Origin: an uncultured Eubacteriales bacterium
GTDB taxonomy: Bacteria > Bacillota > Clostridia > Peptostreptococcales > Anaerovoracaceae
DNA: 64,000 nucleotides
Reading direction: 5' to 3'
NCBI GenBank assembly: GCA_902773665.1
Contig: CACYFF010000007.1
Location: 1 to 64,000 of the forward strand
In this document: positions 1-64,000 of the stretch, piece by piece
Layout of the letters: each line of letters begins with the position of its first letter
How positions within the stretch are numbered: the stretch's first letter is position 1
Made by a program: the position numbers and the translations under genes
Notes under the pieces: model-generated
Database searches by the model: none
What the model was told of the DNA's origin: nothing
What the model saw: only the letters and a program-made list of their open reading frames with translations

Positions 1-122
1 ATTAGGTATCTTGACTCCTTTTCTCCCCATATGAAAACTCCCTTCATGATTAACAGTGATTTTCTTTTTTCACTGTCTCTCATAAAGGGAGCATATCACT
101 TCTGCAAACCCGCGTTTTTTAT

Positions 123-151
123 TTGACAACCATCTGCAACCTGTGTAAAAT
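123..151 (+). promoter_or_regulatory. Promoter of tRNA-Pro
   Basis: A consensus sigma-A-type promoter: -35 TTGACA at 123-128, a 17-base spacer, and -10 TAAAAT at 146-151. It lies 22 bases before the mature tRNA 5' end, as expected for a single-gene tRNA unit. Confidence 0.8.
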
Positions 152-173
152 AGTTGAGTGCAACAGATGTTGT

Positions 174-249
174 CCGGGTGTAGCGCAGATGGTAGCGTGC
201 TTGGTTCGGGACCAAGAGGCCGTGGGTTCAAATCCCGCCACTCGGACCA
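174..249 (+). tRNA. tRNA-Pro (anticodon CGG)
   Basis: A 76-nt cloverleaf. The acceptor stem is CCGGGTG paired with CACTCGG (one G-U), with discriminator A and a genome-encoded CCA. The anticodon stem CTTGG/CCAAG closes the loop TTCGGGA, giving anticodon CGG, which reads the proline codon CCG. The T arm carries the usual GGTTCAAATCC. Its own promoter and terminator flank it. An integrase remnant starts about 100 bases downstream, so this tRNA is probably the insertion site of a decayed element. Confidence 0.93.
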
Positions 250-250
250 A

Positions 251-291
251 AAGGCTTGAAATCCTAATGATTTCAAGCCTTCTTCGTTTTT
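251..291 (+). terminator. Terminator of tRNA-Pro
   Basis: A perfect 13-bp stem, 251-263 with 269-281, a 5-base loop, then a T-rich tract. It directly follows the tRNA CCA end. Confidence 0.85.
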
Positions 292-306
292 TGAGCCACT
301 TTTGCA

Positions 307-349
307 GGCCTCTTGGTTTTTTCACAGAAATGGAGGTAACCAAGAGGCC
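307..349 (+). repeat. Inverted repeat copying tRNA-Pro anticodon-arm sequence
   Basis: The arms GGCCTCTTGGT (307-317) and ACCAAGAGGCC (339-349) are perfect inverted repeats. The right arm, extended to 350, matches 12 bases of the tRNA at 211-222 (anticodon-stem 3' half and variable region). The ribosome binding site GGAGG of the integrase fragment sits in the loop just before the right arm, so a hairpin could hide or present it. It may be a remnant of the attachment or arm sites of the element, or a control hairpin; the sequence does not decide. Confidence 0.55.
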
Positions 350-352
350 GCT

Positions 353-748
353 ATGAAACAGATCCGAATCAACAATGAAGCAACTCTGAAGCAACTTTTT
401 AACAACTTTCTAGTAACTCGCCAAGCACTCGGAATACAAGAAAAGACCCATAAAACATATCAGGCGCACTTCAATGCGATGTGTCATTATTTAGATCCAG
501 ATGTTCCGATTTCGGAGTTCCAAAAGGATGATGTAAATCGCATGATTGTGAAGATGCGGGAAAAGGAATTATCTCCGAACAGCATCAAAACATACCTTAT
601 AACGCTGCGCGCCTTCTTTCGGTGGTGTAAAGAAGAAGGATACTGCGACATAACGATAAAGCCCTACAAAGGACAGGAGCGCATTAAGGAGACTTATACT
701 GAAGAGGAACTAAAAGCACTTTTAGAAAAGCCTAGGAGGACAGTTTAA
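353..748 (+). pseudogene. Truncated tyrosine recombinase (integrase), N-terminal part only
   Basis: About 131 residues from the ATG at 353, preceded by TGGAGG. The protein looks like the SAM-like N-terminal core-binding domain of phage/ICE tyrosine recombinases: a helical bundle with SPNSIKTYLITLRAFFRWC near the middle and EEELKALLEKP at its end. In intact family members this leads into a catalytic domain of ~170 residues with the R-H-R-Y residues. Here a TAA stops the frame at the junction. The following frames keep only a few codons (DDYEERN) that could continue the protein, then stop repeatedly. The catalytic domain is missing, so the gene is a remnant. Its place beside tRNA-Pro fits a decayed integrative element. 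Domain assignment is by eye. Confidence 0.75.
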
Positions 749-1302
749 TGGACGATTATGAAGAGCGCAACTTGCATCGGAAATGAAAGACTTATTGAAA
801 ATTACACTGAATGTGATAATCATCCTCGTGGGTAAGTGTAAAACTATAGAAGGGGCCAAAAGAGAACTCGAAAAAATAAGGGTTTCTATATAGTTTGTTT
901 GGAATTACAAGGTCAAAAGAAGGGTTTTAATCATGTCATTTCGTTAAGTCTGATTGCGATGATTAAAAGATTGCCCGGCTTATCATTCTCGACCGATACT
1001 TACTGGAGCGACTCGGGCATCCAGATGTAGATCCTTTTCTTTTGATAATGATTCTATGTATTAGACTTGGCTGGCCAAGAAATATATCCGGATAATAGAC
1101 ACCGAGATGAATACAAGAAATTGTGAATCCAGCAATATCAGCGGGAGATTTAATTTTGACTTAATCCGAAATACCATACAGGCTTATATAAAGTAACAAT
1201 GGACCCACTATAAACTGTACGCCTCAATTTAGAAACGTTGGAGAGGCTTGTTTTTATTAAGTATGGGATATATGATGATATGGAGAATGAAAGGGGGTTC
1301 AA
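749..1302. other. Non-coding remnant region of the integrated element
   Basis: About 550 AT-rich bases with no convincing gene on either strand: all frames are interrupted and none has a ribosome site with a family-like product. It lies between the broken integrase and the first intact cargo gene and most likely is decayed element DNA. The bases GGGTTCAAAT just before the next gene match part of the tRNA T arm, but ten bases are too few to call an attachment site. Confidence 0.5.
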
Positions 1303-2484
1303 ATGAATATTGATTACAAAAGCGAAATCGCGGCCCTTCATGATGAGACGATCGCCCTACGACGAGATATCCATGCTCATCCCGAGTTAGGATTCCAAGA
1401 GGAGCGGACAGCAGCGCTTATAGAAGCCCGTTTAAAGGAGCTGGATATTCCTGTCCGACGAATCGCGGGGACAGGCATCGTAGGGGTCCTTAAAGGAGAT
1501 AAGCCGGGAAACACAGTGATGCTTCGGTGTGAACTGGATGCGTTGCCCATCACAGAGGATAATGATCTTCCGTTCTGTTCTAAAAATCCCGGTGTGATGC
1601 ATGCTTGCGGCCACGACTGTCATGCGGCAATAACTGCGCAGATTGCTAAGATTCTCGCAGCTCATCGTAGTGAACTGCCGGGCACGGTGGTATTCATGTT
1701 TCAACCCGATGAGGAAGGTGCTGGAGCCATGCCTATGATTGAAGGTGGGGCACTGGAAGATCCCCGACCGAATGCTATCCTAGGACTGCACGTATGGTCC
1801 CAGTATCCTTTTGGTAAAGTGGCGATGTGCGCAGGCCCTATGAACGCCTCCAGTTACTACTTTAAGATTACCATTCATGGTAAAGACACTAGCGGATATG
1901 AACCGGAAAAAGGTGTGAGCCCTATCTCTTGCGCGGCACATGTTCTTCAAGCTATCGATACCATGCAGGCGATGGAGTTCAACGCTGTCAATGAACCAAC
2001 CCTAATAACAGTTGGGATGATCCATGCGGGTAACTATATGATCAATATTCCAGATGCATGTGAGATACAAGGATCCATCCGCTGCCTGCACGAAGACGAA
2101 AAGCGAGTACATGAACGATTTAGGGCACTGGTTGTAGATATCTGCAAGTCAATGCGTTGCACAGCAGATGTAGAGATTGAATGTGGCAACACCATGCTAT
2201 CCAATGACGAAAAGCTCTTTGAGATGGGCCGGGAGGTGGTAACAGAAACGCTTGGTCCGGACGCGATGCTTACCAAAGGGGTTCGCGGTATGGGGGGTGA
2301 CGATCTTGCGGAGTTCTTTAATGAAGGCATCCCGGGACTTTATTATATGGTAGGCATGGGGTCTCCAGAAAAAGGAACCACTGTGCAGCATCATAATAAG
2401 GATTTTCTAGTGGATGAAGATATACTGGATATAGCGCTGGAGCTGCAGCTGAAAATGGCTGTTCGCTTCCTGGAGGAGAACTGA
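1303..2484 (+). CDS. M20-family amidohydrolase
   Basis: A 393-residue zinc amidohydrolase of the peptidase M20D type (hippurate/indole-acetyl-amino-acid hydrolase group), expected to split N-acyl amino acids or small peptides in the cytoplasm. Metal-site motifs are visible: HACGHD (100-105), a Glu pair in QPDEEGAG (~137-138), GLHVW (162-165) and a C-terminal QHH. Two family positions differ: the usual RADMDALP reads RCELDALP (75-82), and the dimer-domain His of the GxxHG...P motif is Ser197. The start has AAAGGGGG before it. Alanine racemase follows 13 bases later, so the two are probably co-transcribed. Substrate unknown. Confidence 0.85.
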   Translation: MNIDYKSEIAALHDETIALRRDIHAHPELGFQEERTAALIEARLKELDIPVRRIAGTGIVGVLKGDKPGNTVMLRCELDALPITEDNDLPFCSKNPGVMHACGHDCHAAITAQIAKILAAHRSELPGTVVFMFQPDEEGAGAMPMIEGGALEDPRPNAILGLHVWSQYPFGKVAMCAGPMNASSYYFKITIHGKDTSGYEPEKGVSPISCAAHVLQAIDTMQAMEFNAVNEPTLITVGMIHAGNYMINIPDACEIQGSIRCLHEDEKRVHERFRALVVDICKSMRCTADVEIECGNTMLSNDEKLFEMGREVVTETLGPDAMLTKGVRGMGGDDLAEFFNEGIPGLYYMVGMGSPEKGTTVQHHNKDFLVDEDILDIALELQLKMAVRFLEEN

Positions 2485-2497
2485 GGGGGAGGATATT

Positions 2498-3649
2498 ATG
2501 AGATCATCTTGGGTTGAAGTGAATCTGGATGCACTGTATCACAACGCTGTATACATGAAGAGTCTGTTGGCGCCAGGCTGTAAACTTCTTGCTCCTGTAA
2601 AAGGCAATGCTTATGGCTTTGGCATTGTCCCGGCCGCTAAAGTTTTTGCTAAAGCTGGCGCTGAATACTTCGGAGTAGCAATCCCTGAAGAAGGAAAAGA
2701 ATTGCGAGAAGGGGGCCTCACTCAGCCAATCTTGGTCTTTGGTGCAACGTTCCCAGATGATTATTGTCTGCTTTTCGATTACAACCTAATCCCAAATGTT
2801 TTTCAGCTTAAGCAGGCAGAAGAGTTAAATGATCTAGCACTAGAGCGCGGCACAAAACTAACGATTCATTTAAGTGTGGATACAGGGTTGACACGTTTAG
2901 GGTTTGATTATACTGGCGAGTTGCTAGATACTATCGAAACAATTTGCCATATGCCCGGTCTTATTGTTGAGGGTATCTTTTCGATGCTTGCCACAACGGA
3001 ATTATATCCAAATCGGGAGTATTGCGATTGGCAATTCAATCGATTTATGATACTCTGCAACGAATTGGAGCAAAGGGGAATAAAGATTCCGTTGAAGCAC
3101 ATATGTGATGGGGGCGGTACTTTGGCGTTCCCGGAAATGCATCTTGATATGGTTCGTCCTGGGACTCCGTTATATGGTATGCTCAGCGGTGAGCCTGGAA
3201 GTATGGATGAGATCCAAGCACCTCTGCAGCCTGCAATCGAAGTAAAAACAAGGCTTGCATGTGTGAGGAGAGTGCCTAAGGGAACAAAAGTGGGTTACGG
3301 CGCCACATGGGAGGCACCTGCGGACTCTACCATAGGGGTTCTTCCGCTTGGCTTTGTTGATGGCGTAGCTAGGCAGGCCGCGGGAAAAGGTTGGGTGCTT
3401 GTCCAAGGAATAAAATGCCCCATTATCGGTCGTGTCTGCATGGATCAGCTGATGATCGATATGAGCAATGTCCAAAATCCACAGTTTGGTGAAGAAGTGG
3501 TTGTGATGGGTAGCCAAAATGGCGCTAAAATAGACATTCTTGAAGCTGGCGATTTTGCAGGAACTTCTGATACGGAATTTTCTTGCCGCTTAGGCAGACG
3601 TCTGCCGATCCGTTATGTTGGCAACTTGGCGGAGGAGTTCGGACTGTAG
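2498..3649 (+). CDS. Alanine racemase family protein (PLP)
   Basis: A 383-residue fold-type III PLP racemase, interconverting L- and D-alanine or a related amino acid. The PLP lysine is Lys35 in PVKGNAYGFG and the second catalytic base is Tyr267 in KVGYGATW; the C-terminal beta domain ends with a typical RLGRRLPIRY. It is divergent: the usual YGHG is YGFG, and the phosphate-binding HxANSxx segment reads HICDGGGTL (201-209). A broader or different amino-acid specificity is therefore possible. It has a strong site (GGGGGAGG) and sits behind the M20 amidohydrolase; together they could release and racemise an acylated amino acid. The second alr of the window (56.9 kb) is broken, so this may be the cell's working copy. 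Confidence 0.82.
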   Translation: MRSSWVEVNLDALYHNAVYMKSLLAPGCKLLAPVKGNAYGFGIVPAAKVFAKAGAEYFGVAIPEEGKELREGGLTQPILVFGATFPDDYCLLFDYNLIPNVFQLKQAEELNDLALERGTKLTIHLSVDTGLTRLGFDYTGELLDTIETICHMPGLIVEGIFSMLATTELYPNREYCDWQFNRFMILCNELEQRGIKIPLKHICDGGGTLAFPEMHLDMVRPGTPLYGMLSGEPGSMDEIQAPLQPAIEVKTRLACVRRVPKGTKVGYGATWEAPADSTIGVLPLGFVDGVARQAAGKGWVLVQGIKCPIIGRVCMDQLMIDMSNVQNPQFGEEVVVMGSQNGAKIDILEAGDFAGTSDTEFSCRLGRRLPIRYVGNLAEEFGL

Positions 3650-3795
3650 AATGAAATAATGCCGACTTCAAATATGAAGTGTTGAATTCATGTGACTTGA
3701 TTTTCCTCAAAACGCAAAGCACTACAACCCTTGCAAATTATTGCGTGGCCTATGACGGTATTAGCACTGAAATAGTACGTAAAAGCAATTGTCCT

Positions 3796-3835
3796 AAACC
3801 CTCTTTCTACGAAGTGTAAATAGGAGGGTTTTTCA
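3796..3835 (+). terminator. Terminator after the racemase gene
   Basis: AAACCCTC (3796-3803) pairs with GAGGGTTT (3824-3831), followed by T's. The loop is long (20 bases), so this is a moderate terminator at best. It ends the amidohydrolase-racemase unit. Confidence 0.5.
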
Positions 3836-3917
3836 TTTAACAGAATCAAAGGGGATATTGGCGAAACAGTATCTTTAGATATAGTAAAAGCATATTATTA
3901 AAAAGTAGGGGTTACAA

Positions 3918-4355
3918 ATGTCAAAAGAACGAATTGAACTGGCGGCAGCACTGAGCCGCTTTGCTCACAGAGGACAAGTCGATAAAGCAGAGCAGCCGTA
4001 TTATCTTCACCCGGAGGCAGTTGCTTCAATGGTAGAGGAAGAAGATGAGAAGATCGCTGCTTACCTGCATGATGTTTTGGAAGATACAGATATTCCGGCA
4101 GAAGTGATCAAAGACCTGTTTGGGGAATCTATTCTTCAGGCTGTTACAGCCTTAACTCGAAGAGATGACGAGGATTATTTTGCTTTTATCCGTCGTGCGA
4201 AAGAAAACAGCATTGCAGCGAAAGTTAAAATGGCAGACCTTCGTCACAACTCAGATCTAAGCAGGATTGCCCAGGTTACGGAAAAGGATTTGGAGCGATT
4301 GGAAAAATACAAAACAGCGATGAATATGCTCCTGGAGCAAACCAATAACAACTGA
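3918..4355 (+). CDS. HD-domain phosphohydrolase, RelA/SpoT-hydrolase-like
   Basis: A 145-residue single-domain protein resembling the N-terminal (p)ppGpp hydrolase domain of RelA/SpoT and small alarmone hydrolases of the MESH1 type. Visible motifs are RFAHRGQVD, QPYYLHPEAVA (metal His), the AYLHDVLEDT HD pair and VKMADLRHNSDL near the C-terminus. No synthetase, TGS or ACT domain follows. The family hydrolyses the 3'-pyrophosphate of (p)ppGpp or, in some members, NADPH; which applies here cannot be told. It stands alone at the right part of the AT-rich segment, with an A-rich upstream region and TAGGGG as ribosome site. Confidence 0.72.
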   Translation: MSKERIELAAALSRFAHRGQVDKAEQPYYLHPEAVASMVEEEDEKIAAYLHDVLEDTDIPAEVIKDLFGESILQAVTALTRRDDEDYFAFIRRAKENSIAAKVKMADLRHNSDLSRIAQVTEKDLERLEKYKTAMNMLLEQTNNN

Positions 4356-4467
4356 CCTGTCCCAAAATCAGCCTGCCATCTGCTATACTACTAAACAATA
4401 GGGAATCATATTACTTGAGCATCTAAAAAATGAATGTTCCTCTAAATAGATATACAAGGAGCTATTG

Positions 4468-4518
4468 ATGGACAGAAAGCCATTGGTATTAAAAAGATAC
4501 AATAGGAGAATACATTAG
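4468..4518 (+). CDS. Short upstream reading frame in phase with the next gene
   Basis: A 16-codon frame (MDRKPLVLKRYNRRIH) with a good site, AAGGAG, seven bases before its ATG. It ends in TAG and is exactly in phase with the gene whose first ATG is at 4525, two codons beyond the TAG. Either it is a leader peptide, or the larger gene originally began here and acquired an amber stop. See the finding on this locus. Confidence 0.35.
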   Translation: MDRKPLVLKRYNRRIH

Positions 4519-4524
4519 CAAGAA

Positions 4525-5361
4525 ATGAAAGGCAACGAATATAACGATCTGTGGACGGTCATAAGCAAGGCAGAAACTTCCCTTTACGACCGCCTGCCCG
4601 AAAAGTTTCTGGAGTTCGTCAAAGGCGCTATGGTTCCCGGGGCGGAGCCGGACGGCAGTTTAAAGGCATCCGGCGATGAACCGGTCATCCCCGATGCGGC
4701 AAAGGAGCTTCTGGCTGCCCTTTCTCTGACGTACTGGGCAGAAAGTGCAGCGCAGCGCCGCAGCTTCGCCCAGCAGCTGCACGAAAAAGAGCTGGCCTAT
4801 GCAAAAGAAGAGCCCCGTCCTATGACAGAGGAAGAGTATCAGGCGTTTCTCAGGGATTTTGACGACTGGAACGATCTGTTCGGTCCCATCCCGTTCTGGG
4901 CAGAGAGCCGTGGATGGCAGCCCGAGAGATGCTACGAAGTCGCCCCGGCCGATGAAAGCGCTGCGCTGAAAACCTGGGATATCGGCCTTAAGGAGGTCTA
5001 TGTGACCCGTGAGCAGCGGGAGCGGATCCTGAAAGAAGCACAGGAATGGGTGCTTACCGCGGACACAGTGGAAGAAGAAACGCTTTACTGGCACGATAAT
5101 GATAAGGACAGTTGGTCGAGCACGAAAGAGATCCCGGACTTTTATAAACGGGCTGTAGTCGTAAAGGACGGACATTTCTCCGGTGCACTGGTAAACACCG
5201 AGCTTTACACCGGAATGGGTCTTTCGGTATACCGGGATAAGGAATGCGGGATCCTCTTCACCGACGGCAGCAAGTCCGGAAGAACGTACGAGCACGAATC
5301 CCGTTCCAGCGACGAATCGTCCTATTCCAAGACCACGACATACACGTTAAAGAGAAAGTAA
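4525..5361 (+). CDS. Hypothetical protein (278 residues)
   Basis: I do not recognise a family. The product is hydrophilic and acidic, rich in Trp, Glu and Asp, with no signal peptide and no membrane segment. A recognisable stretch is FDDWNDLFGPIPFWAESRGW near residue 115. The C-terminal third (from about 200) is Ser/Tyr/Gly-rich and ends in TYTLKRK. The ATG at 4525 has no close ribosome site; AGGAG lies 16 bases upstream, and the better-placed start (4468) is cut off by an in-frame TAG. Base composition is more GC-rich than the genes before it, so the island probably ends just upstream. A strong hairpin terminator follows. Confidence 0.6.
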   Translation: MKGNEYNDLWTVISKAETSLYDRLPEKFLEFVKGAMVPGAEPDGSLKASGDEPVIPDAAKELLAALSLTYWAESAAQRRSFAQQLHEKELAYAKEEPRPMTEEEYQAFLRDFDDWNDLFGPIPFWAESRGWQPERCYEVAPADESAALKTWDIGLKEVYVTREQRERILKEAQEWVLTADTVEEETLYWHDNDKDSWSSTKEIPDFYKRAVVVKDGHFSGALVNTELYTGMGLSVYRDKECGILFTDGSKSGRTYEHESRSSDESSYSKTTTYTLKRK

Positions 5362-5364
5362 GCG

Positions 5365-5410
5365 AAAACCGCTGAGACTATTGAAAATCCAATGGCCTCA
5401 GCGGTTTTTT
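5365..5410. terminator. Bidirectional terminator
   Basis: AAAACCGCTGAG (5365-5376) pairs perfectly with CTCAGCGGTTTT (5397-5408), with T's on the plus side and A's on the other. It serves the hypothetical gene from the left and the glycosylase gene from the right. Confidence 0.85.
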
Positions 5411-5429
5411 CAACGTATTCTCTTATATC

Positions 5430-5927
5430 TCACGATCTCCGCACCCCTGGCGGGATCACACGGCGGCTCCATTCCGCCTGCAGCTTCTCCAGCGACCATG
5501 CGGCATTGGCCGGGCTCGTGGAGGGCAGACAGACCGCCTCGCGGCAGATCTTTGGCTGCACATACTTTTCGTAGTAGCGGTAGGCTGTCTTTCCGTTTAC
5601 GCAGATCGTACGGATCGGCGCATGGTCCAGAACGATACGCAGATCGTTGGGTACGACATTGCGGATGCTGGCGTCGGATGACCCCTCGATCTCGCAGGAA
5701 CCGATGACATCCCACAGCGCGATGCGGCTGCGCTGCAGAAAAGTCTTCTTTTCCGCGATCGTCTGCGGCACGTCCTCGTCAAACAAGGCCGCCAGCACCT
5801 TCCAGAAGCGGTTCTGCGGGTGCCCGTAGAAAAAGCCGGTCTCCCGGGACTTGACGGACGGAAAACTGCCGAGGATGAGGATCTCGGAATCGCTGTTGTA
5901 AAACGGCGGGATCGGATGGACGATCAT
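5430..5927 (-). CDS. DNA-deoxyinosine glycosylase / family-6-like uracil-DNA glycosylase
   Basis: A 165-residue base-excision repair enzyme of the UDG superfamily, closest by motif to the hypoxanthine-DNA glycosylase family (family 6). The N-terminal ILILGSFPSVKSRETGFFYG is the family's signature active-site strand and loop, followed by HPQNRFWKVL; the C-terminal LPSTSPANA is the DNA-intercalation motif. It would remove deaminated bases (hypoxanthine, possibly uracil) from DNA. It starts 15 bases after the lipoprotein gene and shares its transcript; the ribosome site is weak. Length fits the family. Confidence 0.8.
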   Translation of the reverse strand: MIVHPIPPFYNSDSEILILGSFPSVKSRETGFFYGHPQNRFWKVLAALFDEDVPQTIAEKKTFLQRSRIALWDVIGSCEIEGSSDASIRNVVPNDLRIVLDHAPIRTICVNGKTAYRYYEKYVQPKICREAVCLPSTSPANAAWSLEKLQAEWSRRVIPPGVRRS

Positions 5928-5942
5928 GGGCGTTTGCCGGAA

Positions 5943-6362
5943 CTATTCCGCCGGTACCACTTCGATCGTCACCGTGCCGGTAGCCTGTTCGAGGCAGGTG
6001 GCTCTCACAAGGTACTCGCCGGCATTCATCTCCGCCGAGGAGCTGTCCGTGCTCTCCAGGTTCGCCATGAAGATCGCTTCGCCGCTCAGGTCGGGCGCTT
6101 CCTCTTCGCTCACTTCCGTGCCGTCCAGGATCTCCACCCGAATCGACCCTTCCGTCAGATCAGCGGTCACAACGACCATTTCGCCTTCTCCGACGACGAG
6201 GCCGCCGACGGCAGCAACGCTGTCTTTCTCGGCGTTCTTGGCAGTGACCGTCATCTTCTTTTCCTCGGTTCCCTCCAGACTGAATTCCGACGTGGTGCAG
6301 GCGGTAAACGCCAGCATGGCCAAGGCCAAGATTAAAACGATCGCAATACTTTTTCTTCTCAT
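5943..6362 (-). CDS. Small secreted lipoprotein
   Basis: A 139-residue protein with a lipoprotein signal: positive MRRK, a hydrophobic stretch and the lipobox LAFTAC, so Cys22 is the likely lipidated residue. The mature part is acidic and Thr/Val/Glu-rich, probably beta-structured, with no cysteine ligands or enzyme motif that I can name. It lies between ilvC-like and glycosylase genes on the same strand. Function unknown; anchoring to the outer face of the membrane is inferred from the signal. Confidence 0.7.
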   Translation of the reverse strand: MRRKSIAIVLILALAMLAFTACTTSEFSLEGTEEKKMTVTAKNAEKDSVAAVGGLVVGEGEMVVVTADLTEGSIRVEILDGTEVSEEEAPDLSGEAIFMANLESTDSSSAEMNAGEYLVRATCLEQATGTVTIEVVPAE

Positions 6363-6392
6363 AGATAAATACCCCTCTTTTTACAGATCTCT

Positions 6393-7382
6393 TTATTTCA
6401 GTTTTTCGAAGGTCCTCGCCTCCGCCATGGACATGTCGGAATGGAGCGCTTCGTCTCTCATCTTTTCCAGCGTGGCGAGGTTATTGACTTCCTGTTCCTC
6501 GTCCCATGCCTTCGTAAAGATGCCGTCCTTGATCTGATCGTAGCGGTCACGCAGGAATTCCCGGATCGGCGTGGGATCGAAGGTGTTAAAGCTGCGCAGC
6601 TGGCCGAACTGGGACGTGTGGGAATGGAACGGCATCTGACGGTACATGCCAAGCTCTGCGGCCTTTTCCATCATGTACATCGGCTCCTTGGACAGGTAGG
6701 CTTCCATCAGAACGGCTTCTTCCGGGTGGCCCATCTTCTCCGCCAGCAGCTTAAAGGATTCGTCGAACACATGGTAGATGATGGGCCAGGTGCCCTGCTC
6801 CGCCATCAGATCCAGCATGGTCTCGTCGTCGAAGCTGACCTCGATGGCGCCCTTCTTGGTGGAACCGATCGCCTTGCACAGCGCCTTGCCGTACTCCAGA
6901 GCCTTGCCGGAAGCGTCCTGAGCAACACCTACGAAGGAAGGGAATCCCTCGCCCCGCAGGAACATCTGCCGTACGCCGTCGCCGATCATGCGGGGCGCCG
7001 CCATCACGACGTCCACGAAGGACGGGGGAACGATCTTTTTAAAGGTGATGTTATAGGCGGAGGCGAAATTGACGATGTTGCCCGGCTCCAGCCCCGGTGC
7101 GATCTGCTCGTTGAAGATCGCCGGTGCATATTCGTCCGGCAGCAGCATAAAGAGGATGTCTGCCTCCTTGGACGCCTCTTCGATGGGCTTGACCGCGAAA
7201 CCATCTTCAATGGCCTGGTCGTAAGAGCTGTCCTTGCGGCTTCCGACGATGATCTTGGTGCAGCCGGAATCCTTCATGTTGAGCGCCTGCGCGCGGCCCT
7301 GGTTGCCGTAGCCGATGATCGCGATGGTCTTGTCCTTCACCAGATCGAGATCGCAGTCCTTATCGTAATAGATCGTTGCCAT
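6393..7382 (-). CDS. IlvC-like (ketol-acid reductoisomerase family) protein with altered active site
   Basis: A 329-residue class-I KARI homologue. The N-terminal Rossmann domain has GYGNQGRAQALNMKDSG (24-40) and the cofactor-loop VGSRKDSS (46-53). In true IlvC the next motifs are FAHGFNIHF and APKGPGH; here they read FASAYNITF (106-114) and APRMIGD (129-135), so the catalytic His and Lys positions are Ser108 and Arg131. Metal-site Asp191 and Glu195 are kept (DLMAEQ) and Glu227 is kept, but the position of the fourth acidic ligand is Ser231. It is therefore either a diverged oxidoreductase on another substrate or inactive as KARI. It is last in the T-box operon, 24 bases after the amidohydrolase gene. 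Confidence 0.8.
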   Translation of the reverse strand: MATIYYDKDCDLDLVKDKTIAIIGYGNQGRAQALNMKDSGCTKIIVGSRKDSSYDQAIEDGFAVKPIEEASKEADILFMLLPDEYAPAIFNEQIAPGLEPGNIVNFASAYNITFKKIVPPSFVDVVMAAPRMIGDGVRQMFLRGEGFPSFVGVAQDASGKALEYGKALCKAIGSTKKGAIEVSFDDETMLDLMAEQGTWPIIYHVFDESFKLLAEKMGHPEEAVLMEAYLSKEPMYMMEKAAELGMYRQMPFHSHTSQFGQLRSFNTFDPTPIREFLRDRYDQIKDGIFTKAWDEEQEVNNLATLEKMRDEALHSDMSMAEARTFEKLK

Positions 7383-7406
7383 AGTGTTATCCTTTCTGTC
7401 GAACGC

Positions 7407-8171
7407 TTACGCCATTTTCAGCAGCTTTTCGATGTTGCCGTGCAGGATCTTCTCCAGGCCCTCATCGGTGAGCGTGCCGGGGAAATAGGTGTTCATGTTG
7501 TCGAAGATCGCCAGGTGGGCGCCGATGTCGGTGACCGGCGTATCCGTTCCGAAGATGATCTTATCCGGGCCGCAGAGGCGGATCGCCCGCTCCATCTTGA
7601 AGTTGTGGGGAGAGCATTCCGCGGTATCGAGCCAGATGTTTTCGTGGGACCGGCAGACCTCGATCGCATCGAGCCACAGGCCGTGGCACATGTGGGCGAC
7701 GATGATCTTGCATTCCGGGAAGGCTTCCGCCAGCGCGGCGAACTGGTAGGGGCTGCCGTAGCCGTCCTCTTCGCCGTGGAACAGGAGCGGCACGTCGTAT
7801 TCCGCTGCCAGGTTCATGACCGGTTCCATCATCTTGAGGCTGTCTACCCGGTAGTAATTGGCTGTCGGGTGCATCTTGATGCCCTTGAACCCTTCACCGC
7901 CCACATACCGCTTGATGGCCTCCACCGAATCCTGTTCGTGGACCGGACAGACGACGACGAAGGGAATGTAGAACGGGTCGCGTTTCGCGAGAGCGCAGAC
8001 GTCCGCGTTGCCTCTTTCGATGTCGTTTAAGACATCCCAGGTGCTGATGCAGGCATAGTCGATGCCGAAGCTCTGCATGATCTCCTTCATTCGCTCGGGA
8101 GAATATGGATTCTTGACTTTACCCATCCATGAGCCGCCGATGTGCGCATGGGAATCGATGATCTTGCCCAT
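7407..8171 (-). CDS. Amidohydrolase-2 family TIM-barrel protein
   Basis: A 254-residue metal-dependent hydrolase or decarboxylase of the amidohydrolase-2 group (relatives include ACMSD-type decarboxylases). It opens with IDSHAHIGG (metal HxH), then LFHGEEDG, VAHMCHG (His on a later strand) and IFGTDTPV (the metal Asp). The family acts on carboxylated or lactone-like small molecules in the cytoplasm. The start has GAAAGGAG. It lies between PFOR and the IlvC-like gene; the 60-base gap before it contains an extended -10, so it may also have its own weak promoter. Substrate unknown, but the operon suggests a short branched organic acid. Confidence 0.72.
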   Translation of the reverse strand: MGKIIDSHAHIGGSWMGKVKNPYSPERMKEIMQSFGIDYACISTWDVLNDIERGNADVCALAKRDPFYIPFVVVCPVHEQDSVEAIKRYVGGEGFKGIKMHPTANYYRVDSLKMMEPVMNLAAEYDVPLLFHGEEDGYGSPYQFAALAEAFPECKIIVAHMCHGLWLDAIEVCRSHENIWLDTAECSPHNFKMERAIRLCGPDKIIFGTDTPVTDIGAHLAIFDNMNTYFPGTLTDEGLEKILHGNIEKLLKMA

Positions 8172-8200
8172 ATGGTCTCCTTTCTTGCCGAAGCACCCTC

Positions 8201-8209
8201 ATTTTACCA
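8201..8209 (-). promoter_or_regulatory. Possible internal extended -10 promoter
   Basis: On the minus strand TGG-TAAAAT lies 30 bases before the amidohydrolase start, in the only sizeable gap of the operon. No good -35 is seen. It could give T-box-independent expression of the last two genes. Confidence 0.3.
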
Positions 8210-8231
8210 CGAATCGGACAGGGCGGACACA

Positions 8232-11200
8232 TCAATCCCCGGTCTTCTGCGACGCCTCCATGTGCTTGTACTGCGCGTACCGCTTGGCGGCTTCGTCGCT
8301 GCCGATGGCGAAGAGCTCCTTCGCATTTTCGGGGAAGGTGAGCTTGAGGGCGCTGTAGCGGGTCTCGCCGTCCAGGAACTCCTCGTAGCCCATCTTCGGT
8401 TCCTTGGAATCCAGGTGCAGCGGCTGGCTCTGGCGCGGATCGTAGCGGTAGAGCAGCCAGTAGCCGGACTCGACCGCCCGCTTCATCTCCTCCTGCACCT
8501 TGCTCATGCCGGCACGGATGCCGTGGGATGTGCAGGGCGTGTAGGCAACGATGACGCTGGGGCCGTCGAACGCCTCCGCTTCCTTGATGGCCTTGATGAG
8601 CTGGTTCGGGTCCGCGCCCATGGCGACCTGCGCCACGTAGACGTTGCCGTAGCTCATCATGATGCCGCCGATGTCCATCTTCCGGGTGCGCTTGCCGCTG
8701 GACGCGAACTGTGCCACCGCGCCGACCTGGGTCGCTTTGCTGCTCTGGCCGCCGGTGTTGGAATAGACTTCCGTGTCGATTATAAAGACGTTGACGTTTT
8801 CGCCGCTGGCGATGACGTGGGCGAGACCGCCGAAGCCGATGTCGTAGGCCCAACCGTCGCCGCCGTACATCCAGAAAGTCTTTCTCGCCAGCTGGTCTTT
8901 ATGGGCGAGGATCGCCTTCGCTTCGGGCGTGTCTTCCTGCTCCAGGAAGGCACAGAGCGCATCTGCCGTCTCGCGTGATCCGTCGAAATCGTCGAAGGCC
9001 GCAAGCCATGCTTCGCAGGCCGCTTTCAGCTCGCCGGAAGCACCCGCACAAAGGCTTTCCACCTGCGCCTTGACGGCGTTTCTCTGCTGCTTGACGGACA
9101 GGAGCATGCCGAGGCAGAGCTCCGCGTTGTTTTCGAACAGGGAGTTGGTCCAGGCGGGGCCAAATCCTCTGCGGTTGGTGGTGTAGGGGATGCCCGGCAT
9201 GGAAGCGCCCCAGGCCTGGGAGCAGCCCGTGCCGTTGGCCCAGTAGACGCGCTCGCCGAACAGCTGGGTCATCAGCTTGGCGTAGGGTGTCTCGCCGCAG
9301 CCCGCACAGGCGGCGGAGAATTCCACCAGAGGCTGCTTAAACTGGCTGCCTTTGACCGTCCAGCGGTCGAAGATCTCACCTTTATCGGAGAGGGACAGCA
9401 CGTAGTCCCACTTCTCTTTCTTGTCTTCCGTAAGCTCTGCGGGCACCATCTCCAGCGCGTGAGCCGGGCAGCTCTCCGCGCAGCTTCCGCAGCTGGTACA
9501 GTCGAAATCCGACACGGCGAGGGCGAAATGCAGGCCCTTGGCCGCGCCGTTCGCGGGAATGGTCTTTACGCCTTCCGGCGCCGCAGCCTTCTCTTCGTCG
9601 TTCAGCAGGAAAGGCCGGATGACGGCGTGGGGGCAGACCAGGGAGCAGCGGTTGCACTGGACACACTTTTCTGCGTTCCACTGGGGCACTCTTACGGCGA
9701 TGCCGCGCTTTTCGAAGGCGGTGAGCCCCATATCGATGTTGCCGTTCTCGTAACCCGCGAAGGAGCTGACCGGCAGATCGTCGCCCTTCTGGGCGTTGAT
9801 CGGGTTGAGCAGGCGGCGCACCACGTCGGGAACGTCCTGCTTGGGGTCAGCCGCGCCGACGGCCTCGTGCAGCACCTGCATCGCGGCGTTCGGCGTGTCG
9901 GGCAGATCCGCCCATTCCGCCGGGACCTGTACGGCGACGACTTCCTTCGCGCCGGCTTCGATGGCCGCGACGTTCTTCGCGACGACTTCGTCGCCCTTGG
10001 CGAAGTAGCTCTGCCGCGCCGCTTCCTTCATGCGGTCGAGCGCCTCTTCCGCCGGGATGAGCCCCGTGATGGCGAAGAAGGCCGCCTGCAGCACGGTATT
10101 GGTGTGGCTTCCCAGACCCAGACGCATGGCGATGTCCGTAGCGTCGATGGTGTAGAAGCGGATGTTCTTGCGGGCCAGGTAGCGCTTGACGTCATTCGGC
10201 AGATTCTCCTCCAGCTCCTTGCCTTTCCACTGGCAGTTGAGCAGGAAGATGCCGTTCGACTTGAGTTCGCTCACCATATCGTACTGGCGGATGTAGCTCT
10301 GGTTGTGGCAGGCCACGAATTCCGCCCGCTTTACGTAATAGCTGCCCATGATGGGCTCCTTGGAGAAGCGCAAGTGGGACTTGGTGATGCCGAAGGACTT
10401 CTTGGCATCGTATTCGAAATAGGCCTGGGCGTACATGCCCGCCGCATCGGCCAGGATGTGCACCGTGTTCTTGTTGGCGCCCACTGTCCCGTCGCCGCCG
10501 AGGCCCCAGAACTTGCAGCGGAAGGTCTTTCCGCCGGAAACGCCGGAGACGTGGGGGGCGTCCAGAGACAGGTGGGTCACGTCGTCGTTGATGCCGATGG
10601 TGAAGCCGTCCACGGGATGCTCCGCGGCCAGGTTGGCGAAGACCGCCAGCAGCTGGTCCGGATCGGTGTCCTTGGAGGAGAGGCCGTAGCGTCCGCCGAT
10701 GATCTTAAAGGCCCGGCCGGTCTTGACGGCAGTGGTGCAGACATCCTGGAACAGGGGTTCGCCCGCAGCGCCCATCTCCTTGCAGCGGTCCAGCACGGCG
10801 ATGCGCTTTACCGTATGCGGAATGGCTTCCATCAGCTTTTCTGCAGAGAAGGGTCGGTACAGGTGGACCTGCACGAAGCCGACCTTGCTTCCATGGGCGT
10901 TCAGATAGTCCACGGCCAGGCGAGCCACGCCGCTCACGGAGCCCATGGCGATGACGATATCCGTCGCTTCCGGGTCACCGTAATAGTTGAAGAGATGATA
11001 CTCTCTGCCGGTTAGCTCGCTGATCTTCTCCAGATATTTTTCCACGATGTCGGGCACCGCGTCGTAGGCGCCGTTGTTGGCCTCCCGGATCTGGAAGTAG
11101 ACGTCCGGGTTCTGCACGGTGTTGCGCAGCACGGGGTGTTCGGGGTTGAGGGCAGCCGCCTTGAACGCTTCCAGCGAGGGACGGTCGACCATGTCGATCA

Positions 11201-11783
11201 GAGCCTGTTCGTCGATGGTCTCCACCGTGGCTAGCTCGTGGCTGGTGCGGAAGCCGTCGAAGAAATGCATAAAGGGTACGCGGCTCTCCAGGGCTGCCAG
11301 ATGGGGCACGGCGGCGAGGTCCAGGACTTCCTGCACGTTGCCCGTGGAGAACATGGCAAAGCCGCAGGCGCGGCAGTCCATGACGTCGCTGTGGTCGCCG
11401 AAGATGCTCATGCCGTGGGTGCCGACGGTGCGGGCCGCCACGTGCATGACCGCGGGGAGCCGTTCGCCCGCGATGCGGTGCAGAACGGGGATCATCAGCA
11501 TTAAGCCCTGGCTGGAGGTGAAGGTCGTAGCAAGGGCGCCGGCCTGCAGCGCACCGTGCACGGCGCCGATGGCGCCGGCTTCGCTCTGCATCTCCTGCAG
11601 CGTTACCGGTTGTCCGAACATGTTCTTCCGTCCGCCTGCGGACCACACGTCGGTATGCTCCGCCATGGGGGAAGAGGGCGTGATCGGATAGATCGCAGCG
11701 ATCTCCGTAAAGTTATATGCGACGTGGGCGGCGGCTTCGTTGCCGTCCATGGTCACCAGCGTTTTCTTCTTTTCGTCAGTCAT
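8232..11783 (-). CDS. nifJ: Pyruvate:ferredoxin (flavodoxin) oxidoreductase
   Basis: A full-length single-chain PFOR of 1183 residues that converts pyruvate, CoA and ferredoxin to acetyl-CoA, CO2 and reduced ferredoxin, or the reverse. Domains in order: PFOR N-terminal TPP-binding domain (YPITPSSPMAEH, EMQSEAGAIGAVHG), the middle domain (HVSGVSGGKTF), two 4Fe-4S clusters (CVQCNRCSLVCP and CTSCGSCAESCP), the proximal cluster cysteines (CAGCGETPYAKL) and the C-terminal TPP domain (GGDGWAYDIGFGG, DTEVYSNTGGQ). All cluster cysteines and the Arg of AARTVG are present, so activity is expected. GGGAG precedes the ATG; the gene follows the ligase fusion by 22 bases and belongs to the T-box operon, which suggests a biosynthetic, carboxylating role. 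Confidence 0.95.
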   Translation of the reverse strand: MTDEKKKTLVTMDGNEAAAHVAYNFTEIAAIYPITPSSPMAEHTDVWSAGGRKNMFGQPVTLQEMQSEAGAIGAVHGALQAGALATTFTSSQGLMLMIPVLHRIAGERLPAVMHVAARTVGTHGMSIFGDHSDVMDCRACGFAMFSTGNVQEVLDLAAVPHLAALESRVPFMHFFDGFRTSHELATVETIDEQALIDMVDRPSLEAFKAAALNPEHPVLRNTVQNPDVYFQIREANNGAYDAVPDIVEKYLEKISELTGREYHLFNYYGDPEATDIVIAMGSVSGVARLAVDYLNAHGSKVGFVQVHLYRPFSAEKLMEAIPHTVKRIAVLDRCKEMGAAGEPLFQDVCTTAVKTGRAFKIIGGRYGLSSKDTDPDQLLAVFANLAAEHPVDGFTIGINDDVTHLSLDAPHVSGVSGGKTFRCKFWGLGGDGTVGANKNTVHILADAAGMYAQAYFEYDAKKSFGITKSHLRFSKEPIMGSYYVKRAEFVACHNQSYIRQYDMVSELKSNGIFLLNCQWKGKELEENLPNDVKRYLARKNIRFYTIDATDIAMRLGLGSHTNTVLQAAFFAITGLIPAEEALDRMKEAARQSYFAKGDEVVAKNVAAIEAGAKEVVAVQVPAEWADLPDTPNAAMQVLHEAVGAADPKQDVPDVVRRLLNPINAQKGDDLPVSSFAGYENGNIDMGLTAFEKRGIAVRVPQWNAEKCVQCNRCSLVCPHAVIRPFLLNDEEKAAAPEGVKTIPANGAAKGLHFALAVSDFDCTSCGSCAESCPAHALEMVPAELTEDKKEKWDYVLSLSDKGEIFDRWTVKGSQFKQPLVEFSAACAGCGETPYAKLMTQLFGERVYWANGTGCSQAWGASMPGIPYTTNRRGFGPAWTNSLFENNAELCLGMLLSVKQQRNAVKAQVESLCAGASGELKAACEAWLAAFDDFDGSRETADALCAFLEQEDTPEAKAILAHKDQLARKTFWMYGGDGWAYDIGFGGLAHVIASGENVNVFIIDTEVYSNTGGQSSKATQVGAVAQFASSGKRTRKMDIGGIMMSYGNVYVAQVAMGADPNQLIKAIKEAEAFDGPSVIVAYTPCTSHGIRAGMSKVQEEMKRAVESGYWLLYRYDPRQSQPLHLDSKEPKMGYEEFLDGETRYSALKLTFPENAKELFAIGSDEAAKRYAQYKHMEASQKTGD

Positions 11784-11805
11784 GGTTTCTCCCTTTTCTA
11801 TCGGT

Positions 11806-14289
11806 TCACAGCGACAGCCCCAGTTCCTTGGCGGCCTCTTCGCGCATCTTATATTTCAGTATTTTCCCCGCGGCGTTCATGGGGAAGGAGTCCACAAAGC
11901 GGATATACTTGGGCACTTTGTGCCGTGCGAGCCGCTCGACGCAGTAAGCGCGGATCTCGGGTTCGGATGCCTCCTGGCCTTCCTTTAGTATAATACAGGC
12001 CATGGCTTCTTCGCCGTATTTTTCGTCGGGCACGCCGATCACCTGCACGTCCTGCACCGCCGGATGGGTGTAGAGGAATTCCTCGATCTCCCTGGGGTAC
12101 AGGTTTTCGCCGCCGCGGATGATCATATCCTTCAGGCGGCCGGTGATCCGGTAATTGCCGTTTTCATCCTTGCAGGCCAGGTCGCCGGAGTGGAGCCAGC
12201 CGTCTGCATCGATGGTCTCTCTCGTGGCCTCGGGCATCTTGTAGTAGCCCTTCATCTGGTTGTAGCCCTTGGCGCAGAATTCGCCGTTGACCCCGGGAGG
12301 AACCTCGTTCCCCGTCTCCGGGTCGATGACCTTGCAGAGCACGTGGGGGAAACTGTAGCCTACGGTCTCCGTGCGCACGTCCAGGGGATCGGTCCAGGCG
12401 GACATGGTGTTGCCCGGGGCGGTCTCGGTCTGGCCGTATACGCTCACGATGCCCCTCATGTTCATCTCGTCGGGCTGAGCGGCGCGCTTCATCAGTTCCG
12501 GCGGGCAGCCGGACCCTGCCATGATGCCCGTCCGCATGAAGGAAAAGTCCGTCTTGCGGTAGTCGGGATGGTTGAACATGGCGATGAACATCGTCGGCAC
12601 GCCGTTGAAGCAGGTGATCTTCTCCTGGTTGATGCAGGCGAGGGACGATTTGGCCGAGAAATAGGGCAGCGGGCACATGGTCGCTCCGTGGGTCATGGAA
12701 CTGGTCATGCTCAGCACCATGCCGAAGCAGTGGAACATGGGCACCTGGATCATCATGCGGTCCGCGGTACTTAAGCCCATGCGGTCGCCGATGCACTTGC
12801 CGTTGTTGACGACGTTGTAATGGGTCAGCATGACGCCCTTGGGGAAGCCCGTCGTGCCGGAGGTGTACTGCATGTTGCACACATCGTCGGGGCGCACGAG
12901 GGAGGCCAGCCGCGCGGTCTCCTCGGGGGGCACCATATCCGCCCGCGCCATCGCCTCGTCGAAGGTGAGGCAGCCGTTTTGCTTAAAGCCGCAGGTGATG
13001 ACGTTGCGCAGGAACGGGAGACGCTTGCAGTGCAGGGGCTCGCCGGACTTGCTGCCGGCGATCTCCGGGCAGAGCTCGTTGATGATGGCGGCGTAGTCGC
13101 TGTCCAGAGCCCGGTCGATCATGACGAGGGTGTGGGTGTCCGACTGGCGCAGCAGGTATTCCGCCTCATGGATCTTGTAGGCCGTGTTCATGGTGACCAG
13201 CACAGCGCCGATCCGGCAGCAGGCCCAGAACGTGATGTACCAGGCAGGGATATTCGTGCACCAGACCGTCACTTTGTAACCCGGCTTTACACCCAGGGAT
13301 ACCAGTGCCCGGGCAAAGCGGTCCACGTCGTCCCGGAATTCCTCGTAGGTCCGGGTGTAGTCCAGCGTGGTGTATTTAAAGCAGTATTGGTCGGGGAATT
13401 CTTCGGCCATGCGGTCCAGCACCTGGGGGAAGGTGAGGTTGATGAGGTCGTCCTTCTTCCAGACATAGCGGCCCGTGCCGTCGTGGTTGTAATACAGGCC
13501 CTTCTCCCGTCTCTGGGAGCGCTCGAAGCGGTGCATGTAGTTGACGAAGTGGGGGAAGATGATCTCCCGGTCCGTCAGCTCTTCCAGCCAGCGGGGCTTC
13601 CACTCCAGGGAGACGAAGCCGCTGTAGTCCACGCTCTGCAGCGCGTCCATCACCTCTTCCACCGGGAAGTTTCCTTCGCCGATGAGCTCGTAATCGTCCG
13701 CGCTGATGCTGTCGTGAAGGTGCACATGCTTTACGTAGGCGCCCAGGTTGGTGATGGTCTGCGCAGGGCTTTCGCCGCAGCTGCGGTAGGGGAAGTGAAC
13801 GTCCCAGAGGACCGCCAGCTGATCGCAGGCAAAATCGTCCAGCAGGGCCCGGAGCTTCTCCGTGGAGGAGAACAGGCCCCGCGTCTTGATGAGGATCGTA
13901 ACCCCCAGCTCTTCCGCCAGGGGGATGAGCCCGGAGAGCGCCTTTACCGCGTTCTCCGCCGTCTCGCCGGAGGCCCACACGGCGCAGTAGGGCGCCCGCA
14001 GGTCGTTGCACAGGCGCATCTCTTCCTTCAGCGATTCCAGACCTTCTTCATCGATGGTGGAGATGTCCTTTGCGCTGTCGAAGCAGGGAATGCTGAGGTG
14101 CTTTTCCCGCAGCTCCCGGTAGGTGGAAGGCACGGAATAGATATGGAAGGGGCCGCTGCGGTCGGTCAGTTCCGGCGCAGCGGAGACGTGGTAGAGCTCC
14201 ACGCCCTGGAACCCCATTTCTTCTGCAGTATCGAGGATCTCCTGCCAGGTCAGATCCTGCCAGCCTCTTGTGGAAAAGGAAAGCTTCAT
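11806..14289 (-). CDS. Fusion: TIM-barrel (xylose isomerase-like) domain + AMP-forming acyl-CoA synthetase
   Basis: An 827-residue two-domain protein. Residues ~1-260 match the sugar-phosphate isomerase/epimerase (EndoIV-like) TIM barrel: FQGVELYHV, LWDVHFPYR, VKHVHLHDS, FVSLEW. Its usual metal ligands look lost: the Glu-x-His of the ETHG motif is LIKTRG (Lys135, Arg137) and the His of WDxHH is Phe166. Residues ~275-827 are a complete ANL acyl-CoA ligase with the P-loop YTSGTTGFPKG (475-485), GQTETAP, LHSGDLA, the hinge GRLKDMIIRGGENLYP and the adenylation Lys in GKILKYKMRE. It would activate a carboxylic acid to its CoA thioester. Its ATG overlaps the upstream stop by 4 bases. The barrel may be regulatory or structural. 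Confidence 0.88.
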   Translation of the reverse strand: MKLSFSTRGWQDLTWQEILDTAEEMGFQGVELYHVSAAPELTDRSGPFHIYSVPSTYRELREKHLSIPCFDSAKDISTIDEEGLESLKEEMRLCNDLRAPYCAVWASGETAENAVKALSGLIPLAEELGVTILIKTRGLFSSTEKLRALLDDFACDQLAVLWDVHFPYRSCGESPAQTITNLGAYVKHVHLHDSISADDYELIGEGNFPVEEVMDALQSVDYSGFVSLEWKPRWLEELTDREIIFPHFVNYMHRFERSQRREKGLYYNHDGTGRYVWKKDDLINLTFPQVLDRMAEEFPDQYCFKYTTLDYTRTYEEFRDDVDRFARALVSLGVKPGYKVTVWCTNIPAWYITFWACCRIGAVLVTMNTAYKIHEAEYLLRQSDTHTLVMIDRALDSDYAAIINELCPEIAGSKSGEPLHCKRLPFLRNVITCGFKQNGCLTFDEAMARADMVPPEETARLASLVRPDDVCNMQYTSGTTGFPKGVMLTHYNVVNNGKCIGDRMGLSTADRMMIQVPMFHCFGMVLSMTSSMTHGATMCPLPYFSAKSSLACINQEKITCFNGVPTMFIAMFNHPDYRKTDFSFMRTGIMAGSGCPPELMKRAAQPDEMNMRGIVSVYGQTETAPGNTMSAWTDPLDVRTETVGYSFPHVLCKVIDPETGNEVPPGVNGEFCAKGYNQMKGYYKMPEATRETIDADGWLHSGDLACKDENGNYRITGRLKDMIIRGGENLYPREIEEFLYTHPAVQDVQVIGVPDEKYGEEAMACIILKEGQEASEPEIRAYCVERLARHKVPKYIRFVDSFPMNAAGKILKYKMREEAAKELGLSL

Positions 14290-15698
14290 AACGTACCCTC
14301 CTCATAGATGATCTTGTTGACGGCGCTCACGTACGCCCGGATGGAGGAACCGATGATGTCGGTGGAAATGCCCCGGCCGGAGTACAGTCTGCCGTCCGTG
14401 CTGCGGAGCCGGACGATCGTTTCGCCCATGGCTTCCCGGCCTTCCGTAACGGCCCGCACCTGCAGGTCGTCCAAGTCGTAGTGGTGACCCACGATCTGCT
14501 CGATGGCCAGGAACGAAGCGTCGACGGGACCGTCGCCCACCGCCAGGCCGTCCAGGATCTGTCCGTCCTTTTCCATGCGGATGTGGCTCGTCGCCGTAAT
14601 GACGTTGCCGGAGTTGATGACGTAATCCTGCACTTTATAGGTCTGCGGCACCTGGAGCGCGGCGGATGCGACGATGGCGTCCAGCTCCTTGATGCCGACG
14701 GATTCTTTCTTCTCTGCGATGCGCATGAAGGCGTTGTAGACGTTCACCGCGTCTTCTTCGCCCAGGTCGTATCCGATCCCGGCCACGGCCTTCATCACGG
14801 CGTCCATGTCGTCGTGGACGGTGAGGACGGCGTCGGATCCATCGTGGGGCGCGGTATCGTAGGGGGTCTTGCCGTGCTTGGCTTCGCCCATGCGGCGGAT
14901 CTGGTTGATCGTGCGGCGCAGCTCCGTATCCCGGACCGGACAGGTGAGACCATGCTCGTTGCCCCGGGTCTTCAGGATGTAGACGAGTTTTTCCAGCGAG
15001 GCGGTAAAGTCGCCGCAGGCGGCGGTCTTCACTTCGTCTGCGCCTGCCAGAACGGCGGAAACGGCGCAGGCATCTGCCAGGAACAGCTCGTTGGAGATCT
15101 TAACGCCGAGACGGACGGGCTCCGGAAGGTCTTCCCGCACCGCCTTAACGGAGGCGTAGAACTCCTCCGGCAGCAGGTTGCCCGCCGTATCGCAGATGGT
15201 GACGATGGAAGCGCCTGCCTCCACCGCAGCGGCTGCGATCTTGCGCAGGAATTCCGGTTCACTGCGGCCGGCGTCTTCCGCTACGAATTCCACCTCCTTG
15301 CACACGGCCTTGGCCGCGGCGATCTGTGTCCGCACCTGTTCCAGAACGGCCGCCGGCTTCATCCGGCAGATGTATTCCATCTGAACCGTGCTCACCGGGG
15401 CGACGACCTGCAGGCGGGCCTTTCTGGCCTCCTTCAGGGCGCTCCAGGTGACCGCTGCCGAATCCTCTTCCATCAGGGAGAGGGGCGCCGCGATGACGCT
15501 GTCCCGGACGGCGCTGGCCAACGATTTGATCAAGAGGCTGTCTGTGCGCCGGTTGAAGATGGGGGCGGTCTCGATCACCGGCACCCCAACGCGGTCCAGC
15601 AGCTTCGCAAGTTCGATCTTTTCCCGGAAACTGAAGGCAATTCCTCCCGTCTCTACGGGCTGTTTCATGGTTATGTCACTGAGAAAAATCTGCCTCAT
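14286..15698 (-). CDS. LeuA-like (2-isopropylmalate synthase family) protein with altered active site and intact regulatory domain
   Basis: A 470-residue protein with the architecture of 2-isopropylmalate/citramalate synthase: HMGL-like TIM barrel (~1-270), linker, and C-terminal LeuA allosteric domain (~350-470; SGNVITATSHIRM, GDGPVDASFLAIE, GRGISTDIIGSS). The catalytic core has diverged: DTTLRDGEQ reads SDITMKQPVETGG, so the catalytic Arg is gone; the metal motif HxHND reads KISNE (200-204); and GERAGN is not recognisable. It is unlikely to condense acetyl-CoA with an oxoacid in the normal way. The start at 15698 is set by AAGGAG nine bases upstream; a longer frame runs into the T-box and is not used. 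First gene of the T-box operon. Confidence 0.82.
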   Translation of the reverse strand: MRQIFLSDITMKQPVETGGIAFSFREKIELAKLLDRVGVPVIETAPIFNRRTDSLLIKSLASAVRDSVIAAPLSLMEEDSAAVTWSALKEARKARLQVVAPVSTVQMEYICRMKPAAVLEQVRTQIAAAKAVCKEVEFVAEDAGRSEPEFLRKIAAAAVEAGASIVTICDTAGNLLPEEFYASVKAVREDLPEPVRLGVKISNELFLADACAVSAVLAGADEVKTAACGDFTASLEKLVYILKTRGNEHGLTCPVRDTELRRTINQIRRMGEAKHGKTPYDTAPHDGSDAVLTVHDDMDAVMKAVAGIGYDLGEEDAVNVYNAFMRIAEKKESVGIKELDAIVASAALQVPQTYKVQDYVINSGNVITATSHIRMEKDGQILDGLAVGDGPVDASFLAIEQIVGHHYDLDDLQVRAVTEGREAMGETIVRLRSTDGRLYSGRGISTDIIGSSIRAYVSAVNKIIYEEGTL

Positions 15699-15731
15699 TG
15701 CTTCACGCTCCTTACATTCTGAGGTCTGCAT

Positions 15732-15769
15732 AAAAAATCCCTGAAGCCGTAAACTAACAGCTTCAGGGA
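15732..15769 (-). terminator. T-box attenuator terminator
   Basis: TCCCTGAAGC and GCTTCAGGGA (15760-15769 and 15738-15747) form a 10-bp stem followed, on the minus strand, by six T's. It lies between the T-box sequence and the LeuA-like start and would compete with the antiterminator. Confidence 0.85.
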
Positions 15770-16012
15770 CGAAATTGCACATTCCGCGGTACCACCCTGA
15801 TTCCTCATAGAAAAGAGGCACCTCTCGGGCTCCATCAAGCCCATGGCCGGTAACGGGGCCTACCGGGTCCAACTACTTGCAGCCGTTCGCGGGACCTGCT
15901 CTGGAGTCAGATGTCTGTGACCCTCGGTACCGGCTCGCACCACCCGCCGGCTCTCTGAAACGCTCCTGTCACGACAATTCTCCGTCGTCGCATTTGTGTT
16001 CTTTAAACAAAA
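15738..16012 (-). promoter_or_regulatory. T-box riboswitch leader, probably tRNA-Leu (CUG specifier)
   Basis: The minus strand carries the T-box core AGGGTGGTACCGCGG (about 15784-15799), which pairs with the tRNA acceptor end, preceded by a Stem I with CAGAGAGCCGG...GGTG...AGCCGG as in classical leaders. In Stem I the triplet CTG is followed by A and then nine bases ending in AGC, the spacing found in known specifier loops such as glyQS. That makes leucine (CUG) the likely specifier; the overlapping ATC (Ile) is a weaker reading. A terminator follows. Uncharged tRNA-Leu should switch on the whole downstream operon. Confidence 0.88.
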
Positions 16013-16021
16013 GATATTTTA

Positions 16022-16050
16022 TTTAATCATATCGGGGCCACAGTTGTCAA
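16022..16050 (-). promoter_or_regulatory. Promoter of the T-box operon
   Basis: -35 TTGACA (16045-16050), 17-base spacer, -10 ATTAAA (16022-16027) on the minus strand. It points at the T-box leader. Confidence 0.7.
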
Positions 16051-16103
16051 GGGGGACGCGCAAAGAAAAAAAGGAGTGAAAAATCCGCTCCGGGCCTGTA
16101 GAA

Positions 16104-16371
16104 GTGGAGACCACGGACCGCAGAAGGACGATCGGCGGGCTTACGGACTCCATGAAGAAGGTCGCGCGGCTCGTGCGCAACGAAGAGCCAGCGGTTTGCG
16201 GACTCCGTGCAGGATATCGAACAGGTGCGCCGCAACCTGGCCACCCTGGACATGAACGATGTGGCGGAAGGCTTCCGCAAGAGCCAGATCGAGGAGATCA
16301 AACAAAAACAGGCGGAAGGACCCGTCAAGATCAATGAAGAACCGAACGTGATCAATGGGCTGAACCTATAG
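16104..16371 (+). pseudogene. Frameshifted small gene, unknown family
   Basis: Two overlapping plus-strand frames read like one protein split by a frameshift near 16185. The first (GTG at 16104) gives VETTDRRRTIGGLTDSMKK and ARLVRNEE; the second, open to the TAG at 16369-16371, contains VQDIEQVRRNLATLDMNDVA and RKSQIEEIKQKQ. Both parts are hydrophilic and helical, unlike chance translations of this GC-rich DNA. No family recognised. It ends two bases from the convergent reverse transcriptase stop. Sequencing error or true decay cannot be separated. Confidence 0.4.
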
Positions 16372-16372
16372 C

Positions 16373-17569
16373 TTAGTTCATTTTATAATACGCGTTCACC
16401 AGGCTGCGGTAACTCAGCTTCTTCAGATCTTCGTAGCGCACGTCGTAGCGGCCTTTGGTGCGCTTGCCGGAGACAAGAAAGCGCAGGCAGTCCTGGGCGT
16501 AGGCGTCGATCTCCTGCAAGCTGTCCGCCGTGTTGATGACAGAAAAGAACCACCAGCTCCAGGACAGGTCGCTGCCCTCGGGGCTTTCCAACAACTTGCG
16601 GTTGAACACCCGGATAAAGGCCGCCGCGGCCTTTTCGCCGGACAAACCGTTTCTCTGCCGCCAGCGCTGCAGGGCTCTCGCCTTGCGGCGCATTTTTTGT
16701 TTGAGTTTTTTGACCGTGGCAGGAGCGATGTCGATCGCCCCATCGCGGTACGAAAACCCCAGGAACGTCCAGCCGGTCTCGGGCGTGTAGAAGTCCTCCT
16801 TGGACGGGTTCACGGAGAGGCCCTTTTCTGCCAGAAACGCGCGGATCTGCGCCGCATGCCCTTCTGTCTCCTCCCGGGTCTCCCCGAAGGCGATGATATC
16901 GTCGGAATAGCGGGCGTAGAGGACGCCTTTTTCTTCGAACAGACGGTCTAGATCGCTCAGGTAGAGGTTGGCTAGAAATGCGGACTGGGGCGTTCCTGCC
17001 ATGATGCCCTTCTGTTCTTCGACGGGGCTGCCGTTTTCCAGGACGAAAGGCTCCTCCAGCAGACGGCGCAAGAAGGCGAACAATGACGGGTCATCCAGCC
17101 CGATTGTTTTGCCGAGCATCGGTATTAGACGATGGACAGGCACCGTATTAAAATAGTTGCTCACGTCCACTTTATAGGCGTATTTTTGGCGGATGCCGGG
17201 GGTGCGGGCGAGGCGGCGGAGCGCATCCTTCGCGGTGACCCCGGGACGAAAGGAATACAGATTACCGGCAAACAGACCGTCGTACTTTCTCAGCAGCAGC
17301 CAGGTAAGCAGCTTGCAAACCGTGTTCTCCGGCTCGGGATAGATGTAGACCGTGCGCTTTTTCTGGGACCCCATCTTACTGAGCACGACCTTTTTGGGCA
17401 GCGGAAAGCGCTCCCCGGACGCGATCCGCTCGCAGACGGGGAGATATCGCCTATCGTCGATAAACGACCGAAGGGATTCCGCAGTGCCCTTCGGACAAAT
17501 CAGCGAGGTCTTGTATTCATAGAAGACTTCCCAGCTTTCAGGGCTGGAAAGCTGCTGCAGCAGGGTCAT
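16373..17569 (-). CDS. Stand-alone reverse transcriptase
   Basis: A 398-residue RNA-directed DNA polymerase. Visible palm and finger motifs: KVDVSNYFNTV (first catalytic Asp135), GIMAGTPQSAFLANLYLSDLD (189-208), YARYSDDIIAFG (YxDD at 221-224) and WTFLGFSY. The C-terminus (~280-398) is basic and has no maturase X, HNH or Cas1 domain, so it is not an ordinary group II intron protein. The retron signatures NAxxH and VTG are not evident, so it may belong to one of the unclassified (UG/DRT-like) RT groups. GGAGG precedes the ATG. The 170-base gap upstream folds into a structured RNA with complementary ends, as in RT-ncRNA systems. A defence role is inference. Confidence 0.85.
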   Translation of the reverse strand: MTLLQQLSSPESWEVFYEYKTSLICPKGTAESLRSFIDDRRYLPVCERIASGERFPLPKKVVLSKMGSQKKRTVYIYPEPENTVCKLLTWLLLRKYDGLFAGNLYSFRPGVTAKDALRRLARTPGIRQKYAYKVDVSNYFNTVPVHRLIPMLGKTIGLDDPSLFAFLRRLLEEPFVLENGSPVEEQKGIMAGTPQSAFLANLYLSDLDRLFEEKGVLYARYSDDIIAFGETREETEGHAAQIRAFLAEKGLSVNPSKEDFYTPETGWTFLGFSYRDGAIDIAPATVKKLKQKMRRKARALQRWRQRNGLSGEKAAAAFIRVFNRKLLESPEGSDLSWSWWFFSVINTADSLQEIDAYAQDCLRFLVSGKRTKGRYDVRYEDLKKLSYRSLVNAYYKMN

Positions 17570-17590
17570 GCAAACCTCCGCAAAAAAGAG

Positions 17591-17729
17591 AAAAAACAGA
17601 AAGAGAAGGCATTAAAGCCCGGGAAATCCCGGGATGTACAGGGCCGTACAGGAACCGGCTGCCTGCGAAGCGCTGAATTGGTTCCTGCCGGGTCCGCCGC
17701 AGGCGCAAGGGCGTTCTCTCTCTGTTTTT
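17591..17729 (-). ncRNA. Candidate structured RNA upstream of the reverse transcriptase
   Basis: On the minus strand the 5' arm AAAAACAGAGAGAGAACGC (17729-17711) can pair with the 3' arm at 17610-17592 over about 19 bases, with one G-U and one C-C mismatch. Between them lie hairpins in series: CGCC/GGCG, CAGGAACC/GGTTCCTG (8 bp perfect), TGTAC/GTACA and CCCGGG/CCCGGG. The layout, arm1-hairpins-arm2-RBS-RT on one strand, is that of a retron msr-msd or a DRT template RNA. The branching G or the template cannot be assigned from sequence alone. Confidence 0.5.
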
Positions 17730-17740
17730 ATCGGGTCTTG

Positions 17741-18313
17741 TTAGCCCTTCAGGGCTTTTTCGATGCGGGAGACCACATAGGAACGGGCGTTCCACCAGCC
17801 CTCGTGATCCTTGTAGAAGCGCAGGTAAGGCACGCCTTCCTTTGCGCACTTCTCCCTTAGTTTGACGGCGGAACTGTTGTCCGGAACGAGCTCCACCACC
17901 AGCTTCTGTGCAACGCCGTCGTAGAAACGGTAGATCGTGGACCGGCCGAAGCCACCCCATCCTGCCTCCTTGTTTACGATGCAGGCGGGGAAATCCTCCG
18001 CGAAGATCTTCTCGAAGTACGCGGCGGGCGCCAGGCCGCTGTTATACATGTTCTCTTCCGCCGGCATGTCTGGACCCCACCAGCCGCTGGCCTCTGCTGC
18101 GGCCTTTTCCGCCTGCTCTTCCTTGATGGCGGTCACCGCTTCTTCCTTCGCCGCAGCGAACGATTCCTTTACGCTGTCCAGATCCAGCCCGGCCTTTTCA
18201 GCCTCGGTCTTGACCGCCGCAGCCGCATCCGTTACGGTCTTCTTCAGTTCATCCAGATTCAGGTCGGGCACCTTGTCTCCGACCTCTTTTAAAAGTTTAT
18301 CGAAAAGTCCCAT
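17741..18313 (-). CDS. Hypothetical protein upstream of the RT unit
   Basis: A 190-residue soluble protein; the ATG at 18313 (MGLFDKLLKEVG) is preferred over one three codons earlier because it lies at a normal distance from AGGAGG. Residues ~1-85 form a charged, Ala/Glu/Lys-rich helical region, probably coiled coil. Residues ~95-190 are a globular domain with AYFEKIFAEDFP, KLVVELVPDNSSAVKLREKC and a conserved-looking tail VPYLRFYKDHEGWWNARSYV. I know no function for this domain. The gene lies on the same strand 12 bases before the structured RNA, so it might be transcribed with the RT, but nothing in it marks it as an effector. Confidence 0.7.
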   Translation of the reverse strand: MGLFDKLLKEVGDKVPDLNLDELKKTVTDAAAAVKTEAEKAGLDLDSVKESFAAAKEEAVTAIKEEQAEKAAAEASGWWGPDMPAEENMYNSGLAPAAYFEKIFAEDFPACIVNKEAGWGGFGRSTIYRFYDGVAQKLVVELVPDNSSAVKLREKCAKEGVPYLRFYKDHEGWWNARSYVVSRIEKALKG

Positions 18314-18442
18314 AGGTATCACCCTCCTCTTATGTCAAATACTATCACAAATGGGTGTATGCTGAAAGCAGAAACAGAACATTCCTGCCGCGCCTGACGT
18401 TTCTATTTGCTTTTTCACCGGATCTGTGATATCGTAAGGGGC

Positions 18443-18484
18443 CGTGAGTTCGAAACCATCCTCACGTAAAACAAAACTAAGGAG
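18443..18484 (+). promoter_or_regulatory. preQ1-I riboswitch
   Basis: A short stem CGTGAG/CTCACG with a loop beginning TTC, followed by an A-rich tail AAAACAAAACTAAGGAG. This is the compact H-type pseudoknot of class-I preQ1 aptamers, in which the tail pairs into the loop. The ribosome site GGAG (18481-18484) is part of the tail, so control of translation start of queT is expected. Confidence 0.8.
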
Positions 18485-18493
18485 TAACTGAAT

Positions 18494-18988
18494 ATGAAAC
18501 TAAGCAAGAAAACCCTGTTTTTGGTGCAGGCTGCTCTGATCGCCGCGATCTACGTGGTGCTCACCGTGGTCTTCGCCCCCTTCTCGTTCGGCGAGGTGCA
18601 GGTCCGCATCGCGGAAGCCCTCACGATCCTGCCGGTATTTCTGCCGGCAGCGGTCCCCGGCCTGTTCGTCGGCTGCTTTCTGGGCAACATGCTGGGCGGC
18701 GCCGTGCTCCCCGATATCATCTTCGGAAGCCTGGCCACCCTCATCGGCGCCCTCGGCACCCGGGCGCTCAGAAAGGCTCACCCCTTCCTGGCACCCATTC
18801 CGCCCATCGCCGCGAACACCGTCATCGTGCCCTTCGTGCTGAAGTACGCGTACGCCGTGGATCTGCCCATCCCCTTCATGATGCTCACCGTAGGCATCGG
18901 CGAGGTCGTCTCCTGCGGCATCTTCGGCCTGGTGCTCTACTATGCGCTCAACGGCCGCCGCGCACAGGTATTCGGCGAGGCCGAATAG
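18494..18988 (+). CDS. queT: QueT-family queuosine precursor transporter
   Basis: A 164-residue integral membrane protein, five to six hydrophobic segments, of the QueT family, the substrate-binding S component of an ECF-type transporter for queuosine precursors such as preQ0/preQ1. Typical features are VQAALIAAIYVVLT near the N-terminus, VQVRIAEALTILPVF and GLFVGCFLGNMLGG in the middle, and conserved Ala/Gly helices. The ECF energising subunits are not in the window. The preQ1 riboswitch directly overlaps its ribosome site, which supports the assignment and implies repression when precursor is plentiful. Single-gene unit closed by a strong terminator. Confidence 0.88.
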   Translation: MKLSKKTLFLVQAALIAAIYVVLTVVFAPFSFGEVQVRIAEALTILPVFLPAAVPGLFVGCFLGNMLGGAVLPDIIFGSLATLIGALGTRALRKAHPFLAPIPPIAANTVIVPFVLKYAYAVDLPIPFMMLTVGIGEVVSCGIFGLVLYYALNGRRAQVFGEAE

Positions 18989-19021
18989 GGACTGTGACCC
19001 GGGTCAAAAAACACGAAGCAT

Positions 19022-19055
19022 AAAAAACGGAGCCTTTACGGGCTCCGTTTTTTTC
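19022..19055. terminator. Bidirectional terminator
   Basis: ACGGAGCC (19027-19034) pairs with GGCTCCGT (19041-19048), A's on the left and T's on the right. It separates queT from the convergent LUD gene. Confidence 0.88.
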
Positions 19056-19056
19056 T

Positions 19057-19647
19057 TTAATATCCCAAATCTTCGTCGATGAGCACGACCTCGGTGTCGG
19101 GAATGCCGTTGGGCCGTTCCCAGAACACCATCAGCGCCTTGCAGATGCGCTCCGGGCTCTTGCAGTCGAAACACTTGCCGCCGCCATGCGCCACACAGGG
19201 CGTCTTGACGTTAAACCGCTTGGCGTTTAACGGCGCCGCGATGTTTCTAGCCCGCCAGATGGCGCCGTCCAGATCGTCTGCGATCTTGTTCTTTCCGACG
19301 ATAAAGTACAGCTTCTTGTGGCCGAACACCGTGGATGCGATCCGGTTGCCCATACCGTCGATATTGACGATCTCACCGGTCTTTGCCATGCCGTTGACGG
19401 AAGACAGGTATACGTCCGTGGACAGCACTGCCATGCGGTCGTCCCCTTCCCAGTGCCATTTAAAGTCGTTGTGGGTGCGCAGCATGTCCGCCAGCCCCAG
19501 TTCCTTTACGGTCATGGAGCCGCCGCTGGCCACGGTGACCCCGTCGATCGCTCCGTTGAGATATGCTGCCGCCTCTTCCTTCGTCGCGAAGCAGCTCACC
19601 TGATAACCCTTTTTCTCTAAGTTTGCCTTGATCCCGCTGAAATCCAT
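19057..19647 (-). CDS. LUD-domain protein (lactate-utilisation, LutC/YkgG-like)
   Basis: A 196-residue single LUD domain. Sequence marks: VTVASGGSMTVKELGL (the NAD/CoA-transferase-like SGxS loop), STDVYLSSVNGMAKTGEIVNIDG, and KLYFIVGKNKIADDLD. A cysteine cluster (CVAHGGGKCFDCKSPERIC, ~150-168) is unusual for LutC and could bind a metal or iron-sulfur cluster. LUD proteins take part in lactate or other 2-hydroxyacid oxidation, usually with LutA and LutB, which are absent here; stand-alone versions are common in anaerobes and are uncharacterised. AGGAGG precedes the start. Confidence 0.78.
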   Translation of the reverse strand: MDFSGIKANLEKKGYQVSCFATKEEAAAYLNGAIDGVTVASGGSMTVKELGLADMLRTHNDFKWHWEGDDRMAVLSTDVYLSSVNGMAKTGEIVNIDGMGNRIASTVFGHKKLYFIVGKNKIADDLDGAIWRARNIAAPLNAKRFNVKTPCVAHGGGKCFDCKSPERICKALMVFWERPNGIPDTEVVLIDEDLGY

Positions 19648-19670
19648 GGGTCAACCTCCTTGTGGTAAAG

Positions 19671-19699
19671 AAAACCCCGGAAGGCATAGCCAACCGGGG
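19671..19699 (-). terminator. Terminator of rpsF-ssb-rpsR
   Basis: CCCCGG (19675-19680) pairs with CCGGGG (19694-19699); on the minus strand TTTT follows. It lies just after rpsR. Confidence 0.75.
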
Positions 19700-19710
19700 A
19701 TGAATCCGTA

Positions 19711-19962
19711 CTAGTCTGCGTCGAAGGGCAGCAGGGCAACGATCCTTGCTCTCTTGACGGCAGTGGTGATGCCTCTCTGGTGCATCGCACAAGCGCCGGT
19801 GATTCTTCTGGGAAGGATCTTACCTCTTTCGGTAACATACTTCTTCAGGGTCTCGACGTCCTTATAGTCGATGGCAGTATTCTTGTCTGCGCAGAATTGG
19901 CAGACCTTTTTTCTATGCATACCGCCGGAGAAATTTCTTCTCGGTCTGTTTTCTCTTTCCAT
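19711..19962 (-). CDS. rpsR: 30S ribosomal protein S18
   Basis: An 83-residue S18. Typical signatures: an N-terminal CQFCADK zinc-ribbon-like pair (a Cys-containing form), [13 protein letters not shown], and the RNA-binding [19 protein letters not shown] followed by [14 protein letters not shown]18 binds S6 on the small-subunit platform. Third gene of the conserved rpsF-ssb-rpsR operon, with AGGAGG before its start. Confidence 0.97.
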
Positions 19963-19983
19963 GTTAAGCCTCCTGCTTTTTCC

Positions 19984-20433
19984 TTAGAAGGGAATGTCGT
20001 CGTCGGTGAGTGCGGTAAATCCTTCGGGCGCGCTGCTCTGTGCAGGTGCGGGAGCGGGCTGGGCATAATTGCCGCCGCCGTAGTTTCCGCCGCCGAAGCC
20101 GCTGCTTTCCTGACGATCTCCCCGGTCTAAAAATTCAACTCTGTCTGCCACAACATCTGTGGTAAATACTTTCTGTCCGTCCTTGTTGGTGTAGGAACCG
20201 GTCTGAAGTCTGCCGGTAATGCCTACAAGTCTTCCCTTCGTCATATACTTCTCGACCAGTTCTGCGGTCTTGCCGAAGCATACGATGTTGGGAAAGTCGG
20301 TCTGCTTTTCGCCGTTTCTTCCCGGCATGCGATCGATGGCGATGGAGAACCTGGCAACTGCCGTCTGGCTCTCGTTCCCATAGCGAACGTCCGGATCTCT
20401 CGTTAATCTTCCGATCAAAGAAACAGAATTCAT
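19984..20433 (-). CDS. ssb: Single-stranded DNA-binding protein
   Basis: A 149-residue SSB with the N-terminal OB fold (MNSVSLIGRLTRDPDVRYG, ARFSIAIDRM, FPNIVCFGKTAELVEKYM, KGRLVGITGRLQTGSY) to about residue 105. A flexible Gly/Ala/Pro/Gln-rich linker follows, ending in the acidic tail DDDIPF that recruits replication and repair proteins. It covers ssDNA at forks as a tetramer. It lies between rpsF and rpsR, 12 bases after rpsF, the usual Firmicutes arrangement. Confidence 0.97.
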   Translation of the reverse strand: MNSVSLIGRLTRDPDVRYGNESQTAVARFSIAIDRMPGRNGEKQTDFPNIVCFGKTAELVEKYMTKGRLVGITGRLQTGSYTNKDGQKVFTTDVVADRVEFLDRGDRQESSGFGGGNYGGGNYAQPAPAPAQSSAPEGFTALTDDDIPF

Positions 20434-20445
20434 AGCCTACCTGCC

Positions 20446-20733
20446 TTACTCTTCGTCCAGATTGATGATGATGTGTCTCATGAAGTTATCGGAAATGCGG
20501 AGTCTTCTGTCCAGTTCCTTCGGAAGCTCGGGCTTTGCGTTAAAGTGCATAACGACATAGTAACCTTCGGTCTTCTTCTGGATCGGATAAGCAAGCTTGC
20601 GCATACCCCAAACGTCGGTATCGAGCACCTCGCCGGCCTCTGCGATAATAGCCTTAACAGCTTCTACCACTTCGTCCTTCTTGGCGTCGTCCAGACTGGG
20701 TTCTACGATGAACATCAGTTCGTACTTATTCAT
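20446..20733 (-). CDS. rpsF: 30S ribosomal protein S6
   Basis: A 95-residue S6 with MNKYELMFIVEPSLDD, VWGMRKLAYPIQKKTEGYYVVMHFNA and LRISDNFMRHIIINLDEE. It partners S18 on the 30S platform. GGGAGG precedes the ATG. The ~100-base GC-rich leader between promoter and start can form strong hairpins (for example CCGCGG-containing), where an S6:S18-binding autoregulatory site is found in many Firmicutes; I could not confirm the exact motif. Confidence 0.97.
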   Translation of the reverse strand: MNKYELMFIVEPSLDDAKKDEVVEAVKAIIAEAGEVLDTDVWGMRKLAYPIQKKTEGYYVVMHFNAKPELPKELDRRLRISDNFMRHIIINLDEE

Positions 20734-20834
20734 TCTTTCACCTCCCTATGGTCTGTTTGCGGCCGCGGTCCTCCCCGCGGCAGAGAGCTTCGTCCGGCCT
20801 CCGGGCGATGACCCGGGCAGACGAATGCCTATAT

Positions 20835-20863
20835 ATTATATAGTTGCCCTCTTTGAAATGCAA
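20835..20863 (-). promoter_or_regulatory. Promoter of rpsF-ssb-rpsR
   Basis: On the minus strand, -35 TTGCAT (20858-20863), 17-base spacer, -10 TATAAT (20835-20840). The transcript leader is about 95 bases. Confidence 0.8.
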
Positions 20864-20939
20864 CAAAAAAGTGTTATATTTTTCATATATCGAGAACGCT
20901 GTTGATTCAGTACCGATCAGAGTATCAGGAGGATGAAAT

Positions 20940-22103
20940 ATGCTGAAATACGTAGACAGAAGAGGCACAAACTGTTCCAAGTGGGACGCGCTGGAGGAGA
21001 TGTACGGAGAGAAAGATCTGCTGGCCATGTGGGTCGCGGATATGGACTTCGAGATCGCAGAACCGATCCGCAAAGCGGTCGGCAACTACGCAGCCAACAT
21101 TCCCTGGGGCTATTATAATCCCGGCCCGGGCTACAAACAGGCCTTCATCGACTGGGAGGAGAAGTATCACGGATATAAACTGGATCCGGACTGGATCTGC
21201 TTCTCCCCGGGCATCGTCGCAGCATTTTTCTGGGTCACCCGCATGAAGACCCAGCCCGGCGACGCCGTCATCCTGCTGGCCCCGATCTACTATCCCATGA
21301 TGAACGCGGTCAAATTCAACGACCGCAAGCTGGTCCTGTGCGACATGGTACACGACGGCAACACCTACCGGGTGGATTATGAGAAGTTCGAGAAGGACAT
21401 CGTAGACAACAACGCCAAAGTCTTTATCCTGTCCTCCCCCCACAACCCCGTGGGCAAGATCTGGACGCCGGAAGAGCTGAAGAAGCTCATGGAGATCTGC
21501 CGCAAGCACAACGTGTTCGTCATCTCCGACGAGATCCACCAGGACTTCGAATGGAACGGTCACGTCCACGTGCCCACCGCAACGCTGGGCGACTACGACG
21601 ACATGCTCATCACCATGTGCGCCGTCTCCAAGACCTTTAACCTGGCAGCCTGCCAGAACTCCTTCATCATTATCCCCAACGCGGAGCTGAGAGAATCCTT
21701 CAAGAAGTTCGCAGCCAGCATCAGCTGCTCCGGCGGCAACGGCTTTGGCTATGTGGCGGTGGAAGCTGCCTGCCGGGAAGGCCGTCCCTGGTTCGAGGAA
21801 GTCAAGAAGCAGATCTGGGAAAACTATTGCTACGTGCGCGACACCTTTGCCAAGGAGCTGCCCGACGTGGTCGTCGCCGACCTGCAGGGCACCTATCTGC
21901 TGTGGCTGGACTTCGGCAAGTACTTTAAGACGCAGAAGGAGATCGAAGAATTCATGCAGGGCAAGTGCAAGCTGGCCTTTGACTACGGCAACTGGTTCGG
22001 CGCCGGCGGGGACGACTACTGCCAGTTCGTGCGCATGAACCTGGCAACGTCCCTCGAGAACGTTAAAGAAGCCTGCAACCGCATGATCAAGAATCTGAAA
22101 TAA
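20940..22103 (+). CDS. MalY/PatB-family PLP aminotransferase / C-S lyase
   Basis: A 387-residue fold-type I PLP enzyme of the MalY/PatB (cystathionine beta-lyase-like) group: WVADMDFEIAEPI at the N-terminus, PWGYYNPGPGY, SSPHNPVGKIW (PLP-ring-binding Asn), ISDEIHQDF (Asp for the pyridine nitrogen) and the Schiff-base Lys in VSKTFNLA (~230). Family members cleave C-S bonds of cystathionine or cysteine conjugates, or transaminate. The common MalY sequence GLKNWGYGR-type region is varied here (IPWGYYNPGPGY), so substrate is open. AGGAGG precedes the ATG; single gene with its own terminator. Confidence 0.83.
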   Translation: MLKYVDRRGTNCSKWDALEEMYGEKDLLAMWVADMDFEIAEPIRKAVGNYAANIPWGYYNPGPGYKQAFIDWEEKYHGYKLDPDWICFSPGIVAAFFWVTRMKTQPGDAVILLAPIYYPMMNAVKFNDRKLVLCDMVHDGNTYRVDYEKFEKDIVDNNAKVFILSSPHNPVGKIWTPEELKKLMEICRKHNVFVISDEIHQDFEWNGHVHVPTATLGDYDDMLITMCAVSKTFNLAACQNSFIIIPNAELRESFKKFAASISCSGGNGFGYVAVEAACREGRPWFEEVKKQIWENYCYVRDTFAKELPDVVVADLQGTYLLWLDFGKYFKTQKEIEEFMQGKCKLAFDYGNWFGAGGDDYCQFVRMNLATSLENVKEACNRMIKNLK

Positions 22104-22124
22104 TTCGGAACCGAAATAATTTCA

Positions 22125-22158
22125 AAACCCTCCGGAAATACTCCGGAGGGTTTTTCTT
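22125..22158. terminator. Bidirectional terminator
   Basis: AAACCCTCCGG (22125-22135) pairs with CCGGAGGGTTT (22143-22153) followed by T's; it lies between the convergent aminotransferase and LysR genes. Confidence 0.85.
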
Positions 22159-22189
22159 TGCAACACAGTGTACCTGTTCCCGCGTGCTC

Positions 22190-23065
22190 TTACGAAAGGA
22201 CGAACCGCACGAAGCTTTCCGCGCTCTCGGAGAGCTTGGTATTCTTACGGCGGATCAGGTAAAACGTACGCTTCGCTTCGGGCAGGCCCGTGTCGAAGGC
22301 GAGCAGTCTGCCCTCCCGGACGCGGTCTTCCACGGCCAGCGCGGATACGAAGGAGATGCCGAAGCCGTGTTCTACCAGGTTTTTAATGGCTTCCTGGTCG
22401 TTTAGGCTCGCGGCGATGTCCAGATTCCGCAGATCGAGACCGAGGCTCTCCAACAGCAGTTCCGCGCTTTTACGGCTGGCGCTTCCCCGCTCCCGAAACA
22501 GGATGGGCTGCGTCAGCAGGGCTTTTACGTCGCCCTTTTTCAGCAGGCGACGGTTGCCTTCCGTGTTCGGCGCGATGATCACCGTTTTATCCTCGGCTAC
22601 GGGAGTGCTGTCCAGGCTCACGCCGGGCTTTTCGCCCACGAAACCCAGGTCGAACGTGCCTTTCTCCACCGCCTCCTCGATCGCTTCGCTGTCGGACTGG
22701 TGGATGGAAATGGGTACATCCGGGTGATCCTTGCAAAAGCCCTCCAGCAGCGCCGGCAGGATGTAAGCGGACGGGATCGTGGAAACGCCGATGCGTATGC
22801 CGTTCTGTTCCTCGCCGGCCCATTTATCCAGCATGTTCTGCTGCAGTGCGAGCATCTGGCAGGCGCAGTCGTAGAGCTCCTTGCCCTTCTGCGTCACGCG
22901 CAGGTTCTTCGTGTCTCTTGCGATCAGCTGCACGCCGAGCTCCTCCTCCAGCGCCTTGATGTGGGCGCTGACGGTGGGTTGAGACGTATAGGTCTTTTCC
23001 GCCGCCTTCGTAAAGCTGCCGCTGTCCACGACCGCGATAAAGGAGCGAAGCATCTTGCTTTCCAT
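22190..23065 (-). CDS. LysR-family transcriptional regulator
   Basis: A 291-residue LysR protein. The N-terminal winged HTH reads SFTKAAEKTYTSQPTVSAHI (~17-36); residues ~90-291 are the periplasmic-binding-like effector domain (IRIGVSTIPSAYILPALLEGF). It starts 3 bases after the amidohydrolase gene, whose last codons contain its ribosome site, so translation is coupled. A regulator downstream of the gene it probably controls is unusual for LysR proteins, which are more often divergent. Effector unknown. Confidence 0.9.
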   Translation of the reverse strand: MESKMLRSFIAVVDSGSFTKAAEKTYTSQPTVSAHIKALEEELGVQLIARDTKNLRVTQKGKELYDCACQMLALQQNMLDKWAGEEQNGIRIGVSTIPSAYILPALLEGFCKDHPDVPISIHQSDSEAIEEAVEKGTFDLGFVGEKPGVSLDSTPVAEDKTVIIAPNTEGNRRLLKKGDVKALLTQPILFRERGSASRKSAELLLESLGLDLRNLDIAASLNDQEAIKNLVEHGFGISFVSALAVEDRVREGRLLAFDTGLPEAKRTFYLIRRKNTKLSESAESFVRFVLS

Positions 23066-23068
23066 ATC

Positions 23069-24694
23069 TTATCCCTCGTAAACTGTCTTGCCGTTGACGA
23101 CGGTCATCAGGACCTTCGTGTTCAGCAGTTCTTCGGGGGGATTCTCCATGATGTTCTTGTCGAGCACGGTAAAGTCCGCGTACTTGCCGATGGTGATGGA
23201 ACCTCTCTCAGCCTCTTCGAAAGCGGAATAGGCGCCCTCGATCGTAAACATGCGCAGCGCCTCTTCCATGGTCACCGCGTTCTCCGGATACCAGGGCTTG
23301 CCGTCCATGCCCATACGGGTGACGGCGTAGTACATATTGGCCAGCGGATCGCAGTCCTCCACGGGGCAGTCGGAACCGCCGCTCATGTGAACGCCGAGAT
23401 CGATGTAGCGTCTCCAGTTATAGGAGGTCTTCGCCAGTTCGGAACCGACGCAGTCGTCCACGATCTGGGAGTCGTAGCGGACGAACACGGGCTGCGCATA
23501 GGCGAGCAGGTTGAGCTTTACGAAGCGGTCCTGCTGGGCCTCGTCCATGATCTGGCAATGGATGATGCCGTGGCGCATGTTAGGCTTGGGGTTCTCGTTC
23601 ATCACGAGCTCGTAGCCGTTGACGACCTGATCCATGGCGCCGTCGCCGATGACGTGGACCACGATGGGATAGCCCGCGTTGTGAGCGACCCGGAACATCG
23701 CGTACAGCTCTTCGTCGTCGTGGAGAGGAATGCCGTGGTCATCCGGCGCGTTCTTGTATTCACCTCTTAAGACGGCGGTGTGGGCGCCCAGAGAGCCGTC
23801 GCCCATGATCTTGATGTCGCCGATCGTAAAGTTCTTGCCCCACTTCGTTCTTACTTTATATTCGCTGCAGAATTTCTCGATCATCGGCAGGTTGAGCATA
23901 CGGCACTGCTGATGGACGCGGATGGGCAGTTCGTCCGCTTCGGACAGTTCCTTGTACGCCTGCAGGATAACGGGCATGTCCTTGACGGGAACGACCAGGT
24001 TGAGGTCGTCGGAGTGAACGCCTGCCAGACCCTTGCTCGCGATATAGTTTGCACCCATCAGGATGAGCTGCTTCATCTCGGGCACGGTGGGAACGGGGAA
24101 ATATTCCTCGACCAGGCGGACGGTGTCTTCGCACAGAACGCCGTTGGGGGTGCCGTCTTCGAAGTAGCGCAGCTTGTACTGGGATTCGCCCTCCTTCTCG
24201 TTCATCATGCCCATCAGTTCCATCGCCTTGGTGTTGAGGGTGGCGATGTGACCGCAGGCACGCTCTATATAGGCGGGAACGTCGCCGCAGGCCTTGTCCA
24301 GATCCAGTCTGGTCGGCACTTCGTTGCAGTCGGTCCAGTCATCCTGGTTAAAGCCGATGCCCATGGCCCAGCCATCGGTGCCCTTCTTGGCTTCCGCGGC
24401 CTTTGCCATGATGTCCATGCATTCCTTAAAGGTCTTTGCGACACCGATATCCGTTCTGCGCAGCTTGTTGGAGAGCAGAAGCAGGTGCATGTGGCTGTCG
24501 ATGAGGCCGGGGCACATGAAGGCGCCCTTCAGGTCGACCATCTCCGTGGCGGGACCCGCCAGAGCCTTCATCTCTTCGTCGCTGCCTACCGCCATGACGA
24601 TGCCGTTCTTGACCGCGACAGCGGAGACCATGGGATACTGGTCGTCCAGCGTCTTGATCTGTCCGTTATAGAAAATTCTGTCCATGTTGTCCAT
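23069..24694 (-). CDS. YtcJ-like amidohydrolase (amidohydrolase family 3)
   Basis: A 541-residue metal-dependent hydrolase. N-terminal beta domain, then PGLIDSHMHLLLL (metal HxH, ~78-89), MGIGFNQDDW, GVHSDDLNLV, IVVHVIGDGAMDQ (His), MRHGIIHCQIM (His), MSGGSDCPVEDCDP (metal Asp) and GSITIGKYADFTVLD at the C-terminus. This is the YtcJ/NfdA group, often N-substituted formamide deformylases or unknown amide hydrolases. AGGAGG precedes the start. It is the first gene of a two-gene unit with the LysR regulator. Confidence 0.85.
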   Translation of the reverse strand: MDNMDRIFYNGQIKTLDDQYPMVSAVAVKNGIVMAVGSDEEMKALAGPATEMVDLKGAFMCPGLIDSHMHLLLLSNKLRRTDIGVAKTFKECMDIMAKAAEAKKGTDGWAMGIGFNQDDWTDCNEVPTRLDLDKACGDVPAYIERACGHIATLNTKAMELMGMMNEKEGESQYKLRYFEDGTPNGVLCEDTVRLVEEYFPVPTVPEMKQLILMGANYIASKGLAGVHSDDLNLVVPVKDMPVILQAYKELSEADELPIRVHQQCRMLNLPMIEKFCSEYKVRTKWGKNFTIGDIKIMGDGSLGAHTAVLRGEYKNAPDDHGIPLHDDEELYAMFRVAHNAGYPIVVHVIGDGAMDQVVNGYELVMNENPKPNMRHGIIHCQIMDEAQQDRFVKLNLLAYAQPVFVRYDSQIVDDCVGSELAKTSYNWRRYIDLGVHMSGGSDCPVEDCDPLANMYYAVTRMGMDGKPWYPENAVTMEEALRMFTIEGAYSAFEEAERGSITIGKYADFTVLDKNIMENPPEELLNTKVLMTVVNGKTVYEG

Positions 24695-24803
24695 AAATGT
24701 CCTCCTTGTATGGCTCAGATGCTACTGAAACCATTGTAACACCGAAAAGAAAGGCGGTGCAAGGTGTTGAATATCTCTCACAATAACTATTAATTTCTGT
24801 CGT

Positions 24804-24832
24804 TTTACTAAAGACTTAGGATGCGTTATATT
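24804..24832 (+). promoter_or_regulatory. Promoter of the small membrane protein genes
   Basis: -35 TTTACT (24804-24809), 17-base spacer, -10 TATATT (24827-24832). The region around it is AT-rich. The transcript leader to the first small gene is about 75 bases. Confidence 0.6.
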
Positions 24833-24914
24833 ATATTTGCAAGGGGCGTTAAGAGATTAACAAGCCCGACAAAATATTAACAAGTGTGTATTCAACGCAA
24901 AGGAAGGAACTAAA

Positions 24915-25082
24915 ATGAACAAAGGTCTTATGTGCGGCATCATCGCAATCATCGCTCTCGCTCTCGTATTCGTAGCAAGCAACATCAACGCAGCAGCAAG
25001 CCCCGCTTATCTGGTAGCAGCAGTCGTTCTGATGGCAGCTTATTGCTTCGGCCAGTACAGACTGGACAAGAACTACAGATAA
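24915..25082 (+). CDS. Small membrane protein (55 residues)
   Basis: MNKGLMCGIIAIIALALVFV begins a first hydrophobic helix (about 5-24); after a short Ala/Ser-rich turn a second helix follows (YLVAAVVLMAAYCFG), ending in a basic tail QYRLDKNYR. No family recognised. AGGAAGG precedes the ATG at normal distance and the -35/-10 upstream is good, which supports a real gene although it is short. A two-helix hairpin with both ends in the cytoplasm is the likely topology. Confidence 0.65.
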   Translation: MNKGLMCGIIAIIALALVFVASNINAAASPAYLVAAVVLMAAYCFGQYRLDKNYR

Positions 25083-25149
25083 GAAGTTCTGCTCTGTTAA
25101 GAGAGCGCCTGGTAACCTGTCACTGTAAACCATCCACCGGAGGTCACAT

Positions 25150-25281
25150 ATGAACAGCACGAAATTAAGGATCTGGGCCGTTATGCTGATGCTTCTCGCA
25201 TGCAGCGTCGTATATACCTCAGCAATGTCGTTACTGCCGGTGGCAAATACGGCAGCCCCGTTAGCGACATTGATGCTCTAG
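25150..25281 (+). CDS. Very small hydrophobic protein (43 residues)
   Basis: The ATG has CGGAGG seven bases upstream. The product begins MNSTKLRIWAVMLMLLACSV and continues with a mainly hydrophobic Ala/Leu/Val-rich sequence ending TLML. One membrane segment, or a signal peptide with a short mature part; LLAC resembles a lipobox but little sequence follows. It lies 67 bases after the other small membrane protein gene and before a strong terminator, so the two form a mini-operon. Confidence 0.5.
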   Translation: MNSTKLRIWAVMLMLLACSVVYTSAMSLLPVANTAAPLATLML

Positions 25282-25307
25282 ATATATCCATCCAAAGCCT
25301 TAACATA

Positions 25308-25343
25308 AAAGAAGGAGTTCCGAAAGGAGCTCCTTCTTTGTTA
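25308..25343. terminator. Bidirectional terminator
   Basis: AAAGAAGGAG (25308-25317) pairs perfectly with CTCCTTCTTT (25330-25339). It ends the small-protein unit and, from the other side, the LysR-M42 operon. Confidence 0.85.
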
Positions 25344-25345
25344 TG

Positions 25346-26260
25346 CTATTCTGTTTCCTGCAGCCGGGGCGGCAGCACCAGGCCGTCTTTGATCATGTCC
25401 GCCACCACTTCCTGGGCGACTTCGATGAATTTTCGTTCCGCGGGGGACAGGGATTCCTCCGACACGATGGCAAGACCTACGTCGCGCAGATAGCGCGGCT
25501 TAAGCGGAATGCCCACGATGCCCTCGGAGTCGAACGCCACGTGAAGACCCGCCACGATAGAGACGCCAAGGCCTTCCCGCACCATGGCGATAATGGCCTG
25601 CTCGTCCCGCGACACCAGGAAAGGCTTCGCGGAGAAGCCCATCTTCTTGACGATGTATTCCACGTCGTGGTCGTAGTCGATGTTGACGCCGATATAGGGA
25701 TATTGCGCCAGTTCGTCCAGATCCATCACTTCCCGGTCTGCCAGCGGCGAATCTTCCGGCACGATGGCCAGCATGTCGTCGCTGCACAGGGAGATGAAGT
25801 TCCGGTCCGCCTCTTTTCTCGTAAGGAAACCCATGGAGATGCGATGTTCTGCGATGGCAGCCCGCATCTCGCTGCCGCCGGCCTCCATGATCTCCAGCGT
25901 AATGTTGGGATAGCGCTCTTTAAACCGCGCCACGATCTCGGGGATCATGTAGCGGGCAAAGGAGGCGCCGGAAGCGAACCGCACGTGACCCACAGACAGT
26001 CCCTGCAGTTCTGCCACCTGCTGGTCCATGCGGTCTGCGGCAGCGACGAGCTCGCGGATGGAACCGATCAGTTCCTGGCCGGCGCTGGTGAGGGTCACGC
26101 CGCTGCGGCTGCGGAACAGGAGCGGCACGCCGAGATCCTCCTCCAGCGCGTTCATCATGTGGGTCACCCCAGAGGGGGTGTAGCCCAATTCTTCTGCCGC
26201 TTTCGTAAAACTCCCGGTGTCGACAGCCCGCAGCAGCACTTTACATTTTTCTGTATCCAT
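25346..26260 (-). CDS. LysR-family transcriptional regulator
   Basis: A 304-residue LysR protein with HTH SFTKAAEELGYTPSGVTHMM (~17-36) and an effector domain from ~92 (VRFASGASFARYMIPEIVARF). It follows the third M42 peptidase gene by 7 bases and is the last gene of the operon. It could sense a peptide, amino acid or sugar nucleotide related to that operon; the effector is unknown. Clearly distinct in sequence from the LysR protein at 22.2 kb. Confidence 0.9.
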   Translation of the reverse strand: MDTEKCKVLLRAVDTGSFTKAAEELGYTPSGVTHMMNALEEDLGVPLLFRSRSGVTLTSAGQELIGSIRELVAAADRMDQQVAELQGLSVGHVRFASGASFARYMIPEIVARFKERYPNITLEIMEAGGSEMRAAIAEHRISMGFLTRKEADRNFISLCSDDMLAIVPEDSPLADREVMDLDELAQYPYIGVNIDYDHDVEYIVKKMGFSAKPFLVSRDEQAIIAMVREGLGVSIVAGLHVAFDSEGIVGIPLKPRYLRDVGLAIVSEESLSPAERKFIEVAQEVVADMIKDGLVLPPRLQETE

Positions 26261-26267
26261 GGTTCCC

Positions 26268-27266
26268 TTATTCGAATCGATACTGGGCGAATTCCGCGCA
26301 CAGCTTGGCGCAGGCCGTCATGTCGTCTGCGGAGACGATCTCCTGGGGGCAGTGAACGAACTTGCAGGGGATGGAGATACCGCTGGAGGGCACGCCGTCC
26401 ATGGTCAGATGCATGGCGCCGGCATCGGTGCCGCCAGCGTTGAGCACATCCATCTGATAGGGGATCTTCTTCTTTTCGGCCAGCTCCACCAGGATCTTAT
26501 TGACCGCGGGGCTGCACAGGACGGAGGAGTCCTTTACCTTGATGGCAGCGCCCTTGCCGGTGGAAGAGCTGCAGCCATGGCGGCTGCACGGAACATCGTC
26601 AAAGCCCGTTACATCCACGGCGATGCCGTAGTCCGGCGCGACGCCGAAAGCAGCGGTCTTTGCACCGCGCAGGCCCACTTCTTCCTGGGTCGTGAACACG
26701 AAGTACAGATCGTTGACGCTCTTTTTGAGCAATTCCATGGCCATCAGCAGCACGGCGCAGCCGCTGCGGTTGTCCGTGTAGGGGCTGCAGATCATGTTGT
26801 TAGCCAGCATGGCGGAACGGGTATCGTAGATGCACATGTCGCTGGGGCGGACGTATTTCTTCGCATCTTCCGCATCCTTGGCGCCGATGTCGATGTACAG
26901 TTCTTCCAGCTTTACCTTGCCTTCGTCTTCCACGTCGTTGCAGTGGACGACGCCCTGCAGACCGTTTTCGAAGCGCACGGGGGTGCCGATCAGCTCGGTA
27001 ACGGGCAGGCCGCCGATCTTGCCGAAGCGCAGCTGGCCTCCCTTTTCGATGTGGGTCACCATCAGGCCCAGGGAATCCATGTGGGCCGCGAACATGATCT
27101 TCTTGCCGGGGCCCTTCTTGTGGCAGATGAGGTTGCCCATCACGTCGGTCGCGATCTCGTCGCAGTAAGGCTTCGCCATCTCCGCGATGACCGCCGCCAC
27201 CGCTTCCTCCCGTCCGCTGGGACCGAAGGCCGCATTCATTTTATCTAAAGTCTTGAGAATATCCAT
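26268..27266 (-). CDS. M42-family metallo-aminopeptidase (third in tandem)
   Basis: A 332-residue M42 peptidase (TET/glutamyl-aminopeptidase/FrvX group), a dodecameric cytoplasmic enzyme that trims peptides from the N-terminus with two metals. Motifs: FAAHMDSLGLMVT (His, Asp), the bridging Asp in YTDNRSGCAVLL, the catalytic pair in TTQEEVGLRGA, and a late His in CKFVHCP. It starts one base after the second M42 gene ends. All expected ligands look present. Confidence 0.88.
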   Translation of the reverse strand: MDILKTLDKMNAAFGPSGREEAVAAVIAEMAKPYCDEIATDVMGNLICHKKGPGKKIMFAAHMDSLGLMVTHIEKGGQLRFGKIGGLPVTELIGTPVRFENGLQGVVHCNDVEDEGKVKLEELYIDIGAKDAEDAKKYVRPSDMCIYDTRSAMLANNMICSPYTDNRSGCAVLLMAMELLKKSVNDLYFVFTTQEEVGLRGAKTAAFGVAPDYGIAVDVTGFDDVPCSRHGCSSSTGKGAAIKVKDSSVLCSPAVNKILVELAEKKKIPYQMDVLNAGGTDAGAMHLTMDGVPSSGISIPCKFVHCPQEIVSADDMTACAKLCAEFAQYRFE

Positions 27267-27267
27267 A

Positions 27268-28305
27268 TTACTTCACCTTTCCCGCCGCGATCGCGTTGAT
27301 AAACAGCTCTGCCAGTTTCAGTCCGTTCTCCATATCGGTCTTGTCCGCCACGGTGGACGCTGCGTGCAGCATGCGCACCGGCGTGGAGATGTTGGCGACG
27401 CGGACGCCTGCGCGGCTCCGCTGGATGACCGCTGCATCCGTGCCGCCTGCGATATAGTTCTTGATCTGCCAGGGGATGCCGGCCTCGTCCGCCAGATCCC
27501 GCAGGCACTCGAACAGCTTGCGGTCGTAGATCGTGCCGGTATCGACGCAGCCGATGACGCAGCCGCCGCCTACCAGGGTCACCTTTTTGGCATCGTCCAC
27601 GCCGGGCATGTCCGCAGAGGTCGTTCCCTCCAGGATGAGGGCGATGTCCGGGGCCAGGTTGAAGGCTGCCGCCTTCGCGCCGCGCAGACCCACTTCCTCC
27701 TGGACGGTGAACACGAAGGTGACGTCCATGGGCAGGTCTTTTTCCATGAGTTTGATCATCTGCGTGCAGCCGATGCGGTCGTCGATGGCCTTGGCCTTGA
27801 TGCGCCGTTTGCCTTCGCCGAAGCGTACGAAGTCGGAGTCGAAGACCACGGGATCGCCCAGTTTGACGAGCTTCGCCGCCTCTTCCTTGCTCTCCGCGCC
27901 GATGTCGATGTACATCTGGGCGATGGAGGGCGTCTTTTTCTCCTCTTCGGGGGTCATCAGATGGTAGGCCTTGAGGCCCGTGACCCCGGGCACATGGTTC
28001 GCACCGATGAGCACCCGTCTTCCGAGGGCCACCCTGGGGTTGATGCCGCCCGCTTCCTGGAAGCGCAGCACGCCGGTGTCCTCGATCTTGGTGATGAGGA
28101 AGCCCACTTCGTCCATGTGCGCCGCGATCATCAGCTTGGGCGCGTTATGCTTCTTACCTTTTTTGAACACCACCAGGTTGCCCATGGTGTCCACGTGCAT
28201 CTCATCCGCATAGGGACGGCACTTTTCCGCGATCAGATGGCGGATGGGAGCCTCGAACCCGGAGACGCCGTCTGCTGCCGTAAGTTCCTTCAACAGTTTT
28301 AGCAT
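27268..28305 (-). CDS. M42-family metallo-aminopeptidase (second in tandem)
   Basis: A 345-residue M42 enzyme with IAAHMDEVGFLIT, IDDRIGCTQMI, TVQEEVGLRGA and the late His in VRMLHA. Where the family usually has a metal Asp after the peptidase core it reads LILEGTTSAD, so a Glu may be the ligand, as in some M42 members. It overlaps the first M42 gene by 7 bases, which implies coupled translation and possibly mixed complexes. Confidence 0.88.
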   Translation of the reverse strand: MLKLLKELTAADGVSGFEAPIRHLIAEKCRPYADEMHVDTMGNLVVFKKGKKHNAPKLMIAAHMDEVGFLITKIEDTGVLRFQEAGGINPRVALGRRVLIGANHVPGVTGLKAYHLMTPEEEKKTPSIAQMYIDIGAESKEEAAKLVKLGDPVVFDSDFVRFGEGKRRIKAKAIDDRIGCTQMIKLMEKDLPMDVTFVFTVQEEVGLRGAKAAAFNLAPDIALILEGTTSADMPGVDDAKKVTLVGGGCVIGCVDTGTIYDRKLFECLRDLADEAGIPWQIKNYIAGGTDAAVIQRSRAGVRVANISTPVRMLHAASTVADKTDMENGLKLAELFINAIAAGKVK

Positions 28306-29339
28306 TCGTACACCTCCTTGCAGGGTTCTGCGATCGCCGCTGCCATGAGTTCACCCAGCCACTGGGTGTCGCGCACGTCCATCACTTCGATGGGAGTGTG
28401 CATGTAGCGCATGGGCAGCGAGATGAGGGACATGTTGAAGCCCTTGCTGTTGATCTGCATGGGCCAGGCATCCGTGTGGGTGTTGCCGCCGGACGCGGAG
28501 ATCTGATAGGGGATGCGGTGCTTTTCCGCCAACTCGATCAGATGCTGCGTAATGTGGGGCTGGCAGTTGGCGCCTGCGGAGAGGGTCGGACCGCCGCCTA
28601 CGACCACGTCCTTGTTGACGGGGCCGCCGTCGGTGCTCTTCGCCTGGCAGACATCCACGACGATGCAGTAATCCGGATCCAGGGCATAGCTGCCGGTGAG
28701 CGCGCCGGTGGAATCGGTCTCTTCGACGGTGGCGCCCATGATGTAGACGTCGCAGTCCAGATCTCTTCCCTGCAGCAGCTCCATGGCGTACATGCAGGCT
28801 GCGAAGCAGCTGCGGTCGTCCAGAGAGGTGCCGCAATAAAGGTTCGGTCCCAAACTATAATTATCCTTGCGGAAGGAGATGGGCGTGCCGATGGGCACCA
28901 GTTTCTCCGCCGCTTTCTGGCTGTATCCGATATCGATGCGCAGGTCTTCGATGGGGATGGTCTTCTCCTTGTCGGCCTCGCTCATGACGTGGGGCGGCAG
29001 CGCCGCAACGACGCCGAAAAGGGGCGGTTCGGTAAGGATCGTCAGCTCCCGGTCGGGCAGCATGCGGGGGTCGACCCCGCCGATCTTCGTAAAGCGGAGA
29101 AATCCGTCTTCGATGCCGGTCACCATCAGGCCGATCTCGTCCAGATGCGCCGTAATCAGCACTTTTCTGGCGTTCTTCTTGCCGCAGCGCTTTACGCCGA
29201 CGAGATTGCCCATCTTGTCGATCCACGTTTCGTCGCACAGCGGTTCGATGAGTTCCCGGGCTTTCTCGACCACCTTGGTCTCGAAGCCGGAGGGACCGCA
29301 CTCGCTGCACAGCGCCTTCATGGTCTCTCGTAAATCCAT
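28299..29339 (-). CDS. M42-family metallo-peptidase (first in tandem, most divergent)
   Basis: A 346-residue M42 homologue: ITAHLDEIGLMVTG, LDDRSCFAACM, and SLPMRYMHTPIEVMD with the late His. The catalytic EEVGLRGA is replaced by VEETDSTGA: the Glu pair stays but the surrounding loop differs, suggesting altered specificity. It begins 12 bases after the nucleotidyltransferase gene. Having three paralogues in a row points to subunits of one particle or to division of peptide substrates. Confidence 0.86.
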   Translation of the reverse strand: MDLRETMKALCSECGPSGFETKVVEKARELIEPLCDETWIDKMGNLVGVKRCGKKNARKVLITAHLDEIGLMVTGIEDGFLRFTKIGGVDPRMLPDRELTILTEPPLFGVVAALPPHVMSEADKEKTIPIEDLRIDIGYSQKAAEKLVPIGTPISFRKDNYSLGPNLYCGTSLDDRSCFAACMYAMELLQGRDLDCDVYIMGATVEETDSTGALTGSYALDPDYCIVVDVCQAKSTDGGPVNKDVVVGGGPTLSAGANCQPHITQHLIELAEKHRIPYQISASGGNTHTDAWPMQINSKGFNMSLISLPMRYMHTPIEVMDVRDTQWLGELMAAAIAEPCKEVYEC

Positions 29340-29351
29340 AGGTTCTCCTTT

Positions 29352-30275
29352 CTATTTCCAAAGGTCCGCAGGGTAAAGTCCCTCGTCCTTCTTTGCCTTC
29401 ATGGCTGCCACGATGGCCGGGCGGTCCTCTTTATAGGTCACGCCGTACCACTTCTCCGGGCAGTCCAGCACCGCCACGTGGGCCTTGCCTTCTTCGATCA
29501 GATGGCTCACGGTGACCGGCAGCAGATATTCGCCCTTGATGGGATTTTCCTTCAGGATGCGCTCCAGTTCCGGCTTCAGGCGGGCCTTGAGTTCGCCCAT
29601 AAAGCTTTCGGTGAACCCGAACAGGTTCATGGAGACGGGGGTGCCTTCCACCACGTCGGTCCAGGTAGCACCGTCGTCTTCGGTAAACTGGATCTTATCG
29701 CCGTTGCGCTGGATCTTCAGCCGCTCGTCGATGCCGGTCAGCTTGCCGTTTTCGTCCACGCGGCACACGCCTCTCGCTACGGAACCGTTCTCCGTCAGGG
29801 TGTTTTCGATGCGATAGGCGGCCATGCAGTAGTCGTAGACCTCGCCGTCCTGGGCCTTGCTCAGGTAATCGTACATGATGCGAAATGCTTCGGGACCGTA
29901 ATAATCGTCGGCGTTGATGACGGCGAAGGGACCGTCGATGATGTCCCGGGCAGCCAGAATAGCGTGGCTGGTGCCCCAGGGCTTGACCCGTTCCTCAGGG
30001 ATCGCAAGACCCTCGGGAATGTCGTCCAGTTCCTGGAACGCGTAGCGGATATCCATGCCGCGCGCAGCGCCCCGTTCCATCACGGCCTTAAAGTCATCCT
30101 CGATCGCGTGCTTAATGATGCAGACCGCGGTCTCGAAGCCCGCCCGTCTGGCGTCGTACAGGGAGAAATCGATGATGAGTTCGCCGTTGGGACCGATGGG
30201 ATCCATCTGCTTGAGCCCGCCGTAGCGGCTGCCCATTCCGGCGGCCATGACCACTAAAATCGGTTTTTTATTCAT
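29352..30275 (-). CDS. Sugar-phosphate nucleotidyltransferase-like protein
   Basis: A 307-residue GT-A-type nucleotidyltransferase: KPILVVMAAGMGSRYGGLKQ is the nucleotide-binding G-x-G-x-R loop, FAVINADDYYG the metal Asp pair. It resembles the NTP-transferase group with cytidylyl- or uridylyl-sugar products but lacks a clear assignment. The start at 30275 has GAAGG upstream; an ATG 11 codons earlier has no site and reaches toward the divergent phosphatase promoter. First gene of the M42 operon, an unexpected partner for peptidases. Confidence 0.8.
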   Translation of the reverse strand: MNKKPILVVMAAGMGSRYGGLKQMDPIGPNGELIIDFSLYDARRAGFETAVCIIKHAIEDDFKAVMERGAARGMDIRYAFQELDDIPEGLAIPEERVKPWGTSHAILAARDIIDGPFAVINADDYYGPEAFRIMYDYLSKAQDGEVYDYCMAAYRIENTLTENGSVARGVCRVDENGKLTGIDERLKIQRNGDKIQFTEDDGATWTDVVEGTPVSMNLFGFTESFMGELKARLKPELERILKENPIKGEYLLPVTVSHLIEEGKAHVAVLDCPEKWYGVTYKEDRPAIVAAMKAKKDEGLYPADLWK

Positions 30276-30314
30276 ATTTCGACCTTCTTTCTTCGAATTA
30301 ACGTCCACATTCTA

Positions 30315-30323
30315 TGGTATACT
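30315..30323 (+). promoter_or_regulatory. Extended -10 promoter for the PAP2 gene
   Basis: TG-G-TATACT with -10 at 30318-30323. The ATG of the phosphatase gene lies 8 bases after it, so transcription would start at or next to the ATG (leaderless mRNA). Confidence 0.5.
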
Positions 30324-30330
30324 ACAAAGT

Positions 30331-31044
30331 ATGGAAAATCAAACGAACTACACGAAAAAAATCATCCTCGTCCTGGCGTTCTACGCAGCGTTCGCGCTCA
30401 TCGCCTGGACCGTCGTAAGCGGCGTTGCTTACGGCTTCGACGCCCCGGTGCAGGAATTCATCCTCGGCCTGAGAAACGGCGTGCTGAGCGCCCTGCTGGT
30501 GCCCTTCGCCTACTCCGGCAACTGGTTCTGCGTGGTGCCGATCTGCTTAATCCTGCTTCTGCTGCCAAAGACGCGGTGGAGCTTCGGGATCCCGGTCACT
30601 TCTTCGGTCCTCGTAGCGCAGGTGTTCTACAATGTCCTCAAGCGGATCTTCCAGCGGGAGCGCCCGGACTGGTCGCTGCACCTGGTCAAAGAGCACGGTT
30701 TCTCGTTCCCTTCGGGTCACTCCATCACGAGCTTTATGCTGTTCGCGATGCTGGCGGTGCTCATCCTCTATTATTACGCCAACAAGGGCAAGAGCCTTCC
30801 GGTCTATAAAAAGAAGCCCCGGCCTGCCGGAGCTTACTTTAAGACAAAGAAAGGCGCCTATACCGCCGCCTGGCTCTGCCTCTTCTATGTCGTGCTGATG
30901 GGGTTCACGCGGGTCTACGTCGGTGTGCACTGGCCCACGGACGTGCTGGGCAGCTGGTGCCTCGCCGTCGCCAACATGACCTGGCTTACCCACATCTTCC
31001 TGGGGCGCAGGAAAGATCAGTCGAACAATCTGGTGGAAAAGTAG
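30331..31044 (+). CDS. PAP2-family membrane phosphatase
   Basis: A 237-residue integral membrane lipid phosphatase, about six helices. The three PAP2 motifs are present: KRIFQRERP (C1), PSGH (C2) and RVYVGVHWPTDVLG (C3 with the catalytic His). Likely substrates are undecaprenyl-pyrophosphate or phosphatidate/phosphatidylglycerophosphate at the outer face. Between C1 and C3 there is a basic, Lys-rich insertion (KKKPRPAGAYFKTKKG). The ATG at 30331 is chosen because an extended -10 lies just before it; there is no ribosome site, hence probably leaderless. Its 3' end overlaps the convergent cysK by 28 bases. Confidence 0.85.
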   Translation: MENQTNYTKKIILVLAFYAAFALIAWTVVSGVAYGFDAPVQEFILGLRNGVLSALLVPFAYSGNWFCVVPICLILLLLPKTRWSFGIPVTSSVLVAQVFYNVLKRIFQRERPDWSLHLVKEHGFSFPSGHSITSFMLFAMLAVLILYYYANKGKSLPVYKKKPRPAGAYFKTKKGAYTAAWLCLFYVVLMGFTRVYVGVHWPTDVLGSWCLAVANMTWLTHIFLGRRKDQSNNLVEK

Positions 31045-31946
31045 CGCATGCCGCTGTCCGCGAACAGCGTCGCGATGGTCTTTCCTTCGTTTTCCGGCCG
31101 CCGTGCGAGTTCCACGGCGGCTTTTAAATAGGCGCCGGAGGAGATGCCCGCCAGGATGCCTTCCGTGCGGGTGAGCAGCTTCGCGTAGGCAAGCGCATCT
31201 TCGTCGCTCACCGTCATCAGTTCGTCCACCAGGGAGATGTCCATCACGTCGGGGATGAGCCCGTCACCGATGCCCTGGATCTCGTGGGGCCGGGAGACGT
31301 TGCCCGCCAGGATCGCCGCGTTTTCCGGCTCCATGGCCGCGATGCGGATGGAGGGTTTGTGCTCCTTTAAATAGCGGCCGATGCCGGTGATGGTGCCGCC
31401 GGTCCCCATGCCCGCTACGAACCAGTCGATGTTGCCGTTCGTGTCTTCGAACAACTCGCGGCCCGTGGTCTCGTAGTGGATCCGGGGGTTGGCCGGATTA
31501 ACGAACTGCCCGGCTTCGATGGCGCCGGAGATGGTCTCCGCCAGTTCCTTGGCCTTGGCGATGGCTGCAGGAACGCTGCCTTCTGCAGGGGTCAGCACCA
31601 GTTCGCCGCCGTAGGCGCGGATCAGCTTTTTACGCTCCTCCGACATGTCCTCGGGCATTACGATGATCACCCGGTAGCCCCGGACCGTGCCCAGCGCCGT
31701 TAAAGCGATGCCGGTGTTGCCGGAGGTGGGCTCTACGATGGTGCCGCCGGGCTTCAGCCGGCCGGAGCGTTCCGCCTCCTCGATCATAGCCTTGGCGATG
31801 CGGTCCTTCGTTGACCCGGCAGGGTTGGGATACTCCAGTTTGGCGACGATATCCGCCTTCAGATCCAGCGCTTTGCGGATGCGGTCCAGCCGCAGCGTGG
31901 GGGTATTTCCGATCAGTTGTTCGATGCCTGTATAAAGTCCTCTCAT
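31017..31946 (-). CDS. cysK: Cysteine synthase (O-acetylserine sulfhydrylase)
   Basis: A 309-residue PLP enzyme making L-cysteine from O-acetylserine and sulfide. Motifs: LIGNTPTLRL, the Schiff-base Lys47 in NPAGSTKDR, the substrate loop PTSGNTGIAL, the phosphate-binding GMGTGGTITGIG and GISSGAYLKAA. AGGAGG precedes the ATG. No cysE is nearby. Upstream lies a full attenuator: promoter, cysteine-rich leader peptide and terminator, so expression should rise when charged tRNA-Cys is short. Confidence 0.93.
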   Translation of the reverse strand: MRGLYTGIEQLIGNTPTLRLDRIRKALDLKADIVAKLEYPNPAGSTKDRIAKAMIEEAERSGRLKPGGTIVEPTSGNTGIALTALGTVRGYRVIIVMPEDMSEERKKLIRAYGGELVLTPAEGSVPAAIAKAKELAETISGAIEAGQFVNPANPRIHYETTGRELFEDTNGNIDWFVAGMGTGGTITGIGRYLKEHKPSIRIAAMEPENAAILAGNVSRPHEIQGIGDGLIPDVMDISLVDELMTVSDEDALAYAKLLTRTEGILAGISSGAYLKAAVELARRPENEGKTIATLFADSGMRYFSTRLFD

Positions 31947-31981
31947 TGGTTTGTCCTCCTGAAATGCTTATCGATGCAAAA

Positions 31982-32007
31982 GAAAAAGGGAAGCCCGCAG
32001 GCTTCCC
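31982..32007 (-). terminator. Attenuator terminator of cysK
   Basis: GGGAAGCC (31988-31995) pairs with GGCTTCCC (32000-32007) around a 4-base loop; on the minus strand five T's follow. It stands between the leader peptide and cysK and therefore must be regulated or leaky. Confidence 0.85.
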
Positions 32008-32041
32008 ATGGTGATTTGACGATCTTGGTCCCGGAATGGGG

Positions 32042-32131
32042 TCAACATGAAGAAAGCGCAGCGAAACAAGGCGTATGGCTTGCCATACACAAACACAGAC
32101 AGGTGCAGTTTGCTGCGTAAAAATTCTTCAA
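32042..32131 (-). CDS. Cysteine-rich leader peptide of cysK (29 residues)
   Basis: A TTG start with AAAGGAG seven bases upstream, 36 bases after a consensus -10. The peptide begins MKNFYAANCTCLCLCMASHT and has six cysteines in 29 residues, four of them in the alternating run CTCLCLC; it ends in SSC and TGA. A hairpin GTATGG/CCATAC lies within the coding part after the Cys run. This is the classical form of an amino-acid leader peptide: ribosomes stalling at Cys codons would change the fold of the RNA before the terminator. Function by attenuation is inferred from layout. Confidence 0.8.
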   Translation of the reverse strand: MKNFYAANCTCLCLCMASHTPCFAALSSC

Positions 32132-32161
32132 ATTCGTTCTCCTTTTAAAAAATACTGTATC

Positions 32162-32190
32162 AGTATATTGGGTTCGCCGCAGTTTGTCAA
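32162..32190 (-). promoter_or_regulatory. Promoter of the cysK leader
   Basis: -35 TTGACA (32185-32190), 17-base spacer, -10 TATACT (32162-32167) on the minus strand: near-perfect consensus, as usual for attenuated operons. Confidence 0.85.
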
Positions 32191-32275
32191 GCAGGTTGCC
32201 TGTGCGGCGAAAATTCTTTTCCACTCTAGCGGAGGAGGCGGTTTTCTGGTTTAATAGGAGGGTAGGAGTTTATGT

Positions 32276-33118
32276 ATGAAAACAGTCGCAGCGATCAACG
32301 ATATCTGCGGATTCGGAAAATGCTCCCTGGTGGCCGACATTTCCGTGCTCGGCGCCATGGGCATCCAGGTCTGCCCTCTGCCCACCGGAATCTATACGGC
32401 ACAGACCGTCTATCCGCAGCACAAAAATAAGAGCAACACGGACATGATCGACGCCTTTACGGAGAATTGGGCCGAAATGGGGGCGTCCTTCGACGGGATC
32501 ATCACAGGATTTCTGCTGGACCCGGTACAGGCCCGCAAGGTGCAGCATTTCGTTAAGACGTTCCACAAGAGCGGCACCCTCTTGCTGGTGGATCCAGTGA
32601 TGGGGGATGAAGGGGTCACCTACGCCAACTATTCCGGGGAGCTGCACGAGATCATCGCACAGCTCGCGGAAGAGGCGGACATCTTGACGCCGAATCTGGG
32701 TGAGCTGTTCCTGCTGGCGGGCGAGACCATCGAGCGGTCGGCGCCGGAACAGGATGAAGAGATGGTCGCGCACGCGGCGCGTTTGGCGAAAACACTTCTG
32801 AACAAGCCCGGCAAGATCGTGGCCGTTACCGGCATCCGGCTGCAGGATGCGGAGGGCGAGCTGCTGGGCAACCTGCTGGTGACCCAAGAGCAGACAGAAC
32901 TCTACGCGATCCGGCCCTGCGGCGGCTATTTTTCCGGCACGGGCGACCTGTTCGCAGCAGCGCTGCTGGGCGGCATCCTGAAGGGGAAAAAGCCCTTCGA
33001 TGCCTTAACGCTGGCGGCGGACTTCCTGAAGGAAGCTGCACGTTCTGCGACAGAGCGGGGCGCCGATCCCAGAGGCGGCAGCGATTTCGAGCAGCACCTT
33101 CACATGCTGGTGGAGTAA
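32276..33118 (+). CDS. Pyridoxamine/pyridoxal kinase (PfkB family)
   Basis: A 280-residue ribokinase-fold kinase that phosphorylates B6 vitamers. It begins with INDICGFGKCSL (substrate loop), then VCPLPTGIYTAQTVYP, LLVDPVMGDEG, ILTPNLGELFLLAG and the anion-hole loop CGGYFSGTGDLFAAALLGG. The PdxK/PdxY-type layout with VDPVMGD supports B6 rather than sugar. The ATG at 32276 has TAGGAG upstream. PLP enzymes are common in the window (cysK, dpaL, PatB-type, racemase), so a salvage kinase fits. Confidence 0.85.
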   Translation: MKTVAAINDICGFGKCSLVADISVLGAMGIQVCPLPTGIYTAQTVYPQHKNKSNTDMIDAFTENWAEMGASFDGIITGFLLDPVQARKVQHFVKTFHKSGTLLLVDPVMGDEGVTYANYSGELHEIIAQLAEEADILTPNLGELFLLAGETIERSAPEQDEEMVAHAARLAKTLLNKPGKIVAVTGIRLQDAEGELLGNLLVTQEQTELYAIRPCGGYFSGTGDLFAAALLGGILKGKKPFDALTLAADFLKEAARSATERGADPRGGSDFEQHLHMLVE

Positions 33119-33126
33119 AAAACAAT

Positions 33127-33178
33127 GGGGACGGTTCTCTGTCCCACTAATGCATTAGTGGGACAGAGGACCGTCCCC
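33127..33178. repeat. Palindromic repeat, family A (full copy)
   Basis: A 52-bp palindrome with 26-bp arms and one mismatch; it begins GGGGACGGTTCTCTGTCCCA and its mirror arm ends GGACCGTCCCC. Related partial or full copies are at 35191, 35748 and 37548. All lie between genes. A hairpin formed in RNA would resemble a terminator without T-run. Confidence 0.85.
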
Positions 33179-33196
33179 GTTTTATTGCTTTGCTCT

Positions 33197-33568
33197 TTAT
33201 CCGATCTCGATCTGCGGATTTGCCTTGTCGACGATAAACTTTTCCACGCTGCCGCCCAGTTCACCCTCGAATTTGCCGATATCTTCGCCGCCCTTGCTCA
33301 CCCGTTTTAACAGCGCTTCGATGGAGCAGCGGGCGCCTTTCTTGGTCTTAAAGCGGTAGAACGCGTCGCGCCAGTTGCGGATCGTCTCGTTTTCCGTGAA
33401 TTCCGGATTACCGGTATACACGCTGCTCAGTTTTTCGCACTCCCGCAGCCAGGGCGCATACCGCTCCTCTTCTTTGACATGATTATCGATGCCTTTGCAT
33501 ACCAGTACACCAATGCGGCTCTTCGGAAAAAGTTCCAAAAAGGACGGATCTAATACAAAACGTTTCAT
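33197..33568 (-). pseudogene. Truncated B3/B4 (tRNA-binding-like) domain protein
   Basis: A 123-residue product whose first ~95 residues match the B3/B4 domain family (phenylalanyl-tRNA synthetase beta-chain-like stand-alone proteins): IGVLVCKGIDN, IRNWRDAFYRF, CSIEALLKRVSKG. In intact proteins of ~220-240 residues this region leads to a conserved IN-x-x-VDxYN part; here it passes into an unrelated tail (EGELGGSVEKFIV) and stops near the family-A palindrome. It looks 3'-truncated, perhaps by the repeat's insertion. It overlaps the alpha/beta hydrolase gene by 4 bases. Confidence 0.6.
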
Positions 33569-34524
33569 AGGGTTTCCTCTGTTTTATTCTGACTGCGTTC
33601 GATACAGTTTTCCATATAGGCGATCAGTTCTTCCTCCACCTGGCATTTGATGGGAGGCTCATTCTGCACCTCGTGGCGCCAGCCTTCCCAGATGCGGATC
33701 GATACCGGATTGCCACGGCCCTGCAGCGCATCCGCGATCTTGTAGATGCCTGCGCCGAAGTTGCCGCAGGGGTCGTCGCTGCCGCCCATCAGGTAGACGG
33801 GAAGCGTCGCCGGGAGGCCGTTGACCCATTCCATCGTCTCCAACTTGACGTGCAGCTGCAGGAAATCCCGGCAGAGCTCCATGCAGGTCTGATAGCAGCT
33901 GAAGGGATCGGTGGCATCGTTCTCGAGAATGCGCGGATCCACCGCGATCCACTTGCCCTCCGCCGCCGCATTTTCGCCGAAGCGCTCCAGCATGCCCTGA
34001 AAGATGGAATCGAACCAGCCGCTGTTGGCCCCGTGGGGATGATCCGCAAGATCTGCTAAAAAGTTCGGGTCCGAAAGAATTTGTTCTCCCCGGGGCAGGT
34101 CCGCCACCACGCCCGTGAGCAGCAACCCGCACAGTTTATCGCCGATCTGCGGCGCGATATCGCGGGCCAGCATGGAACCCCAGCTCTGTCCCAGCACGAA
34201 TTTGGGTGTGTCCGGCAGCTCCTTTTCCATTAGAGCGAACAGCGTAAGCTCGTCCTTGGTGTAATCTTCGAAAGTTTTGGCGCAGGGGTCACCCAGACGG
34301 TTTGCCAAAAAGCCTGTCTTGCCATGGCCGATGTGGTCGTCCGCGTAGACGGCGAAGCCCGCCTCCGCAAAAGCTAGCGCCATATGCAGATAGCGGCGGG
34401 AATGTTCGCCGTAGCCGTGGATCAGCTGGACAGTGGCCTTCGGGGCGCCTAACGGGGTCACCTTCCAGCCCCAGACCGTGTCCTGTCCGTTGGCCGAAGG
34501 AAATTGAAATTCGATAAAAGCCAT
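33565..34524 (-). CDS. Alpha/beta hydrolase (serine aminopeptidase S33 / lysophospholipase type)
   Basis: A 319-residue hydrolase with the oxyanion segment LIHGYGEHSRRY, YADDHIGHGKTG, and the nucleophile elbow LGQSWGSML (Ser in GxSxG, ~117-121). A helical lid spans ~165-220; the acid is probably in MGGSDDPCG and the His in WRHEV. The family includes monoacylglycerol lipases and esterases. No signal peptide, so cytoplasmic. Unique in starting without a close strong ribosome site (AAAGGAG eleven bases before). Confidence 0.83.
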   Translation of the reverse strand: MAFIEFQFPSANGQDTVWGWKVTPLGAPKATVQLIHGYGEHSRRYLHMALAFAEAGFAVYADDHIGHGKTGFLANRLGDPCAKTFEDYTKDELTLFALMEKELPDTPKFVLGQSWGSMLARDIAPQIGDKLCGLLLTGVVADLPRGEQILSDPNFLADLADHPHGANSGWFDSIFQGMLERFGENAAAEGKWIAVDPRILENDATDPFSCYQTCMELCRDFLQLHVKLETMEWVNGLPATLPVYLMGGSDDPCGNFGAGIYKIADALQGRGNPVSIRIWEGWRHEVQNEPPIKCQVEEELIAYMENCIERSQNKTEETL

Positions 34525-34560
34525 GTTGTCTTCTCCTTTTCTCCATTCTACACGATGTGC

Positions 34561-34566
34561 TATACT
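34561..34566 (+). promoter_or_regulatory. Extended -10 promoter of the acetyltransferase gene
   Basis: TATACT preceded by TG-C, 54 bases before the ATG at 34620. A -35 is not clear. Confidence 0.4.
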
Positions 34567-34619
34567 GGATTCAAATCTAACTTCGCAAGGAAGGCCGGCA
34601 CGGCCATAAAGGAGAAAAC

Positions 34620-35138
34620 ATGATCAGAAAGGCAACGGCGGCGGACATCGACCGCTGCGCGGAAATCTACGAGGCGCATCTGACGAACGAAGCGAACGGC
34701 AAGAACTGGTCCAACTGGCGTCTGGGCCTATACCCGGTGCGCGCCACAGCGGAAAATGCGCTGGCGCACGATTGGCTTTGGGTGGGCGAAGACGAGAAAG
34801 GGATCTTCGGCTGCGTCATCCTCAACCAGAACCAGGCGGAAGAATACAAGAAGATGGACTGGCACTGGGAAGCGGCGGACGACGAAGTGCTCGTCATCCA
34901 TACGCTGGTGATCGATCCAAACCGGCGCGGCGAGGGCAAAGCTTCCGAGTTCCTGAAGGCGGCGGAGGACATCGCCCGTTCCTGGGGCTGCACCGTTATC
35001 CGTCTGGACACCTGGGAAGGCAATCTGCCGGCGCAGGCGCTGTATAAAAAGCACGGCTATCTGCTGGCGGGCGGCTGCGATTTCTGGTTCGCCAACGCCT
35101 ACAACAACCCGCTCGTGTGCCTGGATAAGAAGCTGTAA
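34620..35138 (+). CDS. GNAT-family N-acetyltransferase
   Basis: A 172-residue GNAT protein: MIRKATAADIDRCAEIYEAH at the start, FGCVILNQNQAEEYKKMDW mid-strand, VLVIHTLVIDPNRRGEGKASEFL with the acetyl-CoA pyrophosphate loop R-R-G-E-G-K (~100-105), and ALYKKHGYLLAGG. It transfers acetyl groups to an amine on a small molecule or protein; the acceptor is unknown. GGAG precedes the start, and a hairpin terminator closes the unit. Confidence 0.87.
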   Translation: MIRKATAADIDRCAEIYEAHLTNEANGKNWSNWRLGLYPVRATAENALAHDWLWVGEDEKGIFGCVILNQNQAEEYKKMDWHWEAADDEVLVIHTLVIDPNRRGEGKASEFLKAAEDIARSWGCTVIRLDTWEGNLPAQALYKKHGYLLAGGCDFWFANAYNNPLVCLDKKL

Positions 35139-35149
35139 GGCAACAAAAG

Positions 35150-35182
35150 AGCGGTCCGGATCGTCCGGACCGCTTTATTTTT
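35150..35182 (+). terminator. Terminator of the acetyltransferase gene
   Basis: AGCGGTCCGGA (35150-35160) pairs perfectly with TCCGGACCGCT (35164-35174), then a T-rich run. Confidence 0.85.
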
Positions 35183-35190
35183 GTGTCGAA

Positions 35191-35203
35191 AAGAACCGTC
35201 CCC
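35191..35203. repeat. Family-A repeat, half copy
   Basis: AAGAACCGTCCCC, matching the right arm of the family-A palindromes. It lies just before the stop of the DUF2148 gene on the other strand. Confidence 0.7.
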
Positions 35204-35205
35204 AA

Positions 35206-35733
35206 TTATCCTCTGTCGAAGAAGGGGCTCTTCTCGCTCACGCTTAAGGGCACGCCCACAGCAGCCGTAACCTCGCCTTCGAACAGGCCCAACAGCTTTG
35301 CTGCGACGCCGGCAGAATACATCACCCGGTTGTCCACGCGCATGTCGGATGCGACGGAGACCGCGGAGCCTACCGCAAGGCCCAGGTCGTGAGCCGCAAA
35401 GAAGCACATGGCGCCGCTTTCCGCAGCGGCCGCGCAGCTTTCCTTTCCGCAGTAGCCACAGTTTACCCCATAAGGCGCATTCCGCGTTCCGAACAGGACG
35501 ATCATGGGCACGCCGTCCACGTTATCCGCGTCTCTTGCGATAAAATCTTCCCGGGTGATGGCCGCAACTTCTCTCATCTTCGCCGTTAAGGCGCTCTTTT
35601 CCTCCCCGGACAGGGCGAAGCATTCCAGATTGTCCATGCCGTTCGCCTTCGGCGCCGTTCTGGCCGCCGCCATCATGGCGGACGCAACGTTTACGATGTG
35701 CTTGATGTGCGCATCTTTCGGTTCGATCTTCAT
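35206..35733 (-). CDS. DUF2148 ferredoxin-domain protein
   Basis: A 175-residue protein of the DUF2148 family, typical of anaerobes. Cysteines at NCGYCGKESC (~94-103) and C110 form a 4Fe-4S-like site. AARTAPKANGMDNLE at the N-terminus and AVGSAVSVASDMRVDNRVMYSAGVAA in the C-terminal half are family signatures. Role unknown; electron transfer or nitroreductase-like activity is plausible from the AARTAPK-type segment. It is bracketed by two family-A repeat copies. Confidence 0.8.
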   Translation of the reverse strand: MKIEPKDAHIKHIVNVASAMMAAARTAPKANGMDNLECFALSGEEKSALTAKMREVAAITREDFIARDADNVDGVPMIVLFGTRNAPYGVNCGYCGKESCAAAAESGAMCFFAAHDLGLAVGSAVSVASDMRVDNRVMYSAGVAAKLLGLFEGEVTAAVGVPLSVSEKSPFFDRG

Positions 35734-35747
35734 ACTATTCTCCTTTA

Positions 35748-35765
35748 GGACAGAGAACCGTCCCC
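35748..35765. repeat. Family-A repeat, half copy
   Basis: GGACAGAGAACCGTCCCC, matching one arm of the 33127 palindrome; located between the DUF2148 and RCC1/SLH genes, overlapping the end region of the latter. Confidence 0.75.
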
Positions 35766-35766
35766 A

Positions 35767-37524
35767 TTATTCCTGCAGATAGGCCAGCAGGCTCAGCATG
35801 GTGCAGATGCTCTGCTCGCGGGTATAATTTCCTTTCGGAGCGAACCGGTTGTTTCCAACGCCGCCCATCACGCCGCTGCGCTGCATTTTTCCTACAAATC
35901 CGTTCGCCCAGCCGGAGATCTCCGCGCTGTCTGCGAATGTTGGCTCGGCCTCTCCCATCGGCTTGTCCATGGCGATGGCCAGCGCGGCCAGCATCGTCGC
36001 GGCCTGCTCGCGGGTGAGTTTTGCATCGGGGTCAAACCGGCCGTTTCCGACCCCGGCCACAACGCCTAAAGACGCCATCTTTTCCACAGCCGGATCCGAT
36101 GTATCCGTAAAGGTGCTGCGTGTGGTCACCGTCCCCCGCTGCTGTTCGTACAGCGTGCAGGCCAGCCGGCAGAACTCCAGCCGGGTCGCGGGCTGCGTGT
36201 ATTTGGACTGCAGCGACTGCGGCACCAGACCCTGTGCAATAGCCTTTTCCACAAGCGTCTTGGCCCAGGCGGACGGTTCTTCCTTGATGGGAGCTGCTTG
36301 CGGCACCATTACGCCGGAGAGAACCTTGATGGGGGTCAGCTGTCCTTCCGAGCCAAAGCTGCGGGAGCCGTTGCCAAGCATGCCTGAGGTATTCTGCCCC
36401 CAAGCCCAGAGCGTTCCGTCCTTTTTCAAGGCCATCACGTGCCATTCCCCAACGCTTACCTGCGCCACGTTGTCCATGATCTTTACCGGAACCGTCTGTA
36501 CCCAGGTGGGTTCGGGGCTTTTTGGGTCGCTGATGTCCACATCTCCCTTTCCGCCGTTGCCCAGCCTTGCGGACATCCCCCACATCCAAAGAGACCCATC
36601 TGTCTTGATCGCAGCGGTGACCCCGAAGGAGCCGCACGTCGCATATACAACGTGATCCAGGATCTTAACGGGTTCGGACACAGAATTTGTCGTTCCGTTC
36701 CCGAGCTGGCCATGTGCGTTGCCGCCCCACATCCAAAGGGAACCGTCCGTTTTGATGATGCCGTTTGTGCCTCTGGAAGTAAAAACAGACCGCACGCCGC
36801 TCATCACCTTGACGGGCGTGTTTTCATCTTCTGCACGCCCTTCTCGCATGGAGCTTCCGCTGAATTCAGAGCCCCACATCCAGAGAGACCCGTCGCTCGT
36901 CACGGCGAGCTTGCCATGGTTCCCCAGCGTTCCGTCATCGGCGCTGAAGGAGATCACGTGGTCCAGGATCTTCTGCGGCGTATCGACGGAACCGATCCCT
37001 CTCCCGGTCAGGTAAGTGCCCTGCCAGTACAGCGAACCGTCCGTCAGGATCATCTGCCGGCTGGCCGTCGTGGCATACGCTGCCGCGGCAACGCCCTCCA
37101 TTTTCCGGGCCGGGACCACATTTGGATCGGTGATATTGCGTTCCCACTCCCAAAGGCTTCCGTCTTCTTTGACCGCAGCAACGATATCCCGGCCGCAGCA
37201 GATGGAAGAAACATGGTCCATGACCTTCGCCGGCACGGTCTGGATCCAGTGCGGACGCACGTTTGCCAGCTGTTCCGGGGTCATCCAGTCCGGATAAAAC
37301 GCGGTGTCCAGATTTCCTTTCCCGCCGTTGCCCAACATGTCGCCGCTGTTGTCGCCCCACATCCAAAGAGAGCCATCTTCCAGGATCGCAGCGCTGATGC
37401 TGTCTCCTGCAAAGATCGTGGAGGGCATGTTCGTGTTTACGTTGACCGCACTGAAAGCATAAGCCGGCGCTGCCATGCTCAGGGCCAAGGCGCAGGCGGC
37501 GATGATCGAAACGAGTCTTCTCAT
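35767..37524 (-). CDS. Secreted RCC1-repeat protein with S-layer homology domains
   Basis: A 585-residue surface protein. A signal peptide is clear (MRRLVSIIAACALALSMAAP, cleavage near AYA). Residues ~35-400 contain about seven RCC1-like repeats recognisable by the recurring DGSLWMWG or close variants, predicted to form a beta-propeller. From ~415 three SLH motifs follow (RLEFCRLACTLY, FDPDAKLTREQAATMLAAL, FAPKGNYTREQSICTMLSLL), which bind secondary cell-wall polymer. So the propeller is displayed on the cell wall. Ligand unknown. Single gene flanked by family-A repeats. Confidence 0.85.
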   Translation of the reverse strand: MRRLVSIIAACALALSMAAPAYAFSAVNVNTNMPSTIFAGDSISAAILEDGSLWMWGDNSGDMLGNGGKGNLDTAFYPDWMTPEQLANVRPHWIQTVPAKVMDHVSSICCGRDIVAAVKEDGSLWEWERNITDPNVVPARKMEGVAAAAYATTASRQMILTDGSLYWQGTYLTGRGIGSVDTPQKILDHVISFSADDGTLGNHGKLAVTSDGSLWMWGSEFSGSSMREGRAEDENTPVKVMSGVRSVFTSRGTNGIIKTDGSLWMWGGNAHGQLGNGTTNSVSEPVKILDHVVYATCGSFGVTAAIKTDGSLWMWGMSARLGNGGKGDVDISDPKSPEPTWVQTVPVKIMDNVAQVSVGEWHVMALKKDGTLWAWGQNTSGMLGNGSRSFGSEGQLTPIKVLSGVMVPQAAPIKEEPSAWAKTLVEKAIAQGLVPQSLQSKYTQPATRLEFCRLACTLYEQQRGTVTTRSTFTDTSDPAVEKMASLGVVAGVGNGRFDPDAKLTREQAATMLAALAIAMDKPMGEAEPTFADSAEISGWANGFVGKMQRSGVMGGVGNNRFAPKGNYTREQSICTMLSLLAYLQE

Positions 37525-37547
37525 GGTCTATCCTCCTGTGAACAGAT

Positions 37548-37594
37548 GGGGACGGTTCTCAGCTGTCCAAAATGAACAGATAAGAACCGTCCCC
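37548..37594. repeat. Family-A repeat, full copy with variable centre
   Basis: Arms GGGGACGGTTCT (37548-37559) and AGAACCGTCCCC (37583-37594) are perfect inverted repeats around a centre unlike that of the 33127 copy. It lies between the RCC1/SLH start and the trpS stop. Confidence 0.8.
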
Positions 37595-37606
37595 GATCAT
37601 TCATTT

Positions 37607-38587
37607 TTAAATTCCCAGTCCGAATCTGTCCTTCGCACGCTTTACGACGGGCTCGGCGATGGCGTTGGCGCGTTCAGCGCCGTCCTTCAGCACGGCGATC
37701 AGCTCCTGGGAGCCGCGGATCTCGGTAAAGCGTTCCCGGATGGGCGCCAGGGCGTCCACGGTGACCTCCACCAGATCCTTCTTCAGCTGGCCGTAGCCGC
37801 TGCCTTCGTAGTCCTTTTCCAGCTGTTCGATGGTCTTGCCGGAGAAGGCGCTGTAGATGGACAGCAGGTTGGATACGCCGGGCTTGTTCTCTATATCGTA
37901 GCGGATGACCCCTTCAGAGTCCGTCGTCGCCCGCATGATGGCCTTCTTGATCTTGGAGGGCTCATCCAGCAGGGAGATGCGGCTCATCTCGTTGGGGGCG
38001 GACTTGCTCATCTTGGCGGTGGGGTCATCCAGCGCCATTACGCGGGCGCCCGCCTTCATGAACTTGCCTTCCGGCACGACGAAGGTCTCGCCGTACTTGT
38101 TGTTGATGCGGATGGCGATGTCTCTCGTCAGCTCGATGTGCTGTTTCTGGTCGTTGCCTACGGGCACGATATCCGTGTCGTAGAGCAGGATGTCCGCCGC
38201 CATCAGCACCGGGTACATGAACAGACCCGTCGGTGCGGATTCCGCGCCGTGGCTCTTCTGCTTGTACTGGGTCATGCGGGAGAGCTCGCCGGTATAGGAA
38301 TTGCAGGTGAGGATCCAGTTGAGCTCGGCGTGTCCGGGTACCGTGGACTGGGCGAAGATGATGGATTTCTTCGGGTCAACGCCCACCGCCATGTACAGCG
38401 CCGCGATGTCCAGCGTGTGCTTTTTGAGCTCCGCCGGATCCTGGGGCACGGTAATGGAGTGCATGTCCACGACGCAGTAGATGCATTCGTTGTCTTCCTG
38501 CAGCTCGACGAACTGCTTCAGCGCGCCGAGATAGTTGCCGATGTGGAGGTTGCCCGTGGGCTGGACCCCCGAAAATACGCGTTTCAT
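37607..38587 (-). CDS. trpS: Tryptophanyl-tRNA synthetase
   Basis: A 326-residue class-I synthetase charging tRNA-Trp. HIGH-type motif HIGNYLGAL (~15-23), tryptophan-pocket CVVDMHSITV, and the KMSKS motif at TAKMSKSAPN (~190-199). It begins one base after the gyrA stop and is thus translated from the gyrase operon; there is no room for a T-box, which trpS genes of many relatives have. Confidence 0.96.
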   Translation of the reverse strand: MKRVFSGVQPTGNLHIGNYLGALKQFVELQEDNECIYCVVDMHSITVPQDPAELKKHTLDIAALYMAVGVDPKKSIIFAQSTVPGHAELNWILTCNSYTGELSRMTQYKQKSHGAESAPTGLFMYPVLMAADILLYDTDIVPVGNDQKQHIELTRDIAIRINNKYGETFVVPEGKFMKAGARVMALDDPTAKMSKSAPNEMSRISLLDEPSKIKKAIMRATTDSEGVIRYDIENKPGVSNLLSIYSAFSGKTIEQLEKDYEGSGYGQLKKDLVEVTVDALAPIRERFTEIRGSQELIAVLKDGAERANAIAEPVVKRAKDRFGLGI

Positions 38588-41095
38588 TTATTTGCCTCCC
38601 ATATCCAGAGTGATCTGTTCGGATCCGTCGTCCTTCTTGCCCTTGGCAGGCTCATCCCCGCCTTCTTCCTCGCGGACCGCCTTGGCCAGCGCCACGATCT
38701 CGGATTCCTCCTCGACCTTCATGATGCGCACGCCTTGGGTCGTCCTGCCGAGTCTGGAGACGTCGCCCGCCTCGATGCGGATGATGATGCCGTCGGAGTT
38801 GATGAGGAAGATCTCGTCGTCGTCCTGTACCGTCATGGCGCCGACCAGGTAGCCGGTCTTGTCGAACTTGCCCTTGTCGTAGGTTAGCAGGCCCTTGCCG
38901 CCTCTGGCCTGGACCTTGTATTCCTTCACGGGGGTGCGCTTGCCGTAGCCCTTTTCGGTGACCACCAGCAGCTCCTCGCCCTTTCTGGCCAGCTCCATGG
39001 AGACGACTTCGTCGTCCTTATCCAGCAGGATGGCTCTTACGCCGCCTGCGGCTCTGCCCATCACGCGGACGTCGTCCTCGCTGAAAGAGATGCACTTGCC
39101 CTTCTTCGTGATGATGATGACGTTGGCGTCGCCCTTGGTCTCCTTGATGGAGATGAGGTCGTCGCCGTCGTGCAGCTTGATGGCGATGAGGCCCGCCTTG
39201 CGGTTCGTGTCGAACTCGGACAGCTGCATCTTCTTGATGTTGCCCAGTCTCGTGCAGGCGATGAGATAGCGGTCTTCGGAGAATTCCTTCACCGGCAGCA
39301 CCGCCTGGATGCGTTCTCTCTGCAGCAGGTTGAGGAAGTTGACCGCCGGCGTGCCCTTGGCCTGTCTGTTGGCCTCGGGGATCTCGTACGCCTTGATCTT
39401 ATACGCCTTGCCCATGCTGGTGAAGAACATCAGATTGTCGTGGGTGGACGTGGTGATGAGGTGCTTCACGAAGTCGTTCTCTCTGGTGGTGAGGCCCGTA
39501 ATGCCCTTGCCGCCCCGCTTCTGCGTGCGGTAGGTATCCTCGGAGACTCTCTTCAGGTAGCCCAGGTGAGAAACGGTGATGACCACGTTTTCCTCTTCGA
39601 TGAGCTCGGATTCGTCCACTTCCTCCTCGTCCGCGATGATCTCGGTGCGTCTGTCGTCGCCCCACTTGTTCTTGATCTCGGTGAGTTCGTCTTTGACCAC
39701 GCCCATCAGCAGCTTTTCGTCCGCCAGCAGGCTCTTGTAGTAGGCGATCTTCTTTAAGAGTTCCTGATATTCCGCCTCGATCTTGTCGCGCTCCAGACCC
39801 TGCAATCTCTTCAGCTGCATGTCCAGGATGGCCTGGGCCTGGATCTGGGACAGACCGAACTTCTTCATCAGCTGTTCTCTGGCGTCATCGTAGCTTTCGC
39901 GGATCGTCTTGATGATCTCGTCGATGTGGTCCAGCGCGATGCGGTAACCCTCCAAAATATGGGCTCTCGCCTCGGCCTTGGCCAAGTCGAACTTCGTCCG
40001 TCTGGTGAGGACTTCCTTCTGATGCTTGATGTATTCGGTTAAGATGTCGTGGATGTTCAGCAGCTGGGGCCGGCCGTTTACCAGCGCTATCATGATGATG
40101 GAAACGTTGGTCTCCAGCTCCGTGTGCTTGTACAACCGGTTGAGCATCACCTTCGGGTTGACGTCCTTCTTCAGCTCGATGACCACCCGCACTTCGCCCT
40201 TGGAGGACTCGTCGCGGATGTCGCGGATGCCGTCCAGCTTCTTGTCGCGCACGAGCTCCGCGATGTGGGAGATCATGGCGGCCTTGTTGACTCCATAGGG
40301 GATCTCGTGGAAGATGATGGAGGTGATGCCTCTCGCGCCTTCCTCGATTACGCCCTTCGCTCTGAGCTTTACCTTGCCCTGGCCGGTGCGGTAGGCTTCC
40401 TTGATGGCGGTCTTTCCCACGATGGTGGCACCCGTCGGGAAGTCCGGTCCCTTGATGATCTTGATGAGGGTCTCCACGTCCGCATTGGGGTCGTCGATCA
40501 GTTTGATGGTGCCGTCGATGACCTCGCGGAGGTTATGGGGCGGAATGGCGGTGGCCATACCGACTGCGATGCCGTTGGCGCCGTTGACCAGCAGATTGGG
40601 GAATCTGGCGGGCAGCACCACGGGTTCTTTTTCTTCGCCGTCGTAGTTGTCGACGAAGTCTACGGTGTCCTTGTCGATGTCCCGGAGCATCTCCAGGGCA
40701 AAGGGAGCCATGCGGGCTTCGGTATAACGGGAAGCGGCCGCGCCGTCGCCGTCCATGGAACCGAAGTTGCCGTGGCCGTCCACGAGGCGGTAGCGCATGT
40801 TCCAGGGCTGGGCCAGGCGCACCATGGCGTCGTAGATGGAGGCGTCACCGTGAGGGTGGTATTTACCCATGACTTCGCCCACGATACGGGCGGATTTTTT
40901 ATGGGGTTTGTCCGGCGTGATGCCCAGGGCATCCAGGCCGTACAGGATGCGGCGGTGAACCGGCTTAAGTCCGTCCCGCACGTCGGGAAGCGCTCTTGCA
41001 ACGATTACGCTCATGGAGTAATCGATGTAGGAGGTCTTCATTTCTTCGTATATCTCGTGCTGTAAGATCTTTCTGTCTTCGGTAAGATCCGGCAT
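38588..41095 (-). CDS. gyrA: DNA gyrase subunit A
   Basis: An 835-residue GyrA that cuts and rejoins DNA in the gyrase complex. [22 protein letters not shown] is at the N-terminus; the catalytic Tyr lies in [11 protein letters not shown] (~120-130). The C-terminal domain has the GyrA-box QKRGGKGI (~530) that wraps DNA, and further RGGKG-like blades; the tail is acidic and Gly/Asp-rich. Quinolone-site Ser/Asp region reads [12 protein letters not shown] (Ala where many bacteria have Ser at the position after Asp). It follows gyrB by 18 bases. Confidence 0.97.
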
Positions 41096-41113
41096 GTTCT
41101 CTCCTCCTTCCTC

Positions 41114-43442
<2,329 letters not shown>

Positions 43443-44789
43443 ATGACAAAAACAGAGCTGAAAGAAAAATGGAACGTCGTGCTGGATCTGCTCTACACCA
43501 GCATGGAACGGTTAAAAGTGGATACGTTCTTCCGCCCGCTGACCCCGGTCAAACTGAGCGAAAAGAAGGAGACCATCTACCTGAAGACCGCCGGATCCAA
43601 AAGCAGCGTCTATCAAAATAGCATCAACAATCACAAGGAGTTTCTTTCCGAAGCGCTGATCAAGGCCTTCGGGAAAGAATATAAGTTGGAGATCGTCGAC
43701 GCGGAGCCGCCCGATGATGATGACGAAAGCGGCAGCCCGATCCCGGAAGAAAAGGATTACGGGTTCAACCCCAGATATACCTTCGAAAGCTTTGTGCAGG
43801 GTCCCAACAACCAGCTGGCGCTGGCCGCCTGCCTCGCCATCGCGGATAAGGGATACGTAAAGGAGTACAACCCCCTCTTCCTTTACAGCGGTCCCGGTCT
43901 GGGGAAAACCCACCTGATGCACGCTGTGGGACAGTATATTATTAAGCATTTCCCGAAAAAGCGCGTCATGTACGTCTCCTCGGAGGCTTTCACCAACGAG
44001 CTGGTGACGTCCATTCAGGAAAAGAGCACCGACAAATTCCGCAACAAGTACAGAAAAGTGGACGTTCTGCTGTTCGACGACGTGCAGTTTATCTCGGGAA
44101 AGGCCGCGACCCAGGAGGAGCTGTTCCATACGTTCAACGATCTGTACAACGCGAGAAAGCAGATCATATTTACGTCGGATAAGCCTCCCCAGGAACTGGT
44201 GGGTATCCCGGACAGGCTAACAAGCCGTTTCGGACAGGGGCTTTCCGTGGATATCAATCCGCCGGAATACGAAACGAGGTTTGCCATCCTGAAAAATCTG
44301 GCCATCCTCTCCAACGTGGAAGTAACGCCGGAGATCGAAGATATGCTGGATCTGATCGCCCAGAACGTAACGACGAACATCCGCGACCTGGAAGGCGCCT
44401 TTACGAGAGTGCATGCTTCGTCACAGCTGCTGGGGTCACCGATGAACAAAGACCTGGCAAAGATGGTCCTTACGGATATCTTTAAGAATACGAAGACGAA
44501 AGAGATAACGCCGGATATCATCAAGAAAGAAGTATCCAAATACTTCGGCGTAAAGGTGTCGGACATGGAAAGCGCCAACCGTTCCAAGGACGTTGCATTT
44601 CCAAGGCAGATCGCCATCTATCTCATCCGGGAGCACACGAACTATTCCCTGCCCCAGATGGGAAAGCTGTTCGGCGGCAGAGACCATACGACGATACGGC
44701 ACAGCTACGAAAAAATAGCGGAAGAGATCAAAAAAAATAAGGATCTGCAGGAGACGATCGAGACGATCAACCATCAGATCGAAGGATGA
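43443..44789 (+). CDS. dnaA: Chromosomal replication initiator DnaA
   Basis: A 448-residue AAA+ initiator. Domain I to ~80, a short acidic linker (DDDDESGSPIPEE), then domain III with NPRYTFESFVQGPNNQLA, Walker A GPGLGKTHL, Walker B VDVLLFDDVQF and sensor segments; domain IV carries the DNA-binding signature GGRDHTTIRHS near the C-terminus. It opens oriC; boxes lie on both sides of the gene. The first of the rightward dnaA-dnaN-recF cluster. Confidence 0.98.
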   Translation: MTKTELKEKWNVVLDLLYTSMERLKVDTFFRPLTPVKLSEKKETIYLKTAGSKSSVYQNSINNHKEFLSEALIKAFGKEYKLEIVDAEPPDDDDESGSPIPEEKDYGFNPRYTFESFVQGPNNQLALAACLAIADKGYVKEYNPLFLYSGPGLGKTHLMHAVGQYIIKHFPKKRVMYVSSEAFTNELVTSIQEKSTDKFRNKYRKVDVLLFDDVQFISGKAATQEELFHTFNDLYNARKQIIFTSDKPPQELVGIPDRLTSRFGQGLSVDINPPEYETRFAILKNLAILSNVEVTPEIEDMLDLIAQNVTTNIRDLEGAFTRVHASSQLLGSPMNKDLAKMVLTDIFKNTKTKEITPDIIKKEVSKYFGVKVSDMESANRSKDVAFPRQIAIYLIREHTNYSLPQMGKLFGGRDHTTIRHSYEKIAEEIKKNKDLQETIETINHQIEG

Positions 44790-44893
44790 TTTTCCACAGG
44801 ATGTGTAAAACAGGGACATACTTTTCCACAGGTTTTCCATTCCGCGTCCGCTTTTCTTTCAACGGATGAGAACGGTTATCCCCCTTTTCCACA
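44790..44893 (+). other. oriC: DnaA boxes between dnaA and dnaN (oriC, right)
   Basis: Three relaxed boxes TTTTCCACA at 44790-44798, 44822-44830 and 44885-44893, with a TTATCCCC-like one between. Together with the left cluster this makes a bipartite origin with dnaA in the middle, as known in Bacillus subtilis. Confidence 0.7.
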
Positions 44894-44946
44894 GCCTCTA
44901 TTACTAAAGCTACTAAAAATACTGGAAGAATATAAGGAGAGCTCGC

Positions 44947-46053
44947 ATGAAATTCACATGTTCTCAGGGCGCCCTGACGAGAGCGCTGAATACGGTATCC
45001 AAAGCAGTTTCCATACGTACGACGATCCCCATTCTCAAAGGTATCCTTCTTACTGTCAAAGGAAATGAACTTACCGTTACGGCATCGGATCTGGACCTTT
45101 CCATCGAAACGAAGATGGAAGTACAGGCTGCGGAAGAAGGAAGCGCCGTCGTTTCCTCCAAACTGTTCTCCGAGATCGTCCGTAAACTGCCAAACGCCGT
45201 TCTGCAGATCGAAGAAGCGGACGGAAAGATGGAGATCAGCTGCCTCGGGTCACACTTTTCCATCGTATCTCTGCCTGCCGACGAATTTCCCGCGATCGGC
45301 ATGGTGAACCAGCTGAGCAAGATCGGCGTAAAGAAAGACAGCTTAAAGGATCTCATCAAAAAGACCACATTTGCCGCTTCCATCGACGAAAAGAAGGGTA
45401 TTTTAGTGGGTTGTCTGCTGAAATTTGCGGAAGGAAAACTCGAGATGGCAGCTCTGGACGGATTCCGTCTGGCCGTTGCCAACTGCGACATGCCTTCTGA
45501 GGAGGAAAAGAGCGTCGTGATCCCGGCCAGGATCCTGGCGGAGATCCAGAAGATCCTGATGGAAAGTTCCGAAGAGGAAGAAGTCTCCCTTGTGCTGGAC
45601 GACAAAAAGGCGGAGATCATTACGAAAGAGACCCGCATCGTCGCAAGACTGCTGGAAGGCGAATTCATCAAATATAACGACATCATTCCCAAGACGTACA
45701 AGACGCGTTGCCTTGTGAACCGCGAAGAGCTGCTTTCCGGCATCGAAAGAGCATCCCTGCTCTCCAAAGAAGGCAAGAACAACCTCATCAAGATGGATAT
45801 CGCAAACGGAAAGATCGAGATCACTTCCAGAAGCGAAGAAGGTAATTCCAAGGAATCCATCGTCTGCGAGAGCGAAGGCGACGAACTCGTGATCGGCTTC
45901 AACTCCAAATATGTTTCCGACGCCTTAAAGGCCGTGGGTGACGAAGAGATCGTCATGGAGATGTCCTCTCCCGTCAGTCCCTGCCTCATCAAGCCGGTGG
46001 AGGGAGATTCGTTTACATACCTGGTGCTGCCGGTCCGCATTTCCGCGAATTAA
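44947..46053 (+). CDS. dnaN: DNA polymerase III sliding clamp (beta subunit)
   Basis: A 368-residue beta clamp with three similar domains: MKFTCSQGALTRALNTVSKAV, VRKLPN..., and the C-terminal YVLMPVRI-type end, here FTYLVLPVRISAN. It forms the ring that holds polymerase on DNA. AAGGAG precedes the ATG. Its TAA shares one base with the recF ATG; the small S4-domain gene often found between dnaN and recF is absent. Confidence 0.97.
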   Translation: MKFTCSQGALTRALNTVSKAVSIRTTIPILKGILLTVKGNELTVTASDLDLSIETKMEVQAAEEGSAVVSSKLFSEIVRKLPNAVLQIEEADGKMEISCLGSHFSIVSLPADEFPAIGMVNQLSKIGVKKDSLKDLIKKTTFAASIDEKKGILVGCLLKFAEGKLEMAALDGFRLAVANCDMPSEEEKSVVIPARILAEIQKILMESSEEEEVSLVLDDKKAEIITKETRIVARLLEGEFIKYNDIIPKTYKTRCLVNREELLSGIERASLLSKEGKNNLIKMDIANGKIEITSRSEEGNSKESIVCESEGDELVIGFNSKYVSDALKAVGDEEIVMEMSSPVSPCLIKPVEGDSFTYLVLPVRISAN

Positions 46054-47129
46054 TGATCTTTCAGGATATCAAGCTCGAAAATTTCAGAAATTACGGAAGT
46101 CAGACGATAGCGTTCCACGATAAGCTGAATCTCTTCCTGGGTCAGAACGCCCAGGGAAAGACGAATCTGCTCGAAAGCCTCTTTATTATGGGGCTCGGCA
46201 AATCTTTCCGCACCAACAAGGATTCCGACATGATAGCCTTTGGCAAGGATTATGCCAGGGCTGTTTGTCATGTGACCGGAGAGAACGGCGAAAACGAGAT
46301 CGACATCGTCTATCAGAAAGAGGGAAAGATCGTTAAGGTCGACGGGATAAAGCTTTCCCGCAGCATCGATCTGCTGGAACACGTCTATATCGTCGTGTTT
46401 TCGCCGGATGACCTCAAGATCATCAAGGAGGGTCCGGAACACAGAAGAAGGTTCCTGGACAGAGAGCTCTGCCAGATCAAACCCGTGTATTACAGCGATC
46501 TCGGCAATTACAAAAAAGTATTGCGGCAAAGAAACTTTCTTTTAAGAGAAAAAAATCCGGATAGAAATCTGTTTCACGTGTTCGATGAATCGCTGGCCGA
46601 ATACGGCTGCCGCATCGCGGAAGAAAGAAAGAGATTCACGGAGCGTCTGCAGGAGCTCAGCAGCAGGATCCATTCGGATATCTCCCAGGGAAAAGAAGTT
46701 TTAAGGCTGGAATACGAAACGAAAGTCGAAGATAAAGAGAGTTTCCGCTATCTGCTCGATCAGAATTTTGAGAGCGACCTCTACAAGGGATATACCGGTT
46801 TCGGGCCGCACAAAGACGACCTGAAGATAGAAGTCAACGGAACGGATATCCGCACCTACGGTTCTCAGGGTCAGCAGAGAACGGCCGCTTTATCCATGAA
46901 ATTGGCGGAAATAGGCCTTATAAAGCAGGAAACGAACTGCAATGCGGTGCTTTTGCTGGACGACGTGCTATCGGAACTGGACAGCAGCCGGCAGCGTTTT
47001 CTGATCGAATCCATGAAGGAGATCCAGGTCTTTATTACGGCGACGGAGATCGATCCGGAAGTGCGGCGGTTATTGCCGCAAGGCTATGAATTTCATATCG
47101 AAGACGGATTCGCAAAAATGTTGACATAA
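46053..47129 (+). CDS. recF: DNA replication and repair protein RecF
   Basis: A 358-residue SMC-like ATPase that helps load RecA at gaps. Walker A GQNAQGKTNLLES (~30-42), signature TYGSQGQQRTAALSMKLAE and Walker B AVLLLDDVLSELD are all present. Start codon overlaps the dnaN stop. The last codons overlap the -35 of the rpmH promoter. Confidence 0.96.
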   Translation: MIFQDIKLENFRNYGSQTIAFHDKLNLFLGQNAQGKTNLLESLFIMGLGKSFRTNKDSDMIAFGKDYARAVCHVTGENGENEIDIVYQKEGKIVKVDGIKLSRSIDLLEHVYIVVFSPDDLKIIKEGPEHRRRFLDRELCQIKPVYYSDLGNYKKVLRQRNFLLREKNPDRNLFHVFDESLAEYGCRIAEERKRFTERLQELSSRIHSDISQGKEVLRLEYETKVEDKESFRYLLDQNFESDLYKGYTGFGPHKDDLKIEVNGTDIRTYGSQGQQRTAALSMKLAEIGLIKQETNCNAVLLLDDVLSELDSSRQRFLIESMKEIQVFITATEIDPEVRRLLPQGYEFHIEDGFAKMLT

Positions 47130-47150
47130 TACGCATTCTTAACATATAAT
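47121..47150 (+). promoter_or_regulatory. Promoter of rpmH-rnpA-yidD-yidC-jag
   Basis: -35 TTGACA (47121-47126), 18-base spacer, -10 TATAAT (47145-47150). The -35 lies in the last codons of recF. Confidence 0.85.
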
Positions 47151-47194
47151 ATTTAGGCGTATTTGCAAATTCCGAAGAAAGGAGGAATACATCG

Positions 47195-47338
47195 ATGGCA
47201 AAGGGTAAGATGACTTATCAGCCCAAGAAGGGTCAGAGAGCCAAGGAACACGGTTTCCGCAAGAGAATGGCTACCAAGAACGGCAGAAACGTTCTGAAGA
47301 GAAGAAGATTAAGAGGTAGAAAGAGACTTACCGCATAA
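47195..47338 (+). CDS. rpmH: 50S ribosomal protein L34
   Basis: A 47-residue, very basic protein. [20 protein letters not shown] has the L34 hallmark QPKK, followed by [14 protein letters not shown] and [12 protein letters not shown]. It is slightly longer at the N-terminus than the common MKRTFQPKK form. AAGGAGG precedes the ATG. Confidence 0.95.
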
Positions 47339-47378
47339 AGACCGCGACCAGTGGTCTTTTTGCTGAAGGAGATTACGG

Positions 47379-47717
47379 ATGAAAAAGCCCGGTATCCTCA
47401 GAAAACAGGAGGATTTTACGAGACTCTATAAAAAAGGCAGGTCGACCGGAAGCCGTCATCTGGTTCTTCTTTACAGAAAGAACGGACTTTCTTTTAATCG
47501 AAAGGCCTTTTTGGCAAGCAAAAAGGTCGGAAACAGCGTCTGCCGCAACAGGGCAAGACGTTTAATGAGAGAAGCTTTCCGTAAAACGGAGGCGGAACTT
47601 CCATTGGGATACGATTTTCTGCTCATCGCCAGGCACACGATATTGGACTGCAAGTGCGACCAGGTGGAGAATTCTCTCCGCTATGCGCTGCAGAGGACCG
47701 GATTACTTTCAAGATGA
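47379..47717 (+). CDS. rnpA: Ribonuclease P protein component
   Basis: A 112-residue RNase P protein, which helps the catalytic RNA remove tRNA 5' leaders. The central VSKKVGN-type motif reads [24 protein letters not shown] (split at ~47-70), the RNR core that binds RNA. AAGGAG before the ATG. Its TGA overlaps the yidD ATG (ATGA). Confidence 0.95.
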
Positions 47718-47926
47718 AGCACGTATTTATTTTCCTGATCAAAATGTACAGGGTCTGCATCTCCCCCCTCATGGGTCCGGGCAAGTGCAGATTTATTCCG
47801 ACGTGCTCCGAATACGCGATCGAAGCGATCCAGAAATACGGTGCCCTCAAAGGTGGCATTCTTGGAATTAAGAGAGTGCTCAGGTGTCACCCGGGCTGTC
47901 CCGGGGGCTACGATCCCGTACCCTAA
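47714..47926 (+). CDS. yidD: Membrane protein insertion efficiency factor YidD
   Basis: A 70-residue membrane-associated protein: [20 protein letters not shown], then [17 protein letters not shown] and the end [17 protein letters not shown]. The conserved Cys residues (CR.., TCS, CHP) are present. The ATG at 47714, overlapping rnpA by four bases, is used rather than an earlier one inside rnpA. It aids YidC-dependent insertion. Confidence 0.93.
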
Positions 47927-47959
47927 GGAAAAACTGCCGAAAGCTTTCATGGAGGAACA

Positions 47960-48715
47960 ATGAATTTTATCATCGGATTGTTCGCAAAGCCGATAGGTTC
48001 CTTGCTGGCATGGATCTATGGATTGGTCAATAACTACGGCCTTTCCATCATCATTCTTACGCTGCTCGTAAGATTGATCCTCCTGCCGCTCTACACAAAA
48101 CAGATCAGGTATCAGTCGAAGATGACGGAAGTTCAGCCTAAGCTGAAGGAAATCCAGGAAAAATACGCGAACGACAGAGATACCTTAAGCATGAAGACGA
48201 TGGAACTCTATCGCGAGGAAGGGATAAGTCCTTCCAGCGGTTGCCTTCCTCTGCTCATTCAGATGCCTATCATCATGGGTCTTTTTGCGCTGCTTAGAAG
48301 TCCTCTGGTCTACATGACGGCGCCCCAGATGATCGCAGCAGTTCACGAATCGTTCCTTTGGGTGAAGGACCTCTGCCAGCCCGATAGCTGGATCCTTCCT
48401 CTCATCGCAGGTATCTCGACTTACTTCACCTATACGGTGGGTTCTATGGGTCAGACCAGCGGCGGTGACCCGACAGGAGCCATGTCGAAGATGATGCAGT
48501 ATTTCTTCCCCATCTTCATTTTCCTGATGGGACGTTCGTTCCCGGCAGGCCTTGCGCTGTACTGGGCGATCGGTAATATCTTCATGATCTTCCAGAGCTT
48601 CTATATGAAGAAGGTAAGACAGAAGGAACAGATCCGCGACGAGATCATCAAAGAAGAAAAAGAGAACAGAAAAAAGGCAAGAGAAGAAGCCAAAAAATCG
48701 GCTAAGAATAAGTAA
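47960..48715 (+). CDS. yidC: Membrane protein insertase YidC/OxaI
   Basis: A 251-residue insertase of the short Gram-positive type with five hydrophobic segments: LLAWIYGLVNNYGLSIIILT, then LLVRLILLPLY with the conserved groove Arg, PLLIQMPIIMGLFALLR, and ALYWAIGNIFMIFQ. The C-terminal tail is strongly basic and may contact the ribosome. Unlike Bacillus SpoIIIJ it shows no lipobox at the N-terminus. TGGAGG lies before the start. Confidence 0.94.
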   Translation: MNFIIGLFAKPIGSLLAWIYGLVNNYGLSIIILTLLVRLILLPLYTKQIRYQSKMTEVQPKLKEIQEKYANDRDTLSMKTMELYREEGISPSSGCLPLLIQMPIIMGLFALLRSPLVYMTAPQMIAAVHESFLWVKDLCQPDSWILPLIAGISTYFTYTVGSMGQTSGGDPTGAMSKMMQYFFPIFIFLMGRSFPAGLALYWAIGNIFMIFQSFYMKKVRQKEQIRDEIIKEEKENRKKAREEAKKSAKNK

Positions 48716-48742
48716 CAGCACACTTTGGAGGCAAACAAAAGC

Positions 48743-49642
48743 ATGAGATATTCGGAAAAATGGGGCGATTCCATCGACATCGCGGTCGATCTTGCCCTGG
48801 CCGACCTGCATCTCACGAGAGAACAGGTAACGGTGACCGTACTGGAGCAGCCTTCCAAGGGATTCTTCGGAATCGGCTCCAGACTGGCTAAGGTAAGGGT
48901 CGAAGAGATCGAGCCCCCGAAGCCGGAAAAGCCTGCAAAGCCGGAAAAAACAGAAAAGACAGAAAAGGCGGAGAAACCGGCCAAAAGTACGGATAAGCAG
49001 GTCCACAAGGAAGACGGCTTGGAGATTGTGATCGAAAAGTGCGGCGTGGACGAAGAGCCCCGCAAGTCTTCCAGACCCAAGAGAAAAAGAAACCGGAAAC
49101 CGGATAAAAAGAACAGAGAAAAGAAAGAAGCTGCAGAAGAATTCATCTTCGAAGAAGTCAAGGTCCTGGGCGACCGCCCGGAAGACCTGGTGGAACAAAG
49201 CGAACATCCCGCCAAGACGTTCCTGGAAGACGTCGTCAAGGAGATGGGCCTGAACGTAACCATTCAGGTATCCAGCAACGAAGACAGCGTCTACGTGGAC
49301 ATCGACGGCGAGGATTCCGGCACCATCATCGGCAAGCGCGGATCCACGCTGGATGCCCTGCAGTATCTTACCAGCCTTGTGGTAAACAAGGATAAGAGCA
49401 ACTACATCCGCGTCGTCATCGATGCGGAGAACTACCGGCAGAAGAGAGAAAAGACGCTGGAAAAGCTGGCGTTCCGCCTGGCAGACAAAGCTGTCAGATC
49501 CGGCCGCAACGTAAAGCTCGAGCCCATGAATCCCTACGAAAGAAAGGTCATCCACACGGCTCTGCAGCAGCGCAAAGGAGTCACCACCCGCAGCGAAGGC
49601 GAAGAACCTTACAGACGCGTCATCATCGAACCGGTGAAATAA
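48743..49642 (+). CDS. jag: RNA-binding protein Jag/KhpB
   Basis: A 299-residue protein with three parts: Jag-N (~1-55, SIDIAVDLALADL, SKGFFGIGSRLAKVRV), a long charged Lys/Glu/Pro linker (~60-140, PEKTEKTEKAEKP repeats), then a KH domain (GTIIGKRGSTLDALQYL) and an R3H domain (LEPMNPYERKVIHTAL). It binds RNA with KhpA and affects cell elongation in streptococci. The ATG at 48743 is chosen because TTTGGAGG lies 13 bases before; an in-frame TTG further up coincides with that site. Confidence 0.92.
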   Translation: MRYSEKWGDSIDIAVDLALADLHLTREQVTVTVLEQPSKGFFGIGSRLAKVRVEEIEPPKPEKPAKPEKTEKTEKAEKPAKSTDKQVHKEDGLEIVIEKCGVDEEPRKSSRPKRKRNRKPDKKNREKKEAAEEFIFEEVKVLGDRPEDLVEQSEHPAKTFLEDVVKEMGLNVTIQVSSNEDSVYVDIDGEDSGTIIGKRGSTLDALQYLTSLVVNKDKSNYIRVVIDAENYRQKREKTLEKLAFRLADKAVRSGRNVKLEPMNPYERKVIHTALQQRKGVTTRSEGEEPYRRVIIEPVK

Positions 49643-49649
49643 GCAAATA

Positions 49650-49680
49650 AAGACCCGATCCGAGAGGACCGGGTCTTTTT
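49650..49680. terminator. Terminator after jag
   Basis: AGACCCG (49651-49657) pairs with CGGGTCT (49670-49676), T-run following. Also faces the convergent lipoprotein gene. Confidence 0.8.
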
Positions 49681-49691
49681 ATGATGTTGTA

Positions 49692-50312
49692 TCATAATTC
49701 ATTGATGTAGGCATCGATTTCTTCCATGATGGCATAGGCAGCGTCATAATTTTCTTTTTTAATCGCTACCAGGGTCACCATATAGGGACCATAGTCCTTC
49801 ATATACATCAGGTTAGAAACAGATCCGTAGGCATCCATATGTGTGGCGAATGTGTTCTCATCGTCCATCAATACCTTTATGATTTCAGTGCTGTTGGCGG
49901 AATCCAGCAGACTTTGTTTCATCAGACGGAATTCTTCCTGCTCGATGCTTTCATCCTCATATTCGTCTACAAGGATCTGAAAAGAGGCATTTCTTTCACC
50001 ATTAAAGGTATCGCAGACTGTGCGGAGTCCCTGCGTTTCGACCTGAGAGTACACGCCAAAGGCAGCATCCATCTCAAAAAATGTTAGGCCTACCCCATTT
50101 CGTTCGCAGAGATCGACGATCGACCGGGTAAATTCGCTTTCGTCTATTTCCTGCTGCGGTTCTGCATCTTCATCGATTCCCTCATCTTGCGGTTCCAATG
50201 ATGCAGTTTCCTCCGGCTGGACCTGTTCTGTTTCCGATCCATCTGCGCAGGCTGCCATAAATAGACTGCAGAATAGCAGGATGCTTAATAGATAAGAAAT
50301 GTGCTTTTTCAT
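49692..50312 (-). CDS. Lipoprotein of unknown function
   Basis: A 206-residue protein with a type-II signal: MKKHISYLLSILLFCSLFMA followed by AC, so Cys22 would be lipidated. A Glu/Pro/Gln-rich spacer (~25-55) precedes a globular domain with paired Asp/Glu motifs and repeated Tyr. It starts 14 bases after mnmE on the same strand, ATG at 50312 with AAAGGAG before it. No family recognised. Low-GC codons compared with neighbours suggest a different history. Confidence 0.7.
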   Translation of the reverse strand: MKKHISYLLSILLFCSLFMAACADGSETEQVQPEETASLEPQDEGIDEDAEPQQEIDESEFTRSIVDLCERNGVGLTFFEMDAAFGVYSQVETQGLRTVCDTFNGERNASFQILVDEYEDESIEQEEFRLMKQSLLDSANSTEIIKVLMDDENTFATHMDAYGSVSNLMYMKDYGPYMVTLVAIKKENYDAAYAIMEEIDAYINEL

Positions 50313-50326
50313 GGTGATACTCTCCT

Positions 50327-51751
50327 TTATTTTCCTAAACAAAACCTCGCAAATACCTCGTCGATGATCTCGCCGGAGGCGGTATCGCCGGTGATCTCGC
50401 CGAGGTACTGGAAGGCGGCATTGGCGTTGACCTCGAGAAAGTCCATCGCTTCTCCTGCGCGGGTCATGGAAAGGGCTTCGTTGACCTCGCCCAGCGCATT
50501 TTTGAGCAGCTGGATATGACGGGTGTTGGAGACGAGGATGTCTTCTTCTCTACGCACCTTTCCGCCGGTGATGAGGGCCTCCATAGCGTCTTTCAGCTGT
50601 TCTATTCCTTCATCGTTTAATAACGATGTACTTATAATCTGTGCGGTTTTCAGATACTCTTTTACATCGACTTCCGACACGCAAGGTGCAAGGTCCGTCT
50701 TGTTTAAAACGGCGATGCAGGGCTTCCCTTCGGCCGCTTTCATCAAGGAAATGTCGTCCTCCGACAGAGGACGGCTGCTGTCCAGAAGCAGCAGGACCAG
50801 GTCCGCCTTGTTGAAGGCGTCCTTGCTGCGGTCAACGCCGATCGCCTCGACGACGTCGGACGTTTCCCGGATGCCGGCGGTATCGGTGAGCCGCAGAGGG
50901 ATGCCTCGCAGAGAGATCTGCTCTTCGATCGTATCGCGGGTGGTGCCGGGGATGTCCGTGACGATGCTGCGGTGCTCGCCGAGGAAGAGATTCATCAGCG
51001 AAGATTTGCCGACGTTGGGCTTGCCTACGATGGCTACGGAGAGGCCTTCCCGCAGGATCTTCCCCTCGTCCGCATTCTCCAGCAGAGCGGAAATGCCGGA
51101 CCGGATGGCTTCTAAACTCTCCTCGATCTTCCCGTAGGTCGCGACCTCGATGTCCTCATCCGGATAATCCATGTTGACCGTCAGCAGCACCAGCAGGTCC
51201 AGCAGCTGCTGCCGCACAGCTTTCACCTTTTCGGACAGTTTTCCCTGCATTTGGGATACAGCGGTCTCGAGACTCTTGTCGGTCTTGGCTTTGATGACGT
51301 CGATCACGGCTTCCGCCTGCGCCAGGTCGATGCGGCCGTTCAGGAACGCCAGCTTCGTAAATTCGCCGCGCTCTGCCATCTCTGCGCCGTTTTCTAGGCA
51401 GACCGAAAGAATGCGGCGCAGCGACGCCGTGCTGCCGTGGCACTGGATCTCGACCAGATCCTCTCCGGTGTAGGTGTGAGGCGCCTTCATAAAGACGCAC
51501 AGGACTTCGTCCACCGTTTCGGCCGTCTTCGGGTCAACGATGTGGCCATAGTGGAGATGTCTGGGGACGAATGCAAATGCCTCTGTAGGGCTCTGTTTTT
51601 GATTTTGGGAAGCGTTTGACCCTCTGTAAGGGACAAATATCCTCGAGGCGATCGCTTTTGCGGAAGGGCCGCTCATGCGGACGATGCCGATTCCGCTCTC
51701 GCCGTAGGCGGTGGAGATGGCGGCGATGGTGCGTTCTGGCTGGGTCATCAT
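50327..51751 (-). CDS. mnmE: tRNA modification GTPase MnmE
   Basis: A 474-residue GTPase that, with MnmG, makes 5-(carboxymethyl)aminomethyluridine at U34. N-terminal folate-binding domain (ERTIAAISTAYGESGIGIVR), helical domain, G domain with GKPNVGKSSLMN, the TTRD switch in DIPGTTRDTIEEQ, DTAGIRE and NKTD, and the C-terminal catalytic Cys in FCLGK. Here it is separated from mnmG by 10 kb and lies on the other strand. Its start overlaps the stop of the GntR gene. Confidence 0.96.
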   Translation of the reverse strand: MMTQPERTIAAISTAYGESGIGIVRMSGPSAKAIASRIFVPYRGSNASQNQKQSPTEAFAFVPRHLHYGHIVDPKTAETVDEVLCVFMKAPHTYTGEDLVEIQCHGSTASLRRILSVCLENGAEMAERGEFTKLAFLNGRIDLAQAEAVIDVIKAKTDKSLETAVSQMQGKLSEKVKAVRQQLLDLLVLLTVNMDYPDEDIEVATYGKIEESLEAIRSGISALLENADEGKILREGLSVAIVGKPNVGKSSLMNLFLGEHRSIVTDIPGTTRDTIEEQISLRGIPLRLTDTAGIRETSDVVEAIGVDRSKDAFNKADLVLLLLDSSRPLSEDDISLMKAAEGKPCIAVLNKTDLAPCVSEVDVKEYLKTAQIISTSLLNDEGIEQLKDAMEALITGGKVRREEDILVSNTRHIQLLKNALGEVNEALSMTRAGEAMDFLEVNANAAFQYLGEITGDTASGEIIDEVFARFCLGK

Positions 51752-52425
51752 GCGTGTTCACCTTCCTTCAGACGCTGCACGAGAGAGATCGTGCGCATCC
51801 AGTTTTCCCGCATGGCGGCGCAGGCGGCCTGCAGGTCTTTATCCCGGATCCCCTGCAGAATACGCTCGTGCGCTTTCCAGGACTCCTCATAGTTGCTTTC
51901 TTCTTCGAAATACAGGTTTTCGATGCGGAGCACCTGAATGTCCAGGATGTCTGTAAAGTTCTTCAGGAAATCGTTGCCGGCTTTCTTCACCACCACATCG
52001 TGAAATTCTTTGTCCAGGGTCTGGGAACGGTGCAGATCTGCAGCGTTGCGGCGGTTTTTCATGGCTTCGTTGACCCCTTCCATCTCCCGGATATCTTCTT
52101 CCGTAAGGGATTCCCAGGCGAACTGCAGCGCCAGGGCGTGGAGTTCCGCCAGCATAATGTAGGATTTTTCGATCTCGTCGTAGTCGAAAGTCGCTACCCG
52201 GCTCTCTTTTCCCGGCTGGATCTCGATGAGCTTCTGATCGGCCAGCAGCTGCATAGCTTCGCGCACGGGGGTGCGGCTGACGGAAAAGTATTTCGCGATC
52301 TCCTGGTCGAAGATCTGCTCGCCGGGCTGCAGCGTGCCGTCCACGATCCATTCTCTTAAGGTTTTATAGACCAGAGCCTTGGCAGTGAGCCTTTCTTCTG
52401 CCTGTTTTCTGACTGGGATGGGCAT
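51748..52425 (-). CDS. GntR-family (FadR-type) transcriptional regulator
   Basis: A 225-residue GntR regulator: winged helix to ~75 (QIFDQEIAKYFSVSRTPVREAMQLL) and an all-helical FadR/FCD ligand domain with metal-type residues (FHDVVVKKAGN, ESWKAHERILQGI). It is divergent from dpaL; the shared gap holds palindromes of the kind TGCAATATATTGCA, likely its operators. Ligand may be a diamino acid or breakdown product. Its last codons overlap mnmE, so an RNA modification gene is read from a catabolic regulator's transcript. Confidence 0.88.
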   Translation of the reverse strand: MPIPVRKQAEERLTAKALVYKTLREWIVDGTLQPGEQIFDQEIAKYFSVSRTPVREAMQLLADQKLIEIQPGKESRVATFDYDEIEKSYIMLAELHALALQFAWESLTEEDIREMEGVNEAMKNRRNAADLHRSQTLDKEFHDVVVKKAGNDFLKNFTDILDIQVLRIENLYFEEESNYEESWKAHERILQGIRDKDLQAACAAMRENWMRTISLVQRLKEGEHA

Positions 52426-52454
52426 GTTTTTTTCCTTTCTTTTCTGTTGCTACG

Positions 52455-52483
52455 ATTATAACAGAACGCAGCGTGTTTGAAAA
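52455..52483 (-). promoter_or_regulatory. Promoter of the GntR gene
   Basis: On the minus strand -10 TATAAT (52455-52460), 17-base spacer, -35 TTTTCA (52478-52483). An operator palindrome adjoins the -35. Confidence 0.55.
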
Positions 52484-52484
52484 G

Positions 52485-52498
52485 TGCAATATATTGCA
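52485..52498. promoter_or_regulatory. Operator palindrome 1 (GntR)
   Basis: TGCAATATATTGCA, a perfect 14-bp palindrome next to the -35 of the GntR promoter. A near-identical sequence lies before dpaL. Confidence 0.65.
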
Positions 52499-52541
52499 TT
52501 ATTGATAGGCTCTCTATTTCGTTAAATCCTGTGAAAACCCG

Positions 52542-52570
52542 TTGACAATGCAGGAAACTCTTTGTTATAG
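52542..52570 (+). promoter_or_regulatory. Promoter of dpaL
   Basis: -35 TTGACA (52542-52547), 17-base spacer, -10 TTATAG (52565-52570). Confidence 0.7.
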
Positions 52571-52576
52571 TGTAGT

Positions 52577-52597
52577 TGCGATATGCAATATATCGCA
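52577..52597. promoter_or_regulatory. Operator palindrome 2 (GntR)
   Basis: A 21-bp inverted repeat, arms TGCGATAT and ATATCGCA around GCAAT; it also holds TGCAATATATCGCA, one base from operator 1. It lies at the expected start of the dpaL transcript, where binding would repress. Confidence 0.65.
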
Positions 52598-52645
52598 CGA
52601 GATAAGAATCTATTTTTCCGATAAGAACGAACGGAGGACGATCAT

Positions 52646-53800
52646 ATGGGAGAAATCAAATACTGCAAGATCCATCACGATCCGCAGCTGAGCGACACCG
52701 CGCTGTTTTCCGAAGCGGAAGCCAGAAAGGCAAAAGCCTTCCACAGCACCTTCGCGGAATACTGCGAAACGCCGCTGGCAAAGCTGGAGAATCTGGCGAA
52801 GAGCCTCGGCGTAAAGGGATTTTACGTAAAGGATGAAAGCTACCGCTTTGGTCTTAACGCTTTCAAGGCATTGGGCGGCACCTACTGCGTCGGCAAATGC
52901 ATCGAGGAGCATAAAGCAGCAGGCGACAACAGCCAGCTCACCTTCGTCACCGCCACCGACGGCAACCACGGCAGAGGCATCGCTTGGGCTGCTGCGAAGC
53001 AGGGTCACAAGAGCGTCGTCTACATGCCCCACGGCTCCGCCGAAGAGCGCCTGGAAAACATCCGCAAAGCCGGCGCGGAAGCCTCCATTACCGACCTGAA
53101 CTACGACGATGCGGTGCGTTTCGCCAATTCCCAGGCGGAGAAGTACGGCTGGATCATGGTGCAGGATACGGCATGGGAAGGCTACACGAAATATCCGACC
53201 TGGATCATGCAGGGCTACACGACCATGGCGCTGGAAGCCTGCGGTCAGCTGGGTTTTGTGAAGCCCACCCACGTGTTCCTGCAGGCGGGCGTAGGCGCCA
53301 TGAGCGGCGCGGTCACCGGCTTCCTGGCGAGCTATTACGGCGAAAAGGACCGTCCGAAGATCGTCATCGTGGAGCCGGATGCAGCGGACTGCATCTATCA
53401 GACTTCCAAGGCGAACGACGGCAAGCTGCACCCCGTGGGCGGTGCACTTTCCACCATCATGGCGGGGCTGGCCTGCGGTGAACCCTGCACCATCGGCTGG
53501 GAGATGATCCGCGACCATGCGGACTACGCCGTTTCCATGCCGGACTGGGTGGCAGCCAAGGGCATGCGCGTGCTGGGCAACCCGCTGCCGGGCGACGACA
53601 AGGTGGTCTCCGGCGAATCCGGTGCTGCGGGCGCAGGCTTCGCGGTGACCCTCTTAACGAAGGCGGATCTGGCCTCCTTCAAAGAAGAGTTGGGGATCGA
53701 CGAGAATTCCGTCATCCTGTGCTTCTCCACCGAGGGCGACACCGATAAAAAGAACTATAGAGATATCGTATGGGATGGAAAGTATCCCAGCTTTGAATAA
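52646..53800 (+). CDS. dpaL: Diaminopropionate ammonia-lyase
   Basis: A 384-residue fold-type II PLP lyase splitting 2,3-diaminopropionate to pyruvate and ammonia. Schiff-base Lys74 is in FGLNAFKALGG; TDGNHGRGIAWAA, the phosphate loop QAGVGAMSGAVTG and SGESGAAGAGF are family signatures shared with YgeX. AGGACGATC leads to the ATG. An M20 hydrolase gene follows, matching the ygeX-ygeY pairing of enteric bacteria. Confidence 0.9.
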   Translation: MGEIKYCKIHHDPQLSDTALFSEAEARKAKAFHSTFAEYCETPLAKLENLAKSLGVKGFYVKDESYRFGLNAFKALGGTYCVGKCIEEHKAAGDNSQLTFVTATDGNHGRGIAWAAAKQGHKSVVYMPHGSAEERLENIRKAGAEASITDLNYDDAVRFANSQAEKYGWIMVQDTAWEGYTKYPTWIMQGYTTMALEACGQLGFVKPTHVFLQAGVGAMSGAVTGFLASYYGEKDRPKIVIVEPDAADCIYQTSKANDGKLHPVGGALSTIMAGLACGEPCTIGWEMIRDHADYAVSMPDWVAAKGMRVLGNPLPGDDKVVSGESGAAGAGFAVTLLTKADLASFKEELGIDENSVILCFSTEGDTDKKNYRDIVWDGKYPSFE

Positions 53801-53809
53801 GATAAGAGC

Positions 53810-53894
53810 CAGGACCGGTATTCAACGCTCGTCAACACTCTGCTCGCTGCGCTCGCGCGTTTGCGATTTCCTCGCTTATGAATACCGGCTCCTG
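53810..53894. repeat. Palindromic repeat, family B copy 1
   Basis: Arms 53810-53824 and 53879-53894 (CCGGTATTCA / TGAATACCGG at the core) are complementary with one bulge. The centre has CTCGCTGCGCTCG and GCGTTTGCGATT. A second copy with the same centre but different arms is at 61108-61195. Confidence 0.7.
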
Positions 53895-53927
53895 TCTCTG
53901 TAAATGGATCATAAGAGGAGAATGATT

Positions 53928-55079
53928 ATGCTTGATAAAAAACAACTGGAACAGGAAATTATCGCCTGGAGACACGATCTCCATCAGCATCCGGAAGCGG
54001 CGTTCGAAGAGGTAAGAACGGCGAAGATCGTGGCGGAAAAGCTGAGAGAATTCGGTTATGAAGTGACGGAAAACGTTGGAAAAACAGGTGTTGTCGGCGT
54101 TCTGAAAAACGGAGAAGGTCCGGTGATCGGTCTGCGGGCCGACATGGATTGCAATAAGATCATTGAGAAAAACACCTTCGAATATGCTTCTCAGACCGAG
54201 CAGCGCATGCACGCCTGCGGCCACGATGGACATACGGCAACACTGCTGGGCGCTGCGAAACTGATCGCGGATGAAAAGGCCTTCAAAGGAACGGTCGTCC
54301 TGGTCTTCCAGCCGGCAGAAGAACCGGGCTGGGGCGCGGATGCTATGATCGCAGACGGCGTCATCGAAAAGTTTGGCATCCAGGAGATCTACGGCCAGCA
54401 CAACTTTACTTATTACCCCAAGGGCACGATGAAGATCGCGGTCGGTCCCTGCATGGCGGCGGAAGACGACTTTATCATCCAGATCCATGGTGTGGGCGGT
54501 CACGCCAGCGGCCCGCACAAGACGAAAGATCCCATCGTGATTGGCGCAGAAGTCGTAATGGCCCTGCAGACCATCGTCTCCAGAAACGTGGATCCCCTGC
54601 GGCCTGCCGTGGTCAGCTGCACCGAATTCATCACCGACGGTGCACCCAATGCGATTCCTTCCAACGTGACGATCAAGGGCGACTGCAGAAGCTACGATCC
54701 CAAGGTCTCCCAGTTGATCGAAGAGCGGATGCGCAAGGTGGTGCAGTCCATCTGCGACATGAACGAGGCGACCTGCGAAGTCGAATACTCCCGGGAATTC
54801 ATCGCGACCCTCAACGACCAGACCTGCGCCGAATGGGCGGCCAAGGCTGCGGAGAAGATCTACGGCAAAGAGAATGTGGAACTGGGCTGTGACCCGATCA
54901 TGGGTTCCGAAGATTTCGCGAAATATCAGCAGTTCATTCCCGGCTGCTACTGCTTTACCGGCAACATCGATGAGACCCACGACAAACCCAATCATCACGC
55001 TTGCTACGATTACAACGACGACATCCTGCTGCCTGCAGCGGAGTGGTTTGCGGAACTAGTGAAGATCCGGATGGCATAA
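53928..55079 (+). CDS. M20-family amidohydrolase
   Basis: A 383-residue M20D-type enzyme. ADMDC (normal Asp), MHACGHDGHTATLLG, VFQPAEEPG, VGGHASGPHKTKDPI with the dimer-domain His, and a C-terminal HHACYDYND are all present, so it is likely active. Unlike the copy at 1.3 kb, canonical residues are kept; the two are only distantly alike. The ATG at 53928 has GAGGAG at 7 bases. Downstream of dpaL; probably works on the same substrate group (acylated or peptidyl diamino acid). Confidence 0.85.
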   Translation: MLDKKQLEQEIIAWRHDLHQHPEAAFEEVRTAKIVAEKLREFGYEVTENVGKTGVVGVLKNGEGPVIGLRADMDCNKIIEKNTFEYASQTEQRMHACGHDGHTATLLGAAKLIADEKAFKGTVVLVFQPAEEPGWGADAMIADGVIEKFGIQEIYGQHNFTYYPKGTMKIAVGPCMAAEDDFIIQIHGVGGHASGPHKTKDPIVIGAEVVMALQTIVSRNVDPLRPAVVSCTEFITDGAPNAIPSNVTIKGDCRSYDPKVSQLIEERMRKVVQSICDMNEATCEVEYSREFIATLNDQTCAEWAAKAAEKIYGKENVELGCDPIMGSEDFAKYQQFIPGCYCFTGNIDETHDKPNHHACYDYNDDILLPAAEWFAELVKIRMA

Positions 55080-55108
55080 AACTGCTGTTTTTAAAACAAA
55101 ATATAAGA

Positions 55109-55137
55109 AAAAGAGGGCCAAAGAGCCCTCTTTTTGT
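55109..55137. terminator. Bidirectional terminator
   Basis: AAAAGAGGGC (55109-55118) pairs with GCCCTCTTTT (55125-55134), T's and A's on either side. Separates the M20 gene from pepT. Confidence 0.85.
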
Positions 55138-55146
55138 CATTTAGTG

Positions 55147-56355
55147 TTACTGTACTTTCACGATGTTCACGATGACCTCGACCATCTTGTGCATGGCCTG
55201 GATGGAAACGAACTCGCGTTCGCCGTGGAAGTTCTCTCCGCCAGTGGAGAGGTTGGGGCAGGGCAGGCCGTTTTCAGAGAGGTGGCTGCCGTCTGTGCCG
55301 CCGCGGATGGGCTGAACGACAGGGGTAACGCCCGCATCCTCATAGGCTTTTTTGGCCCGGTCGATGATGTACATCACCGGCTCGATGTACTGCTTCATGT
55401 TGAAGTAGCTGTCTTTGACGGAAAGCTCCACAGTGCCTTCGCCGTACTTTGCATTGATAAAATCGGCAGCCGCCTGCATAACGGCTTTCTTTTCCCCGAA
55501 CTTTATCATATCGTGATCTCTTACGATGTAGACCATTTTGGTGAGAGTCTCGTTGCCCTGGATATCCAGCAGATGCATAAACCCTTCATACCCTTCGGTA
55601 TGTTCCGGTCTCTGGTCCGCCGGCAGCAGTCCCGCATATTCCATCGCCATGAGGGCGGAATTCTTCATTTTATTTTTCGCAGAGCCCGGATGGACGTTGA
55701 CGCCGTGCACGGTCACGACCGCTGTTGCGGCATTGAAGTTTTCGTACTCCAGTTCTCCCAGTGTACCGCCGTCTACGGTGTAAGCGAACTGAGCCCCGAA
55801 GCCCTTGATATCAAAGCGGTCTGCGCCTCTGCCGATCTCTTCATCCGGCGTAAATCCCACAGCGATGCGGCCATGCTTTACCTCCGGGTGGGCGATCAGG
55901 TATTCCATGGCGGTGAGGATCTCGGCAACGCCCGCCTTATCGTCGGCGCCCAGCAGCGTGGTGCCGTCGGTGACGATCAGGTCCTGACCCACGTAGTTCT
56001 TCAGGAAGCCGAAGGTCTTTTCGTCGATGGAGACCTTGTCGTTTAAGACGATGTCGCCGCCTTCGTAGTGGATGGTCCGGGGCTTGATGTCAGCACCGGA
56101 GGCACCGTCGGAAGTGTCCATGTGAGCGATGAAGCCGATGGTGGGTTCACCCTCGCAGCCGGGGGTGGCCGGCAGCCATCCGTAGACGTAGCCATCCTTG
56201 TCTATCCCTGCATTTTCAAGGCCTATCGCCTTCATCTCCTCCGCCAGATACCGGCCCAGCTCCAGCTCTTTCGGCGAAGACGGGCAGGTCTCGCTGGTCT
56301 CGTCGGACGTGGTCTCGAAGGATACATATTTTAAGAAACGTTCCACAATATCCAT
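55147..56355 (-). CDS. pepT: Peptidase T (tripeptide aminopeptidase)
   Basis: A 402-residue M20B peptidase releasing the N-terminal residue of tripeptides. FIAHMDTSD (metal His, Asp), DGTTLLGADDKAGVAEI, the Glu pair GFTPDEEIGRGAD, NVHPGSAKNKM and IRGGTDGSHLSENGLPCPNLSTGG near the C-terminus are diagnostic. GAGGAG precedes the ATG. Single gene. Confidence 0.95.
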   Translation of the reverse strand: MDIVERFLKYVSFETTSDETSETCPSSPKELELGRYLAEEMKAIGLENAGIDKDGYVYGWLPATPGCEGEPTIGFIAHMDTSDGASGADIKPRTIHYEGGDIVLNDKVSIDEKTFGFLKNYVGQDLIVTDGTTLLGADDKAGVAEILTAMEYLIAHPEVKHGRIAVGFTPDEEIGRGADRFDIKGFGAQFAYTVDGGTLGELEYENFNAATAVVTVHGVNVHPGSAKNKMKNSALMAMEYAGLLPADQRPEHTEGYEGFMHLLDIQGNETLTKMVYIVRDHDMIKFGEKKAVMQAAADFINAKYGEGTVELSVKDSYFNMKQYIEPVMYIIDRAKKAYEDAGVTPVVQPIRGGTDGSHLSENGLPCPNLSTGGENFHGEREFVSIQAMHKMVEVIVNIVKVQ

Positions 56356-56432
56356 ATTCTTTCTCCTCTTTTTTATGATAAGATACAGTTAATGATACCA
56401 CAGACAGCAGCAGTTTTAACACGGAGGTTATT

Positions 56433-56897
56433 ATGGAATTCAAGACGTTGGTCAAAGAGCCGTTCTGCGTCATCGGCAAGGAGATCTTTACCTGGGACGG
56501 CGACGGACTGATCGGGAAGGTCTGGGAGGTCGTAAACAGAGAATTTTCCAATATCGAAGATATCATTTTGAAGGACGAACAGGGCAGACCCCTTGCAAAA
56601 TGGGGCGCCATGAGCAGCAAGAAGCGCGACTTTTCCATGTGGGAGGAAAACGGCTCCATCGGACTGTATCTGGCCGGTTACGAAGCGCCGCTGGATGCGG
56701 AACCTCCGAAGGGCTGGACCAAATGGATCGTTCCCGGCTTTGAATTCCGGCTCGGCAAGATCGAAGGAGAGGGTTATTTCTACCGCGCCTTCGATGAGTT
56801 GACCAAACAGGGCCTGCCTCCGGTGGCAGCCACAGAAAACTGGTTTGACCCGGACACGGGCGACGCCTATTTTGCTTTCCCCGTTAAACGACTTTAA
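56433..56897 (+). CDS. GyrI-like small-molecule-binding domain protein
   Basis: A 154-residue stand-alone effector-binding domain (GyrI/AraC_E_bind group): GLIGKVWEVVNREF, ENGSIGLYLAGYEAP, and WTKWIVPGFEFRLGKIEG, with Trp and Glu residues typical of the ligand pocket. Some relatives bind antibiotics or hydrolyse cyclopropanones. No DNA-binding part. ACGGAGG precedes the start; 32 bases separate it from the broken alr. Confidence 0.72.
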   Translation: MEFKTLVKEPFCVIGKEIFTWDGDGLIGKVWEVVNREFSNIEDIILKDEQGRPLAKWGAMSSKKRDFSMWEENGSIGLYLAGYEAPLDAEPPKGWTKWIVPGFEFRLGKIEGEGYFYRAFDELTKQGLPPVAATENWFDPDTGDAYFAFPVKRL

Positions 56898-56929
56898 TTC
56901 GGCACCGAAGTTTTCGGGAGGATACAGCC

Positions 56930-57617
56930 ATGATACGCGCTTGGGCAGAGATCGACACCAAAGCATTAGTACACAACTTAGCCCTTGCCAAAGAGCGCAG
57001 CAAGCGCCAGGTGATGTGCGTCATCAAAGGGGATGCGCATGGACACGGCGCTGTGGAATGCGCCAAGACCCTTGAAAAATAAAGTGTTCGATACGGATAC
57101 GCTCGTAAAGCATGCCGGCAACAGCGCCTGCATCATGTACCATCCGGAAGTGCAGTACGACATGGTGCGGGAAGGCGTTATGATGTACGGCTTCTATCCC
57201 AACGGCGTATGGGAGGAAGACGGGCTGCTACAGCAGGCTCTTACGCTCTGCTCCCGCGTGGCGCAAGTGAAAGAGATCCCGGCAGGGACGGCTGTCAGCT
57301 ACGGCTGCACCTTTGTGTCGGAAAAGCCCATGAAGATCGCCGTGATCTCCGCCGGTTACGCAGACGCCTATCCCAGATCCCTGAGCAACAAGGGAGCCTG
57401 GGCGGTGATCAACGGAGAGAAGTGCCGGCAGATCGGACGGGTGTGCATGGACATGTGTCTGTTCGACGTAAAGGGCGTGGATGTGAAGAGGGGAGACAAA
57501 GTGATCCTCTATGGCCGGGGCGGCATGCCCATCGACGAAGTCGCTGCTCTCATCGGAACGATCAACTGCGAGCTTACCTCGCTGCTGACGAATCGGGTAG
57601 AGAGGATCTATCTGTAA
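56930..57617 (+). pseudogene. alr: Alanine racemase broken by internal deletion and frameshift
   Basis: The ATG at 56930 (GGGAGGA upstream) starts a typical Alr N-terminus, MIRAWAEIDTKALVHNLALA and CVIKGDAHGHG with the PLP Lys, but after ~50 codons a TAA follows. In another frame from about 57075 the second half appears: VKHAGNSACIM, YDMVREGVMMYG, SYGCTFVSE (Tyr of the YGRT-type motif), the AGYADAYPR, GRVCMDM and a normal C-terminus to 57617. Roughly 140 residues of the barrel are missing between the halves. Inactive. The intact racemase of the island (2.5 kb) may substitute for it. Confidence 0.88.
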
Positions 57618-57917
57618 AGGCCCGTCTGCCGGAGCGACCGGGAAGAAACCATTTGCCTCAGACGTGTTCTTTGTTTTCTTCCATGGAGAATTTCTCGTAG
57701 GTAGCGGACTTTTCTCCTACTAGATATAGTATTATGTAAAATATTGTCTGCTTTTAAATGGCCGAACGCTGCACGAAACGGGTTGCGGTCAATAAAGAAT
57801 GCCTCGGAGGGTCTCCGGGGCATTTTTCGTTCAGAAGGGCAAAAATCGGCTGATAGCGCGAAATTGCTAAATTGTGTAAATTTCAGGTGCGGCAGGACTG
57901 TTTTTTCCTTGCTGCAA
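57618..57917. other. Intergenic region with one strong hairpin
   Basis: About 300 AT-rich bases with no gene visible. It includes an AT-rich promoter-like stretch (TAGTATTATGTAAAATATTG near 57730) and the terminator at 57798-57829 but nothing coding between them. Confidence 0.45.
57798..57829 (+). terminator. Terminator hairpin
   Basis: A 12-bp stem, 57798-57809 with 57813-57824 (one G-T), loop of three, then T's. If the promoter-like sequence before it is real, it would be an orphan transcript end. Confidence 0.75.
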
Positions 57918-57933
57918 TGTTTCACGTGAAACA
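57918..57933. promoter_or_regulatory. parS site 1
   Basis: TGTTTCACGTGAAACA, the exact ParB-binding consensus. It abuts the stop codon of the flavoprotein gene (57934). Confidence 0.95.
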
Positions 57934-58518
57934 TCAGCATCCGGCTTCGAACTTTTGCAGCAGTTCGTCCGCAAAGCGGCGTGCTCCGTCCATCGCTTCT
58001 TCCGTCTGCATGTCGGAGATCCCATCGATATCGCGCACGGAATAGCGGCCGAGATAATCCCAATGGCAATGTTTGCACAGGCGCCGGATGCCTGTTTCAA
58101 AGGGTTCGTTCGCATATTCATCTTTATAACCGTGAGTGGTGAGCAAGGCGACGGAAAGCTTTGGAATCAGCTGGCCCTGAGCATTTCCATAATACTTGTT
58201 CAACCCGTAATGCCGGTCCATCAGCGCCTTCATTTCCGCCGTGCAATACCAGCTGTAGATCGGCGTAGCCAGGACCAGAAGATCCGCTTCCCCGGCACGC
58301 ATCCATACCGCTTCCGCGTCGTCCTTCTGCACGCAGCCGTATTCACCAGATATGTTCTGGCAGGCATAGCAGCCGAGGCAAGGTCTGACCTTATAGTCCT
58401 TCAGGAAGATGTCATCGATCTCTGCGCCAAGCTGCAGCAGTCTCTCGCGGAAGGGCTTTAACAGTTCCGCCGTGTTACCGTTTCTTCTGGGGCTTCCGTT
58501 TATGATACAAACTTTCAT
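57934..58518 (-). CDS. NAD(P)H-dependent FMN reductase / flavodoxin-fold protein
   Basis: A 194-residue flavodoxin-like protein: INGSPRRNGNTAEL is the FMN phosphate loop, PCLGCYACQNISGEYGC a Cys pair typical of the iron-sulfur flavoprotein relatives, and LATPIYSWYCTAEMKALMDR the flavin-ring loop. It probably transfers electrons to a quinone, nitro compound or disulfide. GGAGG precedes the start. Confidence 0.88.
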   Translation of the reverse strand: MKVCIINGSPRRNGNTAELLKPFRERLLQLGAEIDDIFLKDYKVRPCLGCYACQNISGEYGCVQKDDAEAVWMRAGEADLLVLATPIYSWYCTAEMKALMDRHYGLNKYYGNAQGQLIPKLSVALLTTHGYKDEYANEPFETGIRRLCKHCHWDYLGRYSVRDIDGISDMQTEEAMDGARRFADELLQKFEAGC

Positions 58519-58683
58519 AGTAATACCTCCGGGATGCTTCTATTATACAGAAAGCAACCCTGGGGAAGCAAGCGCGGTTTCGTACGGCACACACTTTATC
58601 GTTCGTTTTCTGCAACGTTCAGGTCGAAAAACAGAATAATCTTCATTCCTATAAACCGTTGTAATTTCAGCCCTCTGCGCGTT

Positions 58684-58699
58684 TGTTTCACGTGAAACA
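58684..58699. promoter_or_regulatory. parS site 2
   Basis: TGTTTCACGTGAAACA, perfect consensus, between the flavoprotein and SMR genes. Confidence 0.95.
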
Positions 58700-58707
58700 G
58701 AATCCGT

Positions 58708-59022
58708 TTACGCGAGGATCTTCAGGCCTGCGATCCCTCCCGCGATCAGCAGGATGCAGACCACCTGGGGGAAGGAAAGCGTCTCTTTAAACAGCAGCAC
58801 GCCGAGCACCGTCGTACCGATGATGCCCATGCCTGTCCACATGGCGTAAGCCGTCCCCAAAGGGAGCTTCTTTAACGCCAGCGCCAGGAAGACGGCGCTC
58901 AGGATATACGTAACGGCGGTGAGGGCAGACGGCCCCAGTTTGGAAAACCCTTCCGAATACTTCATGGCGACGGCCCAGGTGATCTCCAGGCTCCCTGCGA
59001 TCAGCAGCATGATCCACTGCAT
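58708..59022 (-). CDS. SMR-family exporter (Gdx/SugE or QAC type)
   Basis: A 104-residue protein with four membrane helices: WIMLLIAGSLEITWAVAMKY has the essential Glu of helix 1, TYILSAVFLALALKKLPLGTAYAMWTGMG the helix 2-3 signature, and ETLSFPQVVCILLIAGGIAGL helix 4. It acts as an antiparallel dimer exchanging protons for guanidinium or quaternary ammonium. SMR Gdx genes are often under guanidine riboswitches; a ~100-base structured leader precedes this one. The ATG at 59022 has TGGAGG. Confidence 0.9.
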   Translation of the reverse strand: MQWIMLLIAGSLEITWAVAMKYSEGFSKLGPSALTAVTYILSAVFLALALKKLPLGTAYAMWTGMGIIGTTVLGVLLFKETLSFPQVVCILLIAGGIAGLKILA

Positions 59023-59126
59023 TTCGATAAACCTCCAAAAAAAAGCCCGGCTGCGCCGCATCTTCTAAGGCCTAACGATGCGGTGGACCGTGCTCAACAC
59101 TACTGCCCGGCGGCAGTCTGATATCA
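59023..59126 (-). promoter_or_regulatory. Structured leader of the SMR gene (possible riboswitch)
   Basis: After a consensus promoter the leader contains ACTGCC/GGCAGT (6 bp) and CCGCATC/GATGCGG (7 bp) hairpins, then CAGCCGGGC and eight T's directly before the ribosome site. I could not match it confidently to guanidine-I, -II or -III consensus; guanidine-IV (mepA motif) is possible. Confidence 0.45.
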
Positions 59127-59132
59127 GGGTCA

Positions 59133-59161
59133 ATTGTACAGAAAAGACCTGCGGTTGTCAA
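59133..59161 (-). promoter_or_regulatory. Promoter of the SMR gene
   Basis: On the minus strand -35 TTGACA (59156-59161), 17-base spacer, -10 TACAAT (59133-59138). Confidence 0.8.
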
Positions 59162-59232
59162 CCGCAGCACAGCAAAATTCCGTAAAATCTTCGGCGGCAG
59201 GAAACCCTTGAAATTTCAACATTTTATAAAAT

Positions 59233-59248
59233 TGTTTCACGTGAAACC
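59233..59248. promoter_or_regulatory. parS site 3
   Basis: TGTTTCACGTGAAACC, one base from consensus, about 90 bases before parA and just before its -10. Confidence 0.9.
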
Positions 59249-59282
59249 GCAAATAATAATAGCACTGTTTCCGGGGATATAG

Positions 59283-59288
59283 TATAAT
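59283..59288 (+). promoter_or_regulatory. -10 element of parA-parB
   Basis: TATAAT, 51 bases before the parA ATG; -35 is weak. With parS 3 just upstream, ParB could repress it. Confidence 0.5.
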
Positions 59289-59339
59289 ACTTTCAGACAA
59301 AGAAAACTCACGAAATATTCAGGGGGAATTTAACAAAAT

Positions 59340-60116
59340 ATGGGAAAAGCAATCGCAATCTTCAATCAGAAAGGCGGCGTCGGCAAGACGACCACGAACA
59401 TCAATCTGGCTGCCTGCCTGGCGATGCGGAATAAAAAGATCCTGGTGCTGGACATCGACCCTCAGGGGAACACCACCAGCGGCCTGGGCATCGCCAAGAG
59501 AGGGCTGAAGTATACCAGCTACGACCTGTTCGTCGGCGAGGAACTGAACGCTGCCAACACCATCATCCATACGAACTTCAAGAACCTGGACATCATCCCG
59601 GCCAGCGTGGATCTGGCAGGGGCGGAGATCGAGCTCGTAAAGATCCAGGGCCGCGAAAGACGCCTTAAGATGGCGCTGGATCAGGTGAGAGACAGCTACG
59701 ATTACATCTTTATCGACTGCCCGCCATCCCTTGGATTATTAACGCTCAACGCCCTTACGGCCGTAGACAGCGTGCTCATTCCAATCCAGTGCGAATTCTA
59801 CGCGCTGGAAGGGGTCAGCCAGCTGGTCTCCACCGTGGATCTCGTGCGCAAGAGCCTTAATCCGAAGCTGCGCATCGAAGGGGTCATCCTGTCCATGTTC
59901 GACGGCAGAACGAACCTGTCGCTGCAGGTGGTGGAAGAGGTCAAGCGCTATTTCGGCAGCAAACTGTATTCCACCGTTATCCCCAGAAACGTAAGACTTG
60001 CGGAAGCGCCCAGCTACGGACTTCCCATTACGTCCTACGACCCACGCTCCAAGGGAGCCAAGGCGTATCAGGCGTTCGCGGATGAATTTTTGAGCACGGA
60101 GGCAAGAAATGGCTAA
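59340..60116 (+). CDS. parA: Chromosome partitioning ATPase ParA/Soj
   Basis: A 258-residue deviant-Walker ATPase: IFNQKGGVGKTTTNINLA (signature Lys and P-loop), VLDIDPQGNTTSGLG, and YIFIDCPPSLGLLTLNAL. It binds DNA as an ATP dimer and moves or regulates the origin with ParB. It overlaps parB by 8 bases. The pair lies ~16 kb from oriC. Confidence 0.96.
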   Translation: MGKAIAIFNQKGGVGKTTTNINLAACLAMRNKKILVLDIDPQGNTTSGLGIAKRGLKYTSYDLFVGEELNAANTIIHTNFKNLDIIPASVDLAGAEIELVKIQGRERRLKMALDQVRDSYDYIFIDCPPSLGLLTLNALTAVDSVLIPIQCEFYALEGVSQLVSTVDLVRKSLNPKLRIEGVILSMFDGRTNLSLQVVEEVKRYFGSKLYSTVIPRNVRLAEAPSYGLPITSYDPRSKGAKAYQAFADEFLSTEARNG

Positions 60117-61086
60117 GAAACCCGGAGGTCTCGGCAGAGGCCTGAGTTCGCTTTTCGGGGATATGGAAGTAGATCTGTCCGTTCTGGACCCTGCAGAGAT
60201 CTCCATCGATCCTGCGGCGGCAGAGACGGAAAAAAAGCCTGCGGCGAAAAAGCCCGCAAAAAAGGCGGAAAAGAAGGAAAAACCGGCGGATGCGGCTGCG
60301 GAAAATGTAGTCTTCATCAGTCTGGACGACATCCGGCCCAACAGCGCCCAGCCCCGCAAGGTCTTCGACCAGGAAGCCCTGCAGGATCTGGCGTCCTCCA
60401 TCCGCGAGCACGGCGTCATTCAACCCGTGCTGCTTCGTCCTGCGAAGAACGGCTACGAGCTGGTGGCAGGCGAACGCCGCTGGCGCGCCGCTCGTCTGGC
60501 GGGCCTCAAGCAGGTGCCGGCCATCGTGCGCAGCCTGGATGACCGCCAGAACATGTTTTACGCGCTCATCGAGAACATGCAGCGGGAAGACCTCAACAGT
60601 ATCGAGGAAGCCCGGGGCATGGAGGAGATGATGACCGCCTTCGGCCTCAACCAGGAGGAAACGGCAAAAGCCGTGGGAAAATCCCGCTCCTATGTGGCGA
60701 ATGCGCTGCGGCTGCTGCGCCTTCCCGACGAGATCCAGGACTTCGTGATGAACGGACAGCTGTCTGCGGGTCACGCAAGGGCCATCGCCGGTCTGGAAGG
60801 GGAAACCCTGCAGCTGCAGGCGGCGGCGAAATGCGTGGAGAACGGCTGGTCCGTGCGCGAGGTGGAAGGCTATACCGGCGAGGTGAAAAAGCCCGCAAAG
60901 CGCAGAAAATCAAGGGTCTCCGGGAAGAACAAAGACCGGGAGCTGGCAGCCGTGGAACAGCAGATGACGGAATCGCTGGGCACGAAAGTGCGCATCAACG
61001 GCACGGAGAAAAAGGGCAAGCTGGAGCTGGAATATTACAGCCGCGGCGAGCTGGAGAGGCTCGTCGAGATCCTGTCCGGCGTCTAA
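60109..61086 (+). CDS. parB: Chromosome partitioning protein ParB/Spo0J
   Basis: A 325-residue CTPase clamp. An Ala/Lys/Pro-rich N-terminal region (to ~65) carries LGRGLSSLFGDM, the ParA-stimulating start. Then DDIRPNSAQPRKVFDQEAL, the CTP motif GERRWRAARLAG and ENMQREDLN; the HTH (AKAVGKSRSYVANALRLL) binds parS; the last ~50 residues dimerise. Three parS sites upstream match its expected target. Confidence 0.96.
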   Translation: MAKKPGGLGRGLSSLFGDMEVDLSVLDPAEISIDPAAAETEKKPAAKKPAKKAEKKEKPADAAAENVVFISLDDIRPNSAQPRKVFDQEALQDLASSIREHGVIQPVLLRPAKNGYELVAGERRWRAARLAGLKQVPAIVRSLDDRQNMFYALIENMQREDLNSIEEARGMEEMMTAFGLNQEETAKAVGKSRSYVANALRLLRLPDEIQDFVMNGQLSAGHARAIAGLEGETLQLQAAAKCVENGWSVREVEGYTGEVKKPAKRRKSRVSGKNKDRELAAVEQQMTESLGTKVRINGTEKKGKLELEYYSRGELERLVEILSGV

Positions 61087-61107
61087 AAACATTTTTTGGA
61101 GGTTCCT

Positions 61108-61195
61108 GGGCGGCCCGGCATATCCGCTCGGGGCAACACTCCTCGCTGCGCTCGTGCGTTTGCGATTGCCCCTCGCAGACATGCCGGCTCCGCCC
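61108..61195. repeat. Palindromic repeat, family B copy 2
   Basis: Arms GGGCGGCCCGGCAT (61108-61121) and 61181-61195 pair, with GGGGCAA/TTGCCCC inside; the centre CTCGCTGCGCTCG...GCGTTTGCGATT is shared with copy 1 while the arms differ yet stay complementary. Confidence 0.7.
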
Positions 61196-61242
61196 GGAAT
61201 AACACAATGCACCTGCCTCTCTGTGTTGTGTATCTTGAAAAA

Positions 61243-61372
61243 CGCCGAGGGGTGGCGCCCAAAGAGGCTCATCGAGCGACTGAGCGGGCGCCGCGACAAC
61301 CGAGTCTGCTCCCGTCGCGGCCAAGCGAATGAGCGAAGATGAGGATGTGTTGGGCGACAGGACCCCGAGGCG
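61243..61372. repeat. Long imperfect palindrome before mnmG
   Basis: Nested pairs: outer 61243-61262 with 61350-61372, CTCATC with GATGAG, and GCCGCGAC (61290-61297) with GTCGCGGC (61314-61321). The whole can fold as one ~130-nt hairpin. It may be a repeat remnant or a leader structure. Confidence 0.55.
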
Positions 61373-61398
61373 AATACATGGTAATAATGCTATAACAC

Positions 61399-63324
61399 AT
61401 GGAAATCAAGAACTTAGGAAAATACGATATCGTCGTGATCGGGGCCGGCCACGCGGGATGCGAGGCGGCCCTCGCTGCATCCAGGATGGGAAAGAAGACC
61501 CTGGTGCTGTCGATCAACCTGGAGGCGGTGGCTAACATGTTCTGCAATCCCGCCATCGGCGGCACCGGCAAGGGCCATCTCGTGCGGGAGATCGACGCGC
61601 TGGGCGGCGAAATGGGGCTTTGCATCGACAAGACCTTCATCCAGAGCCGCATGCTCAACACCGCCAAGGGTCCCGCGGTCCATTCCCTGCGGGCGCAGGC
61701 GGACAAAGTGCGCTATCACGACGAGATGAAGCATACGCTTGAGCTGCAGGAAAACCTGCTGCTTCGTCAGGGAGAAGCCATCGACATCGACTTCGGCCAG
61801 CTGGACGTGCCGGGCTTAGGCATATCGCAGGAAAAGAAAGTCCGGGGCGTTCTGCTGCGCACCGGCGCTTATTATGCCTGCGATGCGGTGGTCATCGCCA
61901 CGGGCACCTTCCTGGGCGGCAAGATCTTTATCGGCGACAGCGTGGTGGAGAGCGGCCCCAACGGCCTTTCGCCCTCCCAGATCCTGGCGGAGAACCTGAA
62001 ACAGAGCGGCTTTCAACTGCGCCGCTTTAAGACCGGAACGCCGGCCAGAGCCCTGCGCGCCAGCATCGACTTTTCGAAGATGACCGTGCAGCACGGGGAC
62101 GCGCACGTGGTGCCCTTCTCCTTCATGAACGATAACCTGGATAAGGAGCAGGTCGACTGCTGGCTCACCTATACGAACGCGCAGACTCACGACCTGCTGC
62201 GGGCGAATTTCAGCCGCAGCGCGCTGTTTGGCGGTCAGATCGAGGGCATCGGCCCCCGCTACTGCCCCTCCATCGAGGATAAGGTCAACCGTTTTGCGGA
62301 TAAGGAGCGTCACCAGTGCTTCGTGGAGCCGGAAGGGCTGTCCACGGAGGAAATGTATCTGCAGGGGATGTCTTCCAGCATGCCCGAAGACGTGCAGATC
62401 GGGTTCTATAAGACCATGCCCGGCCTGGAAAATCTGGAGGTCGTGCGCTCCGCCTACGCCATCGAATACGACTGCATCGACCCGCTGGACATCCAGCTCA
62501 ACCTGGAGCACCGGGACTTCCCCGGCGTGTTCTGCGCGGGTCAGTTCAACGGCAGCTCCGGCTACGAAGAGGCGGCGGCTCAGGGGCTGATGGCCGGGGT
62601 CAACGCCGCACTTTGGCTGGACGGCAAAGACCCCTTCATCTTGGACCGGTCCCAGGCCTACATCGGCGTGCTCATCGACGACCTCGTAACGAAGGGAACG
62701 AACGAGCCCTACCGCATCATGACGTCCCGGGCGGAATACCGGCTGGTGCTGCGCCAGGACAATGCGGACACCCGGCTTACGCCGCTGGGGCGCAAGATCG
62801 GCCTCGTCTCGGATGACCGCTGGGAGCGGTTCCAAAAGTCCCAGGCTGCAGTGGATGCGGAGCTCGCCCGCCTGAAGACGACGACCGTTTCTCCCGCGGA
62901 GGCGAATCCCTATCTGGAGAGCCTGGGCTCTGCGCCGACGGACAACCGGCAGAGCCTGGCGGATCTTTTAAAGCGGCCGGAAGTCACCTACGAAAACCTG
63001 GCGGCCATCGATTCGTATCGGCCCGTTTTGAGCGATCACGAACGCTCCAAAGTAGAAGTGGAACTCAAATACGCCGGCTATATCGAGAAGCAGCTGGCGC
63101 AGATCGAACGCTTTAAGAAGCTGGAAGACAAGGCGCTTCCGGCGGATCTGGATTATCTCAACATGGACGGTCTCCGCATCGAAGCCCGTCAGAAACTGGA
63201 CGCGCAGCGCCCGCTGAGCGTGGGTCAGGCGTCCAGGATCTCCGGCGTATCGCCGGCGGACATCGGCGTGCTGCTGGTGACCCTGGAGAAGATGCGCCGC
63301 ACGTCGCAGAAAGCGCAGGAATAG
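61399..63324 (+). CDS. mnmG: tRNA uridine 5-carboxymethylaminomethyl modification enzyme MnmG
   Basis: A 641-residue FAD protein, partner of MnmE in modifying U34. FAD loop VVIGAGHAGCEAALAASRMG, CNPAIGGTGKGHLVREIDALGG, ATGTFLGGKIFIG, KTGTPAR, QFNGSSGYEEAAAQG and RPEVTYENL in the tRNA-binding C-terminal domain are all family signatures. No clear ribosome site precedes ATG 61399; a five-codon frame (MVIML) ends a few bases before it, so reinitiation is possible. rsmG follows by 4 bases. Confidence 0.95.
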   Translation: MEIKNLGKYDIVVIGAGHAGCEAALAASRMGKKTLVLSINLEAVANMFCNPAIGGTGKGHLVREIDALGGEMGLCIDKTFIQSRMLNTAKGPAVHSLRAQADKVRYHDEMKHTLELQENLLLRQGEAIDIDFGQLDVPGLGISQEKKVRGVLLRTGAYYACDAVVIATGTFLGGKIFIGDSVVESGPNGLSPSQILAENLKQSGFQLRRFKTGTPARALRASIDFSKMTVQHGDAHVVPFSFMNDNLDKEQVDCWLTYTNAQTHDLLRANFSRSALFGGQIEGIGPRYCPSIEDKVNRFADKERHQCFVEPEGLSTEEMYLQGMSSSMPEDVQIGFYKTMPGLENLEVVRSAYAIEYDCIDPLDIQLNLEHRDFPGVFCAGQFNGSSGYEEAAAQGLMAGVNAALWLDGKDPFILDRSQAYIGVLIDDLVTKGTNEPYRIMTSRAEYRLVLRQDNADTRLTPLGRKIGLVSDDRWERFQKSQAAVDAELARLKTTTVSPAEANPYLESLGSAPTDNRQSLADLLKRPEVTYENLAAIDSYRPVLSDHERSKVEVELKYAGYIEKQLAQIERFKKLEDKALPADLDYLNMDGLRIEARQKLDAQRPLSVGQASRISGVSPADIGVLLVTLEKMRRTSQKAQE

Positions 63325-63328
63325 AGCG

Positions 63329-63997
63329 ATGGACAGAACACAGCAGCTGGAGAAGCTCCGGGACATCATCCTGGAGTGGAACGAGAAAATAAACGTAACA
63401 GCGATCCGCGACCCGCAGGAGTTCGACCGCAAGAACGTGCAGGACAGCCTCGCCATCCTGCCCCTTCCCGAATACGAGGGAGCGAAGGAGGTGCTGGACA
63501 TGGGCACCGGCGGTGGTTTTCCCGGCCTGCCCCTGGCGGTCTGCAGCCCGGAGAAATCCTTCGTGCTGGCGGACGCCATCGGCAAGAAGCTGAAGGTCGT
63601 GCAGGCGGCGGCCCAGGAGCTGGGCCTCGTCAACGTGGAGACCGTACACGCGCGGGCGGAGGACATGGCGAAGACGAAAGTCCACCGCGAGCACTACGAT
63701 CTAGTGGTGTCGCGGGCCGTGGCCAACATGGCGACGCTGTCGGAATACTGCCTGCCATTCGTAAAGTTGGGCGGCTTCTTCGTCGCCTACAAAACGGAGG
63801 ACGCGGCGGAGGAGATCGAGGCAGCCAAAGGGGCGATCGCCCGGCTGGGCGGGCACATCCTGCGTGTGGAAAAAGCATCGTCTAATAACGATGCGTTATT
63901 GAATGGTCACGTTTTCGTCGTGGTGGAAAAGATCGCGAAAACGCCGAAGGAATATCCGAGAAAAGCGGGCACGCCGGGAAAGGATCCCCTGAAATGA
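63329..63997 (+). CDS. rsmG: 16S rRNA (guanine-527-N7) methyltransferase RsmG
   Basis: A 222-residue SAM methyltransferase acting on G527 of 16S rRNA. KINVTAIRDPQEFDRKNVQDSLAIL at the N-terminus, the SAM loop VLDMGTGGGFPGLPLAV (~53-69), VLADAIGKKLKVV, and YDLVVSRAVANMATLSEYCLPFVKLGG are typical. It is complete, ending three bases before the window edge, and forms a unit with mnmG. Confidence 0.95.
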   Translation: MDRTQQLEKLRDIILEWNEKINVTAIRDPQEFDRKNVQDSLAILPLPEYEGAKEVLDMGTGGGFPGLPLAVCSPEKSFVLADAIGKKLKVVQAAAQELGLVNVETVHARAEDMAKTKVHREHYDLVVSRAVANMATLSEYCLPFVKLGGFFVAYKTEDAAEEIEAAKGAIARLGGHILRVEKASSNNDALLNGHVFVVVEKIAKTPKEYPRKAGTPGKDPLK

Positions 63998-64000
63998 AGA

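What the first reader, a model, noticed from the sequence alone, without database searches (positions are those of the whole stretch)
16373..17740. Reverse transcriptase with an upstream RNA bounded by 19-base complementary arms: retron- or DRT-like unit
The 171-base gap before the RT holds arm1, at least four hairpins and arm2, ending just before the RT's ribosome site, the order of retron msr-msd-RT. But the RT lacks clear retron signatures (NAxxH, VTG) and has GTPQSAFLANLYL and YSDD instead. It could be a new RT-ncRNA class. No obvious effector lies downstream; the upstream 190-residue protein is the only candidate partner.
Basis: partly seen in the sequence, partly recalled or inferred. 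Interest (0 to 1): 0.8.

Follow-up and report, generated by a model that had tools for sequence, protein, structure and literature searches.

The report
UG26 reverse transcriptase with guide RNA
This is a bacterial enzyme that copies RNA into DNA, sitting next to a conserved folded RNA that it most likely uses as a built-in template, much like known anti-virus systems and telomerase; enzyme and RNA are both catalogued families, but what this pair makes has, as far as I could find, not been shown.

Summary
The 171-base gap encodes a real structured RNA whose arms, pseudoknot and hairpins covary strongly. It is not a retron and not a new class. The RT is UG26 (PADLOC E 2e-168), the RNA is Rfam RF03026 "RT-5" (91.9 bits, cut-off 45.7), and the upstream protein is the listed UG-associated family RTasCOG2852. 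New here: (1) RNA and RT co-occur in 79 of 80 carriers among 115 genomes of one family, yet in 24 they lie 1.2-9.5 kb apart on the same strand, so the RNA acts in trans; (2) the RNA has a covarying pseudoknot and four small hairpins inside the arms, like DRT10/DRT9 RNAs; (3) the unpaired junction between the last hairpin and the 3' arm, where DRT9 and DRT10 keep their templates, carries direct repeats (A-B-A') more often than chance, the sign of telomerase-like repeat addition; support is moderate, and in the window's own RNA the repeat is short; (4) the partner has a PD-(D/E)xK-type fold without a recognisable catalytic set and is missing from about half of the loci. Best explanation: a class 2 UG system making RNA-templated, probably protein-primed tandem-repeat DNA. 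A defence role is inferred, not shown.

The parts
16373..17569 (-). UG26 reverse transcriptase, 398 aa, YSDD active site; group II-like fingers-palm-thumb fold; Tyr379 invariant in the C-terminal part
   Evidence: PADLOC RT_UG26 E 2.1e-168 over residues 1-397; AlphaFold2 mean pLDDT 93.9; PDB fold matches group II RTs, G2L4, DRT9, DRT2; Y379 in 41/41 homologues
17588..17732 (-). RT-5 non-coding RNA, about 145 nt including arms and 3' U tract
   Evidence: Rfam RF03026 17708..17604, 91.9 bits vs cut-off 45.7; found in 122 distinct sequences; ends inferred from conservation, not mapped
17714..17729 (-). arm 1 (5' strand of closing stem P1)
   Evidence: pairs with 17607..17592; 10 of 11 counted pairs change on both sides among homologues
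17592..17607 (-). arm 2 (3' strand of P1), followed by a U tract
   Evidence: sequence
17704..17713 (-). small hairpin SL1 (CGC/GCG)
   Evidence: 96.9% of cells paired
17699..17703 (-). pseudoknot 5' strand CCUGC
   Evidence: 99.5% of cells paired, all 5 pairs change on both sides
17662..17666 (-). pseudoknot 3' strand GCAGG, in the loop of hairpin P3
17641..17695 (-). helices P2a (17695-17691/17645-17641), P2 (17687-17680/17656-17649) and P3 (17671-17669/17660-17658)
   Evidence: 86.1%, 89.6% and 98.8% of cells paired, with changes on both sides in 4/5, 7/8 and 3/3 pairs
17618..17633 (-). hairpin P4, candidate template-boundary element
   Evidence: 6/6 pairs change on both sides, 74.1% of cells paired
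17608..17617 (-). unpaired P4-arm 2 junction CUUUAAUGCC: candidate reverse-transcription template (A-B-A')
   Evidence: same position as DRT10/DRT9 templates (papers); direct-repeat excess across lineages; in the window itself only 3-4 nt of repeat, not significant alone
17636..17649 (-). conserved GUAC-N6-GUAC segment; its middle pairs in P2a, so more likely structural than template
17741..18322 (-). partner protein RTasCOG2852 (conserved start probably 18313); N-terminal short helix, linker, C-terminal PD-(D/E)xK-like domain (residues ~96-193)
   Evidence: PADLOC RTasCOG2852 E 5.4e-42; AlphaFold2 pLDDT 85.8; best VIA-align matches I-Bth0305I Z 7.2, BstEII, EcoT38I, VRR_NUC

Best explanation
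The locus is a complete UG26 system: partner protein - RT-5 RNA - RT. The RNA is transcribed as a separate, closed, pseudoknotted molecule of about 145 nt (inferred from structure and from genomes where it is encoded kilobases from the RT) and binds the RT (inferred from covariation and co-occurrence). By homology with class 2 UG systems DRT9, DRT10 and DRT3a, the RT would use the unpaired junction between hairpin P4 and the 3' arm as template, with P4 setting its 5' boundary, start from a hydroxyl side chain of its own C terminus (invariant Tyr379, or the mostly conserved Tyr394/395 tail), and, where the template has the A-B-A' form, let the new DNA slip back from A to A' and add short A/T-rich repeats (for example (ATTAAATC)n in genus g66, (AGCTTTGAAAC)n in genus g479; for the window (ATTAAAGC)n or (GCATTAAAG)n). 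Shown: family membership, RNA structure, co-occurrence, excess of direct repeats at the junction. Inferred: binding, templating, priming, product. A phage-defence role, with the partner as a DNA-binding or membrane-associated effector/adapter, is the most likely purpose but is not shown.
For: UG26 and RTasCOG2852 PADLOC hits; next-best UG hits are UG27, UG17 (=DRT10), UG4, Drt9, Drt3a. RT-5 Rfam hit. Covariation of seven helices incl. pseudoknot. RNA 79/80 co-occurrence with RT, 0 RT-only, 35 genomes with neither. RNA block 17600-17800 99.5% identical to sister genome while RT, partner and adjacent QueT gene have dS ~0.27-0.32. DRT10 and DRT9 architecture and template position (PMC12632851, PMC12483538, PMC13174585). 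Junction direct repeats: >=4 nt in 46% of 50 distinct junctions vs 17% in shuffles, >=5 nt 26% vs 4%; own vs swapped halves p 0.0002, p 0.002-0.02 when swapped only within RNA clusters at distance 0.25-0.4; lineage-level Fisher p 0.01, the only one of eight RNA segments below 0.05. RT fold like DRT9/DRT2 and group II RTs; Y379 invariant 41/41.
Against: In the window's own RNA the junction repeat is only CUU..CUU or GCUUU..GCCUU and not better than shuffles (P 0.58); several lineages have only 2-3 nt. Swapping within the tightest RNA clusters gives no signal (p 0.24), so part of the excess may be shared ancestry. The junction was picked after a first candidate failed, so the p-values are not from one pre-planned test. 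No expression, RT-DNA or phage data exist here. The unit is near-universal in some genera and its neighbours are mostly ordinary genes, which is not the usual defence-island picture.
Confidence: 0.55

Rival explanations
1. UG26 with RT-5 RNA is a class 2 RT-RNA system, but the product is different: a homopolymer as in DRT9, a rolling-circle gene as in DRT2, or a single short cDNA.
For: Conserved UU(U/C)AA core in the junction recalls the DRT9 uridine template; A-B-A' support is moderate and weak in the window.
Against: Junction uridine run is only 3-4 long and followed by conserved AA; the RNA (~145 nt) is far shorter than the 280-nt DRT2 RNA; direct repeats exceed chance in several lineages.
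Confidence: 0.2
2. The template is the GUAC-N6-GUAC segment after P2, not the P4-arm 2 junction.
For: GU..GU at spacing 10 or 11 in 48 of 49 distinct loops.
Against: Its middle is the 3' strand of covarying helix P2a (86% of cells paired); it lies about 30 nt too far from the 3' end compared with DRT10; direct-repeat excess not significant against dinucleotide shuffles (p 0.35).
Confidence: 0.1
3. The system does a standing job in the host cell rather than phage defence (this concerns purpose and can be true together with the best explanation's mechanism).
For: One copy, in 79 of 115 genomes of one family, in all listed genomes of genus g479; syntenic ordinary neighbours; no close relatives in phage records, plasmids or viral contigs; few defence genes nearby.
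Against: Patchy at class level (16 of 391); two different places within the window's own genus; related RTs (DRT2, DRT3, DRT9, DRT10) are all antiviral; partner present or absent.
Confidence: 0.25
4. Retron: the RNA is an msr-msd and the RT makes branched msDNA.
Against: RT is UG26; retron RT models score far below cut-off; no retron RNA family; RNA can be kilobases from the RT.
Confidence: 0.03
5. The RNA is a cis-acting leader or attenuator of the RT gene.
For: It lies just before the RT ribosome site and ends in a U tract.
Against: In 24 genomes it is 1.2-9.5 kb from the RT with unrelated genes between; its architecture matches trans-acting class 2 ncRNAs.
Confidence: 0.04

Closest known systems
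UG26 (PADLOC RT_UG26, UG/Abi family) with Rfam RF03026 RT-5 RNA
   Same: Same RT family end to end, same RNA family at the same place, same associated protein RTasCOG2852
   Different: Nothing found; no functional study of UG26 in the paper library
DRT10 (UG17 RT + ncRNA + SLATT protein)
   Same: RT is a near UG relative; RNA of similar size with a central stem and four small hairpins; candidate template between last hairpin and 3' arm with A-B-A' repeats; an upstream partner gene in many loci
   Different: Partner is a PD-(D/E)xK-like protein, not SLATT; covarying pseudoknot; junction has a conserved UU(U/C)AA core; RNA lies between partner and RT, or kilobases away; no phage or product data
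DRT9 (UG28 RT + ncRNA)
   Same: Closest solved DRT fold (TM 0.64 by query length); template loop at similar place; C-terminal tyrosines
   Different: No poly-U tract; shorter RT; product unknown
Telomerase (TERT + separately encoded RNA)
   Same: Template with alignment repeat next to a boundary hairpin, pseudoknot, RNA encoded apart from the RT in 24 genomes
   Different: Bacterial, no telomeres; resemblance of working only, by inference
Retrons
   Same: RT preceded by RNA with closing arms
   Different: No retron RT or RNA family match

Membership tests
UG26 (UG/Abi RT family) | Full-length match to the UG26 RT profile, well above other UG families | tested here: met
   E 2.1e-168, 558 bits over 1-397 of 398; next UG family UG27 106 bits
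UG26 (UG/Abi RT family) | Associated protein RTasCOG2852 | tested here: met
   E 5.4e-42 in the adjacent gene
Rfam RF03026 RT-5 RNA | Score above curated gathering threshold, full-length | tested here: met
   91.9 vs 45.7 bits, positions 1-104 of 104
DRT10 (tandem-repeat class 2 system) | UG17 RT with SLATT protein | tested here: not met
   RT_UG17 only 97.5 bits against 558 for UG26; partner is RTasCOG2852. So not a DRT10, though it may work like one
DRT10 (tandem-repeat class 2 system) | ncRNA with central stem, four small stem-loops, template after the last one | tested here: met
   Stems covary: P1, SL1, P2/P2a, P3, P4; architecture per PMC12632851. That the junction is the template is not tested
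DRT10 (tandem-repeat class 2 system) | A-B-A' repeat in the template loop | tested here: inconclusive
   Excess across lineages (Fisher p 0.01), clear in g66, g479, L048, L050, L057; not significant in the window itself
DRT10 (tandem-repeat class 2 system) | Protein-primed tandem-repeat cDNA and phage defence | not testable with these tools
   Needs expression, cDNA sequencing and phage challenge
Retron | Retron-type RT (NAxxH, VTG) and msr-msd RNA | tested here: not met
   Motifs absent; retron_St85_RT 43.5 vs cut-off 235 bits, Retron_TIR 14.8 vs 600; no retron RNA hit
PD-(D/E)xK nuclease (partner protein) | PD-(D/E)xK core fold | tested here: inconclusive
   alpha-beta3-alpha-beta-alpha domain, confident model; top matches are mostly nucleases of this fold but Z only up to 7.2
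PD-(D/E)xK nuclease (partner protein) | Catalytic D and ExK residues | tested here: not met
   Only the Glu of LVVEL is common; no Lys two residues on; the Glu is missing in distant g479 relatives

The most novel reading that the evidence does not exclude
UG26 is a bacterial telomerase-like ribonucleoprotein: a stably kept RT with a trans-acting, pseudoknotted RNA, often encoded kilobases away as telomerase RNA is, that adds short A/T-rich tandem repeats by template slippage for a purpose other than, or besides, the known DRT modes.
Probability: 0.25. Interest if true: 0.8.

Novelty: new member of a known kind. Interest (0 to 1): 0.5.

Why it matters
UG26 is one of many catalogued but unstudied RT families in the group that gave gene-writing (DRT2), homopolymer (DRT9) and telomerase-like (DRT10) immune enzymes. 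The data here give an exact, cheap test: a predicted template, predicted repeat sequences per genus, a predicted primer residue, and genomes in which RNA and RT are naturally separate. If right, repeat addition is a general trait of class 2 UG enzymes, as the DRT10 authors suggested; if wrong, UG26 has yet another product.

Tried and rejected
Retron. New RT-RNA class. Cis leader. First template idea, GUAC-N6-GUAC: conserved but its middle pairs in P2a and its repeats do not beat dinucleotide shuffles. A GUAC/GUAC hairpin: only 26 of 49 loops keep all four pairs and it conflicts with P2a. Phage or plasmid origin: no close hit in viral contigs, phages (best 28% identity) or plasmids. Sigma-70 promoter before the RNA: none by consensus scan. 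Defence-island context: among 94 neighbours in 20 loci a few ATPase/CARF-type hits, no dominant system. Plain Foldseek on the partner gave no match below E 0.08. Papers on UG26, RF03026, COG2852-RT: none found; Mestre 2022 and Weinberg 2017 are not held, so earlier statements there about UG26 or RT-5 could not be checked.

Full report
Check of the observation. The RT gene is on the minus strand, 17569..16373 (398 codons), with the quoted motifs; the gap to the upstream ORF is 171 bases. The gap folds better than all 200 dinucleotide shuffles (z -3.41). Arms of 16 consecutive pairs enclose four small hairpins.

Identity. PADLOC names the RT RT_UG26 (E 2.1e-168, full length) and the upstream protein RTasCOG2852 (E 5.4e-42); the next-best UG families are UG27, UG17 (DRT10), UG4, Drt9 and Drt3a, three of which (UG17, Drt9, Drt3a) the DRT literature places in UG class 2. 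Rfam names the RNA RT-5, RF03026, at twice its cut-off, 17708..17604. Retron RT models score far below their cut-offs and no retron RNA family matches. The RT model (pLDDT 93.9) resembles full-length group II intron RTs, G2L4, DRT9 and DRT2.

Relatives. One scan of genome contigs gave 39 loci, nearly all from uncultured rumen and gut Clostridia; genome searches added more. No close relative was found in viral contigs, phage records or plasmids. At class level the RT is patchy (16 of 391 genomes), but in the family of G248 it is in 79 of 115 genomes and the RNA in 80, always one copy. Presence agrees almost perfectly: 79 both, 1 RNA only (G803, a draft), 0 RT only, 35 neither. In 50 genomes the RNA is within 300 bases upstream of the RT; in 24 it is 1.2-9.5 kb upstream, always on the same strand, with ordinary genes between (glycosidase-like, LytTR, DUF3021-like; names from my reading of the sequences). 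So the RNA does not need to be in the RT transcript.

RNA structure. On 85 distinct RNAs seven helices hold in 88.3% of cells; sliding partners by 1-3 columns leaves 37-48%; 36 of 41 pairs show changes on both sides; no shuffle reaches these values. The pseudoknot (CCUGC with the loop of P3) pairs in 99.5% of cells with all five pairs changed on both sides in some sequences. The shuffle control ignores relatedness, but the slid control keeps it and the difference is large. The structure was drawn on the window's own sequence, which favours it somewhat in the slid control. Between the window and sister genome G005 the block 17600-17800 is 99.5% identical although RT, partner and the adjacent QueT gene have dS near 0.3: strong purifying selection on the RNA.

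Where is the template? In DRT10 a 137-nt RNA has a central stem with four small stem-loops, and the template lies right after the last one (SL5) with an A-B-A' pattern that lets the cDNA realign (PMC12632851). The DRT3a template is placed like those of DRT9 and DRT10 (PMC13174585); in DRT9 the key uridine is U124 (PMC12483538). In RT-5 the same place is the junction P4-arm 2, about positions 113-122 of the RNA. There I find repeats of different sequence in different lineages: GAUUU-AAU-GAUUU, AAUUU-AAU-AAUUU, GGAUUU-AA-GGAUUU, CGAUUU-AA-CGAUUU, GCUUU-AAC-GCUUU, GGAUU-UAAC-GGAUU, UGUUUC-AAAGC-UGUUUC, GUUUU-AAA-GUUUU, CUGUU-AAAUU-CUGUU. Tests: 46% of 50 distinct junctions have 4 nt or more against 17% of shuffles; 26% against 4% for 5 nt or more. 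Pairing each left half with its own right half gives longer matches than with swapped halves (p 0.0002); restricting swaps to similar RNAs gives p 0.002-0.02 at distances 0.25-0.4 and nothing at 0.2, where few swaps are possible. With one junction per lineage and dinucleotide shuffles the combined p is 0.01; none of seven other RNA segments is below 0.05. These tests followed an earlier, discarded candidate, so they are not one pre-planned test. In the window's own RNA the repeat is short and not significant. I therefore call the template placement likely and the slippage mechanism plausible, not shown. The GUAC-N6-GUAC segment, my first candidate, is conserved but its middle is a covarying helix strand.

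Priming. DRT9 and DRT10 RTs start DNA on a C-terminal Tyr or Ser. In UG26, Tyr379 is the only invariant hydroxyl residue in the last 100 positions (41 of 41), and a C-terminal tail with Tyr394/Tyr395 is mostly conserved. This is a prediction.

Partner. Present in 52 of 109 loci, always on the same strand and upstream of the RNA (a few distant ones score weakly). It has a short N-terminal helix, a variable linker and a C-terminal domain of the PD-(D/E)xK kind; best structural matches are I-Bth0305I, TIP26, BstEII, EcoT38I and VRR_NUC domains, all at modest Z. The catalytic set is not recognisable, so a DNA-binding adapter is as likely as a nuclease. Loci without it show RT + RNA to be the core.

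Context. Within the window's genus the unit occupies at least two places: next to the QueT-like gene and a biosynthetic gene in G000/G005, next to a UvrD-like helicase gene in G003/G004. So it moves or is exchanged, yet is kept. Neighbours in 20 loci show no dominant defence system.

Conclusion. Known family, real RNA, function unstudied as far as the library shows. Most likely a class 2 UG/DRT system that makes RNA-templated repeat DNA; defence is probable by kinship. What is added here is the covarying pseudoknotted structure, the co-occurrence table, the naturally split RNA and RT, and a testable template and product prediction.

Noticed in passing
window 38588-47129: gyrA, gyrB, dnaA, dnaN and recF genes stand together (named from sequence by eye): the replication-origin region; the UG26 unit lies about 26 kb from dnaA.
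   Followed up: no
window 15762-15997: T-box leader (RF00230, 106 bits, minus strand) before a gene at 15683..14286 that looks like a 2-isopropylmalate-synthase-type enzyme.
   Followed up: partly
window 16060-16372: About 300 bases between the RT stop and the T-box are absent or different in sister genome G005 (L095) and look like the broken end of another gene.
   Followed up: partly
window 26268-29339: Three adjacent, related M42-like aminopeptidase genes in a row.
   Followed up: no
window 16400-19000 versus L095: RT, partner and the neighbouring QueT-like gene differ from the sister genome two to three times more at silent sites than genes further left, as if this block had been exchanged by recombination; the RNA in its middle is almost identical.
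   Followed up: partly
L019 and L032, upstream of RT: RT-5 RNAs with large extra hairpins inserted in the P2 loop, the rest of the RNA intact.
   Followed up: no
L012: A UG26 RT preceded directly by a tRNA gene, with neither RNA nor partner within the 6 kb held upstream.
   Followed up: partly
genome G803 (C3:18326-18429): The only genome of the family of G248 with the RNA but no UG26 RT match; a 130-contig draft.
   Followed up: no

Follow-up and report, generated by a model that had tools for sequence, protein, structure and literature searches.

How transcription of a cysteine synthase gene is adjusted to the supply of cysteine is the question raised by the cysK locus of an uncultured gut bacterium of the Eubacteriales (Anaerovoracaceae), where a short open reading frame rich in Cys codons and an intrinsic terminator precede the gene. 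The locus (L001 in our set) lies in the window, the 64,000 nucleotide stretch analyzed here. A sequence-only reading had proposed that cysteine controls cysK by attenuation. This proposal is supported by the conservation of the Cys codons, of the ORF, of the terminator and of an alternative RNA structure, whereas the antiterminator named at that time did not hold. We conclude that transcription of cysK is very probably (at roughly 0.85) controlled by this leader as a ribosome-mediated attenuator, with charged tRNA-Cys as the signal; the response to cysteine itself is what we infer.

Layout of the cysK leader region

Promoter, leader ORF, terminator and cysK follow each other on the minus strand at workable spacing (Table 1). 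The promoter described before is borne out, with a near-consensus sequence, and a scan of positions 31500-32600 returned no promoter-like site besides it and none between the terminator and cysK. Transcription would start at this site. A perfect palindrome overlaps the promoter; its arms are identical and its centre is variable in three species (L001, L002, L003), while it was not seen in L101, L005 and L183. It may be a candidate repressor site or operator.

The leader ORF was likewise correctly recognized, with its TTG start, its ribosome site and a 29-residue peptide containing CTCLCLC. This peptide, MKNFYAANCTCLCLCMASHTPCFAALSSC, would be translated from a message in which six of the 29 codons encode Cys (codons 9, 11, 13, 15, 22 and 29). 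The Cys codons thus match the amino acid made via the downstream gene, whose identity as cysK was confirmed with TIGR01139. Between leader and gene lies the predicted perfect terminator, GGGAAGCC-TGCG-GGCTTCCC followed by TTTTTCTTTT, which begins 34 nt past the leader stop codon and forms 8 pairs (-14.1 kcal/mol). The ribosome site of cysK, AGGAGG, is found at 31960-31955. The gene diverging from the leader promoter has pyridoxamine kinase as its best NCBIfam match, at 188 bits and under the cut-off of 231. At the other side, the 3' end of cysK (31017-31044) overlaps a convergent phosphatase-like ORF (30247-31044, plus strand) by 28 bases.

Table 1. Positions of the leader elements and related features, in window coordinates unless a locus is named
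Feature	Position	Strand	Basis or remark
Promoter TTGACA-17-TATACT	32162..32190	-	11 of 12 consensus matches; region alignable in L002 and L003
Palindrome ATACT-N5-AGTAT over the -10/+1 region	32152..32166	-	Sequence
Shine-Dalgarno AGGAG (within AAGGAG), 5' of the leader TTG	32139..32143	-	Sequence
Leader ORF, TTG start, 29 codons, stop TGA	32042..32131	-	Translation; orthologous leaders in relatives
Region 1, outer-stem 5' arm CGCAGCAA	32110..32117	-	Just 5' of the Cys codons, beneath a ribosome stalled there
Control codons Cys 9, 11, 13, 15	32087..32107	-	Conservation in the leader alignment
Inner hairpin GUGUAUGG-CAAG-CCAUACGC	32071..32090	-	Where the Cys cluster ends; pairing in 95.8% of cells (six leaders)
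Outer-stem 3' arm UCGCUGCG, partner of region 1	32057..32064	-	91.7% of cells paired in six leaders
Region 2, antiterminator 5' arm GCUUUC..CAUG	32046..32057	-	Folding prediction; a ribosome that has reached the stop codon would cover it
Region 3, antiterminator 3' arm CAUGGGAAGC	32001..32010	-	Folding prediction; overlaps the terminator 5' arm
Intrinsic terminator (regions 3:4), 8-bp stem 32007-31988 plus U-tract	31978..32007	-	Sequence
cysK, cysteine synthase A (regulated gene)	31017..31946	-	TIGR01139, 382 bits (cut-off 351)
T-box leader	15762-15997	-	106 bits
Second uORF	L112 1032+, L113 1063+, L114 1067+, L117 1037+, L121 about 1056+, L135 1019+	+	
Second uORF	L139 1073+, L148 987+, L155 989+, L163 555+	+	
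Second uORF, divergent form	L132 2341+	+	Before cysK

Conservation of the leader in relatives

Orthologous leaders precede cysK in RGIG8458 (98% cysK identity), RGIG1565 (91%), RGIG3678 (74%) and G007 (66%). A covariance model built from five leaders and run against 349 genomes added a sixth, L183, from another genus of the family (G374; E 6.4e-13). With this model 26 of the 349 genomes gave a match at E <=0.1; the weak matches between 0.001 and 0.1 are probably mostly chance, with L198 as an exception on inspection. The six leaders aligned were those of the window, L099 (/L002), L100 (/L003), L101, L005 and L183.

Leader ORF, TTG start and AGGAG are retained in the relatives, TTG being the start codon in five of the six. 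In the peptide alignment M1, N8, C11, C13, C15 and L26 are invariant, and C9 is present in five of six sequences. All six Cys codons are shared unchanged by the window, L002 and L003. Between the window and RGIG8458 (L002), 82 of 90 bases are the same in the ORF and 20 of 20 in the terminator, compared to 21 of 34 in the spacer; with L003 the terminator is again identical (20/20) and the preceding spacer is not (20/33). A comparison of the Cys codons in relatives was the test that the sequence-only reading had set for its own refutation, and attenuation was not refuted by it. One locus of the same cysK clade, L004, has a candidate ORF with only two Cys codons, at its end.

A covarying hairpin encloses the Cys codons

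Inside the ORF, an outer stem and an inner hairpin enclose the Cys cluster. We assessed this 1:2 hairpin on the six leaders and also on five sequences. In the six leaders 93.8% of 96 cells were paired, a fraction that is biased towards the hairpin because the structure was drawn from the same sequences. The stronger part of the support is the double-sided changes, which were seen in 10 cells; four of the eight pairs of the inner hairpin show changes on both sides. The covariation score was 0.458, compared to 0.303 +/- 0.041 for shuffles, of which none of 500 reached as high a value, and slid registers gave 0.054-0.183. The covariation argues for a 1:2 hairpin that would serve as anti-antiterminator.

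A ribosome-gated antiterminator is predicted

The sequence-only reading had named CCCAT, just after the leader stop, and ATGGG as antiterminator arms. They are complementary in the window, but the pairing is not conserved: the two nearest relatives carry TCCAT/ACGGG and CCCTT/GACGGG, and we rejected this candidate. When a ribosome was placed on the Cys codons and the RNA 3' of it was folded without the terminator 3' arm, GCUUUC together with CAUG at the end of the ORF paired with CAUGGGAAGC. GCUUUC (with CAUG) is therefore the likely antiterminator partner in this folding model.

In order to include the position of the ribosome, the mRNA that it covers was masked in the folding, and we took the probability that the terminator arm pairs with part of the ORF. 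For the window this value fell from 0.86, when the ribosome was placed at Cys 15, to 0.11, when it was placed at the stop codon. In the stalled state 13 of 14 loci (L004 left out) gave 0.56-0.89, with shuffle means of 0.10-0.59; at L054 the value was 0.00 with the ribosome at the last Cys codon. Under a stricter rule, in which the mean over all Cys codons was used and pairing to any upstream base was counted, the window reached 0.80 vs 0.62 (p 0.089). From 20 leaders (L004 and L106 left out) we took 12 representatives, and across these the stalled state exceeded the stop state (Wilcoxon p 0.002), and the observed values exceeded those of dinucleotide shuffles (Wilcoxon p 0.003, Fisher p 1.5e-4). 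At L026, L132 and L054 the pairing was no better than in shuffles under this rule. Single-sequence duplex tests were mostly uninformative and mostly no better than shuffles, with p <0.02 in only 4 of 14 loci. Without a modelled ribosome the arm still paired at 0.43 in the window and at up to 0.81 elsewhere, and basal termination by the 1:2 hairpin alone is therefore not well predicted. Folding thus predicts an exclusive, ribosome-gated antiterminator over the terminator 5' arm, while the shuffle tests at single loci are weak.

Taken together, these elements would work as follows. As RNA polymerase produces a leader of about 175 nt, a ribosome would move along the 29-codon ORF. With ample Cys-tRNA the ribosome would reach the stop codon and mask region 2, leaving the terminator free to form and to halt transcription ahead of cysK. 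With scarce Cys-tRNA it would stall at Cys codons 9-15, which would open the outer stem 1:2 and the inner hairpin; the freed region 2 could then pair with the terminator 5' arm, and polymerase would continue into cysK.

Riboswitch and T-box searches

Rfam gave no match at the window leader, T-box (RF00230) included. A search of 15 loci at E up to 1, in which a Cys T-box and a SAM riboswitch were sought, returned four weak matches and no leader family, and 59 cysK upstream regions (four of them leader-bearing) gave two tRNAs and no leader family at the gathering threshold. Weak T-boxes could be missed in this way because two of the three T-box matches of the own genome score under that threshold. 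None of the three lies at the leaders, and the two weaker ones are outside the window. We take the genes behind them to be 2-isopropylmalate synthase-like (the one in the window), serS-like and ABC-transporter-like. Elsewhere, an RT-5 RNA (RF03026, 91.9 bits) was seen at 17604-17708 (minus strand) of the window, and a molybdenum/tungsten cofactor riboswitch (RF01055, 70 bits) at L269 2254-2390 (minus strand), near the second cysK.

Cys leaders before other sulfur genes

We surveyed 167 unique cysK upstream regions (L099, L100 and L116 dropped as duplicates) for mini-ORFs with at least 4 Cys within twelve residues. Loci had been fetched around cysK, cysS and cysE, and the sample of relatives is not random. 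Such a mini-ORF was found in 16 of the 167 regions and was followed by a terminator in 14 (L001, L002, L003, L005, L006, L017, L026, L027, L031, L038, L048, L054, L101 and L128). For mini-ORFs rich in other residues the terminator share was 0-29%, Thr and Met excepted (Leu 9/55, Ser 6/43, Arg 5/50, Thr 5/9, Met 3/3), and all three Met-rich ones with a terminator are also on the Cys list. Across the scanned loci plus the window, a terminator follows 14 of the 21 mini-ORFs that are rich in Cys and have a Shine-Dalgarno sequence, compared to 110 of 1619 for all mini-ORFs (Fisher p 1.5e-12). Five of these 14 are mutually homologous, and one, which in L029 lies where a cysK gene ends, is probably chance.

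These counts also bear on a constitutive leader, in which a Cys ORF present by chance is combined with an ordinary terminator of fixed partial read-through, or in which a repressor at the promoter palindrome acts alone. The perfect palindrome in three species and the 151 of 167 cysK upstream regions without such a leader speak for it; Cys codons and terminator being conserved above the spacer, the covarying hairpin, and the co-occurrence of Cys-rich ORF and terminator speak against it. Moreover, an attenuator may operate next to a repressor; in Listeria this is the case for Rli60 and CodY, according to the accessible part of PMC5864092. We regard a constitutive or repressor-only leader as improbable. 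Near the promoters of the leaderless cysK upstream regions L016, L018, L023, L024, L029 and L030 we noted by eye ATATG/CATAT-type repeats, which we assume are perhaps a CymR-like site.

In the own genome, a sample of 389.5 kb (16 stretches of 20 kb, the stretch of the second cysK and the window) held five Cys-rich mini-ORFs with a Shine-Dalgarno sequence. Only two of them have a terminator, and these are the leaders of the two cysK genes. The second cysK, which is followed by cysE, has the leader METAARMVCMCCICAGIFRGSCFI and an 11-bp terminator. No leader was found at the own cysS, where the upstream region reads as coding. Within the family, leader and terminator precede cysK in the genus of the window and in six further genera (G051, G054, G055, G025, G010 and G048); layout is the same and leader sequences are different at the second cysK and at the cysK of the six other sampled genera. 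In other families of the order, none of nine cysK upstream regions carried a leader as defined above. Scans of the fetched loci, one of which skipped L099, L100, L116, L179-L183, L001 and all loci below 1000 bases (L183 was covered in another), added a weaker leader before cysK at L132. They also added Met/Cys-rich leaders before metY-cysK operons at L113, L130 and L148 (Pseudoflavonifractor sp. Marseille-P3106), and the L198 leader (G025) before a lipoprotein gene that resembles a transporter binding protein; the identities of the metY genes and of this transporter are presumed from sequence.

The diversity of these peptides is relevant to a sensor role of the nascent peptide, which would bind a metal or respond to thiol or redox state and arrest the ribosome, with the RNA switch downstream. 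CxCxCxC motifs can bind metals, and a peptide in a copper-regulated uORF system is reportedly Cys-based. That a copper-regulated uORF system exists is described in the accessible text of PMC9426467. In our leaders, however, the Cys spacing varies (CTCLCLC, CCCCC, CCMCGCC, CMCCIC) while the downstream genes remain Cys/Met genes, and we consider a peptide sensor quite improbable, a shade more so than a constitutive leader. Least probable of all is a small functional Cys-rich protein or peptide precursor as the product of the ORF, with the terminator as its 3' end and another promoter for cysK: short Cys-rich peptides such as SCIFF do exist (we take one ORF in L253 to be a probable SCIFF), but two leader peptides gave no hit to any NCBIfam model up to E 10, the peptides diverge between genera outside the Cys codons, the covariation of the codons in the hairpin is that of paired RNA, no second promoter-like site lies between terminator and cysK, and the layout recurs before unrelated sulfur operons.

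A cysK tree of 79 rows, which included 45 of the named leaderless loci, needs five changes of the leader state, and well-supported branches force two; leaders were therefore gained or lost several times. L006 and the leader type of the window fall within a supported set of eight rows, seven with a leader; the exception is placed as L004, with only two Cys codons. Cys leaders before cysK seem to have arisen several times among the relatives.

Mixed Met/Cys runs (MMMGMCM, MMMEMCM, MSMMMCMC) were seen in the leaders L113 850+, L130 860+ and L198 1516+, before sulfur-amino-acid genes. Counted over 16 leaders (L002, L003, L031, L130 and L004 left out), 45 of 519 residues are Met. A joint sensing of Met and Cys by the mixed leaders is possible.

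In metY-cysK operons a second short ORF is conserved 34-90 nt 5' of metY (Table 1); its peptide ends in (F/Y)RFGRMCRC or a close variant. The Arg codon CGA is retained with few exceptions. The second-type uORFs tested and two of the leader peptides had no NCBIfam match, and no paper on FRFGRM or RFGRMC was found in the open-access literature searched. Its DNA pattern occurred in none of 391 genomes of the class of the window; the second uORF is therefore not a feature of this class. It could be another leader peptide, perhaps with translational action.

Comparison with known systems

Ribosome-mediated transcription attenuators of the trp type are known from trpL, hisL and ilvL of enterics. The window leader resembles them in the leader ORF with clustered control codons, the mutually exclusive pairings 1:2, 2:3 and 3:4 (predicted here), the intrinsic terminator and the biosynthetic gene downstream. 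It differs in that it would sense Cys and in that the host belongs to the Bacillota. The kind of mechanism is thus already known; new would be the sensing of Cys before cysK in this Bacillota lineage and the apparent repeated origin. The Firmicutes are the textbook group for T-boxes. With somewhat less than even confidence we suggest that a broad range of uncultured Bacillota use leader peptides and not Cys T-boxes to read the Cys supply throughout a regulon (cysK, cysK-cysE, metY-cysK and a transporter). The leaders would have originated repeatedly with unrelated sequences, some would read Met and Cys (MMMGMCM, MSMMMCMC), and at metY operons they could stand in tandem with the second uORF ending in FRFGRMCRC. 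Repeated origin of attenuators could be studied in Cys leaders because Cys codons are rare and easily seen.

The following comparisons refer to the accessible parts of the papers cited. That cysteine attenuation is rarely reported outside actinobacteria, as the sequence-only reading stated, is a fair description, yet there is a prediction from Rhodobacterales (PMC8632094) and a tested attenuator for branched-chain amino acids in Listeria (PMC5864092). In the former, uORFC-8-2 before cysS, Cys codons of the uORF lie in a stem, a U run fits an intrinsic terminator, and attenuation by Cys-tRNA is predicted (PMC8632094). By description the window leader is set apart from uORFC-8-2: that uORF has two tandem Cys codons (14-15) before cysS in alphaproteobacteria, whereas the leaders described here have four to six clustered codons, at positions 9, 11, 13 and 15 in the window, before cysK in Bacillota. 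In actinobacteria, leader ORFs with runs of Cys codons precede the cys operons of Mycobacterium and cbs of P. acnes and B. longum (PMC1262725; a further reference on such Cys-rich leaders is Canestrari 2020, cited in PMC13236596). As far as the available text goes, these leaders have no conserved or obvious terminator hairpin, and Rho-dependent or translational control was proposed for them (PMC1262725), in contrast to the intrinsic terminator of the window leader. Within the Firmicutes, Rli60 before ilv-leu of Listeria is a tested leader-peptide transcription attenuator (PMC5864092), and a His leader before hisS*/hisZ in bacilli is predicted to act by leader-peptide attenuation (PMC2965389); the mode is the same as proposed here, while amino acids and genes are others. 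A Cys leader-peptide attenuator in Firmicutes was not found in the open-access literature, subscription papers being mostly outside this scope.

A further counterpart is the Cys T-box before cysK-cysE of Clostridium perfringens, which acts by premature termination (PMC2940859). Genes and signal, the charging of tRNA-Cys, are the same as in our proposal, but there the RNA reads the tRNA directly. Some other clostridia are described in the accessible text as having no such T-box before cysK, and the authors considered other mechanisms possible (PMC2940859). Such an alternative would be provided by a sensor that relies on Cys codons and is coupled to an intrinsic terminator in front of cysK, and it would be a case in which the sensor at one and the same gene has been exchanged.
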